From positions 27,999 to 91,998 of the forward strand of contig JAMPER010000002.1 of the NCBI GenBank assembly GCA_023664945.1: DNA of 64,000 bases. The letters are read 5' to 3'. Positions 1 through 64,000 of this stretch are shown here, in pieces (the stretch's first letter is position 1; each line of letters begins with the position of its first letter). The notes under the pieces are model-generated. The model searched no databases and was not told the origin of the DNA. It was given only the letters and a program-made list of their open reading frames with translations. The translations under genes and the position numbers were made by a program. The stretch comes from Alistipes senegalensis. GTDB taxonomy: Bacteria; Pseudomonadota; Gammaproteobacteria; Burkholderiales; Burkholderiaceae_D.

Positions 1-1
1 T

Positions 2-1834
2 GACCGGCCTATCCGCCCGCTTTTCCCGGATGGCTATTTCAATGAGGTGCAGGTTATTATCCATGTGTTGTCTGTCAATCCTGAAATTGATCCGGATATT
101 CCTGCCATGATCGGCGCTTCTGCCGCCTTGTGCGTTTCGGGTATTCCTTTTAACGGCCCGCTGGGGGCGGCCCGTGTCGGTTATGTGGACGGGCAGTATG
201 TGCTGAATCCGACAGCTTCCCAGCTGGCGGTTTCAAAGATGGATCTGGTAGTGGCCGGTACTGAACGGGCTGTGCTGATGGTGGAATCCGATGCGCAGGA
301 GCTTTCGGAAGATGTCATGCTGGGTGGTGTGGTGTACGGCCATGAGCAGATGCAGGCTGTCATCAATGCCATTGACGAGCTGGTTAGGGATGGCGGCAAG
401 CCGGAAGTGGAATGGGAGCCGCCTGCCAGCAAGGAAACGCTGGTGGCTGACGTGACCCGGCTTGCCGAGCCGCTTTTGCGGGAAGCCTACAGTATCCGCC
501 AGAAGCAGGCGCGTACCAGCAAGCTGCGCCAGGCTGCGGAGGCTGTCAATGTGGCGCTGGCTGCCGAGGCTGCGGCCAAAGGCGAGGAAGCACCGGATGC
601 GGTAGAGGTAGGCAATATTCTGTTTGAGCTGGAAGCCCGTATTGTCCGCTCGCAGATTCTGGATGGCGAGCCGCGCATTGACGGGCGGGATACCCGAACA
701 GTCCGCCCGATTTCGATTCGTACGAGCGTGTTGCCGAGGACGCACGGTTCCGCGCTCTTTACGCGGGGTGAAACGCAGGCGCTGGTTGTGGCTACGCTGG
801 GGACGGCTCGCGACAACCAGAAGATTGACGCGCTGATGGGCGAATACAGCGATGCTTTCATGATGCACTACAATATGCCGCCTTTTGCCACAGGGGAAAC
901 CGGCCGCGTCGGGACGCCGAAACGGCGTGAAATCGGCCATGGCCGCCTGGCCAAACGGGGGCTGGCCGCTGTGTTGCCCTCGCAGGATGAGTTCAGTTAT
1001 TCCATCCGGCTGGTATCGGAAATTACCGAATCCAACGGTTCTTCTTCCATGGCTTCTGTTTGCGGCGGCAGCCTGGCGCTTATGGATGCCGGTGTGCCGA
1101 TTAAAAAACATGTTGCCGGGATTGCCATGGGGTTAATCAAGGAAGGCGGCAAGTTTGCCGTTTTGACTGATATTCTGGGGGATGAGGATCACCTGGGCGA
1201 TATGGATTTCAAGGTGGCCGGTACGGCCGACGGGATTACGGCGCTGCAGATGGATATCAAGATCCAGGGGATTACCAAGGAAATTATGCAGGTGGCGCTG
1301 GCCCAGGCCAAGGAAGGCCGGATGCATATCCTGGCCAAGATGCAGCAGGCTATGCCGGAGTTCAAGACAGAGTTGTCCGACTTTGCGCCGCGCCTGATTA
1401 CGCTTAAGATTCATCCGGAAAAGATCCGGGATGTGATTGGCAAGGGCGGCGCGGTTATTCGTGCGCTGACAGAGGAAACCGGCACCCAGATTGATATCAG
1501 CGATGAAGGGGTGGTTACCATTGCTTCGGTGGATGCCGCAGCAGGCCAGGAAGCCAAGCGCCGTATTGAGGAGCTGACTGCTTCGGTGGAAGTCGGCAAG
1601 ATTTATGAAGGGACGGTGCTGAAACTTCTGGATTTCGGCGCGATTGTTCAGGTCTTGCCAGGCAAGGACGGCCTTTTGCATATCAGCCAGATTGCCACGG
1701 AGCGGGTCAATGCGGTATCGGATTACCTGAAGGAAGGGCAGCAGGTTCGGGTGAAAGTGATTGAGACGGACGAGCGCGGCCGCATCAAGCTTTCCATGAA
1801 AGCGGCGGCAGCTGAAGAGACTGCTTCTGCCTGA
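2..1834 (+). CDS. pnp: Polyribonucleotide nucleotidyltransferase (PNPase), 5'-truncated by window edge
   Basis: Phosphorolytic 3'-5' exoribonuclease that degrades mRNA as a homotrimer and can join the degradosome. The frame is open from base 2, where it reads [18 protein letters not shown], the usual PNPase text just after the N-terminus, so roughly the first 90-100 residues lie outside the window. What remains contains the end of the first RNase PH domain, the linker helical domain, the second RNase PH domain (from about base 680), a KH domain with the GKGG loop near base 1440, and a C-terminal S1 domain (about 1590-1800) ending in an Ala/Glu-rich tail. A strong hairpin terminator follows. 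Identification is secure; only the 5' end is missing. Confidence 0.97.
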
Positions 1835-1847
1835 CGGCAGCCGGCGG

Positions 1848-1883
1848 GCTTCCCGCTTGAAGCGGGAAGCTTTGCTGTTTTTT
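1848..1883 (+). terminator. Rho-independent terminator after pnp
   Basis: A perfect 10-bp stem (1848-1857 pairing with 1861-1870, loop TGA) is followed by a T-rich tract to 1883. It begins 14 bases after the pnp stop and separates pnp from the next gene. Confidence 0.85.
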
Positions 1884-1997
1884 GAAGGATAGCGCTTGAA
1901 GATGTGAGGGGAAAATCATTGTTTATGCCGTGTTTTTCCTGTTATCGGTAGTGTTTTGCTGTTTTTCCGGCGTTGTCCCGGTTTGTGAGGGTATGCC

Positions 1998-3002
1998 ATG
2001 AAAGCCATTGAAATTGTCCAGTCAGGCCAGGCAGGTGATGCCGGGCTTCTTCAGGTGACAGACCTGCCTGTTCCGGTTCCACGTGCGGGAGAGGTTTTGA
2101 TTAAAGTGGTTGCTGCCGGAATCAACCGGCCTGACGTGTTGCAGCGGCGGGGGCATTACAAGGTGCCGGCGGGCGCTTCTCCTGTGCCCGGCCTGGAGGT
2201 GGCCGGCATTATTGTGGGAGGGGAACCGGAAAGCGGCGGTTTCAGGATGGGCGAGAAGGTTTGTGCGCTTCTCCAGGGCGGCGGTTATGCCGAATACTGT
2301 ACTGCGCCTGTATCGCAATGCCTGCCTGTTCCGGCGGGGTTTTCTTTTGTTGAGGCGGCTTCCCTGCCCGAGACTTTTTTTACGGTATGGAGCAATGTTT
2401 TTGACCGGGCGGCTATCCGGCCGGGGGAAACCTTTCTGGTGCAGGGCGGGACTTCCGGTATTGGCGTGGCGGCTATCCAGATGGCAGCGGCGAAAGGGCA
2501 CAGGGTGTTTGCCACTGCCCGTACACCCGAAAAATGCCGGGCCTGCGAGCAGCTTGGCGCGGTGCGCGGCATCAATTATCTGACGGAGGATTTTGTTGAA
2601 ATTATCCGGCAGGAAACGGCTGGCCGTGGTGTGGATGTGGTTCTGGATATCATGGGGGCGATGTATCTCCAGCGGGAGCTGGATTGCATGGCCGAGGATG
2701 GCCGGCTGGTGATGATTGCCCACCTGGGCGGCCGCAAGGGGACGCTGGATTTCGGCCAGCTTTTGCATAAGCGGCTGACGGTGACGGGGTCGACTTTGCG
2801 TCCCCGTTCGCCTGCTTTTAAGGGGGAAATTGCGAAAAACCTGAAGACGCATGTCTGGCCGCTTCTGGAATCGGGCCGTATTCATGCGGTGGTCAACCGT
2901 GTTTTTCCGCTTGACAGGGCCATGCAGGCGCATGAGCTGATGGAATCCGGCAACCATATCGGCAAGATTGTGCTTCAGGTTGCCGAAGAGGAAAGCGCTT
3001 AA
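1998..3002 (+). CDS. NAD(P)H:quinone oxidoreductase, zinc-independent MDR family (PIG3-like)
   Basis: Medium-chain dehydrogenase/reductase of the quinone-reductase subgroup, predicted to reduce quinones with NADPH in the cytoplasm. The GroES-like N-terminal half carries GINRPDVLQRRGHY, typical of the PIG3/QOR branch. The Rossmann half carries the dinucleotide motif region VQGGTSGIGVAAIQMA (around residues 148-163). The cysteine/histidine zinc ligands of alcohol dehydrogenases are not evident. At 334 residues the length is normal. The ATG at 1998 is preceded by GTGAGGG six bases upstream. In many betaproteobacteria a gene of this family directly follows pnp, as here, although a terminator lies between. 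The physiological substrate is unknown. Confidence 0.88.
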   Translation: MKAIEIVQSGQAGDAGLLQVTDLPVPVPRAGEVLIKVVAAGINRPDVLQRRGHYKVPAGASPVPGLEVAGIIVGGEPESGGFRMGEKVCALLQGGGYAEYCTAPVSQCLPVPAGFSFVEAASLPETFFTVWSNVFDRAAIRPGETFLVQGGTSGIGVAAIQMAAAKGHRVFATARTPEKCRACEQLGAVRGINYLTEDFVEIIRQETAGRGVDVVLDIMGAMYLQRELDCMAEDGRLVMIAHLGGRKGTLDFGQLLHKRLTVTGSTLRPRSPAFKGEIAKNLKTHVWPLLESGRIHAVVNRVFPLDRAMQAHELMESGNHIGKIVLQVAEEESA

Positions 3003-3041
3003 CGGCAGGCGGAAAAATGCCCGGCCTGGTGGCACGGGCCG

Positions 3042-3773
3042 TTAGCGTTTCCGGAAAATGAGGTCCCAGACGCCGTGGCCAAGCCGCCGGCCGCGTTTTT
3101 CAAATTTGGTTTCCGGGCGGTAGGCCGGACGGGGGGCATAGCCTGCCGCTGTATTGGCCAAAAGGGGTTCTGCCGTCAGCACTTCCAGCATTTGTTCCGC
3201 ATAGGGTTCCCAGTCGGTTGCGCAGTGAAGGTAGCCGCCGGGTTTCAGGCGGCCTGCAAGCTGCCTGACAAAGGGCGCCTGGATCAGGCGCCTTTTATTA
3301 TGGCGCGCCTTGTGCCAGGGATCGGGGAAGAAGACATGGATGCCGGAGAGGGTGTTTTCCGGGATCATGTGGGTAATCACTTCCACGGCATCATACCGGA
3401 TGATACGGACATGGCGAAGCTGCTGTGCTTCAATCAGCTTGAGCAGGCTGCCTACGCCGGGCGCATGGACTTCGATGCCCAGGAAGTTTTTTTCCGGCAT
3501 CATTTCGGCAATTTTGGCGGTGGTATCGCCCATGCCGAAACCGATTTCCAGGATGGTTTCTGCCTCGCGGCCGAATGCTTTGGCCAGATCCAGCGGCGCT
3601 TTTTCAAAGGGGATGCCGTACAGCGGGGTCAATTCACAGAGCGCACGTTCCTGCGCAGGGGAAAGCCGCCCGGCACGGATAACGAAGCTGCGGATGCGTT
3701 TTTCCGACGGATCATATAAAAGCGGTTTTTCCGGCTTCTTGGCCGGGATGGTTTCAGGCAGGCTGTCAGGCAT
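3042..3773 (-). CDS. trmB: tRNA (guanine-N7-)-methyltransferase
   Basis: SAM-dependent enzyme that makes m7G46 in the variable loop of tRNAs. The 243-residue product has the class I methyltransferase motif [13 protein letters not shown], the motif [16 protein letters not shown] that is diagnostic of TrmB, and the late [11 protein letters not shown] segment. The reading frame runs further upstream without a stop, but that extension passes straight through the tRNA-Gly gene. The start is therefore the ATG at 3773 ([13 protein letters not shown]). It lies 39 bases downstream of the tRNA on the same strand, so the enzyme may be co-transcribed with a tRNA; that link is an inference. Confidence 0.93.
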
Positions 3774-3812
3774 AAAACAGGCAGGCGGCAATGTGTGGAA
3801 GAAGGAGGGGAA

Positions 3813-3886
3813 TGGAGCGGGCGAAGGGAATCGAACCCTCGTCGTAAGCTTGGGAAGCTTCTGCTCTACCATTGAGCTACGCCCGC
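3813..3886 (-). tRNA. tRNA-Gly, anticodon CCC
   Basis: 74-nt cloverleaf including an encoded CCA (complement at 3813-3815). The acceptor stem GCGGGCG/CGCCCGC is perfect, the D-arm is GCUC/GAGC, the anticodon loop is UUCCCAA, and the T-arm GAGGG/CCCUU carries loop UUCGAUU. The sequence is close to E. coli glyU, as remembered. In this fold the top pair of the anticodon stem would be G27-A43, a mismatch. Confidence 0.95.
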
Positions 3887-3926
3887 GTATTTCGACATTA
3901 TAAGCGCAAGGCGGCATTTAGTCGAT

Positions 3927-3957
3927 AAAAAAGGGGGACTGCCTGGGCAAGTCCCCC
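3927..3957 (-). terminator. Rho-independent terminator of the porin gene
   Basis: On the minus strand an 8-bp perfect stem (GGGGGACT/AGTCCCCC as seen on +, 3933-3940 with 3950-3957) is followed by a run of six T. It sits 21 bases past the porin stop codon. Confidence 0.88.
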
Positions 3958-3978
3958 GGGTTTTGCCGTTTTTTCAGC

Positions 3979-5046
3979 CTAGAAGTTGTGCGTCATGCCG
4001 ATCTGGATACCGGTGACGGATTCTCTGGCTGTGCCGTTGTTGTTATAGACACTGCCTACTTCTTCGTTGTCGCTGTCGGTGTAGGAAAGTACGCCGTAAA
4101 TCGCAGTGCGTTTGGAGAGGTTATAGGTGTAACCGATAGCGTATTTATTGACGTCGCCGTCTTTGCCATCGTGCCAGTTGTCAATGCTGGCGCGGTTATA
4201 GGCGAGCTGGAAGGTGCCCGGGCCAATATCGCAGGTCAGTCCCACCATCCATTCCTGCTGGTCCATTGCTGAAAAGAAATCAGCATCATCACCTGTCCGC
4301 AAGGAGAGTTTTTGTTCCTTGAATTTGCTGGTTTGCCAGCCTGCCGTAATTCTTGCCGGGCCAAAGGCATAGCCGCCGCCAATGTTGAAGACCCAGGAAT
4401 CATTGGAGTCGGCCAGGCGGGCATAGTTGGCCATTAAGGCCAGCGGGCCGTTGTCGTAGTGCAGGGAGCCGGCGAAGCCGTAATTGGTTTTGTCTTCTTC
4501 ACGGGAAAGATTATGGTCGTCTTCTGACAGGGTGAAGCTGGCAGATACGCCGAAGCCCTTGTATTCCGGGCTGTCGTAGCGGACGGTGTTGCTGATTTGC
4601 TCGGAATGGAGACGGTTGTACAGGGCAAGCGAAGCGCCGGTTGAACCTTGTTCAAACGGGTCCAGGGTAGAGAAATATTCAAATGAGATTTCCGAAATAC
4701 GTCCAAAGCGGACTTTACCCCAGTCGCTTTCCAGTCCCAGGTTGGCCGCACCCAGCCAGTCGGCTGTTTCCTGTTCTTTTAAGCGGTCGCCCATGTAGGT
4801 TTCCAGGGCTGTGCCGTCATTTAATGCAAATTGTTTTTCCAGCTCGAAAGTTGCCTTCAGTCCGCCCCCCAGGTCTTCGTATCCCCGAAAACCGATCAGG
4901 TTGGTGGCGTTTTCGCCCATGCGGGTGTCGCTGCCGGTTTCTTTGATATAGCCGGTATCAACGGTGCCATAAATCTGGATGTGGCTTTGTGCCTGGGCTG
5001 CGCCTGCCATAGCGCCCAGCACAGCCAGAACCAATATTTTTTTCAT
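3979..5046 (-). CDS. Outer-membrane general porin (Gram-negative porin, Burkholderiales type)
   Basis: 355-residue trimeric 16-strand beta-barrel porin for diffusion of small hydrophilic solutes through the outer membrane. The signal peptide MKKILVLAVLGAMAGAAQAQ is followed by the mature start SHIQIYGTVDTGYIKE, as in the OmpC/Porin_4 family. The barrel contains DLGGGLKATFELEKQF and WLGAANLGLESDWGKVRFGR, and the chain ends in the C-terminal aromatic signature (THNF) used for BAM recognition. A longer frame exists, but the ATG at 5046 starts the signal peptide. It is a single-gene unit with its own terminator. A paralogue lies at 53898-54995. Confidence 0.92.
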   Translation of the reverse strand: MKKILVLAVLGAMAGAAQAQSHIQIYGTVDTGYIKETGSDTRMGENATNLIGFRGYEDLGGGLKATFELEKQFALNDGTALETYMGDRLKEQETADWLGAANLGLESDWGKVRFGRISEISFEYFSTLDPFEQGSTGASLALYNRLHSEQISNTVRYDSPEYKGFGVSASFTLSEDDHNLSREEDKTNYGFAGSLHYDNGPLALMANYARLADSNDSWVFNIGGGYAFGPARITAGWQTSKFKEQKLSLRTGDDADFFSAMDQQEWMVGLTCDIGPGTFQLAYNRASIDNWHDGKDGDVNKYAIGYTYNLSKRTAIYGVLSYTDSDNEEVGSVYNNNGTARESVTGIQIGMTHNF

Positions 5047-5152
5047 AATCAAAATCCAGTTAATAAATTGGTGAAAGAATGCTGAGTTGATTCGGTTCAA
5101 ACAGCTGCCTGACATATTACCGTGCTGTTCCATAAATGCAAATAAGAATTGC

Positions 5153-5180
5153 TCTTTTTTACAAAATGCTGTAAAAAAGA
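5153..5180. repeat. Perfect 11-bp inverted repeat upstream of the porin gene
   Basis: Arms TCTTTTTTACA (5153-5163) and TGTAAAAAAGA (5170-5180) are exact reverse complements around a 6-base spacer. A second small dyad, GACA...TGTC, follows at 5179-5192. The element lies about 107 bases upstream of the porin start and 60 bases past the GGDEF-EAL stop on the same strand. It could be an AT-rich terminator-like hairpin for the sensor gene or an operator for the porin. Confidence 0.55.
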
Positions 5181-5239
5181 CACATTTTTGTCAGTGTTGC
5201 TGCGGTCGAGAGTTTTACGATGAGAGCGGGTTTGTTTGT

Positions 5240-7654
5240 TTATTCTTGTGGGCAGCGGTTTTTTACGTAGAATTCGGCAAACTGGCCGGCGGTCAGCGGT
5301 TTGCTGAACCAGTAACCCTGAATGATATGGCAGCCCATTTCCATGAGCATGTTGTACTGACCCGGCGTTTCAATGCCTTCGGCAATGACCTGGTAATTGA
5401 GGCCCTGCGCCATGCTGATGATGGCATTGATGATGGCGCGGTTGCTGGTGTTGCTTTCCATATCTCTGACGAAGGCCTGGTCTATTTTGATGGTGTCGAT
5501 CGGGAATTTTTGCAGGTAGGCCAGGCTTGAGTATCCGGTGCCGAAATCATCCAGGCTGACTTTGGAACCCATTTTTTTCAATTTATGGATGATGTTCTGG
5601 CTTTGGGTAATGTTTTTCATCAGGATGGATTCGGTCAGTTCCAGATCCAGCATGTCAGGAGAGATGTCATGACATGCAATGGTGCGCTGGATGAGTTCGG
5701 GGAGGTCATCCTGGAACTGGATGGCGGAAAGGTTGACAGCAACGGAAGGGGATCTGCCGAAGTTTTTGCGCCATTCTCCTGCCTGCCGGCAAGCCTCGTT
5801 TAATATCCATTCGCCCAGGCGTTTGATGAAGCCGGAATGTTCTGCGATGGGGATAAAGGTTGCGGGCGAAATGATGCCGTGTACGGGATGGTTCCAGCGG
5901 ATGAGCGCCTCGCAACTGACGATGCCTTTTTTCGCATAGCAGTATTGGGGCTGATAAACGAGGAAGAACTCGTTGTTTTCAAGGGCGTGTTCCATATCGT
6001 TTTCCAGCGATTTGCGCATAAGCAGTTCGGTGGACATCTGGGAACGGTAGAAGGAATAGTTGTTGCGGCCGTTTTGCTTGACGAAATAAAGCGCGGTGTC
6101 GGCGTGGCGCATCAACAGGGAGGCGGTATCGCCATGATCGGGGAAAAGGACGATGCCGACGCTGACGGACAGCGTGAGCATAATTTTGTTCTGGAGGTAG
6201 AAGGGCTGCTGGCTGTTGACCATCAAAGCCTTGGCCAGTCCGGCGACATCATCCTGCGCGTGGGTATCGTCAAGCAGGATAATAAAGTCATCGCCGGCAT
6301 GGCGGATAATGATATCGGTTTCCCTGATGACGGATTTGATACGGCCGGAGAGCTGCTGCAATACCTCGTCGCCGATTTCATGGCCGAAGCTGTCGTTAAT
6401 ATCCTTAAAGAGGTCGATATCCATAAACAGGATGGCGAAGTTGGTATGGCGCAGTTTTGCCTGGCTGATTTTTTGGTCGATAAGCGGGATGAGCATGGAG
6501 CGGTTGTAGAAGCCGGTCAGCGCATCGCGGGAAATCAGCTGCCGGATATGCATTTGGTTCTGGGCGCGGCGGTAGCGGATGTAATAGTTCAGGCAGCAAC
6601 CTCCCAGGATGATGATGAATCCGGCCAGGAGCAGGAGGAAGAAATAGACGATGGTTTGCTGGATGGTTTCCTGCTGTGACGGTCTTTTGAAGGTTGTCAT
6701 CAGCGTGAGGTCGGGGTTTTTGAGCTGTGCTGCGAAGACGTAATAGGGTGTGTATTCCCCGTTGATCATGTAAAGGGAATCGGAGGAATCTGTTTTTTTG
6801 TGGAAGGAGAGTTCTTCAAATTTGGTTTTTTTGTAGCGCAGCTGGCGTTCTTCCGCGGAGAGTTTATAGACGGTGGAGTCCGGCAGGCGTTTGAGCAGGT
6901 ATGAGGGGTTTGATGCGTAGATGATGACGCCGTAGCGATCCACAAGAAGACCTGTGGTCTTGCTCAGCCACTGGTACAGGTAGGTCAGACTGATTTTGGC
7001 TGTCACGGCGCCGATAACCTGGTTATTAATCAGTATCGGCGAGGAAAAGTAAAGGCCTGGCTGGGGAATAAAGTAACCGCTTGAATACTCTACGGCAGAG
7101 CGGTTCCTGGATGTTTCACGGTAGTGCCCGTAAGGGCTGAAGTTTTTGCCGAGAATGCTTTGCTCGGTTCCGGCATTGCTGGCGGCAATGCAAAACCCAT
7201 GTTCTTCTGTTACCCAGAGTGCGCTGATTGTGCCAATTATTTCAACTGTTTTTTCCAGCATCCGGCTGTTTGCCCGCAATTCGGAGTGGCTGAGAATGTG
7301 CCTGATAATTTCTTTTTCAGGGCGCGTAATCATGTCTTTGCCGTGGTTGCGATGGCGCAGGATTGATTCCTGTATATCGACGTTCTGGCTTAAGATGGCG
7401 GGTATGGCCTGCATGAGGGAGAAGGCTTCGTTGATTCTTTTTTGCAGGTCATCGGTAGTGGTTTGAGCCAGTTCCTGCGTTTCGAGATAGGTTTGCTCGT
7501 TTTGCCAGGAGTGGTAGGCATCTGCGATGAGCCAGGATCCGGCGGCCCAGAAGAGGAGGAGGACGATGCCGGCAATGAGGATGGCGCGGATGGAGGGGTA
7601 GGAAGGGTACAGGCTGGAATCTTCCTGGATGTTTTGTGCTTGAAGGTTTGCCAT
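5240..7654 (-). CDS. Membrane-bound sensor with GGDEF and EAL domains (cyclic-di-GMP turnover)
   Basis: 804-residue inner-membrane protein predicted to sense a periplasmic signal and change c-di-GMP. Order: an N-terminal TM helix (about residues 25-48), a periplasmic Cache-like region (about 50-330), a second TM helix (about 336-360), a GGDEF domain (about 375-530) and an EAL domain (about 550-800). The GGDEF signature reads AGDDF (453-457) instead of GGDEF, so cyclase activity is uncertain. The phosphodiesterase side looks intact: EAL at 582-584, NLSAIQFQ, ELTESILMK, DDFGTGYSSLAYL, KIDQAFVRDM and AEGIETPGQ. It is therefore more likely a net c-di-GMP phosphodiesterase. With a flagellar cluster in the same window, motility/biofilm control is a natural role, but that is inference. 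Confidence 0.92.
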   Translation of the reverse strand: MANLQAQNIQEDSSLYPSYPSIRAILIAGIVLLLFWAAGSWLIADAYHSWQNEQTYLETQELAQTTTDDLQKRINEAFSLMQAIPAILSQNVDIQESILRHRNHGKDMITRPEKEIIRHILSHSELRANSRMLEKTVEIIGTISALWVTEEHGFCIAASNAGTEQSILGKNFSPYGHYRETSRNRSAVEYSSGYFIPQPGLYFSSPILINNQVIGAVTAKISLTYLYQWLSKTTGLLVDRYGVIIYASNPSYLLKRLPDSTVYKLSAEERQLRYKKTKFEELSFHKKTDSSDSLYMINGEYTPYYVFAAQLKNPDLTLMTTFKRPSQQETIQQTIVYFFLLLLAGFIIILGGCCLNYYIRYRRAQNQMHIRQLISRDALTGFYNRSMLIPLIDQKISQAKLRHTNFAILFMDIDLFKDINDSFGHEIGDEVLQQLSGRIKSVIRETDIIIRHAGDDFIILLDDTHAQDDVAGLAKALMVNSQQPFYLQNKIMLTLSVSVGIVLFPDHGDTASLLMRHADTALYFVKQNGRNNYSFYRSQMSTELLMRKSLENDMEHALENNEFFLVYQPQYCYAKKGIVSCEALIRWNHPVHGIISPATFIPIAEHSGFIKRLGEWILNEACRQAGEWRKNFGRSPSVAVNLSAIQFQDDLPELIQRTIACHDISPDMLDLELTESILMKNITQSQNIIHKLKKMGSKVSLDDFGTGYSSLAYLQKFPIDTIKIDQAFVRDMESNTSNRAIINAIISMAQGLNYQVIAEGIETPGQYNMLMEMGCHIIQGYWFSKPLTAGQFAEFYVKNRCPQE

Positions 7655-7802
7655 GGCACAACAAGAAAACGCAATAAAAGTACTTATTTATTGGGCAGCG
7701 GCATCAGCTGGAAAGGTGTTCATGTCCAAAACATTGCCAAAATAATAACACTTTTTTTTTTTTCTGCATAGTTTTGCTTTGCAGCAGGAAAAATTCCCGG
7801 AT

Positions 7803-7838
7803 AAAAATATCCCCGCCGCCCACATAGCACGGGGATAT
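7803..7838 (-). terminator. Rho-independent terminator of the 7875-8324 gene
   Basis: On the minus strand, a 9-bp stem (arms 7807-7815 and 7830-7838, 14-base loop) is followed by TTTTAT. It lies 37 bases past the stop codon of the unknown two-repeat protein. Confidence 0.7.
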
Positions 7839-7874
7839 GGACAAGGGTTCAGGATGGCAGGAACTCTTTGTTTT

Positions 7875-8324
7875 TCAGCTGCCTTGCTGAGGAAGGAACT
7901 CTGAAAGCGAGGCGGTAACCCGCGTTTTGACGGTCTCGTTAAGTTCCAGCATACCGGATATGGCCTGAAAGTCTGCCAGCATGGCCTGGGCCATTCCGTG
8001 ATCGGATTTTATGAGATGGCGTAAAAGCAGTGTCTGGATGATAGCACCGGCCATGATTTCGTTGGAGAGGATGCGAAACGGCTCGTTTTCCCGGTTGGTT
8101 TTTGGCATGCCTTCCAGTGTTTTTTTTACTTCTTCGCCTGCATCCGGCGGGATGGACAACATGCCGGACAGGACGCCAAATTCATGTGCCATTTCTTCAA
8201 TTGCGCCGGGGAATTTCCGGTTCAGGTAGCTTAGGATGAGCGTTTGCTTTAGGCTGGCGGACAGCATGGATTCCCAGACAGGCGCAAGCGCATTGGTTCC
8301 TTTTGGCTTATCTGCCTCACTCAT
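7875..8324 (-). CDS. Unknown cytoplasmic helical protein with two internal repeats
   Basis: I do not recognise this 149-residue protein. It has no signal peptide or TM helix and looks wholly alpha-helical. It contains an internal duplication: residues 22-70 (SASLKQTLILSYLNRKFPG..) align with residues 92-140 (AGAIIQTLLLRHLIKSDHG..). Shared positions include QTL.L..L, a central helix and SGML followed by an acidic turn and a last helix. The start ATG at 8324 has a good AAAGGAG ribosome-binding site. It is a monocistronic minus-strand gene with its own terminator, divergent from the rhodanese gene. Function unknown. Confidence 0.75.
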   Translation of the reverse strand: MSEADKPKGTNALAPVWESMLSASLKQTLILSYLNRKFPGAIEEMAHEFGVLSGMLSIPPDAGEEVKKTLEGMPKTNRENEPFRILSNEIMAGAIIQTLLLRHLIKSDHGMAQAMLADFQAISGMLELNETVKTRVTASLSEFLPQQGS

Positions 8325-8458
8325 GTTTTTCTCCTTTGGCTATTTTCCTGTTGGATAATCCGGCAATATAACATGAAGTGCCCTTGCCGGGAAAAGCTGT
8401 ATCCGCAGGCAGGCATCGGGCGTGGTAAAATAAACCGGTATTTTTTCCATGGTGCGAT

Positions 8459-8866
8459 ATGAAAACCGGTGTGGGATACAGACAGCTGCTTGATGAAGCG
8501 GAGAAGCATATTGTTTCGCTGGAAGCTGAGGAAGCGATTGCCAAATTGGGGGAGGAGAACGTCCGTTTTATTGACTTGCGGGATATTCGTGAAATTGAGC
8601 GGGAGGGCGTTATTCCCGGCGCTTTCCATTGCCCGCGGGGGATGCTTGAATTCTGGCTTGATCCGGAAAGCCCGTATCACAAGCCGGTTTTTTCGGGAAA
8701 ATATTCTTTTATTTTCTATTGTGCCGGCGGCTGGCGTTCCATTTTGGCAACCCGTACGGCACAGATAATGGGGCTGGCCCCTGTGGCGCATATCCGCGGC
8801 GGCTTTTTGGCATGGAAAGAAGCAGGCGGCCCGGTGGCAGACAAGATAGGCCATGATGTGTCATGA
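8459..8866 (+). CDS. Single-domain rhodanese-like sulfurtransferase
   Basis: 135-residue rhodanese-homology protein. The catalytic loop is CAGGWRS with nucleophile Cys88, and the fold markers VRFIDLRDIREIEREGVIPGAFHCPRG and HIRGGFLAWKEAGGP are in place. It has no signal peptide, so it is cytoplasmic. It would carry a persulfide on Cys88 and pass sulfur to an acceptor. The next + strand genes (9338-10986) are SufC/SufB-like iron-sulfur assembly proteins. A role as sulfur donor to that pair is tempting, but 470 bases separate them and the link is unproven. Confidence 0.85.
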   Translation: MKTGVGYRQLLDEAEKHIVSLEAEEAIAKLGEENVRFIDLRDIREIEREGVIPGAFHCPRGMLEFWLDPESPYHKPVFSGKYSFIFYCAGGWRSILATRTAQIMGLAPVAHIRGGFLAWKEAGGPVADKIGHDVS

Positions 8867-9337
8867 CCAGGGAGGTTGCGCCGCGTTGGCTGGCTGCTTT
8901 CGCAGGCGCTAAAGTTTGGCTGCCGAAAAGGCCCTGTTTTGCTGTGCATGCGGATAAGGCAGGCATGTGCGGGGTTTTACCCTTTGCCTTGCAGCGGTAT
9001 CCGGCGCATTATTTTTTCCGGTATTCTTTTTAGGAATGATGTTTTGATGTTAATTACCTATTTACATAGTAGGTTAATGGGTGTAATGTCTGTGCCAGGT
9101 TATTTGCCAAAGAACCGGTAATTTTTATGGCAGCAAACAGTTTGTCTGTGATGCCTGTCTTATGCTGATGAGGGAAAACGGATTTCCCAAGGCAGGAAAA
9201 AGCGGTGAGTTGCACGCGGGAAGGCCGGAAAGGGTAAGATACTGCCCGGCTGTGCGTCCTGTTGTGAGCGGGCAAGGCGTTTTGCCTGTTGATGTTCGAT
9301 AATGGGGGCAAGACAGGGCTGGATGAGAGGAATAGGT
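8867..9337. other. 470-base intergenic stretch with a palindromic site
   Basis: No convincing gene: the open frames here lack ribosome-binding sites and protein-like composition. The notable element is an imperfect dyad, TTACCTA (9054-9060) and TAGGTTA (9070-9076) with a 9-base spacer, in an AT-rich patch about 260 bases upstream of the SufC-like start. It could be a regulator site or part of a promoter. Confidence 0.4.
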
Positions 9338-10069
9338 ATGCTGGTGCTTGAAGATATTACGGTTTCTATTACGGATGAAAACCGCCAGTCCAGGAAGATT
9401 CTGGACGGGGTCAGTTTTGAAGTGGAGCCGGACAGCTTTTTTGTGATTACCGGTCCGAATGGCGGGGGAAAATCCACGCTGGCGCGGGTTATCATGGGGA
9501 TTCATCGGCCAGATTCCGGCAGGGTGATATTTGACGGGCGGGATATTACAGGCCTGGATGTGACGGCGCGCGCCAGGCTTGGGATTGGCTTTGCTTTTCA
9601 GCAGCCGGTATCGTTCAAGGGGCTGACGGTTCAGGATTTGCTGTCGCTGGCGTCCGGCAGGCCGCTGACGGTGGAGGAAACCTGTGCCTGCCTTTCGGAG
9701 GTGGGGATGTGCGCGCGTGAATATACAACGCGGGAACTGAACGGCACGCTTTCGGGCGGCGAGAAGAAGCGGGTTGAGATTGCCATGCTGATGGCACGCG
9801 GCGCACGGCTTTCTGTTTTTGACGAGCCGGAGGCCGGTATTGATTTGTGGAGTTACCAGAATCTGATCCAGGTGTTTAACCGGATAAGAAAGGCCCGCAA
9901 GGGCGCTGCTGTGATTATTTCCCATCAGGAGCGGATTTTGGGCATAGCCGACAAGGTTGCTGTGATTGAACAGGGCAGGCTGACCCATATCGGCAAACGG
10001 GAAGCGGTGCTGCCGGCGCTGGGTATGACAACCCGCCCTTGCGGTATGACTGTGGAGGGTGTGCGATGA
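9338..10069 (+). CDS. SufC-like ABC ATPase for Fe-S cluster assembly
   Basis: 243-residue soluble ABC-type ATPase. It has Walker A GPNGGGKS (39-46), Q-loop AFQQP near 86-90, signature LSGGE (138-142), and Walker B SVFDEPEAGID (159-169) with catalytic Glu163. The FDEPEAGIDLWSYQNL segment is characteristic of SufC rather than of transport ATPases. The start ATG 9338 follows GAGAGGAATAGGT; an upstream in-frame start has no such site. The next gene overlaps by 4 bases (ATGA) and encodes a SufB/SufD homologue, so the two form a complex-encoding pair. No SufS, SufE, SufU, SufD or SufA lies nearby. Confidence 0.85.
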   Translation: MLVLEDITVSITDENRQSRKILDGVSFEVEPDSFFVITGPNGGGKSTLARVIMGIHRPDSGRVIFDGRDITGLDVTARARLGIGFAFQQPVSFKGLTVQDLLSLASGRPLTVEETCACLSEVGMCAREYTTRELNGTLSGGEKKRVEIAMLMARGARLSVFDEPEAGIDLWSYQNLIQVFNRIRKARKGAAVIISHQERILGIADKVAVIEQGRLTHIGKREAVLPALGMTTRPCGMTVEGVR

Positions 10070-10986
10070 AACCGGTTATCAGCGAAGTGTTGTACAAGGT
10101 GTCCGGCATTACCGGCAAGCCTTCGGGGGCATTTAATATTCGGGTGAATGGGAAAAGTATCGGCAGGGCTGATTCTGCCAATGTGACTATTGTGCCGAAG
10201 GAAGACGGCAGCGGGATGGCAATTTATGTGAAACCGGGCACAAAGGGGGAAACGGTTCATATTCCGGTGGCGATTGATGTTACCGGCATGACGGATATTG
10301 TTACCAATGATTTTTATGTCGGCGAGGGCTGCGAGGATATCCTGTTTGTTGCCGGATGCGGGATTCACAACAGCGGATGCAGCGAAAGCCGCCATGACGG
10401 TATCCATCATTTCCATATCGGCAAACAGTCCAGGGTGGCTTACCGGGAAAAGCATTATGCCAGCGGCGGGGCAGAGGGACGCAGTATTATCAATCCGGTG
10501 ACGGTGGTTCATCTGGAGCAGGGTAGCGTTTTTGATATGGAAAGTATCCAGACAGAGGGGGTGGATGCTACGCACCGCGTGACGCGGGGCGAGCTGGCAG
10601 CAGACAGTTATCTGGCTATTACGGAAAAGCTGATGACCAGCGGCAGGCAATTGGCGAGGACGGAGTTTGTTCTGGATATAACAGGAGACCACGCCAGGGC
10701 CAGGGTGGCTTCCCGCTCGGTTGCGCGGGATTATTCCCGGCAGGAGTTTGTTTCACGCATTACCGGAAGCAGCGCCTGCACGGGCCATTCCGAATGTGAC
10801 GCTATTATTATGGATAAGGCGGTGGTGAGTGCCACGCCGGAAATTTTGGCCAATCATGTGGATGCTTCCTTGATTCACGAGGCGTCTATCGGGCGGATTG
10901 CCGGCGAACAGCTTGTGAAACTGATGACGCTGGGGCTGACGCAGGAAGAGGCGGAATCGCGTATTATTGATGGGTTTCTCAGGTAG
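10066..10986 (+). CDS. Short SufB/SufD-family Fe-S scaffold protein
   Basis: 306-residue member of the SufB/SufD beta-helix family, clearly shorter than the E. coli SufB of about 495 residues because the N-terminal region is missing. The conserved C-terminal core is present: SECDAII with Cys244, IHEAS with His271-Glu272, and the final LTQEEAESRIIDGFLR helix. By alignment from memory these correspond to the SufB cysteine and the His/Glu that support cluster building. A Cys/His-rich stretch, GCGIHNSGCSESRHDGIHHF (97-116), may hold metal. The start overlaps the sufC-like stop (ATGA). The pair resembles the two-component SufBC-like ('SMS') systems described as ancestral. The substrate cluster is unknown. 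Confidence 0.82.
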   Translation: MKPVISEVLYKVSGITGKPSGAFNIRVNGKSIGRADSANVTIVPKEDGSGMAIYVKPGTKGETVHIPVAIDVTGMTDIVTNDFYVGEGCEDILFVAGCGIHNSGCSESRHDGIHHFHIGKQSRVAYREKHYASGGAEGRSIINPVTVVHLEQGSVFDMESIQTEGVDATHRVTRGELAADSYLAITEKLMTSGRQLARTEFVLDITGDHARARVASRSVARDYSRQEFVSRITGSSACTGHSECDAIIMDKAVVSATPEILANHVDASLIHEASIGRIAGEQLVKLMTLGLTQEEAESRIIDGFLR

Positions 10987-11013
10987 GGACAGATGGTATG
11001 GCGCACTATCTGT

Positions 11014-12387
11014 CTAGTGTGTGTCTGTTTTTTGTTGCCGCACGAAGAAAAAGGTTCGCCAGCAAATAAGCGCTGCGGCAAGCACAGCCAGGCAAAACAG
11101 CCAGATGGTTATACCGCCGCCGGCCATGACAAGCGGCACGGCAAGGGATGTCCATAATCCCCCTCCCATGACGGGTTCATGCAGGAGCTGTTTGTAGCCG
11201 AATGCCTGTGCGGCAACGGTTTTGTTTTCCGGATCAACGGTTCTCAGCAGCATCAGGCCGGTGGCGGTGACGCCCATAGCCTGGCCGAATTCGGCCAGGG
11301 AGCGTTCAAACCAGGCTTCGCTGAAGATGTGCGGCCCGATGAAAATGATGATCAGCAGGTTCCAGGCGATGCCGGCCAGAACCAGTATGAGGAGCGGCAG
11401 CCAGTAGGCGGCGACAAATTCCAGCCGGATGGAGGCAATGGCTGCGACAACCAGGAAATCAAGCGCTGCACCGGTAATGCGATTCATTTGGCCGCTGTCT
11501 GCCAAGAAATCTGCGCCGGTTTTTTTCAGGAAAAGCTGGAGCAGCAGGCCGCCGATCATGCACATGGGGAAAAGCGGCAGGCTTTGCATGATGTGCATGT
11601 CTGCCATTGCGGCCGGGGCAAAACTTTCTGCCTGGACCAGCAGTGTTTTGATGCCGCAGCCGATCAGGATGGCAAGGCCTGTCAGGGCAAGGTGCAGTCC
11701 CAGCGAATCCATGACGTCAGGCGAGACGGTCTGCCTGCCTGACGGGGGCTGCGATTCCGGCGGGTGGATGCCTTTTTGTTCTGCCAGGGTCATATCGTTA
11801 AAGGTTCGGATATGCCGGATAAAGCCTTTTCGTACGCCGATATTGACCATGACCATGCCGATCAGGATGCCGAGTACCATGCCGCAGGTGGCAACGGTAT
11901 AACCCAGGTCAACGCCGGCAGGCCAGCCCAGTTCGCGGAAGGTTTGGGACAGGCCGCCTACGGTGCCGTGCCCGCCGGCAAAACCGATTTCGATCAGGTT
12001 GCCGAAAACGGCAGGGGTTCCGAAAAGCGGGCCGAGTAAAAACAGCGCCATGCCCAGGCCGATAACGTATTGTCCCCAGGCCAGGATCTGGCTGAAGCAG
12101 AACTGGGCGCCTGCCAGCCGGCCGATGGTTTTCAGCGCAGGGGGAACAGCGCCGATAAAGAGTCCTGCAAAGATGATGTTGATGAGAAAGCCGGGAAGCT
12201 CTCCGAAGGCAGCGAGCCATTCCGGCGGCAGGCAAGTGCCGCCAAAGCCGGCGATGGCCAGTCCAAGAAATCCGCCGATAACTGATGCCGGCAGGTAAAG
12301 GCGCTGGAGCAGGGGGAAAAAGGAACGGATTGCCATGCCGGCAAGGAGCAGCAGGCAGAGTGCGCAGAAAGACAGAATGGCAGCCAT
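11014..12387 (-). CDS. gltS: Sodium/glutamate symporter (GltS family)
   Basis: 457-residue polytopic inner-membrane protein with about 10-12 hydrophobic segments arranged as two similar halves, typical of the ESS/GltS family. Recognisable segments are LPASVIGGFLGLAI, GFAGGHGTVGGLSQTFRELGW (the first pore-loop-like region) and GQAMGVTATGLMLLRTVDP (its counterpart in the second half). It is predicted to import glutamate with Na+. It is longer than E. coli GltS (about 400 residues), mainly through a hydrophilic linker between the halves. It converges on the SufB-like gene; a GACAGAT/ATCTGTC hairpin (10988-11014) lies at the junction but lacks a T-run. Confidence 0.87.
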   Translation of the reverse strand: MAAILSFCALCLLLLAGMAIRSFFPLLQRLYLPASVIGGFLGLAIAGFGGTCLPPEWLAAFGELPGFLINIIFAGLFIGAVPPALKTIGRLAGAQFCFSQILAWGQYVIGLGMALFLLGPLFGTPAVFGNLIEIGFAGGHGTVGGLSQTFRELGWPAGVDLGYTVATCGMVLGILIGMVMVNIGVRKGFIRHIRTFNDMTLAEQKGIHPPESQPPSGRQTVSPDVMDSLGLHLALTGLAILIGCGIKTLLVQAESFAPAAMADMHIMQSLPLFPMCMIGGLLLQLFLKKTGADFLADSGQMNRITGAALDFLVVAAIASIRLEFVAAYWLPLLILVLAGIAWNLLIIIFIGPHIFSEAWFERSLAEFGQAMGVTATGLMLLRTVDPENKTVAAQAFGYKQLLHEPVMGGGLWTSLAVPLVMAGGGITIWLFCLAVLAAALICWRTFFFVRQQKTDTH

Positions 12388-12560
12388 AAAAATGTGTTGT
12401 ATCCTGGCAATCCGGATGAAGACGGAAATTTGAAACAGGAAGATACTAGCGTATGCTGCCTCTGTTGTCAGCGGAGATGAAAGAGCGGGTTTGTTTTAGG
12501 GCAAAGGCCGCTCTTGCCATTGGCGGTGTTACCCGCCAACGGCAAGATGCGAAGGGATGA

Positions 12561-13588
<1,028 letters not shown>

Positions 13589-13717
13589 TCATGCCTGTTT
13601 GATCAGGCGTGCGAGGTTTGTGTGTTTGTTACTATAGGAGAGGCGAAAGGCGGCAGCCAGATACAATGCTTTCCCAATATTGCCTGATTCTCCCGATATG
13701 CCGGCTGGCAGGCCGGG

Positions 13718-14428
13718 TTACCGGTATTCCGGGTTTGTCCGGTAACGGTCGGCATTACCGGCAGAAAGTGTTTCGTCAGGCGTATAGGCAGCCTGTATTT
13801 GTTTGAGTTCTTCTTCGGTGATGTATTCAAAAATTTTGACGACGCGCATGACGCCGGGGACGGTGCTGGCTGCTTTTGCCGCAGCGCAGCCTTCCCGTTC
13901 GGTCAGGCGGCCCATCAGGTAAACTGTACCGCGCTCGGTGACGGTTTTCCGGGAGTTGGAATACAGCCCTTCTGTATTCAGAAAGCGTGCGGTTACCTGC
14001 GCCGTAATCAGTGAGTCGCGCGAGCGGGAATCCAGGCTGGAAGGCGCTTCAATTGCCAGTTCATTGATAATGCCACGGATGTTGGGGATGCCGGCTATGG
14101 CAATTTCTACTTTAAGGCGCGTCTCGTCATCGGGCACTTCCCCGGTAATGAGTACCAGGCGGTTAAAGCTGGCTACGTTGATGTGCCCTGATTCACCGGC
14201 AATTTCCGAGGCCGCAGATTCGCCCTTAAGGCTGATGGTGCGATCTTCAATCTGGGAGCCGACTGTCCGTCTGTCGGTGACGATCAGCGCGCCCGTTACC
14301 CCGCTGCGGGCGATCATAAGCGGCATACACCCCTGAAGTGCTGCCGCGGCGGCCAGGCAGAAAAACAGCAACCCGAAACGCCGCAGGCAGCCGGGCGCTG
14401 CCTGATGCGACTTTGTAAACAGCATCAT
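13718..14428 (-). CDS. dolP: BON-domain outer-membrane lipoprotein, DolP/YraP-like
   Basis: 236-residue lipoprotein. The N-terminus is a signal with a lipobox ending LQGC, then comes MPLMIARSGVTGALIVTDRRTVGSQIEDR, the DolP/YraP signature. Two BON domains follow (about residues 68-135 and 145-212): FNRLVLITGEVPDDETRLKVE and KTVTERGTVYLMGRLTEREG. DolP binds anionic phospholipid at the inner face of the outer membrane and supports envelope integrity and division. The C-terminal 20-25 residues are polar. In many proteobacteria it follows yraN/diaA; that context is absent here. Confidence 0.88.
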   Translation of the reverse strand: MMLFTKSHQAAPGCLRRFGLLFFCLAAAAALQGCMPLMIARSGVTGALIVTDRRTVGSQIEDRTISLKGESAASEIAGESGHINVASFNRLVLITGEVPDDETRLKVEIAIAGIPNIRGIINELAIEAPSSLDSRSRDSLITAQVTARFLNTEGLYSNSRKTVTERGTVYLMGRLTEREGCAAAKAASTVPGVMRVVKIFEYITEEELKQIQAAYTPDETLSAGNADRYRTNPEYR

Positions 14429-14698
14429 CCCCAGAACCTGCCGTATTTGTTCAGACCCGGAAAAGAAGAAAACCGGATTTTTCCTGCCAAAAAGCAGGAC
14501 GGTTTTTCATTATATCAGCCTGTTACCGGTACGGCCGGGTTGCCGAAGGGATGTTTGGAACGGAAAGCCTGGCTCAGGATACTGGGTTTTCGGGAAAGCA
14601 TATTTTATACTTGAAAAAAGTATGCTTGGGTACGGCTGGTTGCAACGCGGGCGAGGCAGGCTTTTTTTTTGGTTCGCGCTTTTGAGGAGGGATGGGCT

Positions 14699-16864
14699 AT
14701 GTCGAAGCTGGATTCGGTACTGGATGCGCTGGTGTCGGGAGACTATCCTGATCCCTTTTCGCTTTTGGGAATGCACAAAGAGGGAGGGCGCCTGGTTGTC
14801 AGGGCGCTGATACCGGGCGCCTGGGGGGTGGCTGTTATCGGGACAGCCGGTGAAAAGATACGGTTTGATTTGCCCAGGGCAGGTGATACTGCCTTGTTTG
14901 AAGGCGTTATTCCAGGCCGCAGCGAGCCTTTTCCCTACCGGCTGCATGTCAACTGGGGCGACCATGAGCAGGAGATGGAGGATGCCTACCGTTTCCGGAC
15001 GGTTTTGGGCGAGATGGATGTGTGGCTGCTGGCGGAAGGCACGCATTACCGGCCTTATGAGCGGCTGGGGGCGCATCCCCGGAGTTTTGAAGGGGTGGAG
15101 GGTGTTACGTTTGCTGTATGGGCTCCCCACGCCAGGCGGGTATCGGTTGTGGGCAATTTCAATAACTGGGACGGGCGCCGCCACATGATGCGTTACCGGG
15201 TGGAATGCGGTGTCTGGGAAATTTTTATTCCTCACCTGATGCCGGGCGATTTATACAAGTATGAAATCAAGACCCGTTCCGGCGAGGTTATCCTGAAATC
15301 CGATCCGTTTGCTTTTCGTGCCGAAATGCGGCCGAATACGGCTTCTATTGTTCACCGTCTGCCTGATGTTTATCCTTCCCGCGCTGACCGCAAAAAGGCC
15401 AATGCGGCAGATGCGCCTATCAGTATTTATGAGGTGCATCCGGGTTCTTGGCGCAAAAAGAACGGCTGGGAGTGGCTGACGTACCGTGAGCTGGCCGAAC
15501 AGCTTATTCCGTATGTAAAGGATCTGGGGTTTACTCATGTTGAGCTTTTGCCTATATCCGAGCATCCGCATGACGGTTCATGGGGGTATCAGCCTGTGGG
15601 GCTGTATGCGGTGACTTCCCGTTTTGGCACGCCGGACGAATTCCGCGATTTTGTCAAAGCGGCGCATGACCAAGGGATTGGCGTTATCCTGGATTGGGTG
15701 CCGGCCCATTTCCCGGCCGATTCGCACGGGCTGTACCGTTTTGACGGCACGAGCCTTTATGAGCATGAAGATCCCAGGGAGGGGGTACACCAGGACTGGG
15801 ACAGCATTATCTATAACTATGGCAGACGGGAGGTCTGCAATTATCTGGTGGGAAATGCGCTTTACTGGATTGAACGTTACGGTATTGACGGCCTGCGGGT
15901 GGATGCGGTGGCTTCCATGCTTTACCGGGATTACAGCCGCGCGCCCGGCCAGTGGATTCCCAATCAGTACGGCGGACGGGAAAATCTGGAGGCTATCGCT
16001 TTTTTGCAGAAAATGAACGAGATGGTGCGCACGCAGCGGAAGGAAGCTGTCACTATGGCGGAAGAGTCCACCAGTTTTCCCGGTGTGTCCCGGCCGGTTG
16101 AGGCCGGCGGCCTGGGGTTTCATTACAAATGGAATCTGGGGTGGATGAACGATACGCTTGCTTATATGCGGGAAGATCCGATTAACCGGAAATACCACCA
16201 GGACAAAATGCGCTTCGGGATGATGTATGCGTTTTCCGAGAATTTCATTTTGCCGCTTTCCCATGACGAGGTGGTGCATTGCAAAGCGTCGCTTATCGGC
16301 AAGATGCCGGGGGATGAGTGGCAGCGTTTTGCCAATTTGCGCTGTTATTACGGTTTTATGTGGGGGCATCCGGGGAAAAAGCTGCTGTTTATGGGGGGCG
16401 AGATAGGGCAGTATTCGGAATGGAATGCCACCGGCAGTATTGAGTGGGATTTGCTCCGGTATCCGTTTCATGCCGGTTTGCAGCGCTTAATTCGTGATCT
16501 CAATGCGGTTTATACGGCTTATCCTGCCTTGCACAGGCTGGATTTTGATCCGGCGGGATTTGAATGGATTATCCATGAGGATGCCGAGCACTCTGTTTTG
16601 TCTTTTTTGCGCCGGGATGACGAAGGGCGGTTTGTGATTGTGGTGTGCAACTTTACTCCCGTGCCGCGTTACGGATATCGCATCGGTGTGCCGGAAGCGG
16701 GGATTTATCGCGAAATTATCAATACCGACGCCCATATTTATGGGGGAAGCGGGGTGCATAACAGCGAGCTGCAAGCGCAGCCGGTATGGTCCAACCACCG
16801 GGACTTTTCGCTGGAAATCACGGTGCCGCCGCTGGCGGCCTGTATGTTCATCAAAAAGGAGTAA
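14699..16864 (+). CDS. glgB: 1,4-alpha-glucan branching enzyme
   Basis: GH13 enzyme that cuts alpha-1,4 chains and re-attaches them as alpha-1,6 branches of glycogen. The 721-residue product contains an N-terminal CBM48 pair ([23 protein letters not shown]), then the TIM barrel with [21 protein letters not shown] (nucleophile Asp402), TMAEEST (acid/base Glu455) and LPLSHDEV, and a C-terminal beta-sandwich. Length is standard for long GlgB proteins. The start ATG 14699 follows GAGGAGGG, which decides against an upstream in-frame start at 14669. It is the first gene of the glycogen cluster, and glgX follows after 3 bases. Confidence 0.96.
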
Positions 16865-16867
16865 ACC

Positions 16868-18913
16868 ATGACTTTTCGTGATCTGGACAAATTGATGCCG
16901 GGTTCGCATTTGCCGCTGGGTGCGCAATGGGACGGCAAGGGTGTTAATTTTGCGCTGGCGGCTCCCAATGCCGAGTTTGTGGCGCTGTGCCTTTTTGATG
17001 AATCGGGCAAAAAAGAAACCGGGCGTTACCTGATGTCGGCTTGCGAGGAAGGCATCTGGCATGGTTATCTGCCGGAGGCAAAGCCGGGGCTGATATACGG
17101 GTATCGCGTGAGCGGACCGTATAAGCCTGAGGAAGGGCACCGGTTTAATCCTTCCAAACTGCTTTTGGATCCGTATGCCCGCCGGGTTGTCGGCCGGTTT
17201 GGGGGGGGTGCGGCGTTTCGGGATGATTGCCCGGATGATACGGCTGCTTTTGCCCTGAAAGGGCAGGTGGTTCATGAGGAATATGACTGGGAAGGGGTGG
17301 CGCGCCCTGCTGTCCCGACGGCGGATATGGTGCTTTATGAGGCCCATGTGAAGGGATTTACGATGCGGCACCCTGATGTGCCTGAAGCAATAAGGGGAAC
17401 GTATGCCGGTATGGCTCATCCGGCGGTGCTGGATTATCTGGAAAAGCTGGGCATTACTTCTATCAGCCTGCTGCCGGTTCAGGTGTACGGGGACGAGCTC
17501 CGCCTGACAGAGATGGGGTTAAGCAATTACTGGGGATATGCCACTATCGGTTTTTTTGCGCCGGAAAACCGTTACTGGTCTGGCCGGGAAGGAACGACGC
17601 CGGTTTCGGAATTCCGCGATATGGTAAAAGCGCTGCACAGCCGGGGTATTGAGGTGATTCTGGATGTTGTTTACAACCATACGGTTGAGGGCGGCAAAGG
17701 CGGCCCTGTGTTGAGCTTTAAGGGAATTGACAATGCGGTTTATTATCACCTGAGTCCGGAAAACCGGGCGGAATATATAGATTGGGCCGGCTGCGGAAAT
17801 TGCCTGAATCTGGGACATCCGCGGGTTTTGCAAATGGTGATGGATTCATTGCGGTACTGGGTGGAGGAAATGCAGGTTGACGGTTTCCGTTTTGATCTGG
17901 CGCCTATACTGGGAAGGGAAAAAGAGGCTTATTCGGTAACGGCCGGTTTTTTCACGGCGCTGATGCAGGATCCGGTCTTGTCGCGGGTCAAGAAGATTGC
18001 CGAGCCGTGGGATTTGGGGCCGAACGGCTACCAGCTGGGGCATTTCCCGAATGGCTGGCTGGAGTGGAACGATGTTTACCGGGATACGATGCGGGCGTTC
18101 TGGCTTCATCAGTGGCCGACTTTGGGGGAGTTTACCCGGCGTTTTGCCGGCTCAAGCGATATTTTCGGGCGGGAAGGCCGCCTGCCTTCGGCTTCTGTCA
18201 ATTTCATTACGGCTCATGACGGGTTTACCTTGCAGGATCTGGTGAGCTATAACCACAAGCATAATGAGGCGAACGGGGAAGACAACCGGGATGGGCACAA
18301 CCGGAATCACAGCTGGAATTGCGGTATTGAGGGGCCGGCTACCAGCGCTGCTATCAATACGCTGCGGCGGCAATACAAGCGAGCCATGATGGCGACGCTC
18401 CTGTTTTCACAGGGAACGCCCATGCTTTTGGCAGGCGATGAGATGGGACAGACCCAGCAGGGAAACAATAATGCCTACTGCCAGAATAATGAGACAACCT
18501 GGCTGAACTGGGCCGAGGCTGACGGAGAGTTTACAGAATTTGTTTGCGAGCTGATCAGACTGCGCAAGCAGTATCCGGCACTGGGTTATGCCAGGTGGTT
18601 TGAGGCGGAACCGGGCAGGCGGACGGATTCGGATTTTACGATTCAATGGCTGTCTTCTTCGGGCGGCGAGATAGCTGGGGAGGTATGGAATAACAAAAGC
18701 TGTTATTGCATGGGGGCGCTTATCCGGACTAACGGCGCTTCGCGCGATTGCCTGATTTTGATGAATGCTTCGGCCCAGGAAGTGATTTTCAAACTGCCTG
18801 GCGGCCGCTGGCAACTTGAGCTGGATACGCAGGGTGAAATGGAAAAGGGAATGTACATGGAGTTTCAGGTGCTGTTGCATCCTTACACCATATTGCTGGC
18901 GATTCCCCATTAA
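16868..18913 (+). CDS. glgX: Glycogen debranching enzyme (isoamylase type)
   Basis: 681-residue GH13 isoamylase-family enzyme that hydrolyses alpha-1,6 branches, preferably short stubs left by glycogen phosphorylase. An N-terminal CBM48 (residues 15-120) is followed by the barrel with VILDVVYNHTVEGG, VDGFRFDLAPILGRE (nucleophile Asp), KIAEPWD (acid/base Glu) and ITAHDGFTLQDLVSYNHKHNEANGEDNRDG, a GlgX hallmark. The ribosome-binding site AAAGGAG overlaps the end of glgB, which implies coupled translation. Functionally it pairs with GlgP at the 3' end of the cluster. Confidence 0.95.
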   Translation: MTFRDLDKLMPGSHLPLGAQWDGKGVNFALAAPNAEFVALCLFDESGKKETGRYLMSACEEGIWHGYLPEAKPGLIYGYRVSGPYKPEEGHRFNPSKLLLDPYARRVVGRFGGGAAFRDDCPDDTAAFALKGQVVHEEYDWEGVARPAVPTADMVLYEAHVKGFTMRHPDVPEAIRGTYAGMAHPAVLDYLEKLGITSISLLPVQVYGDELRLTEMGLSNYWGYATIGFFAPENRYWSGREGTTPVSEFRDMVKALHSRGIEVILDVVYNHTVEGGKGGPVLSFKGIDNAVYYHLSPENRAEYIDWAGCGNCLNLGHPRVLQMVMDSLRYWVEEMQVDGFRFDLAPILGREKEAYSVTAGFFTALMQDPVLSRVKKIAEPWDLGPNGYQLGHFPNGWLEWNDVYRDTMRAFWLHQWPTLGEFTRRFAGSSDIFGREGRLPSASVNFITAHDGFTLQDLVSYNHKHNEANGEDNRDGHNRNHSWNCGIEGPATSAAINTLRRQYKRAMMATLLFSQGTPMLLAGDEMGQTQQGNNNAYCQNNETTWLNWAEADGEFTEFVCELIRLRKQYPALGYARWFEAEPGRRTDSDFTIQWLSSSGGEIAGEVWNNKSCYCMGALIRTNGASRDCLILMNASAQEVIFKLPGGRWQLELDTQGEMEKGMYMEFQVLLHPYTILLAIPH

Positions 18914-18978
18914 TCTTGATAAGATAGAATCAGGAAGCGGTTTCACGCATGGAATGCAGGTTAACGCCATGCGGCTGA

Positions 18979-20649
<1,671 letters not shown>

Positions 20650-20697
20650 TTAATAAACAGCTTGACAAAACGTTTGAAAAAAGATACGGGGGGGGAT

Positions 20698-21981
20698 ATG
20701 AAATTGGTAGTAAATAAATTGCTGCTGGCGAACCAACTTCCGAAAAGGACTATTGCCCTGGTGCTGGCAGGCGGGCGGGGAAGCCGCCTGAAACAGTTGA
20801 CCGATATGCGCGCCAAACCTGCGGTTTATTTTGGCGGCAAGTTCCGCATTATTGATTTTGCTCTTTCCAATTGCATCAATTCCGGTATTCGCCGGATCGG
20901 GGTGGTTACGCAATATCAGCCGCATTCCCTGATACGCCACTTGCAGCGCGGCTGGAATTTTTTGCGGGGCGAACAAAACGAGTTTATTGACCTGATGCCG
21001 GCCGGCCAGCAGATGGATTCAGAGATGTGGTATCGGGGAACGGCCGATGCGGTTTCCCAGAATATGGGAATTTTACGCTCCTATCAGGCGGATTATGTTC
21101 TGGTGCTGGCGGGCGACCATGTTTACAAGATGGATTATTCGCAGCTGCTTTTGGATCATGCAGAAAGAAAGTGTATGTGTACGGTTGCCTGCGTTGAGGT
21201 GCCCCGTGCAGATGCCTCGGCTTTTGGTGTGATGGCAGTTGATGAAGACCGGAAAATTACCAGTTTTATGGAAAAGCCGGAAAATCCGCCGGGGATGCCG
21301 GGTAATCCGGAGATGGCGCTGGCCAGCATGGGGATTTATGTTTTCAATGCCGATTACCTGTACGGGATGCTGGCGCTGGATGCAGAAGATACGGAATCAT
21401 CCCATGATTTCGGCAAGGATATTATTCCCAAGGTGGTGAAGGCAGGCGAGGCTTCGGCACACTATTTCAGTATGTCGTGCGTGCCGTCTTCGAGTATTGT
21501 GAGGCCATACTGGCGGGATGTGGGAACGGTTGATGCTTTCTGGTCGGCCAATATGGATTTGACTTCCAATATGCCGGAGCTGAATCTTTATGATGAGGAT
21601 TGGCCGATCTGGACTTACCAGGAGCAGGAGCCACCGGCGAAGTTTGTGCCTGACCCGCACGGGATGGACGGGGTCATGTCCAATACAATGGTATCGGGCG
21701 GGTGTATTGTGTGCGGTTCGCGGGTATCCAATACCCTCCTGTTTTCCAAGGTGAGAGTCAATCCTTTTTGCAATATGGATCAGTGCGTTGTGCTGCCGAG
21801 CGTGGAAATAGGCCAGGGTGCGCGTTTAAAACGCGTGGTGATTGACCGGGGATGCCGGATTCCGGAAGGTATGGTGATTGGCGAAAACCATGAGCAGGAT
21901 GCACAGCGTTTTTACCGGACGCCAAACGGCGTGGTGCTGGTGACAGAAAGTATGCTGGCGCAGCTGCGTCATGACGGATAA
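20698..21981 (+). CDS. glgC: Glucose-1-phosphate adenylyltransferase (ADP-glucose pyrophosphorylase)
   Basis: 427-residue enzyme making ADP-glucose from G1P and ATP, the committed and usually allosterically controlled step of glycogen synthesis. The N-terminal nucleotidyltransferase has [39 protein letters not shown], followed by [27 protein letters not shown] and FMEKPENP. The C-terminal left-handed beta-helix carries [22 protein letters not shown]-like repeats ([12 protein letters not shown]). The ATG at 20698 follows a G-rich ribosome-binding site. It is 48 bases after pgm and 17 before glgA, inside the operon. Confidence 0.96.
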
Positions 21982-21998
21982 GCAGCCAGGGAAAACAA

Positions 21999-23477
21999 GT
22001 GAAGACAAAAAGACACAGATTGCGGGTGCTGCATGTATGCAGCGAGATTTTTCCTTACCTGAAAACCGGCGGGCTGGCTGATGTGACCGGGGCGCTGCCG
22101 GTTGCGCTGGCCAGGAAGGGGTGCGATGCCCGGATGCTGGTGCCGGGATTTCCCGCTTTTGTTCATCATATTGGCGAGAAGCATCTGGTGGCGGAGCTGC
22201 CGCCCCGTTTTGGTGCGCATTCCCTTCGCCTTTTCTATGGCAAATTGCCGCAGTCCGGATTGCCTGTTTATTATATTGATGCGCCTGGATTGTATGATCG
22301 TCCCGGCAATCCCTATATTGATATTTACAGCCAGCCGTATGGCGACAATCATCGCCGCTTTGCCCTGCTTGGCTGGACGGCCGCGCGCCTGGCGGAAGGG
22401 TTTGATTTTTTCTGGCGGCCCCAGATCATACATGGGCATGACTGGCATGCGGGCATGGCGTTTGCCTATTTGCGGTCGATGGAATGGCACAGGGGGCAAA
22501 AATTGGCGGGAACGGTTTTTACTATCCACAACATGGCTTATCAGGGCAATTTTCCCGCCTGTCTTTTTGGCGAGCTGGATCTCCCAGGTTATATGTTTTC
22601 GCCGGAGGGCGTGGAGTTTTATGATCAGGTTTCTTTTCTGAAAGCCGGCCTTGCCTATGCCGACAAGATTACAACGGTCAGCCCGACTTATGCCAGGGAA
22701 ATACACGATGGCGAGCAGTCGTGCGGGCTTGGCGGGGTTGTCCAAAAGCGGAGCGGGGATATCACCGGTATTTTGAACGGTATTGATATTACTGTCTGGA
22801 ATCCGGCAACGGACGCTGCGCTGGCACAGACGTACAATGCCCGTTCCATTAGCGGGAAAAAACAGTGCAGGCTGGCTTTGCAGCAGGAGATGGGATTGTC
22901 TTTTCAGACGGCAGCGCCGCTTTTTTGCGTGGTAAGCCGTTTTGCTTCGCAAAAGGGCCTGAATCTGGTTTTGGGGGCCATGAACAGGTTGCTGGAAAAG
23001 CAGGGGCAGATTGTGGTTGTCGGTAATGGCGAGTACCATCTTGAAAGTGCTTTTGCTGATTATGCCCGCCGTTTTCCGCAGCAGGTGGCTGTGCGGATCG
23101 GGTATGACGAACAGCTGGCGCACCGGGTGATTGCCGGGAGTGATGTGATTATGGTGCCTTCGCGCTACGAACCTTGCGGGCTGACCCAGTTTTACGGGCT
23201 GCGCTACGGTACGCTGCCTTTGGTACACCGGGTGGGCGGCCTGGCGGATTCGGTAACGGATTGTTCCGAGGAGAATTTGCAGAACAGGACGGCAACCGGT
23301 TTTGTTTTTAATGATTTTGATGTGCCTGCCATAGAATGGGCGATTGGACGCGCTTTTGCGCTTTTTGGCGAGCCGCGCCAGTGGCGTGCTGTTCAACGGC
23401 AGGGGATGCGGCTGCATTTGAGCTGGAAGCATTCTGCCGAGCAGTACAGAAAATTGTATGAGGATGTTGTAATGTAA
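21999..23477 (+). CDS. glgA: Glycogen synthase (ADP-glucose type, GT5)
   Basis: 492-residue GT-B enzyme that adds glucose from ADP-glucose to glycogen ends. The N-terminal domain shows the KTGGLADVTGALP motif that binds ADP-glucose. The C-terminal domain has VSRFASQKGLNLVLGAMNRL and the catalytic EPCGLTQFYGLRYGTLP region. The start is a GTG at 21999, 17 bases after glgC, with a weak CAGGG site. No ATG in a better position is present. The chain is a little longer than E. coli GlgA (477 residues). Confidence 0.95.
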   Translation: MKTKRHRLRVLHVCSEIFPYLKTGGLADVTGALPVALARKGCDARMLVPGFPAFVHHIGEKHLVAELPPRFGAHSLRLFYGKLPQSGLPVYYIDAPGLYDRPGNPYIDIYSQPYGDNHRRFALLGWTAARLAEGFDFFWRPQIIHGHDWHAGMAFAYLRSMEWHRGQKLAGTVFTIHNMAYQGNFPACLFGELDLPGYMFSPEGVEFYDQVSFLKAGLAYADKITTVSPTYAREIHDGEQSCGLGGVVQKRSGDITGILNGIDITVWNPATDAALAQTYNARSISGKKQCRLALQQEMGLSFQTAAPLFCVVSRFASQKGLNLVLGAMNRLLEKQGQIVVVGNGEYHLESAFADYARRFPQQVAVRIGYDEQLAHRVIAGSDVIMVPSRYEPCGLTQFYGLRYGTLPLVHRVGGLADSVTDCSEENLQNRTATGFVFNDFDVPAIEWAIGRAFALFGEPRQWRAVQRQGMRLHLSWKHSAEQYRKLYEDVVM

Positions 23478-23678
23478 ATACGGCAGGCAGCCAGGGAGGC
23501 AGCGGCGCATGGACCTAAACTTGCCAAAGGGCTGCCTGTAAGGGTATATTGGAAAAATAGGATTTCAAGGGTTTCAGGCCTGCTATGCCGGGCAGGTTTT
23601 GCTTTTGCGGGTGTTCCAGGATGGGGATGCCCTGGACCAGGCCGGGCCATTCCTTTCACGCTTCATGGGAGAATCGCT

Positions 23679-26132
23679 ATGGGTGATATTCGTTCGGAAC
23701 AGGAAGGATTTCTAGCCAGTGATGTGGAGGCGCTAAAGCGTTCCATATCCAATAACCTGCGCTATCGTTCTGCCAAGATTCCGCTAAATGCTACCCGCGG
23801 GGACTGGCTTTTGGCGGCGGAACTGGCTGTCAGAAACCGGCTTGTCGAGCGCTGGATGCGGACAGCCAGGGCTTACTATGAGCAGAATTCCAAGATGGTT
23901 TATTATCTTTCCATGGAATTTCTGATCGGGCGCACTTTCCACAATGCACTTCAGGCGCTGGATATCGGCGAAGACATGAAAAAGGCCTTGCAGGATCTGG
24001 CCGTTGATATGGAAGAAATTTCCAACCATGAGCCGGATGCGGCGCTGGGAAACGGCGGTCTGGGCCGCCTGGCTGCCTGTTTCCTGGATTCCATGGCAAC
24101 GCTGAACCTGCCGAATATGGGATATGGCATCCGTTATGAATACGGGATGTTCAAGCAGGAAATTATTGACGGCTACCAGGTTGAAACCCCTGACTACTGG
24201 CTGCTGACCAGGGGCAATCCCTGGGAGTTCCCCCGCCCGGAAGTTCAGTTCCATGTCCGTTATGGCGGGCATATCCGCCAGGAAGGGGGAAGGGCCCGGT
24301 GGGTAGATACGCACAGCGTACTGGCTATGGCTTATGACACGATTATCCCCGGTTACGGGACGGAATGCGCTACCACGCTCAGGCTGTGGTCTGCCAAGGC
24401 AGCATCCGAGATCAACCTGGCTGATTTTAACCAGGGCAATTATTCCAGCGCTGTTGAATCCAAGAATATGTCGGAAAATATTACGCGCGTTTTGTATCCG
24501 GATGATTCAACTCCGCACGGGAAGGAATTGCGCCTGCGCCAGGAATATTTCTTTGTTTCTGCCAGCATACAGGACATGATCCGCCGCCATCAGCTGAATC
24601 ATTCCAGTTTTGATGACCTGGCGGAAAGCATGTCTATCCACCTGAATGATACCCATCCGGTCCTGGCTGTGCCAGAGCTGATGCGTATTCTGGTAGATGA
24701 GCAGGGCTTGCGCTGGGATCATGCCTGGTCGCTGACCCAGCGGATTTTCTCTTATACCAACCATACGCTGATGAGCGAGGCGCTTGAAACCTGGCCGCTT
24801 GATCTGATCGGTCGGGTTCTGCCGCGTCACCTCATGATTATTTTTGATATCAATAATGAGTTTCTTTCCCGGACTGCTGAAAAATTCGGCAATGACAGTG
24901 AGTTGATGCGCCGGATATCGCTGATTGATGAAACAGGGGAACGGCGCGTTCGCATGGCTTATCTGGCTGTGGTGGCCAGCCACAAGGTCAACGGGGTTTC
25001 CAAGTTGCATTCCGAGCTGATGAAGCAATCCATTTTTGCGGATTTTGCCAAGATTTTCCCGGATCGTTTCATGAATATTACCAACGGCATTACGCCGCGC
25101 CGCTGGGTTTCACAGGCCAATCCGCTGCTTTCTCAGTTGATTGACAATCATGTCGGCAAGAACTGGCGGGTGGATTTCGAGCAGCTGGGGCAGATCAATT
25201 CCCTGGAATCAGACGAACGTTTCATTACGGCTTTCCGGGCTATCAAGCGGCAGAACAAGCAGCGGCTGGCGCGGTGGGTTCGCAACAATGTGAATGTGGA
25301 ACTGAATCTGGATTCCCTGTTTGATGTGCAGATCAAGCGGATTCATGAATACAAACGGCAGCTGCTCAATGTGCTGCATGTGATTACCCGCTATAACCGG
25401 ATTGTGGCCAATTCGGAAGTTAACTGGGTGCCGCGTTCGGTTATTTTTGCCGGCAAGGCGGCTTCTGCCTACCAGATGGCGAAGGATATTATCAAGCTGA
25501 TCAATGATGTTGCCGCCAAGGTTAATAACGACCCCAATGTCGGCAACAAGCTGAAAGTGGTTTTCATTCCCAACTATGGCGTAAGCCTGGCGGAAATGAT
25601 TATTCCTGCCGCCGACCTTTCGCAGCAGATATCCATGGCGGGGACGGAGGCTTCCGGGACCGGCAATATGAAGCTGGCTGTCAATGGCGCACTGACGATG
25701 GGGACGCTGGACGGCGCCAATATTGAAATTATGGAGAAGGTCGGCGCGGATAATATTTTCATTTTTGGCAATACAGCCGAACAGATAGAAGATCTCCGCC
25801 TCCATTACCAGCCGAGGGATATTTATGAAAGGAATCCGGAGCTGAAAATGGCGCTTGACCAGATTCGGGACGGCTTCTTCTCTCCGAATGATCCCGGACG
25901 CTTCAGGGCAATTTATGATTCGCTGATCAATTACGGCGACCGTTATATGCTGCTGGCTGATTATGAAAGCTATATTGCCACCCAGGAGCAGGTGGATACG
26001 CTTTACCGCCAGTCTGTGCGGTGGGATAAAAAGGCTATTCATAATATTGCCAATATGGGGTATTTCTCGTCTGACCGCACTATCGCGGAATATGCGAAGG
26101 AAATATGGGGATCGACGCCTATCCGGTTTTAG
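23679..26132 (+). CDS. glgP: Glycogen phosphorylase
   Basis: 817-residue PLP-dependent enzyme that releases glucose-1-phosphate from glycogen ends. Recognisable blocks are [64 protein letters not shown] and the PLP site [28 protein letters not shown] with Lys665. The length equals that of E. coli GlgP/MalP. A 201-base gap separates it from glgA with no clear terminator, so it may have its own promoter while still being read from the operon. With GlgX it forms the breakdown branch. Confidence 0.96.
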
Positions 26133-26187
26133 GGAAGGCAGGCTGCCGGCCGGCGCAATGGCCGGCAGGAAAAGGGATGGTGGCAAA

Positions 26188-26361
26188 ATGACCAAAACGC
26201 TGCAGTTGTATGAACAGGTCAGTTACGAGTTGAACCTGTTCCGTGAAAGGCGGATTGCCCAACTCAAAAAACAGCCGTGTGATGTGCCGGGGCAAAAAAG
26301 GAAGAAAAAGGAAACCGGCAGCAGGCAGGGAATGAGCCGCCGGTTTCAGAATATGCACTGA
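26188..26361 (+). CDS. Small basic hypothetical protein
   Basis: 57 codons from ATG 26188 to TGA 26359-26361, 55 bases after glgP and in the same direction. The product is very basic at its C-terminus (KKQ, KRKKK, RR) with a helical N-terminal half (LQLYEQVSYELNLFRERRIAQ). I do not recognise a family. The upstream AAAGGGATGG is a usable but distant ribosome-binding site. It could be a genuine small protein co-transcribed with glgP or a chance frame. Confidence 0.4.
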   Translation: MTKTLQLYEQVSYELNLFRERRIAQLKKQPCDVPGQKRKKKETGSRQGMSRRFQNMH

Positions 26362-26552
26362 CCAGGCGCTGCCCCGTTTGTTTTTGGAAAGGGTTTGCCT
26401 GGGACCAGGCATGTTTTTTGCGGGGTGTTTTTTCGCTTTTGTTTTTTGTTTGAACCTGGCTGTGCCGGGATGGTGTGTTGTTGCAGGAATCGACCTGCCG
26501 TATTTGCCGTTTTTCCGGAGGCGGTGAAAAAAGTGTAACGGGATGTTTTTCC

Positions 26553-27044
26553 ATGACATTGGTGAAATGCAGGGTTTGCAAGAAGGATGTGATTGAAACA
26601 GCGGACAAGTGTCCGCATTGTGATTCGCTGGGACCGAAAAAGAGCCGGCGGGTGACATGGATAATGGTTGGCGTTTTGATTGTGCTGGCGGCCTGTATGG
26701 GGGGGATGATATACAAGCGGAGCCAGGAAAAAGTCCCTACCCATGAGGAGGTGGAAGATATCCGGCGTGCGGAGAAAATCCACCAGCGCATGATGTCGGC
26801 TACTTTCCTGTTGAAAACCGGCGTGGCGGATCCGGCTGCTTTCAGGGTTGATGATGTCAAGACGAATATTGATGGCAGTGTATTGTGCTATCAATACAGC
26901 CTGAAGGAAAGCAATGGCAGGTACCTGGGGAAAAAAGCGGTGTTTGCGGAAGGGGATTTTCATTATTCGCCGGGCAGCTGGGAGATTTACTGCCAGCCTG
27001 ACAATGTGGGCGAGGTGCCTGACAAACCGCAGCCGCTTGATTGA
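26553..27044 (+). CDS. Zinc-ribbon membrane protein of unknown function
   Basis: 163-residue protein with an N-terminal CxxC...CxxC zinc ribbon (CRVCKK and CPHCDS, residues 6-9 and 20-23). A basic stretch KKSRR is followed by one TM helix (about 35-55, WIMVGVLIVLAACMGGMI). The C-terminal domain, presumably periplasmic, has YKRSQEKVPTHEEVEDIRRAEK and conserved-looking LKTGVADPAAFRVDDV and CYQYSLKESNGR. Similar zinc-ribbon-plus-TM proteins exist in betaproteobacteria, but I cannot name this one. The ATG 26553 is chosen because the first cysteine pair starts right after it. The ribosome-binding site is weak. Confidence 0.7.
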   Translation: MTLVKCRVCKKDVIETADKCPHCDSLGPKKSRRVTWIMVGVLIVLAACMGGMIYKRSQEKVPTHEEVEDIRRAEKIHQRMMSATFLLKTGVADPAAFRVDDVKTNIDGSVLCYQYSLKESNGRYLGKKAVFAEGDFHYSPGSWEIYCQPDNVGEVPDKPQPLD

Positions 27045-27110
27045 TTCGCCGCTATAAAAAGAGTTTTTACCGTATTTCTTTACCACACCTGCTGTTTTCT
27101 TTTCCGGTAC

Positions 27111-27142
27111 AAAAAAGCAGAACCCGTTTCTTCGGGTTCTGC
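27111..27142 (-). terminator. Rho-independent terminator of the DUF2059 gene
   Basis: Perfect 10-bp stem (27117-27126 with 27133-27142, loop TTTCTT). On the minus strand it is followed by a run of six T. It lies 32 bases beyond the DUF2059 stop and also separates it from the convergent zinc-ribbon gene. Confidence 0.85.
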
Positions 27143-27173
27143 TGCCTGGCAAAAGCAGGGGAAATGCGGCTTA

Positions 27174-27662
27174 TTATTTGTTTGCCATGATTTCCTGCAT
27201 GACTTGCGAGAGGCGTTTCATCATTATTTCCATTTTTTCCTGGGAAAGGGCGGAAGTTTTCCGGGTGACTTCAGGCTGTTTTTTTATGAAGGATTGTCCT
27301 GACGGGGTTTGGTAAAAAGCCATCAGGTCGTCCACTTCCTTCTGGGTGAAGGTTTCGGCATAAATCCGGATATATTGGGGTTTGATTTTTTCCCAGTTCA
27401 TTTCTTCCCGGACAATAGTATCCAGCCGGGACATGGTTTGCCGGAATTTTTCCTGCTGGGCAGGCGGCACGCGGTGCAGGGTTTGCCGGGTGGATTGCTC
27501 GATTATCTGTGTCATTTCCTGTACGGTGGCCTGGTGCGTTTGTCCGGCATGGGTGATATCCAGCAGTTTTTCGACTGATGCCAGGCTGGCGGGCTGGTTT
27601 GCCTGGGCAAATGCCGCGCATGAGGCCAGCATGGCGAGGATAAAGCAGGCGATACGTTTCAT
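27174..27662 (-). CDS. Exported DUF2059-family protein
   Basis: 162-residue periplasmic protein. A Sec signal peptide (MKRIACFILAMLASCAAFAQA) precedes a helical domain of the DUF2059 type, recognisable by IYAETFTQKEVDDLMAFYQTPSGQSFIKKQPEVT near the C-terminus. Members are widespread in proteobacteria and lack a firm function. The gene stands alone with its own terminator, divergent from the biotin ligase gene. Between them, 27663-27951 holds only a hairpin (27783-27803, GCCTGCC/GGCAGGC) and a good -10 box TATAAT at 27889-27894. Confidence 0.82.
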   Translation of the reverse strand: MKRIACFILAMLASCAAFAQANQPASLASVEKLLDITHAGQTHQATVQEMTQIIEQSTRQTLHRVPPAQQEKFRQTMSRLDTIVREEMNWEKIKPQYIRIYAETFTQKEVDDLMAFYQTPSGQSFIKKQPEVTRKTSALSQEKMEIMMKRLSQVMQEIMANK

Positions 27663-27951
27663 GTTTTTTCTCTGGGTGGTTGTTAATGGGAGATCTGTTT
27701 TGACAGGGAAATGCCAGCGGCAGTTTGCCTTGCCTGGTGCGATAAGACGGCTCCTTTTTATGCGGGCTGTAGCGGTTTTTATCTGCCTGCCTGAGAAAGG
27801 CAGGCGGGTTTGGCCTGGCGGGTGTTGTTTATAGTGCAGGAAAGCGAAAAACCTTTGCTAGCCGGGCACTTGCTGTTGCGATAGCGCTTATAATCTGGAC
27901 TGGTTTTTATCTTTGCTGCCGGATTGGCCGTTTGTTCAGGTTGGCGTATTC

Positions 27952-28887
27952 ATGTCTTGCGCTTTTTCTCTTTGTCCTTTTTTGCCGGATTCGCTGCCGG
28001 ATGCCCCGGTTAAGGCCGGGTGTGTTGCTTTGGCAAAGGGCTTAGATGGCGATGCCATGCCGTTTCCCCTTGAGGCACTTTTTGGCAAGGAAGCGTTGCT
28101 TGGCGAGGCGCCGCCTGATTCGGTGCAGTCTGCGTCGGCTTTTTTTGCGGTGCCGGCACCTGTTTTTTTATGTGATGAGGTGACATCGACTTTTGCTGTG
28201 GGCCACCGTTTGGCGCAGCAGGGGCTTTTGCCTTCGTGGGGTGCGGTGCTGGCGGCTTCGCAGACAGCGGGCAGGGGGCAGTTTCGCCGGCACTGGCAAT
28301 CGCCACGCGGCAATCTCTATGCCACTTTTCGCCTGCCGGATTCGGCCCTTTTTCGCTCTGATGCGGCGGCGGTGGCAACTGGCGTTTTGCTGGCGGCAGC
28401 GCTTTCCCGCCTCGGGTATCCGCTTAAGCTGAAATGGCCCAATGATTTGTTGAACCGTGAGGAGGCGAAGGCGGCGGGGATTCTGATTGAGGAAAAAGGC
28501 GGGGTGAGGCTGGCCGGGGTAGGGGTGAATCTTCGCGTATTGCCGGATGCCGGCTTGCTGAGGCGTGAAAGTGCTGTGCCGGCCGGGTTGCTGCAATCGG
28601 CTGACGGACAGCCTTTTTTGCAGTCGCCTTTTGCCTTTTGGCAGGCACTTGTAAAGCAGCTGATTTTTGCGTATAGTCAATCGTTTGCGCAATTGGCGGC
28701 GGAAACGCTGCCTGATCTGGCTGATGCGTTTCTCGCATGGAAGGGAGAAGCAGTTACCGTTTCTGACCACAACGGCATCTTGCTTAATGGCTGGTTAAGA
28801 GGCATAAGCCCCCGGGGAGGGGCGCTTGTGGAGACCGGTAAAGGCAGTGTTTGCGAGATTTTTGGCGGGAGCCTGGCGCGGGGTTGA
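27952..28887 (+). CDS. birA: Biotin-[carboxylase] ligase, catalytic domain only (BirA class I)
   Basis: 311-residue biotin protein ligase. The catalytic core has DEVTSTFAVGHRL, the biotinyl-AMP loop region ASQTAGRGQFRRHWQSPRGNLYATF (GRGQFRR in place of the usual GRGRRGR), KWPNDLL and AGILIEE. A C-terminal SH3-like cap ends KGSVCEIFGG. The N-terminal 80-90 residues do not look like the helix-turn-helix repressor domain of E. coli BirA, so it is probably a non-regulatory ligase. The ATG 27952 is chosen; a TTG start at 27913 is possible. It lies 74 bases before the biotin-dependent pyruvate carboxylase gene, whose lysine it presumably biotinylates. Confidence 0.85.
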   Translation: MSCAFSLCPFLPDSLPDAPVKAGCVALAKGLDGDAMPFPLEALFGKEALLGEAPPDSVQSASAFFAVPAPVFLCDEVTSTFAVGHRLAQQGLLPSWGAVLAASQTAGRGQFRRHWQSPRGNLYATFRLPDSALFRSDAAAVATGVLLAAALSRLGYPLKLKWPNDLLNREEAKAAGILIEEKGGVRLAGVGVNLRVLPDAGLLRRESAVPAGLLQSADGQPFLQSPFAFWQALVKQLIFAYSQSFAQLAAETLPDLADAFLAWKGEAVTVSDHNGILLNGWLRGISPRGGALVETGKGSVCEIFGGSLARG

Positions 28888-28961
28888 TTTTTTTGTCTGG
28901 CAGTTGTTGTTTTTGCCGCATGCCGGCATGTGCGGCGGTCGGTTTTGGGAGAGGAAAAAGG

Positions 28962-31900
28962 ATGTCCAGAAAGACGTTTGAGCAGGTAGTGAAAGAATTG
29001 AAGGGGAAGGCTATTCTGGTAGCCAACCGGGGTATCCCGGCCCGACGAATCTGTCGCTCTATCCGTGAGAGTTTTGGCGCGGTTGCTGTGATGACTGCGA
29101 CGAACATTGACAAGACGGCTCCTGCCGCCTCGGCTGCGCAGGAGCTGTTGCTTCTGGGTGAGGATCCGCGCGCTTATCTGGATGTTGAAAGGATCGTCAA
29201 GCTTGCGAAGCAGCGGGGTATTGCCGCTATTCACCCGGGCTGGGGGTTTGCTTCCGAAGATGAGAATTTTCCCCGTATTTGCAAGGAAGAAGGGGTGCTT
29301 TTCATTGGTGCGGAACAGGAACCCATGCGGCTTCTTGGCAACAAGGTGCAGGTGCGTGCGCTGGCCAAGAAGCTCAATATTCCGGTGGTTCCCGGTTCTG
29401 ACGGCGCGGTGGATGTGCCAGAGGCACGCCGCAATGCGCTTGAGATCGGCTTTCCTATTATGCTCAAGGCTGAAGGCGGCGGCGGCGGCCGGGGTATTTT
29501 CGAGGTACATGACGAAGCCGGGCTGGAAGACGCTTTTTTCAAGGCTTCCACCATGGCGCAGGCTTCTTTCGGCAATCCCCGTGTTTATGTTGAAAAATTC
29601 CTGCGCAATGTGCGCCATATTGAAATCCAGGTGATTGCCGACAAATACGGCAATGTGTTTGCTTTTGACGAACGGGATTGCAGCCTGCAACGCAATAACC
29701 AGAAGCTGGTGGAAATTACTCCCTCGCCGTGGGTGATGATTACGCCGGAGTTGCGCGAGACCTTAAAGGGTTATGCCCGCAAGCTGGTGAAAGCGGTGGG
29801 ATATTATTCTCTGGCGACTGTCGAGTTCCTGGTAACTTCCGAAGGGCAGCCGTACCTGATTGAGGTAAATACACGCTTGCAGGTTGAACACGGTATTACG
29901 GAATGCCGCTACGGTATTGATCTGGTGGAAGAGCAGATTGCCATTGCCTTTGGCAGCGAGCTGCGTTTTAACGAGGAAAATACCCAGCCTTTCCACCATG
30001 CCATGCAGGTGCGTATCAACTGCGAGGATCCGCAAAAGGGCTTTTCTCCCAATGCCGGGTTGATCAGCCGTTATGTTTCTCCCGGCGGCCCGGGCGTGCG
30101 GATTGATTCCAATATGAGCGCGGGTTATGAATTCCCCTCCAATTACGATTCTGCCGGTACGCTGTTGATTACCTATGCGCACGAGTGGGAAAAAGTGCTG
30201 GGTATTATGGATCGGGCACTGAGCGAATATACGGTAGCCGGGGTCAAGACCACGATTCCTTTCTATCGCGAGGTGATTCGGCATCCGCTGTTCCGCCAGG
30301 GCGAATGCGATACACGTTTTATTGCTGCCCATCCGGATTTGATGGATTATACGGATGCTGCTCGCGAATCCGAACGCACGGCGCGCCTGATTGCGGATAT
30401 TTCTGCTTTGGGCTACAACCGCTTTGTGCAGCTTGGCGAATACCGTACACGCACAACGCCGCGCATGGACAAGTTTTCGCCGCTGCTGCCGCCGATTCCA
30501 GAAGCGGTCCGCCAGGCGCCTTCTCCTTACCCGCGCGGCGACAGGAAGGCGTTGCTTTCTTATATCCGCGATTCGGGCTATGTGCATTTTACGGATACGA
30601 CAACAAGGGATAATACCCAGTCCAACAGTGGCAACCGCTTCCGCCTGGCTGAAGATTTGCTGGTGGTGCCGTATCTGGACAACTGCGGCTTTTTCTCGCT
30701 GGAAACCGGCGGTGGCGCGCATTTCCACGTCAATATGATGGCCAATATGACCTCGCCTTTTGTCGAGGCCAAGGAAATGAACCGGATTGCCCCGAAGACC
30801 ATGAAGCAGATTCTTATCCGCTCGACCAATGTCCTGGGGTACCGGCCGCAGCCGCGCAATCTTATGCATGCCACGGCGGAAAAAATCTGCGAGGATTTCC
30901 ATGTTATCCGCAGCTTCGACTTCCTGAACCATATCGAAAACATGAAGCCGTTTGCCGAGGTGATTCTGCATACGCCGAGTGTGGTGTTTGAACCTTCTTT
31001 GTCGCTCAGCTATGGCCGCGGCTTTACGGTTGATCACTATCTGGGCGTGACGGAAGAAATTTTGAGCCAGACTGCGCAGATTATGGGCGTGGATCTGGCC
31101 GAGGCTTCCCGGAATATTATCCTGGGCTTGAAAGATATGGCCGGTAATTGCCCGCCGCATTTCATGCGCGATCTGGTGACAGCCTTGCGCAAGAAATGGC
31201 CGGATCTGGTGCTGCACCATCACCGCCATTACACGGACGGCCTGTTTGTTCCGGCTGTGGCAGAGGCTGCCAAGGCTGGCGCGCATATTATTGATACTTC
31301 CATGGGGGCGGCCATGCGCTGGTATGGCCAGGGCGAAGTGCTTTCCACAGCCGCCTATCTGGAAGAGCTGGGCATGAAGACCAACCTGAACCAGCACATG
31401 CTTCGGGAAGGCAATTTTGTGCTCAAGCAAATCATGCCTTACTATGACCGCTATACTACGCCATACTTCCAGGGCATTGATTACGATGTGGTGCGCCACG
31501 GTATGCCGGGCGGCGCAACTTCTTCTTCCCAGCAGGGCGCACTGAATCAGGGGTATATCCACCTGCTGCCGCAAATGCTGCGTTTCCTGGCAGGCGCAAG
31601 GCAGATTGTCCATTACCATGATGTGACACCGGGTTCGCAAATTACCTGGAATACGGCTTTCCTGGCGGTTATGGGCGCATACCGGCGCGGTGGGGATAAC
31701 GCGGTGCGGGATTTGCTGGAGGTGCTGGAGTTTGTGGCAGGCCGCCCAGAGGATGAAATTCCGCCGGAGAAAAAAGAAGCGCGCCTGATGATTTATCGCG
31801 ATTGCAACGATGCTTTCAGGAGCCTGCTGTTGGGTGAATATGGCAAGCTGCCGCTGGGCTTCCCGGCAGACTGGGTGTATCAAAGTGCATTCGGCGAGGA

Positions 31901-32663
31901 CTGGAAAAACATGATTGCCCGGCGTACCGAGCATTCACCGCTGGATTTCCTGCCGGAGATTGATTTTGATGCCGAGCGTGCTGCTCTCCATGAGCATTTG
32001 CATCGGGAGCCGACCAGGGATGAGCTGCTGTTGTATTTGAACCATCCGGCTGATGCGCTGAAGATGTTTGATTTCCGCCTGAATTACGGTAATCCAAACA
32101 ATATTCCGCTGGATGTCTGGTTTGAGGGGATGGAGCCGGGTGAAGAGCTGAATTTCCTGGACAGCCAGGGCAAGCCGCACAGCCTTTCCCTGTTGAGCAT
32201 CCGTGAACCGGATGAAAACGGCCTTTCCATTGTCCGCTATGTGCTTGATTCGGAAATCATGAGTTCCGAAGTGCAGGTTGCCAAGGCAGGCGCAGGCGGC
32301 AAGGGCAATGTTGCCAAGGCTGATCCGGATAATCCTTACCATGTGGCAGCGCCCAGCAATGGCGATTTGTGGGTAACCTATGTCAGCCCGGGGCAGACCG
32401 TGAAGAAGGGGGATGACCTCTTTAACATTTCTATTATGAAGCAGGAAAAAGCGGTACTTTCGCCGATGGATGGGGTGGTCAAGCGTGTGCTGAAGACAGC
32501 CAACTACAGCGAAACCAAGCAGATGATTCCTGTCCGTGAAGGCGAGCTGATTGTTGAACTGGGGCCGGTTCCGGCAAGCTGTGATTCCTGCGGCAAACCG
32601 CTTCCGGCAGACAGCTTTACTTTCTGCCCGTACTGCGGTGAAAAAAGGAAGGGCAGCGCATAA
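28962..32663 (+). CDS. pyc: Atypical pyruvate carboxylase with C-terminal zinc ribbon
   Basis: 1233-residue multi-domain biotin enzyme predicted to carboxylate pyruvate to oxaloacetate. The N-terminal biotin carboxylase has AILVANRGIPARRICRSI, GGGGGRGIFEV and IEVNTRLQVEHGITE. The carboxyltransferase core has HFTDTTTRDNTQ (Asp550 in the metal position), LKDMAGN (Lys724, the carbamylated-lysine position) and HHHRH (752-756). The biotin domain carries the unusual acceptor MKQEK (Lys1160) rather than AMKM. The tail holds a CxxC-x11-CxxC zinc ribbon (Cys1207, 1210, 1222, 1225). Length and divergent signatures differ from ordinary 1150-residue Pyc and recall, from memory, the long Desulfovibrio form that also sits next to a biotin ligase. 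The start follows GAGAGGAAAAAGG. Confidence 0.88.
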   Translation: MSRKTFEQVVKELKGKAILVANRGIPARRICRSIRESFGAVAVMTATNIDKTAPAASAAQELLLLGEDPRAYLDVERIVKLAKQRGIAAIHPGWGFASEDENFPRICKEEGVLFIGAEQEPMRLLGNKVQVRALAKKLNIPVVPGSDGAVDVPEARRNALEIGFPIMLKAEGGGGGRGIFEVHDEAGLEDAFFKASTMAQASFGNPRVYVEKFLRNVRHIEIQVIADKYGNVFAFDERDCSLQRNNQKLVEITPSPWVMITPELRETLKGYARKLVKAVGYYSLATVEFLVTSEGQPYLIEVNTRLQVEHGITECRYGIDLVEEQIAIAFGSELRFNEENTQPFHHAMQVRINCEDPQKGFSPNAGLISRYVSPGGPGVRIDSNMSAGYEFPSNYDSAGTLLITYAHEWEKVLGIMDRALSEYTVAGVKTTIPFYREVIRHPLFRQGECDTRFIAAHPDLMDYTDAARESERTARLIADISALGYNRFVQLGEYRTRTTPRMDKFSPLLPPIPEAVRQAPSPYPRGDRKALLSYIRDSGYVHFTDTTTRDNTQSNSGNRFRLAEDLLVVPYLDNCGFFSLETGGGAHFHVNMMANMTSPFVEAKEMNRIAPKTMKQILIRSTNVLGYRPQPRNLMHATAEKICEDFHVIRSFDFLNHIENMKPFAEVILHTPSVVFEPSLSLSYGRGFTVDHYLGVTEEILSQTAQIMGVDLAEASRNIILGLKDMAGNCPPHFMRDLVTALRKKWPDLVLHHHRHYTDGLFVPAVAEAAKAGAHIIDTSMGAAMRWYGQGEVLSTAAYLEELGMKTNLNQHMLREGNFVLKQIMPYYDRYTTPYFQGIDYDVVRHGMPGGATSSSQQGALNQGYIHLLPQMLRFLAGARQIVHYHDVTPGSQITWNTAFLAVMGAYRRGGDNAVRDLLEVLEFVAGRPEDEIPPEKKEARLMIYRDCNDAFRSLLLGEYGKLPLGFPADWVYQSAFGEDWKNMIARRTEHSPLDFLPEIDFDAERAALHEHLHREPTRDELLLYLNHPADALKMFDFRLNYGNPNNIPLDVWFEGMEPGEELNFLDSQGKPHSLSLLSIREPDENGLSIVRYVLDSEIMSSEVQVAKAGAGGKGNVAKADPDNPYHVAAPSNGDLWVTYVSPGQTVKKGDDLFNISIMKQEKAVLSPMDGVVKRVLKTANYSETKQMIPVREGELIVELGPVPASCDSCGKPLPADSFTFCPYCGEKRKGSA

Positions 32664-32690
32664 GCAGGTTTAGGACGCTGATTGCGAAAA

Positions 32691-32725
32691 ATGCGGCAGG
32701 CAAGCAGCCTGCCGCATTTTTTTTT
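32691..32725 (+). terminator. Rho-independent terminator after pyc
   Basis: Perfect 11-bp stem (32691-32701 with 32707-32717, loop AAGCA) followed by eight T. A very strong terminator, 28 bases after the pyc stop. The integrase remnant abuts it. Confidence 0.93.
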
Positions 32726-32746
32726 GTGGGCAGTGTGGCGCTGTTT

Positions 32747-33049
32747 TTAGGGGCAGGTTGGCAGCAATTGCTTCTGAAAAGGATTTTTGACCCCAGGCAA
32801 AACACGTCCGGCCGTATTCTGACGGCCAGATTGCCATAATTCATGAACAGCCTGCGCAATGTGAACAGGGCGAACCGATCCGATACGGATATGACCAATA
32901 GAGCACTTCAGGTGCGCAATATTTCCTTTGCGTTTGAGGATAGTTTTGGGGTGCAGATGCCGTAGGGCAATGAGCCGCTTAAATTCGGTACACCAGTTGG
33001 CAATGAGGGTAAGACCAGGGGCAAGCAGGGTAAGGATTTTGGTGAGCAT
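32747..33049 (-). pseudogene. Truncated tyrosine recombinase (N-terminal third only)
   Basis: The ATG at 33049 opens a frame that matches the N-terminus of the two intact recombinases at 59268-60167 and 62962-63861: MLTKILTLLAPGLTLIANWC, then LIALRHLHPKT, KRKGNIAHLK and WQSGRQNTA. The protein match continues to about residue 84, and DNA similarity continues to about 32750. It then stops at the pyc terminator. All catalytic residues (R, K, H, R, H, Y) lie in the missing part, so the product cannot act. The upstream leader is nearly identical to that of the 63861 copy. This is the scar of a third element of the same family. Confidence 0.85.
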
Positions 33050-33098
33050 GATGCAAGGCCTCCTATGTGGTTGGGATGGAGTCTTTGTATCATTGTGA

Positions 33099-33160
33099 TT
33101 TGCAGCAGGTGAAATTCTTTTGCAACAGGTGCAAAGGTAAATACACACTATTTATCGCGC
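33099..33160 (-). repeat. Leader block and 9-bp site of the integrase remnant (copy A)
   Basis: 33-bp block at 33099-33131. Read toward the integrase remnant it is two direct copies of CACCTGYTGCAAA separated by AGAATTT (20-bp period). Exactly 20 bases further out lies TTATCGCGC (33152-33160). The same layout precedes both intact recombinases in the window. Possible roles are integrase arm sites plus a crossover core, or an operator. Confidence 0.55.
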
Positions 33161-33505
33161 ATGATGCTTCAGTTTATTGTGCGGGGCTTTACTTTGAAGC
33201 GGTTAAGCGGATTGAGGAAAATTTGCCCAATAAACCGTCATTTATCATCGCAAGGCTGATATTGGCAGCAGAGCTGTAACCGGACTGGCTTGCAACAATT
33301 TACTGTCTGTGACGATGTTAAAAAATAGGTGGCGTTGCCAGGAAAAAACTAAAAATCCGGCTGTTTGGATCAGCACAGGAGGTTACTTTTTCGCTGAGTC
33401 AGCCCTATAAAAAACACTGCCAGGAAGGCAGGTGGTTTTTTGAGTAGAATGTAATTTGAATGTATTATTTTTGTTCGTTTTCTCTGTAAAAGGAAGGATT
33501 TTGCC
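33161..33505. other. Intergenic stretch without recognised features
   Basis: About 345 bases between the integrase leader and the BOF-fold gene. The only open frame crossing it (33067-33279) has no ribosome-binding site or family resemblance. The stretch is AT-richer than the flanks. It probably holds the promoter of the next gene, but I cannot place it. Confidence 0.4.
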
Positions 33506-33892
33506 ATGGGAACATCTGTTCGTACGCTTGCTGCTGTTGTGTTTTCTGCGGGTTTTCTTTTGGGAAGCGGCGCTGTTTTGGCTGATACGCCTGTGCCCAT
33601 GCCTGCCAGGGGTGGATTTACCGGTCCCGGCCCGGCACTGGCTACGGTGAAACAGGCTTTATCCATGCGGGATGATGCGCCTGTTACGCTGAAGGGCTAT
33701 ATTGTCCAAAGCCTGGGGGATGAAAAGTATCTTTTTAAGGATGCCACGGGTACGATCAGGGTTGAGATTGACCATGATATCTGGCAGGGACTGCAGGTAG
33801 CTCCCCAGGATTTGGTTGAGATTCAGGGGGAAGTTGACCGCGACTGGAGCAAGATTAAGGTAGAGGTTTCCCGGATTAGCAAGGTGCAGTAG
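33506..33892 (+). CDS. Periplasmic BOF-fold stress protein (YgiW/YdeI family)
   Basis: 128-residue exported protein. The signal peptide (LAAVVFSAGFLLGSGAVLADT) is followed by the bacterial OB-fold (BOF) domain: ALATVKQALSMRDDAPVTLKGYIVQSLGDEKYLFKDATGTIRVEID, then DLVEIQGEVDRDWSKIKVEVSRI. YgiW/YdeI relatives are periplasmic and linked to stress and antimicrobial-peptide tolerance; the ligand is not settled. The start ATG 33506 has an AAAAGGAAGG site. Single gene. Confidence 0.88.
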   Translation: MGTSVRTLAAVVFSAGFLLGSGAVLADTPVPMPARGGFTGPGPALATVKQALSMRDDAPVTLKGYIVQSLGDEKYLFKDATGTIRVEIDHDIWQGLQVAPQDLVEIQGEVDRDWSKIKVEVSRISKVQ

Positions 33893-34198
33893 TTTTTGCC
33901 TGTTGGCATTGCCGGAGAGATCAGGCCCGGTGGCGGTGAGGCGGTATGTGTGCGTCCACTGCCGCTTTGGCGGCGGGAGAGCCGGTTTTTCTCCAGACTA
34001 TATTTTTCTGCTGTATAGCGGGGTGATTCCGCTTTATCTGGTTTGGCGCTGGCATGGCGTATGGATTGATATGCCAGCAAAATCTTGAGGCTGGCTGCCT
34101 GGAGAATTTTACGTTTTGGGTAAGAGGGCTGTTGATATCCTGAAGGGGGGATCAGTATGGCACTGGTTTGAGCATGAGGCGGAAAAATGTTTGATTGC
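33893..34198. other. Intergenic stretch between BOF protein and protease genes
   Basis: 306 bases between two convergent genes. A frame at 33903-34088 starts with TTG and shows no family resemblance, so I leave it out. No clear terminator hairpin was seen. Confidence 0.35.
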
Positions 34199-35002
34199 TC
34201 AGCCGTTCATTTCTTTCAGGATGGAGTGCCCCAGGCATTTGGGTTCCCAGTTATAGAAAGATGAGGCGGGCACAGCCATGCCGGATAGATTCGTTGTTGT
34301 TTCCCGGGAAATAAGCATGTTTTCTTCGGCGGTTTCTTCCTGGCTTTCCGGTGTTTCTTCACTGCTTTGCATGGCTGCTTTTTTTTCTCCTATGTAAATG
34401 CCGATGACTTCAAAGGTGTTTCCTGTTTTTTTAAAGACGGGTGATCCTGATACACCCGCGCCGCCGGTTTTGCTCAGTTCATAGAATGCAGCAGCCGGGG
34501 TATTTTCACCGCTTTTATTGATGAAATAGCTCCTGATATGGCCTGCGTTATGCCCAATACATGCGCTTTGGCGGTTTTCTGGACGTTTTGCCCATTCTTT
34601 TGCTGCCGCGAGGGGGTAGCCGGTGAGATGATAGCGTGCGTTGGGGCACTGTTTTTTGATGTTGAGCTGAAAAATGGAGTGCCAGGCCTGGATGCCTGTT
34701 TTGATGATGGCGATATCTGCTGTCGGGTGGTAATCAATATCGACAATGAAGGCGCTTCTGCGTTTTTCGTGCATCCCTGTTTTATCTGTGACCAGGAAGC
34801 TGATGGCCAGGTTCTTTGGCGGTTTTTCGGGAAGATTGTGTTTTGCGGTGAGCGCATATCCGTTTTGGCCAATGAAGAAGGCGGTTCCGCAAAAAGCTTT
34901 GATGCTCGCTTTGTTTCCCGTGTGTTCAATAACAAAGACAGGAACAACCTGATCCAGCATCAGGTCTGACCACCTGTATTCCTGTACGGTGTTTTTTTTC
35001 AT
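34199..35002 (-). CDS. Trypsin-like serine protease without export signal
   Basis: 267-codon chymotrypsin-fold protease. The triad can be placed at His55 (YALTAKHN), Asp96 (HPTADIAIIK) and Ser185 (GGAGVSGSPVF, with Ser instead of the second Gly of GxSGGP). There is no signal peptide, TM helix or PDZ domain, so it differs from DegP/DegQ and probably works in the cytoplasm. A low-complexity Glu/Ser stretch (SSEETPESQEETAEEN) lies near the C-terminus, which ends SILKEMNG. The ATG 35002 is chosen over an upstream start at 35092 that adds a non-conserved-looking tail; the ribosome-binding site is weak. Such stand-alone proteases occur as accessory genes; the target is unknown. Confidence 0.75.
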   Translation of the reverse strand: MKKNTVQEYRWSDLMLDQVVPVFVIEHTGNKASIKAFCGTAFFIGQNGYALTAKHNLPEKPPKNLAISFLVTDKTGMHEKRRSAFIVDIDYHPTADIAIIKTGIQAWHSIFQLNIKKQCPNARYHLTGYPLAAAKEWAKRPENRQSACIGHNAGHIRSYFINKSGENTPAAAFYELSKTGGAGVSGSPVFKKTGNTFEVIGIYIGEKKAAMQSSEETPESQEETAEENMLISRETTTNLSGMAVPASSFYNWEPKCLGHSILKEMNG

Positions 35003-35223
35003 TTTTGCTTTTTGTGTCTTGGCTTTACGGCAATATGCCCTTTGGCAGGGCTTGTTTGTGATTATTATATAAATTCGTGCAAGCTCCTGCAAAACCGGCA
35101 GGGGCGATATGTTGCGGCAACAGCCCGTGGGAACAGGGAAGGTGTGAATGCCGCTTTTTTCCTGATGAAGCGGCGCAGATGGAGGTTATGCTGTTTGTCA
35201 GGGTTTGGAATGTTTTACAGAAT

Positions 35224-35254
35224 AAAAAAACGGGGAAGTTTTCCCCGTTTTTTT
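35224..35254. terminator. Bidirectional terminator downstream of fliE
   Basis: Stem CGGGGAA/TTCCCCG (35231-35237 with 35241-35247), flanked by seven A on one side and seven T on the other, so it works on both strands. It lies 36 bases past the fliE stop. Confidence 0.85.
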
Positions 35255-35289
35255 GCAAAGGTTGCCTGGATGAACGATGGCGGCCGGAT

Positions 35290-35658
35290 TCAGATTTGCA
35301 TGCCCATGATTTCCTGGTAGGCGGAGACAAGCCGGTTTCTGGCCTGGACGGTTGTCTGGAGGGCGATGCTGGCTTTTTGCATGGAGATCATGACGTCCGA
35401 GAGCTGGATGTCATCGTTACCCAATGAAAACTGCTGGCCAAGGTGTTCGGATTGTACCTGGAGGTTGTTGACGTTATCCAGGGTGGCGCGCAGTGCTTCG
35501 GCAAAGTCGATTTTTCCGGGTTCTTTGGTTTTGACTGTTTCCCCGGCAATGGGGTTTTCCACATTTTTGACCTGGTTGGCAGGCGGTGCGATTTGTGCGC
35601 CGGTTGCGCGGATTTGCGCCAGCATTGCCTGTATCTGGCTGTTGTTGATGGCCATCAT
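35290..35658 (-). CDS. fliE: Flagellar hook-basal body complex protein FliE
   Basis: 122-residue adaptor between the MS-ring (FliF) and the rod. The C-terminal half has the family pattern: DFAEALRATLDNVNNLQVQSEHL, then LSDVMISMQKASIALQTTVQARNRLVSAYQEIMGMQI. The start has two adjacent ATGs (35658 and 35655) after AAAGGAA. It is divergent from fliF, with a 250-base intergenic region that must hold both promoters; no clear sigma-28 or sigma-54 motif was seen there. Confidence 0.95.
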   Translation of the reverse strand: MMAINNSQIQAMLAQIRATGAQIAPPANQVKNVENPIAGETVKTKEPGKIDFAEALRATLDNVNNLQVQSEHLGQQFSLGNDDIQLSDVMISMQKASIALQTTVQARNRLVSAYQEIMGMQI

Positions 35659-35908
35659 GTCGGATTCCTTTGTTTTTCCTGTTGCGGTCTGGCTTTTTGA
35701 GGCGGCAAACCTGCGTATGCTGCCTACTTTACCATTCCTGTTGTTTGGGCGATTGAGGATAAAACGGTGAAAACCGGCTTTATTCTTCGGTTTGAGAATG
35801 GGAAAAAAGAGGACAATAGGTATGCCCCATCATTCCCTCTTTGCATGCGGGATGGGGAAAATAAAACGATAATTAACCTCACTTACTACAGCAGCCCGGA
35901 GGGTGAAG

Positions 35909-38014
35909 ATGGCGATAGCAGAAGAGCCAGGCGCAATGGAGGCGGCAGCAGCTGCCGCTGAAGCGCCGGTATCTGCCGAAGAGCCGGAGGCGGCAGCCGC
36001 CCCGGCGGATGAGGGTGTGCAGTCGGCCGGCGAGCAGGCAGCACCCGAGGAAACCACTGCAAGGCCGGTGGCCGAAGAGCCGGAGGCAACCGGTTTCAAA
36101 GGAATGGTTGCCAAGGCGAAAACGCGCCTTGAGGAGCCGCGTATCCGTTATATTGCGCTGCTTGTGGCGGTGGCCGCGCTGATTGCGATTGGCGCCGGTA
36201 TCTGGATGTGGTCGCAGGAAACGGAGTATGGCGTTCTGTATTCAGGTTTTTCGGAGAAGGACGGCGGTTCGATTGTTGCCGAGCTGGAGCGGATGGAGGT
36301 GCCGTACAAGATTGGGCGGGGCGGCAATTCGATTATGGTTCCGGCGGAGCTGGTGCATGGTTTGCGCTTAAAGCTGGCTTCGGAGGGGTTGCCCAAGGCC
36401 AGCGGCGTGGGGTTTGAGGTAATGGAGAACCAGAAGATTGGTTCTTCGCAGTTTCTGGAACAGGTAAATTTCCAGCGGGCGCTGGAGGGGGAGCTGGGCA
36501 GGACGATTCAGTCGATGGATGCGATTCAGCATGCCCGGGTGCACCTGGCCATGAACAAGGCTTCGGTTTTTGTGCGCGATCAGCAAAAGCCGACGGCTTC
36601 GGTGCTGCTGACGTTGTATCACGGCCGTTCGCTGGATCGCCAGCAGGTGAATGCGATTGTGCATCTGGTTGCCAGCAGTGTGCCGGGGCTGACGGCGGCA
36701 AATGTGACGCTGGTTGACCAGAACGGGGAGCTTCTTTCTTGGCAGGACAGGGAGAAGACGGAAAGCGAAAAGATGGATGCCCGCCAGATGGAGTATGTAC
36801 GCGAGCTCCAGAAGAATATTGTGAAGCGGGTGGAATCGGTGCTGGCGCCGGTTGTGGGCGAAAAGAATGTTCGTGCCGAGGCAACGGTTGAGGTGGATTT
36901 CGGCAAGACGGAGCAGGCTGAGGAGATTTACAAGCCGAACCAGGCACCCAATGCGCCTTCGATTCGCAGCCAGCAAAGCCTGGAATCGCAGAAGCTTGCA
37001 GCTGATCCGAACGGGGGTATTCCCGGCGCGGTGACAAATCAGCCGCCTGTGCCGCCTACTGCGCCGCTGATTCAGCAGAACCCGGGACAGCAACAGACGG
37101 CGCCGCCCGGACAGCGGGTATTTACGCCGGTTGGCCAGGGGAATAATAACGCGCCTTTGGAAGGCAAGAAGGAATCGGTTATCAATTATGAGGTGGACAA
37201 GACGCTGCGTTATGTCCAGAAGGCCAAGGGCGAGATCAAGCGTCTGACGGTGGCGGTGGTGGTCAATTACAAGCCGGGCAAGGATGAGAACGGCAATGAC
37301 GCGCTGGTGCCGCTGACAGATGCAGAGAAGGAAGAGGTGGCCGCGCTGGTGCGGGAGGCGATGGGGTATAACCCGCAGCGGGGCGACAGTCTGTCGGTGA
37401 TGAATACTCGTTTTGCACCGCCGGATGATGGTCCGCCTATTTGGAAACGCCCGGAGACTTATGATATGGCAAAGGATGTCGGCAAATATGTGATTATCGG
37501 CGGGATTTTGCTGTGGATTTACATGACGATTTTAAAACCGCTGATTTACAAGCTTTCCGGTCAGGAGGAAGCTGACCGCAAGAAGCGTGAAGAGGAGGAA
37601 GCTGCCCGCGAAGCAGCGCGGATTGAGGCAGAGGCCAGAGCCAAGGCGGAAGTGGAAGCACGAATGGAGGCTGAGGCCAAGGCCAGGGCGGAAGAAGAAG
37701 CCCGGATTGAGGCTGAAAACAAGGCTCGGGAGGAAGAGGAAGCCCGGATCAGGGAGGAGGAGGAAGCCCGGATCAGGGAGGAAGAGGAGGCGCGTATGAA
37801 AGAAGAAGAGGAACGCGCTAGGGAAGAAGAGCGCGCCGAGCTGGAAAAAGCGGCGGCGGAAGGTGATGCAAAAGCGATTGTTGCCCTGGGCGGCGCAGCG
37901 GTCACGGAGGAGGAAAAGGCTTATCAGGAATTGCTGGAGATGGCCAAGGGACTTGCGCGTGATAATCCGAAGGCAGTAGCAAATATCATTTTGGAGTGGC
38001 TCGGAAATGAGTGA
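35909..38014 (+). CDS. fliF: Flagellar MS-ring protein FliF with extended charged C-terminal segment
   Basis: 701-residue MS-ring subunit in the inner membrane, the base on which the flagellar motor assembles. The N-terminal cytoplasmic leader is unusually long and Ala/Glu-rich (about residues 1-55). TM1 is near 72-92. The ring-building regions include YGVLYSGFSEKDGGSIVAELERMEVPYKI and FQRALEGELGRTIQSMDAIQHARVHLAM. TM2 is near 528-548. Between TM2 and the FliG-binding tail (YQELLEMAKGLARDNPKAVANIILEWLGNE) lies about 100 residues of Glu/Arg/Ala-rich repeats (REEEEARI type), absent from the usual FliF of about 550-570 residues. The ATG 35909 has GGAGGG 5 bases upstream, better than the GTG at 35903. 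fliG overlaps its end. Confidence 0.95.
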   Translation: MAIAEEPGAMEAAAAAAEAPVSAEEPEAAAAPADEGVQSAGEQAAPEETTARPVAEEPEATGFKGMVAKAKTRLEEPRIRYIALLVAVAALIAIGAGIWMWSQETEYGVLYSGFSEKDGGSIVAELERMEVPYKIGRGGNSIMVPAELVHGLRLKLASEGLPKASGVGFEVMENQKIGSSQFLEQVNFQRALEGELGRTIQSMDAIQHARVHLAMNKASVFVRDQQKPTASVLLTLYHGRSLDRQQVNAIVHLVASSVPGLTAANVTLVDQNGELLSWQDREKTESEKMDARQMEYVRELQKNIVKRVESVLAPVVGEKNVRAEATVEVDFGKTEQAEEIYKPNQAPNAPSIRSQQSLESQKLAADPNGGIPGAVTNQPPVPPTAPLIQQNPGQQQTAPPGQRVFTPVGQGNNNAPLEGKKESVINYEVDKTLRYVQKAKGEIKRLTVAVVVNYKPGKDENGNDALVPLTDAEKEEVAALVREAMGYNPQRGDSLSVMNTRFAPPDDGPPIWKRPETYDMAKDVGKYVIIGGILLWIYMTILKPLIYKLSGQEEADRKKREEEEAAREAARIEAEARAKAEVEARMEAEAKARAEEEARIEAENKAREEEEARIREEEEARIREEEEARMKEEEERAREEERAELEKAAAEGDAKAIVALGGAAVTEEEKAYQELLEMAKGLARDNPKAVANIILEWLGNE

Positions 38015-39026
38015 TGAAACCGAAGTCCAGAAGAGGCTGGAAGGTCCGGAAAAGAGCGCAATTATGATGCTTGCGCTGGGCGCGGATGCGGCGGCCGAAG
38101 TGATGAAGTTTATGGGGCCGCGCGAGGTGCAGAAGCTGGGTACGGCCATGGCGGCGATGAAGGGGGTGCCTGCCGAGGATCTGGAGCGGGTTTTGGTCGA
38201 GTTTATGGCAGAGGTATCCAAGAATACGGATATCGGCGTGGATACGGATGAGTATGTGCGCGATGTGCTGACCAAGGCGCTGGGTGATGACAAGGCGGCA
38301 GGGTTGATTACCCGTATTCTGGGGACGCGTGACGAGAGCGGTATTGAAAGCCTGAAATGGATGGACGGCCAGACGGTGGCAGATTTGATCCGCAATGAGC
38401 ATCCGCAGATTATTGCCACAATTCTGGTGCACCTGGAGCGGGATCATGCCTGCGAGGTGCTGAGTTTCTTTACGGAACGCCTGCGGAACGATGTGGTGCT
38501 CAGGATTGCAACGCTGGACGGGGTGCAGCCTTCAGCATTGCGGGAGTTGAATGATGTGCTGACGAATCTGCTGATGGGCAACGAGAATGTGAAGAAGAAG
38601 CCGATGGGCGGCGTTCGGACGGCGGCAGAGATTCTGAACTTCATGAGCAGTGAGTATGAGACCAGCGTCATGGAAAACCTGAAGCAGTATGACGAGAAGA
38701 TGGCGCAGGAAATCATGGATGAAATGTTTGTCTTTGATGACATTATTGATATTGATAACCGCGGTATCCAGACGATTTTGCGGGAGGTTCAGTCCGAGGT
38801 GCTGATTGTTGCGCTCAAGGGCGCAAAAGAGGAGTTGCGCGAGAAGATTTTCCGGAATATGTCACAGCGTGCGGCGGATATGATGCGCGAGGATCTGGAG
38901 GCAAAAGGGCCGGTTCGTCTTTCGGAAGTGGAGGCCAACCAGAAAGAGATTTTGAGTACGGTTCGCCGTTTGGCAGAGGAAGGCCAGATTATTTTAGGCG
39001 GCAAGGGAGAAGATCAGTTTGTATAG
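38007..39026 (+). CDS. fliG: Flagellar motor switch protein FliG
   Basis: 339-residue rotor protein that binds the FliF tail and transmits torque from the stator. It has an N-terminal FliF-binding domain (EKSAIMMLALGADAAAEVMKFMGPREVQ), a middle ARM domain with the EHPQ motif (131-134) and VLSFFTERLRNDVVLRIATL, and a C-terminal torque domain with MFVFDDIIDIDNRGIQTILREV and KGAKEELREKIFRNMSQRAADMMREDLE. The start lies inside the last codons of fliF (8-base overlap), and fliH starts before its stop. Normal length. Confidence 0.97.
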   Translation: MSDETEVQKRLEGPEKSAIMMLALGADAAAEVMKFMGPREVQKLGTAMAAMKGVPAEDLERVLVEFMAEVSKNTDIGVDTDEYVRDVLTKALGDDKAAGLITRILGTRDESGIESLKWMDGQTVADLIRNEHPQIIATILVHLERDHACEVLSFFTERLRNDVVLRIATLDGVQPSALRELNDVLTNLLMGNENVKKKPMGGVRTAAEILNFMSSEYETSVMENLKQYDEKMAQEIMDEMFVFDDIIDIDNRGIQTILREVQSEVLIVALKGAKEELREKIFRNMSQRAADMMREDLEAKGPVRLSEVEANQKEILSTVRRLAEEGQIILGGKGEDQFV

Positions 39027-40164
39027 GAAGCTGCCAAAGGAGAAGCAGACGGCTTACGAGCGCTGGGAGCTGGCCTCGTTTGAGGAGGCTGATTTGCTGG
39101 ATGCCGGGAGAAAGCCGGTTTCTCCCGATGAGGTGGATTTTGGCTCTGAGCTTGTGATAGAGGAGCCGGAAGCTGATTTGCAGTGGGAGGTGCAGGAAGA
39201 GACGGCGGTTGAGGCTGTTGCAGCGGAAGGAGCGGTACAGGAAGAGGTTGCAGGGACGTTCGCCGGGGAGGATGAGCAGGCAGGCACGCAGGCCGAAGAG
39301 GCGGCTGAAGGGGCCGGGCCTGAGCCGCAGATGGCGGCGCAGGAGGAAGAAACAACGGAGGCTGTGACGGCGGAAGAAGCCGTACAGGCGGAGGTTGCAG
39401 AGGCGTTTGCCGGGGAAGGGGAGCTGGAAGCTGACCAGGCCGGGGATGTTGGGCCGGGAGCGGAAGCAGAACCGGAGGTGGTTGAAGCGCCGGTGGTGAT
39501 GGCACCGACGGTGACGCAGGCAACAATAGAAGATGTGCATGCCTTAATTGAGGGGTTGCGCAAGGAAGCGCGGGAGGCAGGGTATCGCGCCGGTATGGAG
39601 GAAGGACTGGCGAAGGGCCTGGAGGAAGGGCGTACCAGGGGATATGAGGAAGGGCTGGCAAAGGGCCTGGAGGAAGGCACCAGGCGGGGCGAGACGGAAG
39701 GGTTTGAAAAAGGCTATGGCGAGGGCAGGCTTGAAGGCGAGGAGTATGCGCGTACGTTAAAGGCGGCAGCGGCCGGGTTTGCGGCGGATGTGGCCCGCGC
39801 CCATGAGGCGATTGCAGGGGATGTGCTGGCGCTGGCGCTGGATTTTGCCAAGGCGATGATGAAAACGGCGCTGAAGGTGAAACCGGAGCTTTTGGTGCCG
39901 GTGGTGGCGGATGCGGTGCGTTATTTGCCTTCACTTCAGCAGCCGGCGGTGTTGTATCTTAATCCGGCGGATGCGGCGGTTGTCCGCAAGGCAATGGGCG
40001 AGGAGCTGGAAAAGGCAGGGATGCGGCTTGCAGAGGAGGATGTTCCCCGCGGGAGCTGCCGCATTGAGACGGGCAGCAACCAGATTGACAGTTCGCTGGC
40101 AACGCGATGGCAGCGCCTGACGGGAAGCCTGGGGCGGGAATCTGACTGGATGGAGCAGGAATGA
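39019..40164 (+). CDS. fliH: Flagellar assembly protein FliH with long acidic N-terminal extension
   Basis: 381-residue regulator of the export ATPase FliI. The C-terminal half has the FliH-defining GxxxG helix ([20 protein letters not shown] and following, roughly residues 185-245) and the conserved [21 protein letters not shown] and [25 protein letters not shown]. The first half is acidic and low-complexity, with an internal duplication (39196-39270 and 39346-39417). The total is much longer than the usual 220-250 residues. The start is an inferred TTG at 39019 that overlaps the fliG stop, preceded by AGGGAGA; there is no nearby ATG. It overlaps fliI by 4 bases. Confidence 0.88.
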
Positions 40165-41600
40165 TGGATGCCGGAGAAATCATGAAAGCTGCGGAGGCAG
40201 AAGGGGCACGGACGGGATTCGCGCTCTGGCAATCGTGCCTGAATGATTGCCGGGCATGGATTGAGCGGGTGGAACCGATGCAGGTTTCCGGCCGTATTAC
40301 ACGGGTGACCGGGCTGGTGATGGAGGCAGTGGGCTTAAAGCTGCCGATTGGCAGTGCCTGCTGGGTGCCGCTTGCCGACGGGGTGCGGATTGAGGCGGAG
40401 GTAGTCGGCTTTGAGGAAGAGAAGCTGTTGTTGATGCCGCAAAGCGAGGTGGAAGGGATTTTGCCGGGGACGCCTGTGTTTCCGGTGGAAATGCCGGGGC
40501 TGCCTTCTGGCCCCGGCTGGATGGCGCATTTGGGCAAGCGCACGGAAGAGGGTACCCGCCAGCTGCCGGTAGGCGAGGAGTTGCTTGGCAGGGTGGTGGA
40601 TGCTACCGGCCGGCCGCTGGACGGCAAGGGACCGTTGAATGCGTTGCACGCGGGACCGCTGGCAGTGCGGGCGATGAATCCGCTGGGCCGTGCGCCGATT
40701 ACGGAGATTCTGGATGTGGGCGTCAGGGCTATCAACAGTATGCTGACGGTTGGCCGGGGCCAGCGTATGGGGCTGTTTGCCGGTTCGGGCGTGGGCAAGA
40801 GTGTGCTGCTTGGCATGATGGCGCGCTATACGAGCGCAGATGTGATTGTGGTGGGGCTGATTGGCGAGCGGGGCCGTGAGGTCAAGGAGTTTATTGAGCA
40901 GATCCTGGGAGAGGAGGGGCTCAAGCGTTCGGCTGTTGTGGCTGCGCCTGCCGATGCGCCGCCTTTGATGCGTTTGCAGGGAGCAGCCTATACGACAACG
41001 ATTGCGGAGTATTTTCGCGATCAGGGCAAGAATGTGCTGTTGATTATGGATTCGCTGACGCGCTATGCGATGGCGCAGCGCGAGATTGCGCTGGCGATAG
41101 GCGAGCCGCCGGCAACGAAGGGGTATCCGCCTTCGGTTTTTGCGAAGCTGCCGGCGCTGGTGGAGCGGGCCGGGAACGGCGAGGAGGGCGGCGGTTCGAT
41201 TACGGCTTTTTATACGGTGCTGACGGAAGGGGATGACCAGCAGGATCCGATTGCGGATTCGGCACGCGCGATTCTGGACGGCCATATTGTGCTGAACCGG
41301 GAGCTGGCGGAGGCAGGGCATTATCCGGCGATTGATATTGAGCAGTCTATCAGCCGGGCAATGCAGAATATTACGATGCCGGAGCATCAGCAGCTTGCGC
41401 GGCGGCTTAAACAGCTGAGTTCGCGTTATACGCGCAGCCGCGATTTGATCAGCGTGGGCGCTTATCGTACAGGAAGCGATCCCATGCTGGACGAGGCGAT
41501 TGCGCGGCACGACAGGATTGAGCATTTTTTGCAGCAGGACATTATGGAACGCTCTGATGTGACGGCCAGTCTTGAAGAGCTTGCAGGTGTGTTTGGATAG
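40161..41600 (+). CDS. fliI: Flagellum-specific ATPase FliI
   Basis: 479-residue F1-beta-like ATPase of the flagellar type III export apparatus. Walker A is AGSGVGKS (207-214), Walker B region is [19 protein letters not shown], and the FliI-specific [23 protein letters not shown] and [11 protein letters not shown] are present. Translation is coupled to fliH through an ATGA overlap, and fliJ follows after 9 bases. Full length with all catalytic motifs intact. Confidence 0.97.
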
Positions 41601-41609
41601 GGCCGCGAT

Positions 41610-42056
41610 ATGACGAAATCGTTCACAATGGAAACGCTGATTAATCTGGCGGCAGAAGAGGTGGAAAAGGCTGCCGTTATGCTGGGGCATACGATTAAGG
41701 CAGGTGCGGAGGCCGAACAGAAGCTGTCGATGCTGTTGCAGTATCGGGAGGATTATGTGGTTCGTTTTCAGGAAAACCGGAAGATGGGGCTTTCTGTGGC
41801 AGATTACCGGAATTATTCTCTTTTTATTGACAGGCTGGATGAGGCGATAAGCGGCCAGCAGCAGGTGGTTAGGGAGGCGCAGGGAAGGATTGATGCTGCC
41901 AAGGCTGCCTGGCAGGATTGTGAGAAAAAACGGGCTTCTTACGAGATTTTGCAGGAACGCGCGCGGGCCAAGGAAATGAAGAAGGCGGCACGGCGGGAGC
42001 AGAAAGAGGCGGATGAGTTTAACAGCAGGCGGGCCCGCATGGTCAAAATGGGGTAG
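41610..42056 (+). CDS. fliJ: Flagellar export protein FliJ
   Basis: 148-residue coiled-coil protein that sits in the FliI hexamer as a gamma-subunit-like stalk and escorts chaperones. The sequence is helical throughout, with FliJ-typical spacing of LxxYRxxYxxRF (MLLQYREDYVVRFQ), YRNYSLFIDRLDEAI and the basic C-terminus EMKKAARREQKEADEF. Identification rests on length, coiled-coil character and position between fliI and fliK. Confidence 0.9.
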   Translation: MTKSFTMETLINLAAEEVEKAAVMLGHTIKAGAEAEQKLSMLLQYREDYVVRFQENRKMGLSVADYRNYSLFIDRLDEAISGQQQVVREAQGRIDAAKAAWQDCEKKRASYEILQERARAKEMKKAARREQKEADEFNSRRARMVKMG

Positions 42057-42077
42057 CGCAGAAGAGGAGGACGAGAG

Positions 42078-43451
42078 ATGGGCATGTCGTTATTGATGGT
42101 GCAGCCGCTTCCGGATGCCGGGAAAAATGCGGCAACGGGCACAGGCACAAGCAGCAAGGGCCAGGGCAATGGGACGGGTAATCCTTTCCAGGCGCTTTTG
42201 GATGGCAGAATTGCTGAACACTCTCCGGAACGCATGCCGGTTGCTGTTTCTGATGCGCATCAGGAGACGGTTTCTAATCAGGAGACGGTTTCTAATATGG
42301 ATTCTCCGGCAGCACAGCCGGAAAAGGGTGCTGAGACGGAACCGGCGCAGGCAAGCGGGCAGGTTGGCGAGGAAGAGGGCGCCAGCCTGGCTGAGCAGGA
42401 TGAAAAAGGGGATGTCCAAATAGTTCCCGGCGGAGAGGCAGCGGTGCTGGCGCAGATTATGGCAGCTATGGCAGGCTCGCAGTCTGTGGAGACGGAGCCG
42501 GTTGCAGTATCTGGCGAAGATGCCGCCGGGCTGACTGATGAAAATGGTGTATCGCTGCTGGCGGCGGTTTCCGGTGAGACAGCTGAGGATGGCCTGTCTT
42601 TGCCAGTGGCGGCTGAAACCGGAGGCGATGCTTTGGCAGGCCGCCAGGACGGGAAAGCGGACGGGGCGGTTTACGGCCGGGTACAGGCAGAGGCCGGAGA
42701 AAAGGCGGCTGATACAGCCAGGCCTCTGGCTACAGAAGAGCAGGCCGCATCGGGCAGGGTTGATACGGCTGACGGGGATGCAGAAAATGTGACGGCAATG
42801 ACGCCTGCCAGAGCAACAGCTTCAGCTGCAACAACGGCTGCAGCTTCGTCTGGCGCGGGAGAGGCAAGGCAGATGCCGGTTGCATCACAGGGCGCTTTGC
42901 CGTCTTCTTCGGAGCAGGCGGTATTTATGCAGCCGGTACAGCCGGTTGCCCAGGCAGCGGCTGCGGCCGCGCCGGTTCAGGCCGGACCCGTTGAGGCTCG
43001 GATTATGCAGCCGGTGGGAACGCCTGAATGGACTCAGGCAATTGGACAGCGGGTGTTGTGGATGGTGGGGCAAGAGCAGCAAAGTGCTTCGCTGGTGTTA
43101 AATCCGCCTGACCTGGGGCCGGTAAGGGTGGTTGTAAGCGTTTCCAATAATCATGCTTCGGCCAATTTTTTCTCGGCAAATCCGGATGTCAGACAGGCGC
43201 TGGAAGGATCTTTGCCGCGCCTGCGCGAGATGATGGAAGGCGCGGGTATCCAGCTGGGACAGGCCCAGGTGGGAGCGGAAAATTCCGGAGGGTTTCAGCA
43301 GGAATCAGGAACTTCGGGCGGCAGGGCGGCTGGTAATGGCAGCGACAATCTTGATGGTGAGGGCGGCGCTTTGGCGGCAGTGACGGGAACAGCGGGAAGC
43401 GTGCAGGCTGAACAGGTTATTGCAAGGGGGCTGGTGGATACGTTTGTTTAG
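42078..43451 (+). CDS. fliK: Flagellar hook-length control protein FliK
   Basis: 457-residue secreted molecular ruler that stops hook growth and switches export specificity. The long Ala/Glu/Gly-rich N-terminal and middle regions are typical of the ruler. The C-terminal Flg_hook domain is clear: WTQAIGQRVLWMVGQEQQSASLVLNPPDLGPVRVVVSVSNNHASANFFSANPDVRQALEGSLPRLREMM. The start ATG 42078 follows GAGGAGGACGAGAG. It contains an exact tandem 18-bp duplication (42261-42296). It is the last gene before the riboswitch-exporter insertion. Confidence 0.93.
   Translation: MGMSLLMVQPLPDAGKNAATGTGTSSKGQGNGTGNPFQALLDGRIAEHSPERMPVAVSDAHQETVSNQETVSNMDSPAAQPEKGAETEPAQASGQVGEEEGASLAEQDEKGDVQIVPGGEAAVLAQIMAAMAGSQSVETEPVAVSGEDAAGLTDENGVSLLAAVSGETAEDGLSLPVAAETGGDALAGRQDGKADGAVYGRVQAEAGEKAADTARPLATEEQAASGRVDTADGDAENVTAMTPARATASAATTAAASSGAGEARQMPVASQGALPSSSEQAVFMQPVQPVAQAAAAAAPVQAGPVEARIMQPVGTPEWTQAIGQRVLWMVGQEQQSASLVLNPPDLGPVRVVVSVSNNHASANFFSANPDVRQALEGSLPRLREMMEGAGIQLGQAQVGAENSGGFQQESGTSGGRAAGNGSDNLDGEGGALAAVTGTAGSVQAEQVIARGLVDTFV
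42261..42296 (+). repeat. Exact tandem 18-bp repeat inside fliK
   Basis: CAGGAGACGGTTTCTAAT occurs twice head to tail (42261-42278 and 42279-42296), encoding QETVSN twice. It lies in the unconserved ruler region, where copy-number change would lengthen or shorten FliK in frame. Confidence 0.95.
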
Positions 43452-43507
43452 GCGGACAAGGATGATGCAGCCGGTTTGTTCTGTAATGTGCTGCGTTGTC
43501 TTATTAT

Positions 43508-43516
43508 TGGTATAAT
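43508..43516 (+). promoter_or_regulatory. Extended -10 promoter for the riboswitch-exporter unit
   Basis: TGGTATAAT gives a perfect TATAAT (43511-43516) with an upstream TG, so a strong -35 is not needed; none is obvious at 17 bases. It lies about 10-15 bases before the riboswitch aptamer, so transcription would start just at its 5' edge. This separates the exporters from fliK control. Confidence 0.65.
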
Positions 43517-43524
43517 CTGACGCC

Positions 43525-43624
43525 AATGGTTTTCTAGGGTTCCGCGGCTACAGCCGGACTGGTCCGAGAGAAAACGCACAGGGAAAGCCTTGTGTTCACG
43601 GAAGGATAAAAGCCTGGGAGAGAT
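43525..43624 (+). ncRNA. Guanidine-I (ykkC) riboswitch
   Basis: The leader of the SMR exporter pair carries the conserved guanidine-I aptamer text. TCTAGGGTTCCG (from 43533) and ACTGGTCCGAGAG (43558-43570) make the first half. TTCACGGAAGGATAAAAGCCTGGGAGA (from about 43595) is the conserved 3' half. The 3' part also forms the ascending arm of a terminator, so ligand binding should prevent termination and switch the exporters on. It is an established class controlling guanidine exporters, carboxylases and related genes. Confidence 0.93.
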
Positions 43625-43647
43625 ATTTTTCTCTTCCAGGCTTTTTT
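43607..43647 (+). terminator. Riboswitch-controlled transcription terminator
   Basis: Bases of the aptamer's 3' conserved segment (AAAAGCCTGGGAGAG, about 43608-43622) pair over their full length with CTCTTCCAGGCTTTT (43631-43645) around a short ATATTTTT loop, followed by more T. The overlap makes aptamer folding and terminator formation mutually exclusive. Confidence 0.88.
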
Positions 43648-43665
43648 GCATGAAAGGAAAACAGA

Positions 43666-44001
43666 ATGTCGTGGTTTTGGCTGTTTGCTGCCGGGCTGCT
43701 GGAGGTGGTGTGGGCGGCGGCGCTGAAGGCTTCAAACGGGTTGAGTGTGCCGTTTTTTTCTGTTGCTGCCGTAGCAGGGATGGCTGCCAGTGTTTGTTTT
43801 CTGGCGGCGGCGCTGAAAAGGCTGCCGATGGGGACGGCTTATGCGGTGTGGACGGGAATCGGGACGCTGGGTACGGCAGTGTTCGGTAGGGTGTTTCTGT
43901 CGGAGCCGTTTGATGTAGCGCACATGGCCTGCATCGGGATGATTTGCGCCGGTATCGGCGGCCTGAAGTGGATTGACGGGCGATTGGGGAAAAAGCCGTG
44001 A
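43666..44001 (+). CDS. SMR-family guanidinium exporter, subunit 1 (Gdx/SugE type)
   Basis: 111-residue four-TM small multidrug resistance protein. It has the residues known from Gdx proteins at the expected positions: Gly10, Glu13 (proton/substrate carboxylate), Trp16, Ser42, Tyr59 and Trp62, in LLEVVWA and YAVWTGIGTLG. It is predicted to export guanidinium in exchange for protons. It is preceded by a guanidine-I riboswitch and overlaps the next SMR gene by 4 bases. Many Gdx proteins are homodimers; a tandem pair suggests a YkkCD-like heterodimer. A basic tail (GRLGKKP) marks the end. Confidence 0.93.
   Translation: MSWFWLFAAGLLEVVWAAALKASNGLSVPFFSVAAVAGMAASVCFLAAALKRLPMGTAYAVWTGIGTLGTAVFGRVFLSEPFDVAHMACIGMICAGIGGLKWIDGRLGKKP
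43672..43715 (+). repeat. 44-bp direct repeat, copy 1 (in first SMR gene)
   Basis: Identical to 44007-44050. It encodes WFWLFAAGLLEVVW at the N-terminus of the exporter. The rest of the two genes is diverged, so the identity points to recent gene conversion or strong constraint. Confidence 0.9.
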
Positions 44002-44318
44002 CGGCATGGTTTTGGCTGTTTGCTGCCGGGCTGCTGGAGGTGGTGTGGGCTGTGGCAATGAAAGTTTCGCAGGGGATGACACGGAAGGTACCGGCAGTTG
44101 TGACGGTTGCAGGTATTCTCGGAAGTTTTTATTTTCTGGGCTTGTCGCTGGCGGATTTGCCGCTTGGCACGGCTTATGCGATATGGACAGGGACGGGAAC
44201 GCTGGGCGCGGCGGTATTGGGTATGGCGCTGTTCAGGGAGCCTGCCGGATTCCTGAGATTTTTGTGTATTGCACTGATTCTGGCCGGGACAGCGGGATTG
44301 AAGTTCCTGGCAGAGTGA
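43998..44318 (+). CDS. SMR-family guanidinium exporter, subunit 2 (Gdx/SugE type)
   Basis: 106-residue paralogue of the preceding gene. The same key residues are shifted by one: Gly11, Glu14, Trp17, Ser43, Tyr60 and Trp63. The start GTG/ATG region overlaps the stop of subunit 1 (43998-44001), giving tight translational coupling as expected for obligate partners of opposite membrane orientation. Its first 44 bases of coding homology (44007-44050) are identical at DNA level to subunit 1. A hairpin (44403-44424) follows before fliL. Confidence 0.92.
   Translation: MTAWFWLFAAGLLEVVWAVAMKVSQGMTRKVPAVVTVAGILGSFYFLGLSLADLPLGTAYAIWTGTGTLGAAVLGMALFREPAGFLRFLCIALILAGTAGLKFLAE
44007..44050 (+). repeat. 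44-bp direct repeat, copy 2 (in second SMR gene)
   Basis: Exact copy of 43672-43715, in the same reading frame relative to the protein motif. Confidence 0.9.
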
Positions 44319-44402
44319 CCCTTGCGGTTTTTTTCCGGCGTTTTTTTGCAGAGACTGGTTTGCCTGCTTATCGTGAGGCTGTAAAATAAGGAGAATTATG
44401 TG

Positions 44403-44440
44403 CGCCCGGTTTTCAGGCCGGGCGGGGGTTTATTGTTTTA
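44403..44440 (+). terminator. Possible terminator after the SMR pair
   Basis: 7-bp GC stem (CGCCCGG at 44403-44409 with CCGGGCG at 44418-44424) followed by GGGGTTTATTGTTTTA. The T-tract is interrupted, so it may be leaky and let transcription continue into fliL. Confidence 0.45.
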
Positions 44441-44482
44441 ACGCGACATGAACGGGAAGACAGATACCCGGAAAGGCAAGTG

Positions 44483-45040
44483 ATGGCGGCAAACAAGGAA
44501 GCAGCTGAAGGTGCGGAAGAAGGCGCAAAGAAAAAAGGCAAGGGCAAGCTGATTATCATTTTGGCGGTGGTGCTTGTCCTGATTTTGGGCGGAGCCGGCG
44601 GCGGCTGGTACTGGTGGTCGCATCAGAATGCGGACGAGGTTGCCGCAGACGATGACGATGGGGATTCGATGCCGGTCAAGAAGAAAAAGAAGAAGAAAAA
44701 GAAAAAAGAGGAAGGCGAGGAGGAAAAAGCGCCTGTGTTTGTTTCGCTGGATGCTTTTACGGTTAATTTGCAGGGCGAGGAAGGGCAGCTTTTGCAGACT
44801 GCTATTACGCTCCAGATGGTGGATGATGAGGATGCGACGAAGCTCAAACAGCACTTGCCGTTGATAAGAAGCCGCCTTTTGATGCTGCTTTCCAGCAAGC
44901 ATCCGCAGGAGGTGCTGACGGCGGAAGGGAAGACCAAGCTGGCCGAGGAAATTGCCGCACAGATACGGCAGCCGTTTCTCCCGGGGGATTATCCGCTGGA
45001 AATCGTCAATGTGCTGTTTACTTCGTTTATTGTCCAGTGA
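44483..45040 (+). CDS. fliL: Flagellar basal body-associated protein FliL
   Basis: 185-residue single-pass inner-membrane protein that supports the stator. A cytoplasmic basic N-terminus (KKKGKGK) is followed by a TM helix (about residues 22-45). A linker contains DDDDGD and then a run of ten lysines. The periplasmic FliL domain follows with FVSLDAFTVNLQGEEGQLLQTAITLQM and IRSRLLMLLSSKHPQEVLTAEGK. The ATG 44483 has GGAAAGG 6 bases upstream. The lysine run is coded by a purine-rich AAG/AAA tract (about 44679-44709) that could slip. Confidence 0.94.
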   Translation: MAANKEAAEGAEEGAKKKGKGKLIIILAVVLVLILGGAGGGWYWWSHQNADEVAADDDDGDSMPVKKKKKKKKKKEEGEEEKAPVFVSLDAFTVNLQGEEGQLLQTAITLQMVDDEDATKLKQHLPLIRSRLLMLLSSKHPQEVLTAEGKTKLAEEIAAQIRQPFLPGDYPLEIVNVLFTSFIVQ

Positions 45041-45066
45041 ATCGGTATTGTTTCGGGTAAGCGGAT

Positions 45067-46080
45067 ATGGCAACGGAAACTTTTCTTTCCCAGGAGGAGG
45101 TTGACGCCCTGTTGCGGGGCGTGACAGGTGCCGAGGACGAGCCGGAGGAGGTTGAGGAGGAGACGGGCGTCCGTTCGTACAATCTTGCCACGCAGGAGCG
45201 GATTGTCCGCGGCCGGATGCCGACGCTGGAGATTATGAACGAGCGGTTTGCCCGTTTGCTGCGTATTGGCATGTTCAATTTTTTGCGGCGCAATACGGAA
45301 GTTTCTGTCGGGCCGGTGCGCGTATCGAAGTACAGCGAGTTTATCCGCAACCTGGTGGTGCCTTCCAATTTCAATCTGGTGCATATCAAGCCGCTCAGGG
45401 GAACGGGGCTGGTGGTGATTGAACCGGCGCTGGCTTTTCTGATTGTGGACAATTTGTTTGGCGGGGACGGCCGTTTTCACCTGCGTGTGGAAGGACGGGA
45501 CTTTACTCAGGTGGAACAGCGCGTGATTCACCGCACGCTGGACATTATTTTTGAGAATTACGCCAAGTCGTGGGAGCCGGTTTATCCGATCGAGTTTGAG
45601 TTTATCCGGTCGGAGATGAATCCGCAGTTTGCCAATATTGCCACGCCAAGCGAGGTGGTGGTGTCTTCTTCGTTCCGCCTGGATCTGGGCGACAACGGCG
45701 GCTCTATCCATGTCTGCACGCCTTATACGATGATTGAGCCGGTGCGGGATATTCTGACTTCGAGTATGCAGGGCGAGGCGCTGGAGGTGGACCGGCGCTG
45801 GGTGAGGCTGCTCAAGCAGCAGATTCAGACAGCGGAGGTGGAGATTGTGGCCGAGCTTGGTACGGCCCGAACGGATGTGGAGGGGCTTCTGGCTATGAAG
45901 CCAGGCGATATTTTGCCCCTGAATGTGCCGGAAACGATTGAGGCCAAGGTGGACGGCGTGCCGATCATGGAGTGCTCTTATGGCAAGATGAACGGGCAAT
46001 ATGCGCTGAAGGTGGAGCGGCTGATCAGTATTTCAGCCGAAACGCCAGGATTAGGAGAGAGGAATGTCGGAGACGACTGA
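45067..46080 (+). CDS. fliM: Flagellar motor switch protein FliM
   Basis: 337-residue C-ring protein. The N-terminal CheY-P binding peptide LSQEEVDALL is followed by an acidic linker, the CheC-like middle domain (PTLEIMNERFARLLRIGMFNFLRR, then GLVVIEPALAFLIVDNLFGGDGRF) and a C-terminal SpoA domain (AELGTARTDVEGLLAMKPGDILPL). The intact CheY motif implies chemotaxis control of rotation. It overlaps fliN by 17 bases. Confidence 0.97.
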   Translation: MATETFLSQEEVDALLRGVTGAEDEPEEVEEETGVRSYNLATQERIVRGRMPTLEIMNERFARLLRIGMFNFLRRNTEVSVGPVRVSKYSEFIRNLVVPSNFNLVHIKPLRGTGLVVIEPALAFLIVDNLFGGDGRFHLRVEGRDFTQVEQRVIHRTLDIIFENYAKSWEPVYPIEFEFIRSEMNPQFANIATPSEVVVSSSFRLDLGDNGGSIHVCTPYTMIEPVRDILTSSMQGEALEVDRRWVRLLKQQIQTAEVEIVAELGTARTDVEGLLAMKPGDILPLNVPETIEAKVDGVPIMECSYGKMNGQYALKVERLISISAETPGLGERNVGDD

Positions 46081-46585
46081 TAAACCGGAAGCAGGCAGCG
46101 CGGCAGACGACTGGAGCGCGGCGTTGGCAGAAGAGGCCGCTGCAAAGGAAGCAGCGGCAGAGGAGGACAAGGCGGCTGATGATATGGCTGCCTGGGGCGC
46201 TGCGTTGGCAGAGCAGGCTGAATCGGAGGCAATGGCGCAGGCGGAAAGCGCGGTTGCCAAGGATGCGCCTGCTGCCTCGGCGGAGCAATCTGTGCAGGCG
46301 GGCGGCGAAACCGGCAAGCCGCCGCGCGATATTGATTTTATTCTGGATATCCCCATCCAGATGACGGTGGAGCTGGGCCGCACAAAACTGCCGATCAAGA
46401 ACCTGCTTCAACTGGCGCAGGGTTCTGTGGTGGAGCTGGACGGGCTGGCTGGCGAGCCGATGGATGTGCTGGTTAACGGTTGCCTGATTGCGCAAGGGGA
46501 AGTGGTGGTGGTTAATGACAAGTTCGGTATTCGTCTTACGGATGTGATTACGCCTGCCGAGCGGATCAGAAAGCTGAACCGCTGA
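46064..46585 (+). CDS. fliN: Flagellar motor switch protein FliN
   Basis: 173-residue C-ring protein. The C-terminal SpoA domain (residues 85-173) is canonical: DFILDIPIQMTVELGRTKLPIKNLLQLAQGSVVELDGLAGEPMDVLVNGCLIAQGEVVVVNDKFGIRLTDV. The N-terminal 80 residues are Ala/Glu-rich with a loose internal repeat (WSAALAEEAAAKEAAAEE and WGAALAEQAESEA). That is longer than in enteric FliN (137 residues) but common in betaproteobacteria. It overlaps fliM, and fliO starts on its stop codon. Confidence 0.96.
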   Translation: MSETTDKPEAGSAADDWSAALAEEAAAKEAAAEEDKAADDMAAWGAALAEQAESEAMAQAESAVAKDAPAASAEQSVQAGGETGKPPRDIDFILDIPIQMTVELGRTKLPIKNLLQLAQGSVVELDGLAGEPMDVLVNGCLIAQGEVVVVNDKFGIRLTDVITPAERIRKLNR

Positions 46586-47037
46586 TGCGCCGCCTGTTTG
46601 TTACGCTGCTTTTTGGCGTGATTTTCTCGCCGGCAGCTGTTTATGCACAACAAGCGCCGGCGCAGGCGACTGTGTCTGTTGCGCCGCCGGTTTCTTCAGC
46701 AGGCTATCTGTTCCAGGGAATTTTTGGTCTCCTTGTGGTGCTGGGACTGATGTGGGCGGCATGGTGGCTTGTGCGGCGCACGGGGTTTAACCGCGCTTTT
46801 TCCGGCGTGAATATGCGGGTAGTCGGCGGGCTTTCTGTTGGCAATCGCGAGCGGGTGATGGTGGTGGAAATCGGGGAACATTGGTTGATTCTGGGAGTGA
46901 CGCCTACCCAGATCAATACGCTGGCGACGATGCCCAGGCAGGAGTTGCCGGAAGGGGCAGGCGAGGCGGCTTCGCCTTCTTTTGCTGTATGGCTCAAAAA
47001 GGTGATGGATCGGCGAAATGATGAGAACAAGTCATGA
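46585..47037 (+). CDS. fliO: Flagellar biosynthesis protein FliO
   Basis: 150-residue membrane chaperone for assembly of the FliP ring. A signal-like N-terminus ([18 protein letters not shown]) is followed by a TM helix (about 37-58, [22 protein letters not shown]) and a cytoplasmic domain with [34 protein letters not shown], the FliO signature. TGATG overlap with fliN; fliP begins 20 bases before its stop. Confidence 0.93.
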
Positions 47038-47788
47038 CAGTGCAGGGAAACGCCGGATGCGGGGATGTTTTCTGGCGTTTTTCCTGTTGTTCCTGCCGGT
47101 TGCAGCGGCGGCCCAGGGCTTGCCGGCACTGACGGCGACACCGGCGCCGGGCGGCGGCCAGACTTATTCGCTTTCGATTCAGACGCTGATTTTTTTGACG
47201 GCGCTTTCTTTTATTCCTGCCGCGCTGTTGTTGATGACGAGTTTTACGCGGATTGTGATTGTTTTCTCGCTTTTGCGCCAGGCAATTGGCACGCAGGGTT
47301 CACCGCCCAATCAGGTGATGGTGGCGCTGGCGCTTTTCATGACGTTTTTTGTGATGTCGCCGGTCTTTAACCAGATTTATGATGAGGCTTACAAGCCGTT
47401 TTCGGAAAACCGGATTACGATGCAGGAAGCATACGAGAGAGGAAAGGTTCCGCTGAAGGCGTTTATGCTCAAGCAGACGCGAAAGACGGATCTGGAGATG
47501 TTTCTCCAGATGGCAGATATTCCAGAAGTGCAGGATGAAAAAGATCTGCCGATGAGCGTTTTGGTGCCTTCTTTTGCGACCAGCGAGCTGAAGACGGCAT
47601 TTCAGATCGGCTTTGCTATTTTCCTGCCGTTTCTGATTATTGATATGGTGGTAGCCAGTGTGCTGATGTCGATGGGGATGATGATGGTATCTCCGGCGAT
47701 TGTTTCTCTGCCGTTCAAGCTGATGTTGTTTGTGCTGGCGGACGGGTGGCACCTGATTATCGGTTCGCTTGCGCACAGTTTTTACTAA
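47018..47788 (+). CDS. fliP: Flagellar type III export gate protein FliP
   Basis: 256-residue core component of the export gate (FliP5Q4R1). The N-terminus contains a cleavable signal sequence ([19 protein letters not shown]). Conserved blocks are [101 protein letters not shown] and [12 protein letters not shown]. Full length and well conserved. The start overlaps the end of fliO. Confidence 0.97.
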
Positions 47789-47800
47789 CGGGGCGGGATA

Positions 47801-48070
47801 ATGACACCGGAAAGTGTAATGACACTGGGCCGCCAGGGCGTGGAAATAACGCTGATGCTGGCTGCGCCGCTGCTTTTGACGGCACTGGCGATTGGCCTGA
47901 TTGTGAGTATTTTCCAGGCGGCGACCCAGATTAACGAGACAACGTTGTCGTTTATTCCCAAGATGGTGGGGATTTTTGTGATGCTGGTGATTGCCGGCCC
48001 GTGGATGATGACGGTGATGACCAATTTCATGCAGCAAGTGTTTACCAGTATTCCTTTTATGGCCGGGTAG
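47801..48070 (+). CDS. fliQ: Flagellar export gate protein FliQ
   Basis: 89-residue two-TM protein of the export gate: MTPESVMTLGRQGVEITLMLAAPLLLTALAIGLIVSIFQAATQINETTLSFIPKM is close to text-book FliQ. It lies 12 bases after fliP with GGGGCGGGATA as ribosome-binding site. Confidence 0.96.
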   Translation: MTPESVMTLGRQGVEITLMLAAPLLLTALAIGLIVSIFQAATQINETTLSFIPKMVGIFVMLVIAGPWMMTVMTNFMQQVFTSIPFMAG

Positions 48071-48109
48071 CGCGGTTTTGGCGCAAGGCGGGAAAAGGCG
48101 GGGTTGGCA

Positions 48110-48901
48110 ATGGTGACGTTTGGCAGTAATGATCTGCTGATCTGGGTTTCGTCTTTTATTTGGCCGCTGACACGTATTTTGGGGCTGATTGCCACTGCGC
48201 CGCTTTTCAGCGCGACAGGAATTCCCATGCGGATACGTATCCTGACGGGTGTGTGTGTTGCGCTGGCGGTTTCTCCTTCTGTTCCGGTTGAGCTGGCGGT
48301 GGATCCGCTTTCCCCGACGGGTTTTCTTATTTTGGTGCAGCAGTTTCTGATAGGCAGTGCCATGGGGCTGGCAATGCGTTTTGCGTTTTCGGCTATGGAG
48401 ATGGCGGGAACGGCTGTAGGCATGACGATGGGGCTGGGGTTCGCCACGTTTTATGACCCGCAGACACGGGGGCAGTCTTCAGCAATCAGCCAGTATTTTG
48501 CTCTGCTGGTGCTGACGCTTTATGTGGCGGCCAATTTTCATTTGCTGATGCTCTCGGTGCTGGTGGAGAGTTTTACCACGCTGCCGGTTGCGGGCACGCC
48601 GATGGGCAAGGATGGGTTTTTCCTGATTGTGAAGTGGGGCGGCATGATTTTTGCCTACGGTCTGCAACTGGCGCTGCCGATTCTGGCAGCACTTCTGGTA
48701 GCTAATATTACGCTGGGTATTTTGACCAGGGCCGCGCCGCAGCTGAATTTGTTTGGGATTGGTTTTCCAGTGACGATTGCGACCGGTTTTGTCATGATTG
48801 CATTGATGCTGGTTTATATGGAGCCGCCGCTGGAACAGCTTTTTATTGAGGTGTTCGGTTTGATCAGGAAGTTGGGCTCTGCCGAATTTTTCCCACATTA
48901 A
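48110..48901 (+). CDS. fliR: Flagellar export gate protein FliR
   Basis: 263-residue polytopic membrane protein that completes the FliPQR gate. Typical segments are WPLTRILGLIATAPLFSATGIPMRIRI, GSAMGLAMRFAFSAMEMAGTAVGMTMGLGFATFYDPQTRGQSSAISQYFALLVLTLYVAANFHLLML and LGILTRAAPQLNLFGIGFPVTIATGF. The ATG 48110 is preferred (GGCGGGG six bases upstream) to the TTG at 48104. It is the last gene of the fli cluster in this window; flhB does not follow. Confidence 0.96.
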   Translation: MVTFGSNDLLIWVSSFIWPLTRILGLIATAPLFSATGIPMRIRILTGVCVALAVSPSVPVELAVDPLSPTGFLILVQQFLIGSAMGLAMRFAFSAMEMAGTAVGMTMGLGFATFYDPQTRGQSSAISQYFALLVLTLYVAANFHLLMLSVLVESFTTLPVAGTPMGKDGFFLIVKWGGMIFAYGLQLALPILAALLVANITLGILTRAAPQLNLFGIGFPVTIATGFVMIALMLVYMEPPLEQLFIEVFGLIRKLGSAEFFPH

Positions 48902-49045
48902 TCAAGGCATTATATGCCACTTCTCCTGTTTTTTATGCGATAATATTTCCGTTATCCGGAAAAGCGCACAGGAGCGTTTTTCCGAAATGGGGTTCCTGCG
49001 CCGGAATGGTGCGCAATTCTGTTTTTTTTGTGTGAGGTTGATACG

Positions 49046-49435
49046 ATGCAAAAGTTTCTGACTGCTTCTTTCGTTGCGGCAGGATTGGCTCTGGCTCTGC
49101 CTTTTTCCGCCCATGCCGAGAATACCGATGTTCAGCTTGCTACGGCAGGCCATATCAGCGCGCATTATCAGTGCGATCTGGGTAATAAGCTGACGGTGTA
49201 TAAAAATGCGGCGGATAACAGCTATGTTAATCTGCGTTGGCAAAACAGGATGTACCGTTTGAGCCGCCAGCAGACTTCTACCGGTGCGGAACGTTATGAA
49301 AACAAGGCCGACGGCCTGGTTTTAATCAGTATTCCATCCAAGAGTATGCTGTTTGATTCCAAAAAGGGCCGTCAGCTTGCGAATGAATGCCGCAGCCCGG
49401 AGCAGGCGCGCAAGCGGCCGGCTTCGCGGCAGTAA
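49046..49435 (+). CDS. Exported C-type lysozyme inhibitor-like protein (MliC family)
   Basis: 129-residue periplasmic protein. The signal peptide MQKFLTASFVAAGLALALPFSAHA is followed by an eight-strand MliC-like domain that starts HYQCDLGNKLTVYKNAADNSYVNLRWQNRMYRLSRQQTSTGAERYENKADGLVLISIPSKSMLFDSKKG and closes with ANEC. The two cysteines (YQC and NEC) would form the family's disulfide. MliC/PliC proteins block the active site of C-type lysozymes, protecting the wall. A basic C-terminal tail follows. The start follows GTGAGGTTGATAC. The assignment is from motif resemblance. Confidence 0.72.
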   Translation: MQKFLTASFVAAGLALALPFSAHAENTDVQLATAGHISAHYQCDLGNKLTVYKNAADNSYVNLRWQNRMYRLSRQQTSTGAERYENKADGLVLISIPSKSMLFDSKKGRQLANECRSPEQARKRPASRQ

Positions 49436-49441
49436 TGTCCG

Positions 49442-49471
49442 TTGGCCGTTATGGCCCAGCCGGGCTATAAT
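49442..49471 (+). promoter_or_regulatory. Candidate sigma-70 promoter of acnA
   Basis: TTGGCC (49442-49447) and TATAAT (49466-49471) with an 18-base spacer, 65 bases upstream of the acnA start. A start site near 49478 would place the hairpin at 49492-49513 inside the leader. Confidence 0.5.
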
Positions 49472-49491
49472 ATTGGCTTTATCCTGATTTG

Positions 49492-49517
49492 AATGGCTCT
49501 TTCGGGAGCCATTTTTT
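49492..49517 (+). terminator. Terminator-like hairpin between the MliC-like gene and acnA
   Basis: Perfect 8-bp stem AATGGCTC/GAGCCATT (49492-49499 with 49506-49513) followed by T-run to 49517. It can end the upstream transcript. It lies downstream of the candidate acnA promoter and only 18 bases before the acnA start, so it may also attenuate acnA. Confidence 0.75.
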
Positions 49518-49535
49518 ATGTTGTCTGGAGAACGC

Positions 49536-52259
49536 ATGTCCTCTTTAATTGAACGCACTCTTGATGATTTCCCGGCCGGTTCTGCCGGCAGGGGCCGTTT
49601 TTATTCTCTTCCGAAACTGGGCAGGGAGCTGGGCCTGGATTTATCGCGCCTGCCGGTTTCGATTCGCATTGTGCTGGAATCGGTGCTGCGCAATTGCGAT
49701 GGGGTAAAGGTGACCGAGGCGCATGTGCGGCAGCTTGCTGCATGGGAGGCAAACGCCAAACGGGTTAACGAGATTCCGTTTGTTGTGGCGCGGGTGCTGC
49801 TTCAGGATTTTACGGGGATTCCGCTTCTGGCTGATCTGGCTGCCATGCGTAATGTAGCGGTAAGAATGGGCAAGGACCCGAAGAAGATTGAGCCGCTGGT
49901 GCCCGTGGATCTGGTGGTGGATCATTCTGTGCAGATTGATCATTCGGCCCGCCCGGATGCGCTGGATCTGAATATGAAGCTGGAGTTTGAGCGCAATCAT
50001 GAGCGCTACCAGTTTATGAAATGGGGAATGCAGGCGTTTGAAACGTTTGGCGTGGTGCCGCCGGGGTTCGGTATTGTCCATCAGGTGAATATGGAACATC
50101 TGGCGCCGGGAGTACACCGCAAGACAGATGCGGAAAAAGGGGAGGTGTATTACCCGGATACGCTGGTAGGCACGGATTCACATACGACGATGATTAACGG
50201 GGCCGGCTCGGTTGGCTGGGGTGTCGGCGGGATTGAGGCTGAAGCAGCTATGCTGGGGCAGCCGGTTTATTTCCTGACGCCGGATGTGATCGGCATGCAT
50301 CTGACGGGACAGCTGGCAGCTGGCTGCACGGCAACGGATCTGGTGCTGGCGGTAACAGAGCGGCTTCGCAAGGAACGGGTTGTCGGGAAGTTTGTGGAAT
50401 TTTTCGGCGAAGGCGCGGCTTCGCTTTCGGCGACAGACCGGGCTACGATTGCCAATATGGCGCCGGAATACGGTGCGACGATCGGCTTTTTCCCGGTGGA
50501 TGAGGCAACGGTGGCCTATTTCCGCCAGACAGGGCGCAGTGAGGAGGCTGCTGCTGTGCTGGAGAGCTATTTCCGGGCGCAGGGGATGTTTGGTATTCCC
50601 GGTGAAGGACAGATTGACTATACCAGGGTGGTGACGCTGGATCTGGGGTCGATTGAGCCTTCCCTTGCCGGGCCGAAGCGTCCGCAGGACCGGATTGCGC
50701 TGGGTAATTTGAAGAGGCGGTTTACAACGCTGTTTTCGCAGCCGGTGGCTGAAGATGGCTTTGGCAAAAAGGCTGATGACCTTGAGGCGGTTTATCCGAC
50801 AGCAGACGGGGATAGCCTTTCCAACGGGGATGTGCTGATTGCCGCGATTACATCGTGTACGAATACGAGTAATCCGGCAGTGCTGCTGGCGGCCGGGCTG
50901 CTGGCGAAAAAGGCGGTGGAGGCCGGGCTTAAGGCTGCGCCGTCAGTCAAGACATCGCTTGCGCCTGGTTCGCGTATGGTAACGGCTTACCTGGGCAAGG
51001 CGGGGCTGCTGCCGTATCTGGAACAGCTGGGTTTCGGGGTGGCTGCTTATGGCTGCACAACGTGTATCGGCAACTCCGGCGATTTGTCGCCGGCGTTAAA
51101 CGAGGCGATTGTCAAACATGATGTGGTTGCGGCAGCGGTATTGTCGGGCAACCGCAATTTTGAGGCGCGTATTCACCCGAATATCCGGGCCAATTTCCTG
51201 GCATCTCCGCCGCTGGTGGTGGCGTATGCGATTGCGGGCAATGTAAGAAAGGATTTGACAACCGAGCCGCTGGGTACAGGAAAAGACGGCAAGGCTGTGT
51301 ATCTGAAGGATATCTGGCCGAGCCAGGCAGAAGTGGCGGCATTGATGCCGCTGGCGCTGGATGCAGCGGCTTTCCGCCGTAATTATGCGGATATCCGGAA
51401 TGCGCCGGGCCTGTTGTGGGAAAAGATTGGCGGGTTTGCGACAGGGAATGTCTATGACTGGCCGGTTTCGACCTATATTGCCGAGCCGCCGTATTTTGAC
51501 GGGTTTGCAATGACGCCACCGGCTGGTTCGGCCAATATTGCGGGCGCAAGGGCGCTGGCGATTTTTGGCGATATGATTACGACAGACCATATTTCGCCTG
51601 CGGGAGCGATTCAGGAACAAAGCCCTGCCGGGCAATGGCTGGTGGCGCATGGTGTGCCCCGCGCCGCGTTCAATTCGTTTGGCGCGCGCAGGGGGAACCA
51701 TGAGGTGATGATGCGCGGGACGTTCGGCAATGTACGTATCCGCAATCTGATGCTGCCTGCCGATGCACAGGGCAGGCGCAAGGAAGGCGGATTTACGGTT
51801 TACCAGCCGAAGGGTGAGACGATGCCGATTTTTGATGCGGCGATGCGTTATTGTGAGGAGCAGGTGCCGACGGTGGTTTTTGGCGGCGAGGAATATGGCG
51901 CCGGTTCGTCCCGCGACTGGGCGGCGAAGGGGTCGCGGCTTTTGGGGGTTCGTGCGGTGATTGTCCGCTCGTTTGAGCGTATCCACCGTTCCAACCTGGT
52001 TGGCATGAGTGTGCTGCCGCTCCAGTTTACGGGGAATGACAGTGTGCAATCTTTGGGCCTGAAGGGAGATGAGACGTTTGATCTGCTGGGGCTGGAGACG
52101 ATTGAGCCGTTAAAAGAGGTGAAGCTGGTGATTCATCGCAAAGATGGCGCTTCACAGACGGTACCGCTGCTTTTGCGCATTGATACGCCGGTTGAGGTGG
52201 AATATTACCGGCATGGCGGCATTTTGCCATATGTGCTGCGCCAGCTTTTGGCTGATTGA
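49536..52259 (+). CDS. acnA: Aconitate hydratase A
   Basis: 907-residue [4Fe-4S] enzyme converting citrate to isocitrate in the TCA cycle. It belongs to the AcnA/IRP1 type. Cluster cysteines are Cys441 (SCTNTSNP), Cys507 and Cys510 ([10 protein letters not shown]). Other hallmarks are [62 protein letters not shown] and the swivel-domain [17 protein letters not shown]. The length is as expected. The ATG 49536 has GGAG 6-9 bases upstream and is favoured over the ATG at 49518, which lies at the edge of a terminator. Cytoplasmic; followed by its own terminator. Confidence 0.97.
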
Positions 52260-52280
52260 CAGACAGGACGTGCTTTGAAT

Positions 52281-52307
52281 ATCCCCCGCTGTGCCGGGGG
52301 ATTTTTT
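52281..52307 (+). terminator. Rho-independent terminator after acnA
   Basis: Perfect 8-bp stem ATCCCCCG/CGGGGGAT (52281-52288 with 52295-52302) and a T-run. Confidence 0.88.
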
Positions 52308-52634
52308 GCCCCGGATGCGGTGAAAATTGCCGCTACCCAGAGAGGTTGTGTTTCCTAGTGTATTTTGGTTGTATCGTATGACGGTTATCCTGGTGATGAC
52401 ATAACAAGACCGGGATGCCTGGGCACAGAGGGGTACATCTCCATGCTGTCCACCAGAAGCCGATACTTTTTTTCGCCTGGACAAGCACAACAGGTAAATA
52501 ATAGAGGCAGTTGTTTTTCAGGACGACTGGCCGGCATTTTTTCATCAGCCTGTTTTCCTCTACGTGAAAAATTCCGGTTTTATTTATTCCTTTCTGACAC
52601 ATCGGCAAGACAGCAAGCAGGTAAAATAAGATAG
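52308..52634. other. Intergenic stretch, nothing recognised
   Basis: About 330 bases, AT-richer than the flanks. A frame at 52365-52634 exists but has no ribosome-binding site or family-like sequence, so it is not called. It presumably holds the promoter of the small Cys-rich protein. Confidence 0.35.
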
Positions 52635-52835
52635 ATGAGATCAGTACGCAGACACCACAAAAGGCGTATCAGGAAGAAACGTGCCCATTACTGCAATGGG
52701 CATATTGGCAAATTTGTCGAAACGCCAAAGATGTGCAGTTGCTGGATGTGCGGCAATCCCAGGCGGTATGCGAAAGGAAAAGAACAACTCACTATTCAGG
52801 AGCGCCGGTTTCAGGATAGTGAGATAGAGGAATAG
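52635..52835 (+). CDS. Small Arg/Lys-rich CxCxxC protein
   Basis: 66-residue protein with a very basic N-terminus (RSVRRHHKRRIRKKRAHY), then a compact cysteine motif CSCWMCGNPRR (Cys34, Cys36, Cys39) and the closing LTIQERRFQDSEIEE. I have seen this CSCWMCGNPR-ERR pattern in many unannotated short bacterial proteins. It is probably a nucleic-acid- or metal-binding small protein of unknown role. The ribosome-binding site is poor (AAGATAG). It stands alone in an AT-richer region between acnA and the second porin. Confidence 0.72.
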   Translation: MRSVRRHHKRRIRKKRAHYCNGHIGKFVETPKMCSCWMCGNPRRYAKGKEQLTIQERRFQDSEIEE

Positions 52836-52894
52836 ATATAGGGTGTCAGCAATTATTACGCGGCCTTTTTATGGCGGCGGAATGATTTTTTATA

Positions 52895-53479
52895 TCAAAT
52901 CCTTTTTGCAATAATTTTTTCCTGGTCTGTCATTTTTGTTTCCGGCATTATATCCGGCGATTCCCTGATGATATTTGCCAGATAATATGAAATGTCCTGA
53001 TAAAGCTGGCCGGCGGGATAAACTTCTTCAAGACCTGGTTTTCCGAGAAGCGGCGGGTGGCTGATTACCATGATGCCGTGTCGTTTTAAACGGCAAATGA
53101 AAACAGGCAATGCTGCCATAGTACAAAGCATTTTTAAAAACGGCATTTCCCTGTTATACCGGTTCAGCAAAAGCCGGTCTTTCCCAAAGAATGGTTTGCT
53201 GACAAATAGATTCAAATGTTTTTCAGGGTTGAATATTACATAACTGTTACTGTCCTGGTGTCTGAAGCATTTATTGTACTGAAAGACAGGAAAACATTTT
53301 CCGCAAACGATCAGATAGGTTTCTTTCACACTTTCATAACCATATACCCGCTGTCCTGTTGGTGTGTAGTATGTCCGGCCGATTACCAAATCCGGAAATT
53401 CATCATGCAGGCTGTTCAGGGACCACCTGTTCTTGCAATCAATAGTTAAGACCTGGTTTTGAGCGGATATATCGTTTTT
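52895..53479 (-). pseudogene. Remnant of an unknown gene (no start codon)
   Basis: The minus-strand frame is open from 53479 to the stop at 52895 and reads like protein (TIDCKNRWSLNSLHDEFPDL, then FLKMLCTMAALPVFICRLKRHGI and YYLANIIRESPDIMPETKMTDQEK). A stop immediately precedes it at 53480-53482. No ATG or GTG start lies in the first 90 codons, and TTG 53389 has no ribosome-binding site. The likely reading is a 5'-truncated gene. I do not recognise the family. Base composition is AT-richer than the neighbours, consistent with acquired DNA. Confidence 0.45.
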
Positions 53480-53865
53480 TCATCCGGTATGGGATAATTT
53501 TTTCGTTTATTAAACTATTTTGTTATCTTCGTCATGGAATCGTAATAGTCATGGTATTTTGACAGGATTTTCATGGGTTGACTCCAGAATAGCTCATAGC
53601 CGGGCGGGTATATCATTCGCTATAAACCAAAAGAGGCATCCATTTTGGGGTATGCCGTTTTGCATCAGATACGATTGTTTGGCAGGGCAGCGCAAAAAAC
53701 ATGATATTTATCTGAATGATATCAGTATATGGTGTGCAATGTAGTTGCAGATGGGTATGTTAAAGGGATCGTTTCTGTGAAATATGTCAGTTACCTGAAA
53801 AGTTTTAATGGCGGCATTGCATGAAAATTGGGCATATTGTTTTGGCTGCCGGAATTGGCAAGGTG
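53480..53865. other. AT-rich non-coding stretch
   Basis: About 385 bases between the degraded gene and the hairpin behind porin 2. The frames here look random. I see no RNA gene or repeat. Confidence 0.35.
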
Positions 53866-53894
53866 AATCCCCTGGCGTGCCAGGGGATTTTTTT
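53866..53894 (+). terminator. Terminator hairpin next to the second porin
   Basis: Perfect 10-bp stem AATCCCCTGG/CCAGGGGATT (53866-53875 with 53880-53889) with loop CGTG and a T-run on the plus strand. It abuts the porin stop, which is on the minus strand; on that strand the hairpin lacks a T-tail. It may still terminate the porin, or it ends a plus-strand transcript that I cannot see. Confidence 0.65.
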
Positions 53895-53897
53895 ATC

Positions 53898-54995
53898 CTA
53901 GAAACGGTGAAAGAGGCCAAGCTGGAAGGTGAAGGCGTGTTTGCTGTCTTGTTCTTTGCCCCGGTAGAAGGCGGCTGTAAAAGGGGTGCCAAAGTCGGTA
54001 AAGGAAGTTTTTGTGTAAAGCTGGGTGCGGCTGGAGAGGTTATGGGTGTAGCCGATGGCGTATTTTGTTGCCTTGCCAGGGCCGGGCTGCCCGGCTGTGC
54101 CGTCTATATGGGGGTCTTTGAGGCGGCTGTGGTTAATCAGCAGGTCGATGATGCCGGGGCGGGTTGTCCATTTGATGCCGGCTATCCAGGATTGCTGGCG
54201 GGAGCGGATGCCGCCTGCCGCGCCGCAGCTTTCTGCCAGCTCAGCGTTGCTGTATTTCCCGTTTTTCCAGCCGTTATCCCGGGTGTGCTCATAGCCGATG
54301 GAGAAGCGAAGGGGTCCGTATGTGTATGCGCCGCCGAGGTTCCACAGGCTGGCGTTGCCTGAATCGGCTTTCCGGCTCCAGCTGCCGAGGATGAAGAAGG
54401 GGCCTCGGTCGTATCGCAGGGAGGCGGCATAGCCGTCATGGTCTTTGCCGGCGAAAGCTGCCGAACCGGGTTCAGGCTGCCGGCTGTTTTGGCCGAGCGA
54501 ATAGGCGGCGCGCAGGTAAAGGCCATGCCATGCGGGACTGTCGTAACGCAGGGTGTTGCTGATGCGGACAAGGCGCTGTGAGCTGCGCAGCATACTGGCG
54601 GGGCCGTCCTGGTTAAAGGGATCCAGTACGCGGAAGGTTTCGGTAGCGACTTCGTTTAAGCGGCCGAAGCGCAGGCTGCCCCAGTTGCCGGCCAGCCCCA
54701 TGTTGGCTGCGCCTTCCCATTGAGCCCCTTCACTGCTTTCAAGCCGGCCGTTCTGGAGAGTGAAGCGGGTTTGCAGGTCGAAGGTGGCTTTCAGTCCGCC
54801 GCCCAGGTCTTCAATGCCTTTGATGCCCAGGGCATTGCTGTCGTTTTCATCCATGCGCCAGTCTTTTCCGGTTTCTTTGACATAGCCGATGTCTGTCCAG
54901 CCATAGAGGGTGACGGCGCTTTGGGACAGGGCATGGCAGGCGGGAAGGAGAAAGCTTGCCAGCACAAGGGCAAGGCGCAAGGGATGTTTTGGCAT
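53898..54995 (-). CDS. Outer-membrane porin, second copy
   Basis: 365-residue porin of the same family as 3979-5046: signal peptide (MPKHPLRLALVLASFLLPACHA), mature start QSAVTLYGWTDIGYVKETGKDWRMDENDSNALGIKGIEDLGGGLKATFDLQ, and C-terminal FTFQLGLFHRF with the final aromatic. It differs clearly from the first porin in its loops, so substrate selectivity may differ. An open frame continues far upstream, overlapping ybeY. The ATG 54995 is preferred because it begins a good signal peptide; the ATG 55046 is an alternative. Neither has a convincing ribosome-binding site. Confidence 0.85.
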   Translation of the reverse strand: MPKHPLRLALVLASFLLPACHALSQSAVTLYGWTDIGYVKETGKDWRMDENDSNALGIKGIEDLGGGLKATFDLQTRFTLQNGRLESSEGAQWEGAANMGLAGNWGSLRFGRLNEVATETFRVLDPFNQDGPASMLRSSQRLVRISNTLRYDSPAWHGLYLRAAYSLGQNSRQPEPGSAAFAGKDHDGYAASLRYDRGPFFILGSWSRKADSGNASLWNLGGAYTYGPLRFSIGYEHTRDNGWKNGKYSNAELAESCGAAGGIRSRQQSWIAGIKWTTRPGIIDLLINHSRLKDPHIDGTAGQPGPGKATKYAIGYTHNLSSRTQLYTKTSFTDFGTPFTAAFYRGKEQDSKHAFTFQLGLFHRF

Positions 54996-55122
54996 AAGGC
55001 GGCAGGTTATGTCAGGTCGGATGGAAAGGCAAAGAAAAACATTCATCCTGGCAGGATAGCCTGAACGGAAACGGAAGGGGTTGATTTGCGCCAAAGGGGG
55101 AGCTTGCTGCCGGGTAAGGGAT

Positions 55123-55587
55123 TTAGGCGTAGGGGTCGGCGATGCGGAAACGGGCGAGGATGCGGGTTTCCAGGGCTTCCATTTCGGCTGCTTCGTTCTC
55201 TGTTTCGTGGTCGTAGCCCTGGGCATGCAAAACGCCGTGGATGATAAGGTGGGCCAGATGGGCGGCCGGGGTTTTGCCTTGTGCTTTGGCTTCGGCAAGG
55301 ATGACATCGGCGCACAGGATGATGTCGGCTTCGGCAGCGGCTTCGCTTTCCGGATCCGGGCTGGTATTGCCATAGGCGAAGGTCAGGACATTGGTGGCGT
55401 AGTCTTTTTTCCGGAAATCGCGGTTGAGGGCGCGGCCTTCGGCTTCGCCGACAAAACGCAGGGCTATGGCGGCGGGTTGTTGCAGGGCGGCGCGCACCCA
55501 GCGGCGTATCTGCGGCCGGGAGGCCGCGTTTTGCAGGCGCAGGTCTGCGTACTGGATGGAGAGGGAGAGGGGAAAATCGGGTTTCAT
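55123..55587 (-). CDS. ybeY: Endoribonuclease YbeY
   Basis: 154-residue zinc-dependent RNase needed for 16S rRNA 3' maturation and ribosome quality control. The metal motif HGVLHAQGYDH (His117, His121, His127) and the segment NRDFRKKDYATNVLTFAYG are canonical. The start ATG 55587 overlaps the stop of phoH by 4 bases (ATGA on the minus strand), giving coupled translation in the miaB-phoH-ybeY cluster. Confidence 0.95.
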   Translation of the reverse strand: MKPDFPLSLSIQYADLRLQNAASRPQIRRWVRAALQQPAAIALRFVGEAEGRALNRDFRKKDYATNVLTFAYGNTSPDPESEAAAEADIILCADVILAEAKAQGKTPAAHLAHLIIHGVLHAQGYDHETENEAAEMEALETRILARFRIADPYA

Positions 55588-56666
55588 GGTTTTTCTGCTT
55601 TTGAGGCAATTTTGTTTTCTTTTCTGGCGGCGGATTGTTCGCGTTTTGCCGCTGCGCCGGCTTTTTCATAGGCTTCGACGATGCGGGCAACCAGGGGGTG
55701 GCGGACGATATCCACGCTGGAAAAGCGGATCATGCTGATGCCGCGTACGTTTTTCAGGATGCGCAGGGAATCAACGAGACCGCTTTTCTGGCTGGATGGC
55801 AGGTCGATCTGGGTAATGTCGCCGGTAATGACGGCACGGCTGCCAAAGCCGATGCGTGTCAGGAACATTTTCATCTGTTCCGGCGTGGTGTTTTGTGCTT
55901 CGTCCAGGATGACGAAGGCGTTGTTGAGTGTGCGGCCCCGCATGTAGGCAAGCGGGGCGATTTCAATGACCTGTTTTTCAAAATAGCGCTGGGTGCGTTC
56001 AAAGCCCAAGAGATCGTACAGGGCGTCGTAAAGGGGGCGCAGGTAGGGATCGACTTTCTGGGCCAGGTCGCCGGGCAAAAAGCCGAGGCGTTCGCCTGCT
56101 TCGACAGCCGGGCGGGTGAGGATGACACGCTGCACGCTTTCCCGTTCAAGCGCATCCACGGCACAGGCAACAGCGAGGTAGGTTTTGCCGGTGCCTGCAG
56201 GGCCAATGCCAAAGGTGATGTCGTGTTCCAGGATGGCTTTGAGGTAATCCACCTGCATGGGGGTGCGCCCGCGCAGGTCGGTACGGCGGGTTTTCAGAAC
56301 AGGACTGGAGACTTCGGCTTCGGCAAGGATGGCAGCGGGGACGCCGGTAGCCAGGTTGGCGTCGATAGCGCGCATTTCCACAAGGGCAAGCTGGATATCA
56401 TCCAGTGAAAGCGGCGCAGTGGAGACGGCGTAAAAGTGTTCCAGGAGGTTGTGCGCTTTCAGGGCTTCTTTTCCGGTCAGGATGAATTTGCCGCCACGGC
56501 GGGTGATGTCGATATCCAGGGCGGATTCAATCTGGCGGATGTTTTCGTCCATAGGGCCGCAGAGGTTGGCCAGGCGGGTGTTGTCTTCCGGTTCAGGGGC
56601 AAAGTAGAGTATGGTTGCGGCTGCTCTGGCAGGTTGCATGTTGTTTGCCGGCGGGGTCTTTTTCAC
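55584..56666 (-). CDS. PhoH-like ATPase (YbeZ)
   Basis: 360-residue P-loop ATPase of the PhoH family. Walker A is GPAGTGKT (155-162) and Walker B NAFVILDEAQN, with TRPAVEAGERLGFLPGDLAQKVDPYLRPLYDAL and TGDITQIDLP also typical. YbeZ partners with YbeY in RNA/ribosome maintenance. The start is taken as GTG 56666, because GGAG lies six bases upstream; the ATGs at 56717 and 56639 have no such site. The Lys/Ala-rich C-terminus overlaps ybeY. Confidence 0.93.
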   Translation of the reverse strand: MKKTPPANNMQPARAAATILYFAPEPEDNTRLANLCGPMDENIRQIESALDIDITRRGGKFILTGKEALKAHNLLEHFYAVSTAPLSLDDIQLALVEMRAIDANLATGVPAAILAEAEVSSPVLKTRRTDLRGRTPMQVDYLKAILEHDITFGIGPAGTGKTYLAVACAVDALERESVQRVILTRPAVEAGERLGFLPGDLAQKVDPYLRPLYDALYDLLGFERTQRYFEKQVIEIAPLAYMRGRTLNNAFVILDEAQNTTPEQMKMFLTRIGFGSRAVITGDITQIDLPSSQKSGLVDSLRILKNVRGISMIRFSSVDIVRHPLVARIVEAYEKAGAAAKREQSAARKENKIASKAEKP

Positions 56667-56799
56667 GTTACGCTCCACGGGATGGCGGTTGATTTTGAGC
56701 TGGATCCAGCCTGCCATAGTTTATATGGACGGGCCGGACCAGGGAAAGGGGCAGGTCAAGAATGTGTGACAGGGGAAAGGGCATTATCCGGACGGGCTG

Positions 56800-58125
56800 T
56801 TATGCCGGGATGCCTGTCAGGGCATGGCGGGAAGCGCCGGTGATGCGGATGGCTGCCATGCTGCCAACGGCAAGGGGCGCATCTTCAGTGGCGGTAATAT
56901 GCACCACACGATTGCTGTCGGTCCTGCCCTGCCATTGGGGGCCTGGCCGGCAGCTTTCGATGAGGACGCGCAGGGTGGTATTGACCATGGCCTGGTTATG
57001 ACGCGCGGTGTGTTCGTCTATGCAGGCTTGGAGACGGCGAAGCCGTTCTTTGCGGACGTCAAGCGGAATATCCATCGGCAGGGCCGCTGCGGGAGTGCCA
57101 GGGCGCGGGCTGTACAGGAAGCTGAAGCTGTGGTCAAAGTCAACTTCGTCGATGAAGCGCATCATGGCGTCAAAGTCGGCATCGGTTTCGCCGGGAAAGC
57201 CAACGATGAAGTCGCTGGAGACCAGGATACCGGGCCGGATGGCGCGGAGGCGGCGGATGATGGATTTGTATTCCAGCGTGGTGTAGCCGCGCCGCATGGC
57301 TGCAAGGATGCGGTCGGAGCCGTGCTGGGCAGGCAGGTAAAGATGGTTGACGAGTTTGGGCACCCGTTCGTAGGCGGCAATGAGGCGTGCCGAAAATTCG
57401 GTGGGGTGGCTGGTGACAAAACGGATGCGCTCAATGCCCGATATGGCGGCGATGTGTTCGACAAGCAGGGCAAAGTCGGCTTTTTCGCCGCCGGCCATGT
57501 CGCCCCGGTAGGCGTTGACGTTCTGTCCGAGCAGAAGGATGTCTTTGACGCCCTGTTCGGCCAGTCCGGCAATTTCTTCAAGGATGCTGTCCAGCGGGCG
57601 CGAGATTTCCTTGCCGCGGGTATAGGGGACGATGCAGTAGCTGCAAAAGCGGCCGCAGCCTTCCATGATGGTAACGGAAGCGGTTGGCGCATCCACACGG
57701 GGAGGCGGCAGGCAGTCGAATTTTTCAATTTCCGGGAAGCTGACGTCAACCTGCGGCTTGCCGGTGCGCTGGCAGGCTTTGATCATGGCGGGAAGCCGGT
57801 GAAAGGTTTGCGGCCCGAAAACCAGGTTGACGTAAGGGGCGCGGCGGATGACAGCTTCGCCTTCCTGGGATGCCACGCAGCCGGATATGCCGATGAGCAG
57901 GCCGGGCCGGGTGTCTTTGAGTTTGCGCAGGCGGCCAAGGTCGGAAAAGACTTTTTCCTGGGCTTTTTCACGGACGGAGCAGGTGTTAAGGATGATCAGA
58001 TCGGCTTCTTCCGGAGAATCTGTGCGGGTATAGGCGCATTCGGCTTCAAGAAGATCAAGCATCCTGGCTGAATCGTAATCGTTCATCTGGCAGCCGAAGG
58101 TGCGGATAAAGGCTTTCTTTTTCAT
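56800..58125 (-). CDS. miaB: tRNA-2-methylthio-N6-dimethylallyladenosine synthase
   Basis: 441-residue radical-SAM methylthiotransferase that converts i6A37 to ms2i6A37 in tRNAs. The N-terminal UPF0004 domain starts [17 protein letters not shown] with Cys12. The radical-SAM triad is Cys157-x3-Cys161-x2-Cys164 ([16 protein letters not shown]). A C-terminal TRAM domain follows. The ATG 58125 is used; the longer frame would need TTG 58155. It is the first gene of the minus-strand miaB-phoH-ybeY set, 133 bases before phoH. Confidence 0.96.
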
Positions 58126-58316
58126 GCGTTGCCTGTCTGTTGGCGGGTTGGGCAAAAGAGGAAAGTGTATGCTGATTTTGCCGGGGACGCAAAGCCGGCT
58201 TTCCTTTTGAGGTGTCGTTGCCGTAAGGGGGTTTTGTTGCCATAATTGTTTTCAGGATATAAAGGCGATCGGTTTTCAGGTACGGCAGGAAGCGTTGTTT
58301 TTTCAGGAGGCGCAGG

Positions 58317-58889
58317 ATGGATAAAAAACGGAGGCTCCCGGGCTTGCAGGAATGGGGAAGGTTTGTATGCGCGCTGTTTCTGGCAGGGTGTTTGCTGCCT
58401 GCTGCGGCGCAGACGGGGTGTACGGAGGCCATGGCGGAAAAGCTGGTTCGCCAGAACCTGGATTTACGGCTGCGGTTTTTGCAGAATGAAGGGTTGATGC
58501 CTGCATATGAGGCGGCGGTAGCCAGACAGTCGGCGCAGGTTGGGCAGTGGATTGCTGACGGGCAGTGGGATGGCGTATGCCGGGAGGTATTCGGGATACT
58601 TGCTGTGGCTGATGATGTGCTGGCGGGTGGAAACGGCCAGGCCAGGCCGTTGAAAACACCCTGGAACAAGTGTACGCCGGAAAAGATGCTTTCTTTGGCA
58701 GATGAATATGACCTGATTTGCCTGCCACAGCGGCGTATTGAAAATTGTGCCCGGCGGGAGCTGACACCGTTGAGACGAGAGCTGATTAACCTGAAGGCGC
58801 AGGCCGGAAAGGGCGATTTGATGGCATCCCGGTATGTGGATCGGACTTGCGAGCTGTACACGGATTTGTTAAAGATACTGAATGAATAG
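58317..58889 (+). CDS. Exported protein of unknown function
   Basis: 190-residue protein with a signal sequence (RFVCALFLAGCLLPAAAQTGC) and a mostly helical mature domain. It has several cysteines (TGCTEA, GVCREV, KCTPEK, ICLPQR, NCARRE, RTCELY), an even number that suggests periplasmic disulfides. The segment MAEKLVRQNLDLRLRFLQNEGL and the tail MASRYVDRTCELYTDLLKILNE look conserved-like, but I cannot name a family. The ATG 58317 follows AGGAGGCGCAGG. It ends before a strong terminator. Confidence 0.75.
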   Translation: MDKKRRLPGLQEWGRFVCALFLAGCLLPAAAQTGCTEAMAEKLVRQNLDLRLRFLQNEGLMPAYEAAVARQSAQVGQWIADGQWDGVCREVFGILAVADDVLAGGNGQARPLKTPWNKCTPEKMLSLADEYDLICLPQRRIENCARRELTPLRRELINLKAQAGKGDLMASRYVDRTCELYTDLLKILNE

Positions 58890-58920
58890 TATGTTGCTAC
58901 GCTAGGAGGTGCATGGACAG

Positions 58921-58953
58921 CGGCGGCTGCTTGAGAGGGGCCGCCGTTTTTTT
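58921..58953 (+). terminator. Rho-independent terminator after the exported unknown
   Basis: Stem CGGCGGC/GCCGCCG (58921-58927 with 58940-58946) followed by seven T. Confidence 0.88.
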
Positions 58954-59019
58954 GTGTGCCAGGCAGGACGACAGATTGGCGTAAACAGGTTGTCAATGGG
59001 AAAAGGGATGTTGTTTCGG

Positions 59020-59136
59020 ATGGGAATAAGACGGAAGCAGACGTTTTTTCTGCGTTGTCTGGCTGCGCTGGCGTGCCTGTTTTTGCCGGCAGTTTTTCAT
59101 GTTGTGGCGGCAGAGACGGTTTTGGGCAGGGTGTAG
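59020..59136 (+). pseudogene. Signal-peptide fragment cut at the edge of the mobile region
   Basis: 38 codons: MGIRRKQTFFLRCLAALACL and on, a good Sec signal peptide, then ...VVAAETVLGRV and an immediate stop at 59134-59136. The mature part is absent. ETV.GRV directly after a signal peptide recalls the start of staphylococcal-nuclease-like proteins, but eight residues are too few to be sure. The stop coincides with the beginning of the repeat/integrase region, so the gene was probably truncated when the element entered. Confidence 0.4.
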
Positions 59137-59140
59137 CGGC

Positions 59141-59224
59141 GCGCGATAAATTAAAGCGTTACGCGCAATAAACCACCTGCCCAATCATTTGCACAGACTG
59201 CAAAACAATTACACTAGCTGCAAA
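59141..59224 (+). repeat. Leader repeats of integrase copy B (candidate attachment/regulatory region)
   Basis: Three elements. GCGCGATAAA (59141-59150) and GCGCAATAAA (59163-59172) form 10-bp direct repeats 22 bases apart. Then, 20 bases after the 9-bp site (59163-59171, TTATTGCGC on the other strand), comes the 33-bp block 59192-59224 with two CAC...CTGCAAA repeats of 20-bp period. The layout and spacing match copies A and C. Confidence 0.6.
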
Positions 59225-59267
59225 CGCATGGTGAAATATCCCTGTACAAAAACGACAGGAGACACCC

Positions 59268-60167
59268 ATGCTCACCCAAATCCTTACCCGGATCGCCCCT
59301 GGTCTTACCCTCATTGCCGACTGGTGCGGTGAATTTGAAAAGCTCATTGCCCTACGGCATCTATATCCCAAAACAGTCAACAAACGCAAAGGTAATCTTG
59401 CACATCTAAAGCACGCTATCGGGCATATCCGTATCGGTGCTGTTAGGCCATTACACATTGCAGAAGCGGTACATCGAATATGGCTATCGGGACGGCAGAA
59501 TACTGCCCGGCGCGTTTTGCTTGAGGCCAGGGAATGTTTTGCTGAAGCCGTGGCTGCCGGTTTGATTGGTTCTAATCCGGCTGTGTCTATTAAGCCTCTG
59601 CCTGTACAGATACGCCGCCAACGGATGAAATTGGAAGAGTGGCAGGCACTTTATGATGAATCCCTAAAGACTGAACCCGCATGGGTCAGCAGGATGCTGT
59701 TGCTGGCGCTGGTTACTGGACAACGTCGGGCTGATTTGCAAAAGATGGCTTTTGCTGATGTTAGAGACAATCATTTGTTTATTGAGCAGCAAAAAACAGG
59801 TGAACGGGTTGCTTTGCCTTTGAAACTCAAGTTAAAGCCTATCGGTATATCTCTTGGACAGGTTATTAGGTCTTGCAGGGATTATGCTGCTCACGGTAAA
59901 ACCTTCCTGCGGAAGGATAACGGTCAGCCGCTTTGCCTTAACTATATGACGGCCAGGTTCCGCCATTTGTTTGTGCGGGTGCTTGACCGTAGTGATACGG
60001 GGTACAGGCCAACGCTACATGAGTGCCGGTCTTTGTCGGAACGACTTTACCGTGAACAAGGTATCAATACGCAAGTTCTGCTGGGTCACAGAAGTCAGGC
60101 TATGACGGACAAATATAATGATATGCGCGGGCTTGACAGGGAGAGGTTCAGGTTTTTGGTGGTGTAA
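59268..60167 (+). CDS. Tyrosine recombinase (phage-integrase family), copy B
   Basis: 299-residue site-specific recombinase with all catalytic residues: Arg153 (TGQRRADL), Lys176 (EQQKTGER), His251 and Arg254 (LHECRSL), His274 (LLGHRS) and nucleophile Tyr283 (TDKYND). The N-terminal SAM-like core-binding domain is residues 20-100. It lacks a clear separate arm-binding domain at the very N-terminus beyond MLTQILTRIAPGLTLIADWC. The ATG has ACAGGAGACACCC upstream. It reads inward from the left edge of the mobile region, opposite to its close relative at 62962-63861. An excisionase gene is not seen. Confidence 0.93.
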   Translation: MLTQILTRIAPGLTLIADWCGEFEKLIALRHLYPKTVNKRKGNLAHLKHAIGHIRIGAVRPLHIAEAVHRIWLSGRQNTARRVLLEARECFAEAVAAGLIGSNPAVSIKPLPVQIRRQRMKLEEWQALYDESLKTEPAWVSRMLLLALVTGQRRADLQKMAFADVRDNHLFIEQQKTGERVALPLKLKLKPIGISLGQVIRSCRDYAAHGKTFLRKDNGQPLCLNYMTARFRHLFVRVLDRSDTGYRPTLHECRSLSERLYREQGINTQVLLGHRSQAMTDKYNDMRGLDRERFRFLVV

Positions 60168-60172
60168 ATTAC

Positions 60173-60196
60173 AAACCTCGCCTCGGCGGGGTTTTC
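60173..60196 (+). terminator. Terminator after integrase copy B
   Basis: 10-bp stem AAACCTCGCC/GGCGGGGTTT (60173-60182 with 60185-60194), tiny loop, T-rich end. Confidence 0.7.
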
Positions 60197-60271
60197 TAAA
60201 CTGCTATCCGGCGAACGCGTTCCGAAAGCATTAGCTATGCTGATGGCAGGTTCTATTCTACACTGGCCTGA

Positions 60272-61018
60272 TCAGTCTTCTGGTTCAATGATTGAACGGC
60301 GTATTGTCATTTTAAGTTTTGTCTCATCTAATATGCCACTTTTACCAAAGTAATATATAAGGGAACAGGCAATAGAACTTATTGCTGTAAACCACACACA
60401 AAGCCAAAAGTCAGAACAGGCCTCTTCAAAATAAGGGAAACAGGACACACTGTACTTTTCATAACAGGCATATAAATCGAAACAATTATTCTTGTCGGCA
60501 AAATCAAACTTAAACCAAGCATAAACAAGGAGCGAGCCACATACAACTAGCATGAACCAGCAAACGAGCAAATTTATTTTCGATACAGACATTGCCGCAG
60601 GCCTTGTCAATGGGTTACCTTTATAATTCCTTTGCTTAAATAGTACCGTCTTGTAGAGCGGTCCAGTAATATTATTTTCTAACTGATCGACATGATATTC
60701 CCAGTTTTCTTGCCAGTGTTTACTGCCTTTATTAACGAATATCCATGCAAAACATAAAACGAACGCAATACAGGACAAAATTACGGATGCTGCGGCATGC
60801 TTTTGATTTATCGTGAAGCCAAAGCTACCTAAGATGAGTGTGATCAATGTCCAAAAATATGCTGTTCTCCTCCAATAGAGGTTAATCTCGAATTTTCGAA
60901 TATCAAGCGCATACTTAAGAGCAAGCTTGTTTTTCTCACGACTACACCACCCAAGGATGTTGCGCACCTGAAAGGCTTCGTTATATTTTTCTTGATCTGA
61001 CAGTTGTTTTTTGCTCAT
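60272..61018 (-). CDS. RipA-like polytopic membrane protein
   Basis: 248-residue inner-membrane protein. A soluble N-terminal part (YNEAFQVRNILGWCSREKNKLALKYALDIRKFEINLYWRR) is followed by two TM helices (about 53-70 and 77-95). A conserved-looking cytoplasmic loop WQENWEYHVDQLENNITGPLYKTVL comes next, then two more TM helices (about 150-170 and 204-222). The pattern resembles the RipA family of octameric membrane proteins, judged from memory of WExHxDxLE...GPLYK. The role in a mobile element is unknown. DNA is visibly AT-richer than chromosomal neighbours. It lies on the minus strand, facing integrase B. Confidence 0.6.
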   Translation of the reverse strand: MSKKQLSDQEKYNEAFQVRNILGWCSREKNKLALKYALDIRKFEINLYWRRTAYFWTLITLILGSFGFTINQKHAAASVILSCIAFVLCFAWIFVNKGSKHWQENWEYHVDQLENNITGPLYKTVLFKQRNYKGNPLTRPAAMSVSKINLLVCWFMLVVCGSLLVYAWFKFDFADKNNCFDLYACYEKYSVSCFPYFEEACSDFWLCVWFTAISSIACSLIYYFGKSGILDETKLKMTIRRSIIEPED

Positions 61019-61094
61019 TCTGCTTTAATCCAGTAGCATCCATTCTAAACATGTCCAGTTTACCTCATTCACCAGTCAAAGTAGTGCGTTTTGC

Positions 61095-61625
61095 TTGGAG
61101 GATGACTTACATACCAAACTGGCGAACGCACTCAAAAACATTAGCAGCTTGCCAGTTGCCTTCATGACCATGTGGCCCTCAGCCACCTTACCCGCCGACG
61201 GCAAATGGATGGAGCGAAACGGCGATATCCTGACCATAGCCGACTATCCAGACCTCTTTGCCATCCTAGGAAACCTCTACGGGGGGAATGGCACCACCAC
61301 ATTCGCCTTGCCCGATGACAGAGGGCTTGTTGAGCGCGGCTGGGATCATGGGCGCGGATATGACAGCGCTCGCACATTCGGCTCCGAACAGGGGGATGCG
61401 ATAAGAAACATCATAGGTGGTGTGCCCTTTCTGACGCTTTCTAGGGTCAATGCCGCCGAGGGCGCTTTCTACTGGGCACATCCTAACGTGACGGGCGCAT
61501 ATCAAAATACGTCGGGATATGGATCCGATAACCTGATATTCGATGCTTCCAGAGTAGTCCCAACTGCTCCAGAAAACCGGATGAAAAACCGAGCCTATCT
61601 TCCAATTATTAAAGTCTTGCCATAG
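61095..61625 (+). pseudogene. Phage tail-collar/fibre tip cassette 1 (no start codon)
   Basis: The frame is open from 61029 with no ATG or GTG; the first usable codon is TTG 61095. It encodes a collar-type domain (TMWPSATLPADGKWMERNG, then DLFAILGNLYGGNGTTTFALPDDRGLVERGWDHGRG) and a variable tip ending ENRMKNRAYLPIIKVLP. The front is nearly identical to cassette 2, while the tip between differs. Normal tail-fibre genes are far longer and have baseplate-binding N-termini, so this is a 3' cassette rather than a full gene. Its TAG is directly next to the stop of cassette 2, tail to tail. Confidence 0.75.
61221..61381 (+). repeat. 161-bp inverted repeat, left arm
   Basis: Identical, base for base, to the reverse complement of 61876-62036. 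It lies inside the collar domain of cassette 1. High similarity continues outward to about 61131, with scattered differences. Confidence 0.95.
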
Positions 61626-62174
61626 TCACGGCAAAACCTTGATGATAGGGAGGTATGCGCGATTACGCATCCTGAATTCTGGCGCGGTATCAACCACATT
61701 TTTGTTTGAGAAAGAAATGTAATTAACGTTGCCGTTACCGCTTCCATATGCGCCGACATTGAAATGATTAAAAATTTTCCCACCAAAACATCCGGAAAAA
61801 CCACTCCCTCCTGTTCCGGTGAGTAAGTGGTCAATATATCCACTTAATTCCCTTGTTGCATCTTGTTGTTCACTACCGAATGTGCGAGCGCTGTCATATC
61901 CGCGCCCATGATCCCAGCCGCGCTCAACAAGCCCTCTGTCATCGGGCAAGGCGAATGTGGTGGTGCCATTCCCCCCGTAGAGGTTTCCTAGGATGGCAAA
62001 GAGGTCTGGATAGTCGGCTATGGTCAGGATATCGCCATTGCGTTCCATCCATTTTCCGTCGGCGGGTAAGGTGGCTGAGGGCCACATGGTCAAAAAGCCA
62101 ACTGGCAAGGTACTGAAGTTTTTGAGTGCGCTCGCCAGTTTTGCAGGCGTTATTCCACAAAGTTGACGATGCAA
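61626..62174 (-). pseudogene. Phage tail-collar/fibre tip cassette 2 (no start codon)
   Basis: Mirror partner of cassette 1. The minus-strand frame opens at 62177 just after a stop, and its first possible start is TTG 62174. The shared front (KLASALKNFSTLPVGFLTMWPS, then the same collar sequence) is followed by a different tip (DATRELSGYIDHLLTGTGGS..) and the shared end EFRMRNRAYLPIIKVLP. The tips diverge right after the common TFGSEQ. It looks like an alternative receptor-binding end, silent in its present position. Confidence 0.75.
61876..62036 (-). repeat. 161-bp inverted repeat, right arm
   Basis: Exact inverted copy of 61221-61381, 494 bases away. Between the arms are the two unlike tips. 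Homologous or site-specific recombination across the arms would invert the tips. Confidence 0.95.
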
Positions 62175-62223
62175 ATGTCAGAGTAACTTAAAATAGAAAG
62201 AATCTGACCAATGAAAATTCAAA

Positions 62224-62916
62224 ATGAGCTATACAGTGCCGGAATTCACTAAAAAAGCATTTCGCTGCCCGTTTTGTAATGCCTTTGCACAAATGAATTG
62301 GCATACATATTTTCGTGATCAGCACCCTTGGGTTCGCGATCATCCCTCTTCTTTTGTTGCTGAAGCCATATGTCAGGTGTGCAAGAAAGCATCTGTTTGG
62401 CTCGCCGAGCTTAGTTCCCCTACAGCAGACTCAACACAGGATAAATACACAGGTCAAATGATCTATCCAGCTGCATCATCAGCACCAATGCCCCACCCAG
62501 ATCTACCCGAAGACTGCAAAACAGACTACATGGAAGCGCGCAACATCGTAAACCATTCTCCGCGAGGTGCCGCTGCATTGCTTCGTCTGGTTCTTCAGAA
62601 ACTATGTAACCATTTTGGCAGTCCAGAGAAATCCATTAACGATAATATTGCCGAGATGGTAAACCGGGGACTTCCTGAATCCTTAAGAAAAATGTTTGAT
62701 TTTGTCAGGTTGACTGGAAACGAAGCGGTTCACCCTGGAGAAATGAATCTACAGGATTCCCCTAAACTGGTTCACAGCATGTTTTCGTTCATCAATATGA
62801 TTGCCGAGAAAATGATAGCGGAACCTCGCCAGGTAGATGAAATGTACAAAAAACTGCCAGAAGGCAAACGGAAGGTTGCTGATAATCGTGACGGCCGAAA
62901 TCCCTCCGAAGGTTAA
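62224..62916 (+). CDS. DUF4145-type protein
   Basis: 230-residue soluble protein. An N-terminal zinc-binding part has CPFC (Cys15, Cys18) and CQVC (Cys50, Cys53) with FAQMNWHTYF between. The C-terminal helical part carries DYMEARNIVNHSPRGAAALLRLVLQKLCNHFG, INDNIAEMVNRGLPESLRKMFDFVRLTGNEAVHPGEMNL, the DUF4145 signature. Such domains occur alone or fused in restriction and other defence loci, so an accessory or defence role is possible; no partner nuclease is seen here. The start ATG 62224 has only a weak ribosome-binding site. Confidence 0.78.
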   Translation: MSYTVPEFTKKAFRCPFCNAFAQMNWHTYFRDQHPWVRDHPSSFVAEAICQVCKKASVWLAELSSPTADSTQDKYTGQMIYPAASSAPMPHPDLPEDCKTDYMEARNIVNHSPRGAAALLRLVLQKLCNHFGSPEKSINDNIAEMVNRGLPESLRKMFDFVRLTGNEAVHPGEMNLQDSPKLVHSMFSFINMIAEKMIAEPRQVDEMYKKLPEGKRKVADNRDGRNPSEG

Positions 62917-62961
62917 ATGCAACCGAATAAACACACTGCCCAGCCTCGGCAGGTATTCTCC

Positions 62962-63861
62962 CTACACCGCCAAAAACCTGAACCTATCCCTGTCAAGCCC
63001 GCGCATATCGTTATATTGATCCGTCATAGCCTGACTTCTGTGACCCAGCAGAATTTGTGTATTGATACCTTGTTCACGGTAAAGCCGTTCAGACAAAGAC
63101 CGGCACTCATGCAGCGTTGGCCGGTAGCCCGAATCAGAACGGTCAAGCACCCGGACAAACAAATGGCGGAATCGGGCTGTCATATAATTTGTGCAAAGCG
63201 GTTGCCCGTTATCCTTTCTCAGTAAGGTCTTACCGGGAGCAACATAATCCCGGCAGGATTTTATGACTTGCCCCAGCGTCACGTTTACAGGCTTCAATCT
63301 AAGCTTCAGCGGCAGCGCAATCCGTTCCCCCGTCTTCTGTTGCTCAATAAACAAATGATTGTCTCTCACATCTGCAAAAGCCATCTTTTGCAAATCAGCC
63401 CGACGTTGTCCAGTAACCAGCGCCAGCAACAGCATTTTGCTTACCCATGCAGGTTCAGATTTCAGGGATTCCTCATACAAAGCTTGCAATTCCTCCAGCC
63501 GCATCCGCTGGCGGCGTATCTTTACCGGCAGAGGTTTGATTGCTATTGCCGGGTTTGTTGTAATTAGCCCGGCAGACACGGCTTCGGCAAAAAGCTCCCT
63601 GGCCTCCAGAAGGACACGTCTAGCCGTATTCTGACGGCCAGATTGCCATAACTGATGCACCGCTTCTGCAATATGAATGGGTCGGATTGCCCCCAGCCGC
63701 AGTTGACCGATAGCGCGTTTCAGATGGGCTAGGTTTCCCTTGCGTTTGTTGATGGTTTTTGGGTGAAGGGATCGCAGGGAAATGAGTTTTTCAAATTCAG
63801 CACACCAGTCAGAAACGAGGGTAAGACTAGGGGCAAGACGGGCAAGGATTTGGGTGAGCAT
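62962..63861 (-). CDS. Tyrosine recombinase (phage-integrase family), copy C
   Basis: 299-residue homologue of copy B, aligned without gaps, roughly four residues in five identical by eye. Catalytic Arg153, Lys176, His251, Arg254, His274 and Tyr283 are all kept (TGQRRADL, EQQKTGER, LHECRSL, LLGHRSQAMTDQY). It reads leftward from the right edge, so the two recombinases point at each other across the cargo. Its leader is nearly identical to that of the remnant at 33049. It ends 45 bases from the DUF4145 gene, convergent with it. The repeated presence suggests an actively spreading family. Confidence 0.93.
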   Translation of the reverse strand: MLTQILARLAPSLTLVSDWCAEFEKLISLRSLHPKTINKRKGNLAHLKRAIGQLRLGAIRPIHIAEAVHQLWQSGRQNTARRVLLEARELFAEAVSAGLITTNPAIAIKPLPVKIRRQRMRLEELQALYEESLKSEPAWVSKMLLLALVTGQRRADLQKMAFADVRDNHLFIEQQKTGERIALPLKLRLKPVNVTLGQVIKSCRDYVAPGKTLLRKDNGQPLCTNYMTARFRHLFVRVLDRSDSGYRPTLHECRSLSERLYREQGINTQILLGHRSQAMTDQYNDMRGLDRDRFRFLAV

Positions 63862-63910
63862 GATGCAAGGTCTCCTATGTGGTTGGGATGGAGTCTTTGT
63901 ATCATTGGGT

Positions 63911-63972
63911 TTTGCAGCAGGTGAAATTGTCTTGCAGAGAGTGAAAGTAGAAATATTTCCGGCTAATCGTGC
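63911..63972 (-). repeat. Leader block and 9-bp site of integrase copy C
   Basis: 33-bp block 63911-63943 (two CAC...CTGCAA repeats of 20-bp period when read toward the gene). Then 20 bases, then TAATCGTGC at 63964-63972. It corresponds position by position to copies A and B. The window ends 28 bases later, so the flank cannot be judged. Confidence 0.55.
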
Positions 63973-64000
63973 CTGAGGCCTTACAATATGGTATGAGTCC

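What the first reader, a model, noticed from the sequence alone, without database searches (positions are those of the whole stretch)
61095..62174. Tail-to-tail, start-less tail-fibre tip cassettes with a perfect 161-bp inverted repeat
Two collar-domain fragments meet with adjacent stop codons (61623-61625 and 61626-61628). Their fronts match as a flawless 161-bp inverted repeat, while the tips differ and the last residues are again alike (constant-variable-constant). Neither has a start codon. This is the geometry of an invertible or donor cassette that swaps receptor-binding tips, yet no full-length fibre gene is present, so the recipient may be elsewhere in the genome.
Basis: seen in the sequence. 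Interest (0 to 1): 0.75.

Follow-up and report, generated by a model that had tools for sequence, protein, structure and literature searches.

The report
Silent phage tail-fibre tip pair
Two spare phage tail-fibre tips without start codons lie end to end in an Oxalobacter genome, cut off from any working fibre gene by two integrase-plus-cargo gene pairs; they are best read as prophage leftovers that could still donate tips by ordinary recombination.

Summary
Two start-less collar-plus-tip frames (61095-61625 +, 61626-62174 -) meet at adjacent stop codons and share a perfect 161-bp inverted repeat (61221-61381 / 61876-62036) inside a 290-nt, 92% repeat. The tips differ; the last residues agree. 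The genus is Oxalobacter. In a relative (G006, L040) a full-length fibre gene is joined in the same way to an opposite start-less tip, with stops one base apart, so the tail-to-tail join belongs to this kind of fibre locus. The window's own genome has a start-bearing fibre gene (C8, about 716.07-716.31 kb) that runs into a 100-N gap just where the collar repeat should begin; a second, truncated fibre piece (C8, 777.8 kb) does the same. So a recipient probably exists, but its tip cannot be read. No invertase gene was found near, and inversion in place would express nothing. Each cassette is cut off upstream by a lambda-type integrase and a convergent cargo gene (8xMP membrane protein; PD-T7-4 homologue). 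Best reading: prophage-derived silent tips whose collars recombine, possibly still donors. No switching or donation was shown.

The parts
59132..59267 (+). Left edge of the locus: host Sel1-repeat gene ends at about 59131; then a 26-bp palindrome-like word (59141-59166, found at 3 places in the genome, each beside a copy of this integrase) and the leader of int1
   Evidence: Match to G006 contig C8 ends at 59131; intact gene there; word search; leaders compared
59268..60167 (+). int1, lambda-type tyrosine recombinase, 299 aa, 84% identical to int2
   Evidence: PF00589 2.4e-15; identity; motif residues R, K, HxxR, GH, Y in place
60209..60249 (+). About 40 bp resembling the start of tip 1, between int1 and the 8xMP gene; possible decayed second tip start
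   Evidence: Local alignment, 0 of 1000 shuffles reach the score; the three other loci tested show nothing of the kind
60272..61018 (-). 8xMP (octameric membrane protein family) cargo gene, convergent with int1
   Evidence: PF24838 2.3e-32; no PADLOC match
61095..61625 (+). Tip cassette 1: start-less collar plus variable tip; homology to fibre genes begins at about 61116-61119
61221..61381 (+). Perfect inverted-repeat arm 1, 161 bp
61626..62174 (-). Tip cassette 2: start-less collar plus a different tip
61876..62036 (-). Perfect inverted-repeat arm 2, 161 bp
62224..62916 (+). DUF4145 gene, homologue of the PD-T7-4 anti-phage protein, convergent with int2 (45 bp apart)
   Evidence: PF13643 6.3e-14; PADLOC PD-T7-4 5e-80
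62962..63861 (-). int2, lambda-type tyrosine recombinase, 299 aa
   Evidence: PF00589 1.5e-16; motif residues
63925..64000 (.). Contig end; 76 bp shared at 94.7% with the start of contig C13, so the assembly stops in a repeat

Best explanation
The two cassettes are the tip end of a prophage tail-fibre locus of the kind that keeps one tip on the fibre gene and a spare start-less tip facing it tail to tail. In this copy both tips lack the fibre N-terminus: an integrase and one convergent cargo gene (8xMP on the left, PD-T7-4-like on the right) sit directly against the 5' edge of each collar, so the pair is silent where it lies. The collars stay alike because they recombine, with each other and probably with other fibre loci, so the pair can serve as a donor of tips: exchange would run by homologous recombination (RecA or a phage RecT) through the collar and the conserved last codons into a start-bearing fibre gene such as the one at C8 716 kb. 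Shown: both cassettes, a recombination or duplication signature, the same join on a full-length gene in a relative, a start-bearing fibre gene with the same linker, two assembly gaps at the collar edge, a RecT gene in the genome. Inferred: loss of the N-termini in this lineage, what lies in the gaps, donor use, and the recombinase.
For: Same tail-to-tail join, almost the same junction letters, in G006 L040 with a 266-aa fibre gene. 161 bp without a difference beside 102 bp with 12. Start-bearing fibre at C8 716 kb and a fibre piece at C8 777.8 kb, both ending at exactly 100 N at the same collar base, TCGCCAG...; these are the only two N runs in the 7 loci printed. RecT (6.4e-46) and YqaJ (2.9e-31) genes in a prophage region of the genome. 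Precedent: lambda takes side-tail-fibre DNA from defective prophages with longest perfect stretches of 115 and 49 bp (PMC3945230, passages). Both frames open.
Against: No donation event was seen: neither tip occurs elsewhere in the readable genome, and the recipient's own collar and tip are in a gap, so their likeness to the cassettes is inferred. One gene conversion or a recent duplication explains the identical tract without any continuing role. N could also be letters withheld by the operators. Baseplate genes of the L041 type are absent, so the phage that brought the cassettes is gone or different. The fibre gene at 716 kb has an N-terminus different from L041.
Confidence: 0.58

Rival explanations
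1. Plain prophage debris: recent leftovers with no donor role; the identical tract is a single gene conversion or a recent duplication.
For: No N-terminus, flanked by integrase and cargo genes and a truncated host gene; 5 of 8 integrase matches in the genome are partial and one holds three stops; about 430 bp of the host gene are lost.
Against: Both frames intact over 176 and 182 codons; most codon changes against L041 are synonymous (19 of 22 for tip 1, 22 of 27 for tip 2); a recipient with the same linker exists.
Confidence: 0.28
2. An active invertible switch, worked by a serine invertase in trans or by int1/int2.
For: Long perfect inverted repeat; int1 and int2 keep motif residues; one Resolvase-domain gene at C8:922 kb; trans-acting inversion of prophage fibre genes is known (PinQ on e14; PMC12529663, abstract and one section).
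Against: No start-bearing part on either side, so both orientations are silent. The resolvase gene is far away among host-type genes. L040, with the same join, shows only about 41 bp at 90% between its two tips and no recombinase was noticed in the 15 kb around it (read by eye).
Confidence: 0.08
3. Assembly artefact: two loci joined wrongly at a collapsed repeat.
For: The collar broke the assembly at two other places and the window ends in a repeat; the orientation of the inner 0.5 kb between 161-bp repeats may be unresolved by short reads.
Against: The same join with nearly the same junction letters occurs in another species; the two tips differ and both are open.
Confidence: 0.06

Closest known systems
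Mu G segment and e14 P segment invertible tail-fibre loci
   Same: Alternative tips on a shared constant part, opposite orientation
   Different: In e14 inversion lies within two opposite genes, at 16-bp repeats, and Mu-type phage SfMu has 34-bp repeats and Gin (passages). Here neither cassette has a start-bearing part, the repeat is 290 nt, and no invertase gene was found beside it
Recombination of temperate phages with fibre genes of defective prophages (lambda with Qin and Rac; De Paepe et al. 2014, PMC3945230)
   Same: Defective-prophage fibre DNA with perfect stretches of the right length; a RecT-type gene in the genome
   Different: Donation not observed here; the recipient's collar is unread; the donor here is start-less
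Genus-wide homologous exchange of tailocin fibre loci in Pectobacterium (PMC13195805, passages)
   Same: Exchange of fibre loci by homologous recombination, also in loci without the invertase gene
   Different: There whole expressed fibre loci are exchanged; here silent tips in a prophage remnant
PD-T7-4 with its integrase (Vassallo et al. 2022, PMC9519451, one section)
   Same: [quoted passage not shown] here the homologue is convergent with int2
   Different: 45 bp apart, not overlapping; other copies of the same integrase face other genes

Membership tests
Invertible tail-fibre segment (Gin/Pin type) | Alternative tips in opposite orientation with a shared constant part | tested here: met
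Invertible tail-fibre segment (Gin/Pin type) | One tip joined to a start-bearing N-terminal part | tested here: not met
   Neither in the window; met in the relative L040
Invertible tail-fibre segment (Gin/Pin type) | Invertase gene beside the segment | tested here: not met
   Single PF00239 match of the genome at C8:922411-922845
Invertible tail-fibre segment (Gin/Pin type) | Both orientations found | not testable with these tools
   No reads; one genome per species held
Silent donor cassette for homologous recombination | Recipient gene sharing the constant part in the same genome | tested here: inconclusive
   Start-bearing fibre with the same linker, collar in a 100-N gap
Silent donor cassette for homologous recombination | Signature of exchange in the constant part | tested here: met
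   0 of 161 against 12 of 102 differences; a recent duplication would leave the same mark
Tyrosine recombinase, lambda-type | Catalytic motif residues and family match | tested here: met
   PF00589, motifs in int1, int2 and the C8:779-kb copy; about 36% identity to phage 21 integrase. Roles of the residues recalled
PD-T7-4 defence protein | Family profile match | tested here: met
   PADLOC PD-T7-4 5e-80 over residues 2-225
PD-T7-4 defence protein | Protects cells against phage | not testable with these tools
   Needs a plaque assay

The most novel reading that the evidence does not exclude
The window shows two copies, facing each other, of a small Oxalobacter element: a lambda-type integrase with a one-gene slot at its 3' side. 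In 6 of the 6 copies that keep a 3' end, a gene or broken frame faces the integrase, and the three that could be typed are different genes (8xMP, PD-T7-4-like, trypsin-like protease). Five of the six keep TATTCGG or TATCCGG just before the slot. In three the far side of the slot abuts the 5' edge of a severed fibre tip. If that edge is the element's recombination site, the integrase would move single cargo genes and fibre tips together, tying anti-phage cargo to receptor-binding diversity.
Probability: 0.1. Interest if true: 0.75.

Novelty: new variant of a known kind. Interest (0 to 1): 0.42.

Why it matters
It suggests how alternative tail-fibre tips can outlive the phage that carried them, and offers a concrete donor and a probable recipient in one 1.9-Mb genome in which tip exchange without an adjacent invertase could be tested. 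It also shows a small integrase family, found at 66% identity or more in 2 of 392 genomes of the family searched, paired with different single cargo genes, two copies of it fencing the tips.

Tried and rejected
Phage records hold no similar DNA for 59,000-64,000; protein relatives there are below 60% identity (201 records for tip 1, 117 for int2). IMG/VR gave no relative of the integrase and no exact copy of a 32-base collar word; 20 IMG/VR loci encode a relative of the tip protein, best segments at most 49% identical. A separate opposite copy of collar or tip was seen in the window, in L040 and, as a weak 26-bp match, in L072; seven other loci gave only self-palindromes, the rest of the 51 checked nothing (29 of these are stretches of under 3.6 kb, so misses there are weak). 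Clean site-specific insertion of the whole locus into the Sel1 gene was rejected: about 430 bp of it are missing. A host repeat as the integrase's target was rejected: the palindrome-like word occurs 3 times, each beside an integrase copy. A direct repeat at both ends of the cargo holds only for int1; int2, L046 and G006:C15 do not differ from shuffles. A motif shared by the three cargo/fibre edges was not significant (shuffle P 0.07, 0.13, 0.81). The integrase search of 392 family genomes matched 4: G000 and G006, and two others at 32-36%, which were not followed. Paper searches: six terms on orphan opposite-strand fibre tips, no paper; tip/inversion/silent-cassette terms, 19 papers of which 12 were listed, none on point by title; one listed for tyrosine recombinase with anti-phage single-gene cargo, on integrons. 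I make no claim that the arrangement is absent from print.

Full report
What was checked first. Window 61,095-62,174 holds two open frames that meet tail to tail, TAG at 61,623-61,625 on the + strand and TGA at 61,626-61,628 on the - strand. The longest perfect inverted match is exactly 161 bp, 61,221-61,381 with 61,876-62,036. It lies in arms of 290 nt at 92%, of which 266 bp align at 95.5%. Both proteins carry the tail collar domain and match tail-fibre families of PHROGs over collar and tip. Each frame begins at a TTG and has no fibre N-terminus.

Where this is. The window ends at the end of contig C9 of a 1.93-Mb, 16-contig genome. Of the 13 genomes of the genus in the search, 6 have a match to tip 1.

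The tail-to-tail join belongs to this kind of fibre locus. In G006 (L040) a 266-aa fibre gene with a collar domain, 7388-8188 (-), lies next to baseplate- and tail-type genes (named by eye) and is followed by a start-less tip on the other strand, 7111-7383 (+). The stops, 7384-7386 and 7388-7390, are one base apart. Beyond that tip come a tail assembly chaperone (PF16778), a Dam-like gene and lysis-type genes (by eye). The junction letters are nearly those of the window. Another G006 fibre (L041) has the window's collar at 87-90% DNA identity and a complete N-terminus; its contig ends inside the tip. Tip 1, tip 2, the L040 fibre, the L040 spare tip and a collar frame of G137 share a collar (or its end), differ in the tip, and end in the same residues NRAYLPII(K/R)VLP.

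The collars have exchanged or been copied recently. Between the window cassettes 102 bp of the collar differ at 12 sites and the next 161 bp at none; at the first rate, zero in 161 has a probability of about 2e-9. The same 161 bp differ at 16 sites from L041. Codon changes against L041 are mostly synonymous (19 of 22 for tip 1, 22 of 27 for tip 2, over 87 codons).

A probable recipient exists, and it is unreadable for a telling reason. Searching the own genome with the N-terminal part of the L041 fibre gives two places, C8:716,074-716,220 and C8:777,796-777,900, both on the - strand. At the first, the fibre appears to start with GTG behind AAGGAG at about 716,310 and runs through the linker ...VAGIARIATAEEAEAWEDDSTIITPAKLA (read). 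Its upstream neighbour has a phage tail-collar fibre N-terminal domain (PF12571). Both places end at a run of exactly 100 N at the same base, TCGCCAG..., the edge of the collar repeat. These are the only two N runs in the 7 loci printed. The simplest reading is that more collar copies, too alike to assemble, lie in the gaps; N could in principle also be letters withheld by the operators. The tip-1 search finds only the two window cassettes in the readable genome.

The pair is fenced. Left of tip 1 stand int1 (+) and a convergent 8xMP gene; right of tip 2 a convergent PD-T7-4 homologue and int2 (-). The integrases are 84% identical and keep the motif residues. The genome has 8 matches to this integrase, 5 of them partial, and G006 has one. 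Six of these nine keep the 3' end, and a gene or broken frame faces it in all six: 8xMP, PD-T7-4-like, a trypsin-like protease (PF13365; PADLOC RT-Protease 1e-18), a C13 frame and a 103-aa L049 frame whose cargo parts match no family, and a broken frame in G006. PADLOC has no match for the 8xMP protein, so its role in defence is open. After the integrase stop a short stretch runs to TATTCGG in 4 of 6 and TATCCGG in one; G006 lacks it. In three of the six, both window modules and C8:777.8 kb, the far side of the cargo abuts a severed fibre piece. At C8:777.8 kb the module lies between the fibre piece and a phage lysozyme gene, and another integrase (PF00589) stands further out, so there the module looks like an accessory insert in a prophage. 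Vassallo et al. [quoted passage not shown] A prophage-like locus of G137 carries a PD-T7-4 homologue among its tail-type genes.

The insertion is old or rearranged. In G006 the host Sel1-repeat gene is whole. In the window it stops at about 59,131, and its other part resumes on contig C7 after about 430 lost bases and behind 54 bp of other sequence.

How it most likely works. Shown: silent tips, the exchange-or-copy signature, a start-bearing fibre gene with the same linker, and a RecT plus YqaJ pair in the genome. Inferred: the cassettes act, or acted, as donors by homologous recombination through the collar. Precedent: lambda acquires side-tail-fibre DNA from the defective prophages Qin and Rac, at 96% and 88% mean identity and with longest perfect stretches of 115 and 49 bp (PMC3945230, passages). 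Local inversion would only exchange which tip faces which module. Trans-acting invertases exist: PinQ inverts fibre genes of e14 (PMC12529663, abstract and one section). Here the single Resolvase-domain match of the genome is at C8:922 kb among host-type genes; G006 has one of the same open-frame length, which I did not compare. A role for it cannot be excluded.

Verdict. A real feature, best explained as a prophage-derived silent pair of fibre tips with donor potential. The kind is known; both tips start-less inside an inverted pair of integrase-cargo modules is a variant. The Oxalobacter genome paper PMC9812493 lists prophages found by PHASTER in the passages seen; no more of it was read.

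Noticed in passing
L086 (G000:C8:706000-722000) 9974-10073 and L046 (G000:C8:774000-786000) 3696-3795: Two runs of exactly 100 N, both abutting a fibre gene at the same base of the collar repeat
   Followed up: yes
window 63925-64000 and L047 (G000:C13) 1-76: The end of contig C9 and the start of contig C13 share 76 bp at 94.7%; C13 then holds integrase pieces in both orientations around a cargo frame
   Followed up: partly
window 60209-60249: About 40 bp like the start of tip 1 between int1 and the 8xMP gene; may be a decayed second tip start, so that the cargo lies between two tip starts
   Followed up: partly
L042 (G137:C72:1-9000) 6750-7430 and 2018-2536: PD-T7-4 homologue among baseplate-type genes of a prophage-like locus that also has a stand-alone collar frame followed by a tail-chaperone-like gene
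   Followed up: partly
L045 (G073:C1:1570000-1588000) about 4900-14300: Several collar-containing fibre-like genes in a row with repeated stretches of 170-245 bp; a multi-copy fibre locus in another Oxalobacter
   Followed up: no
L082 (G000:C8:917000-928000) 5256-6011: Lone 251-aa Resolvase-domain protein among host-type genes; G006 has one of the same open-frame length at C31
   Followed up: partly
L087 (G000:C8:722001-741000) 7915-14358: A 2147-codon frame in the region that follows the start-bearing fibre gene; not identified
   Followed up: no
L008 (G000:C9) and L080 (G006:C15): Pieces of the same integrase lie beside the pyruvate-carboxylase-type gene in both genomes, one keeping the 5' part and one the 3' part
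   Followed up: partly
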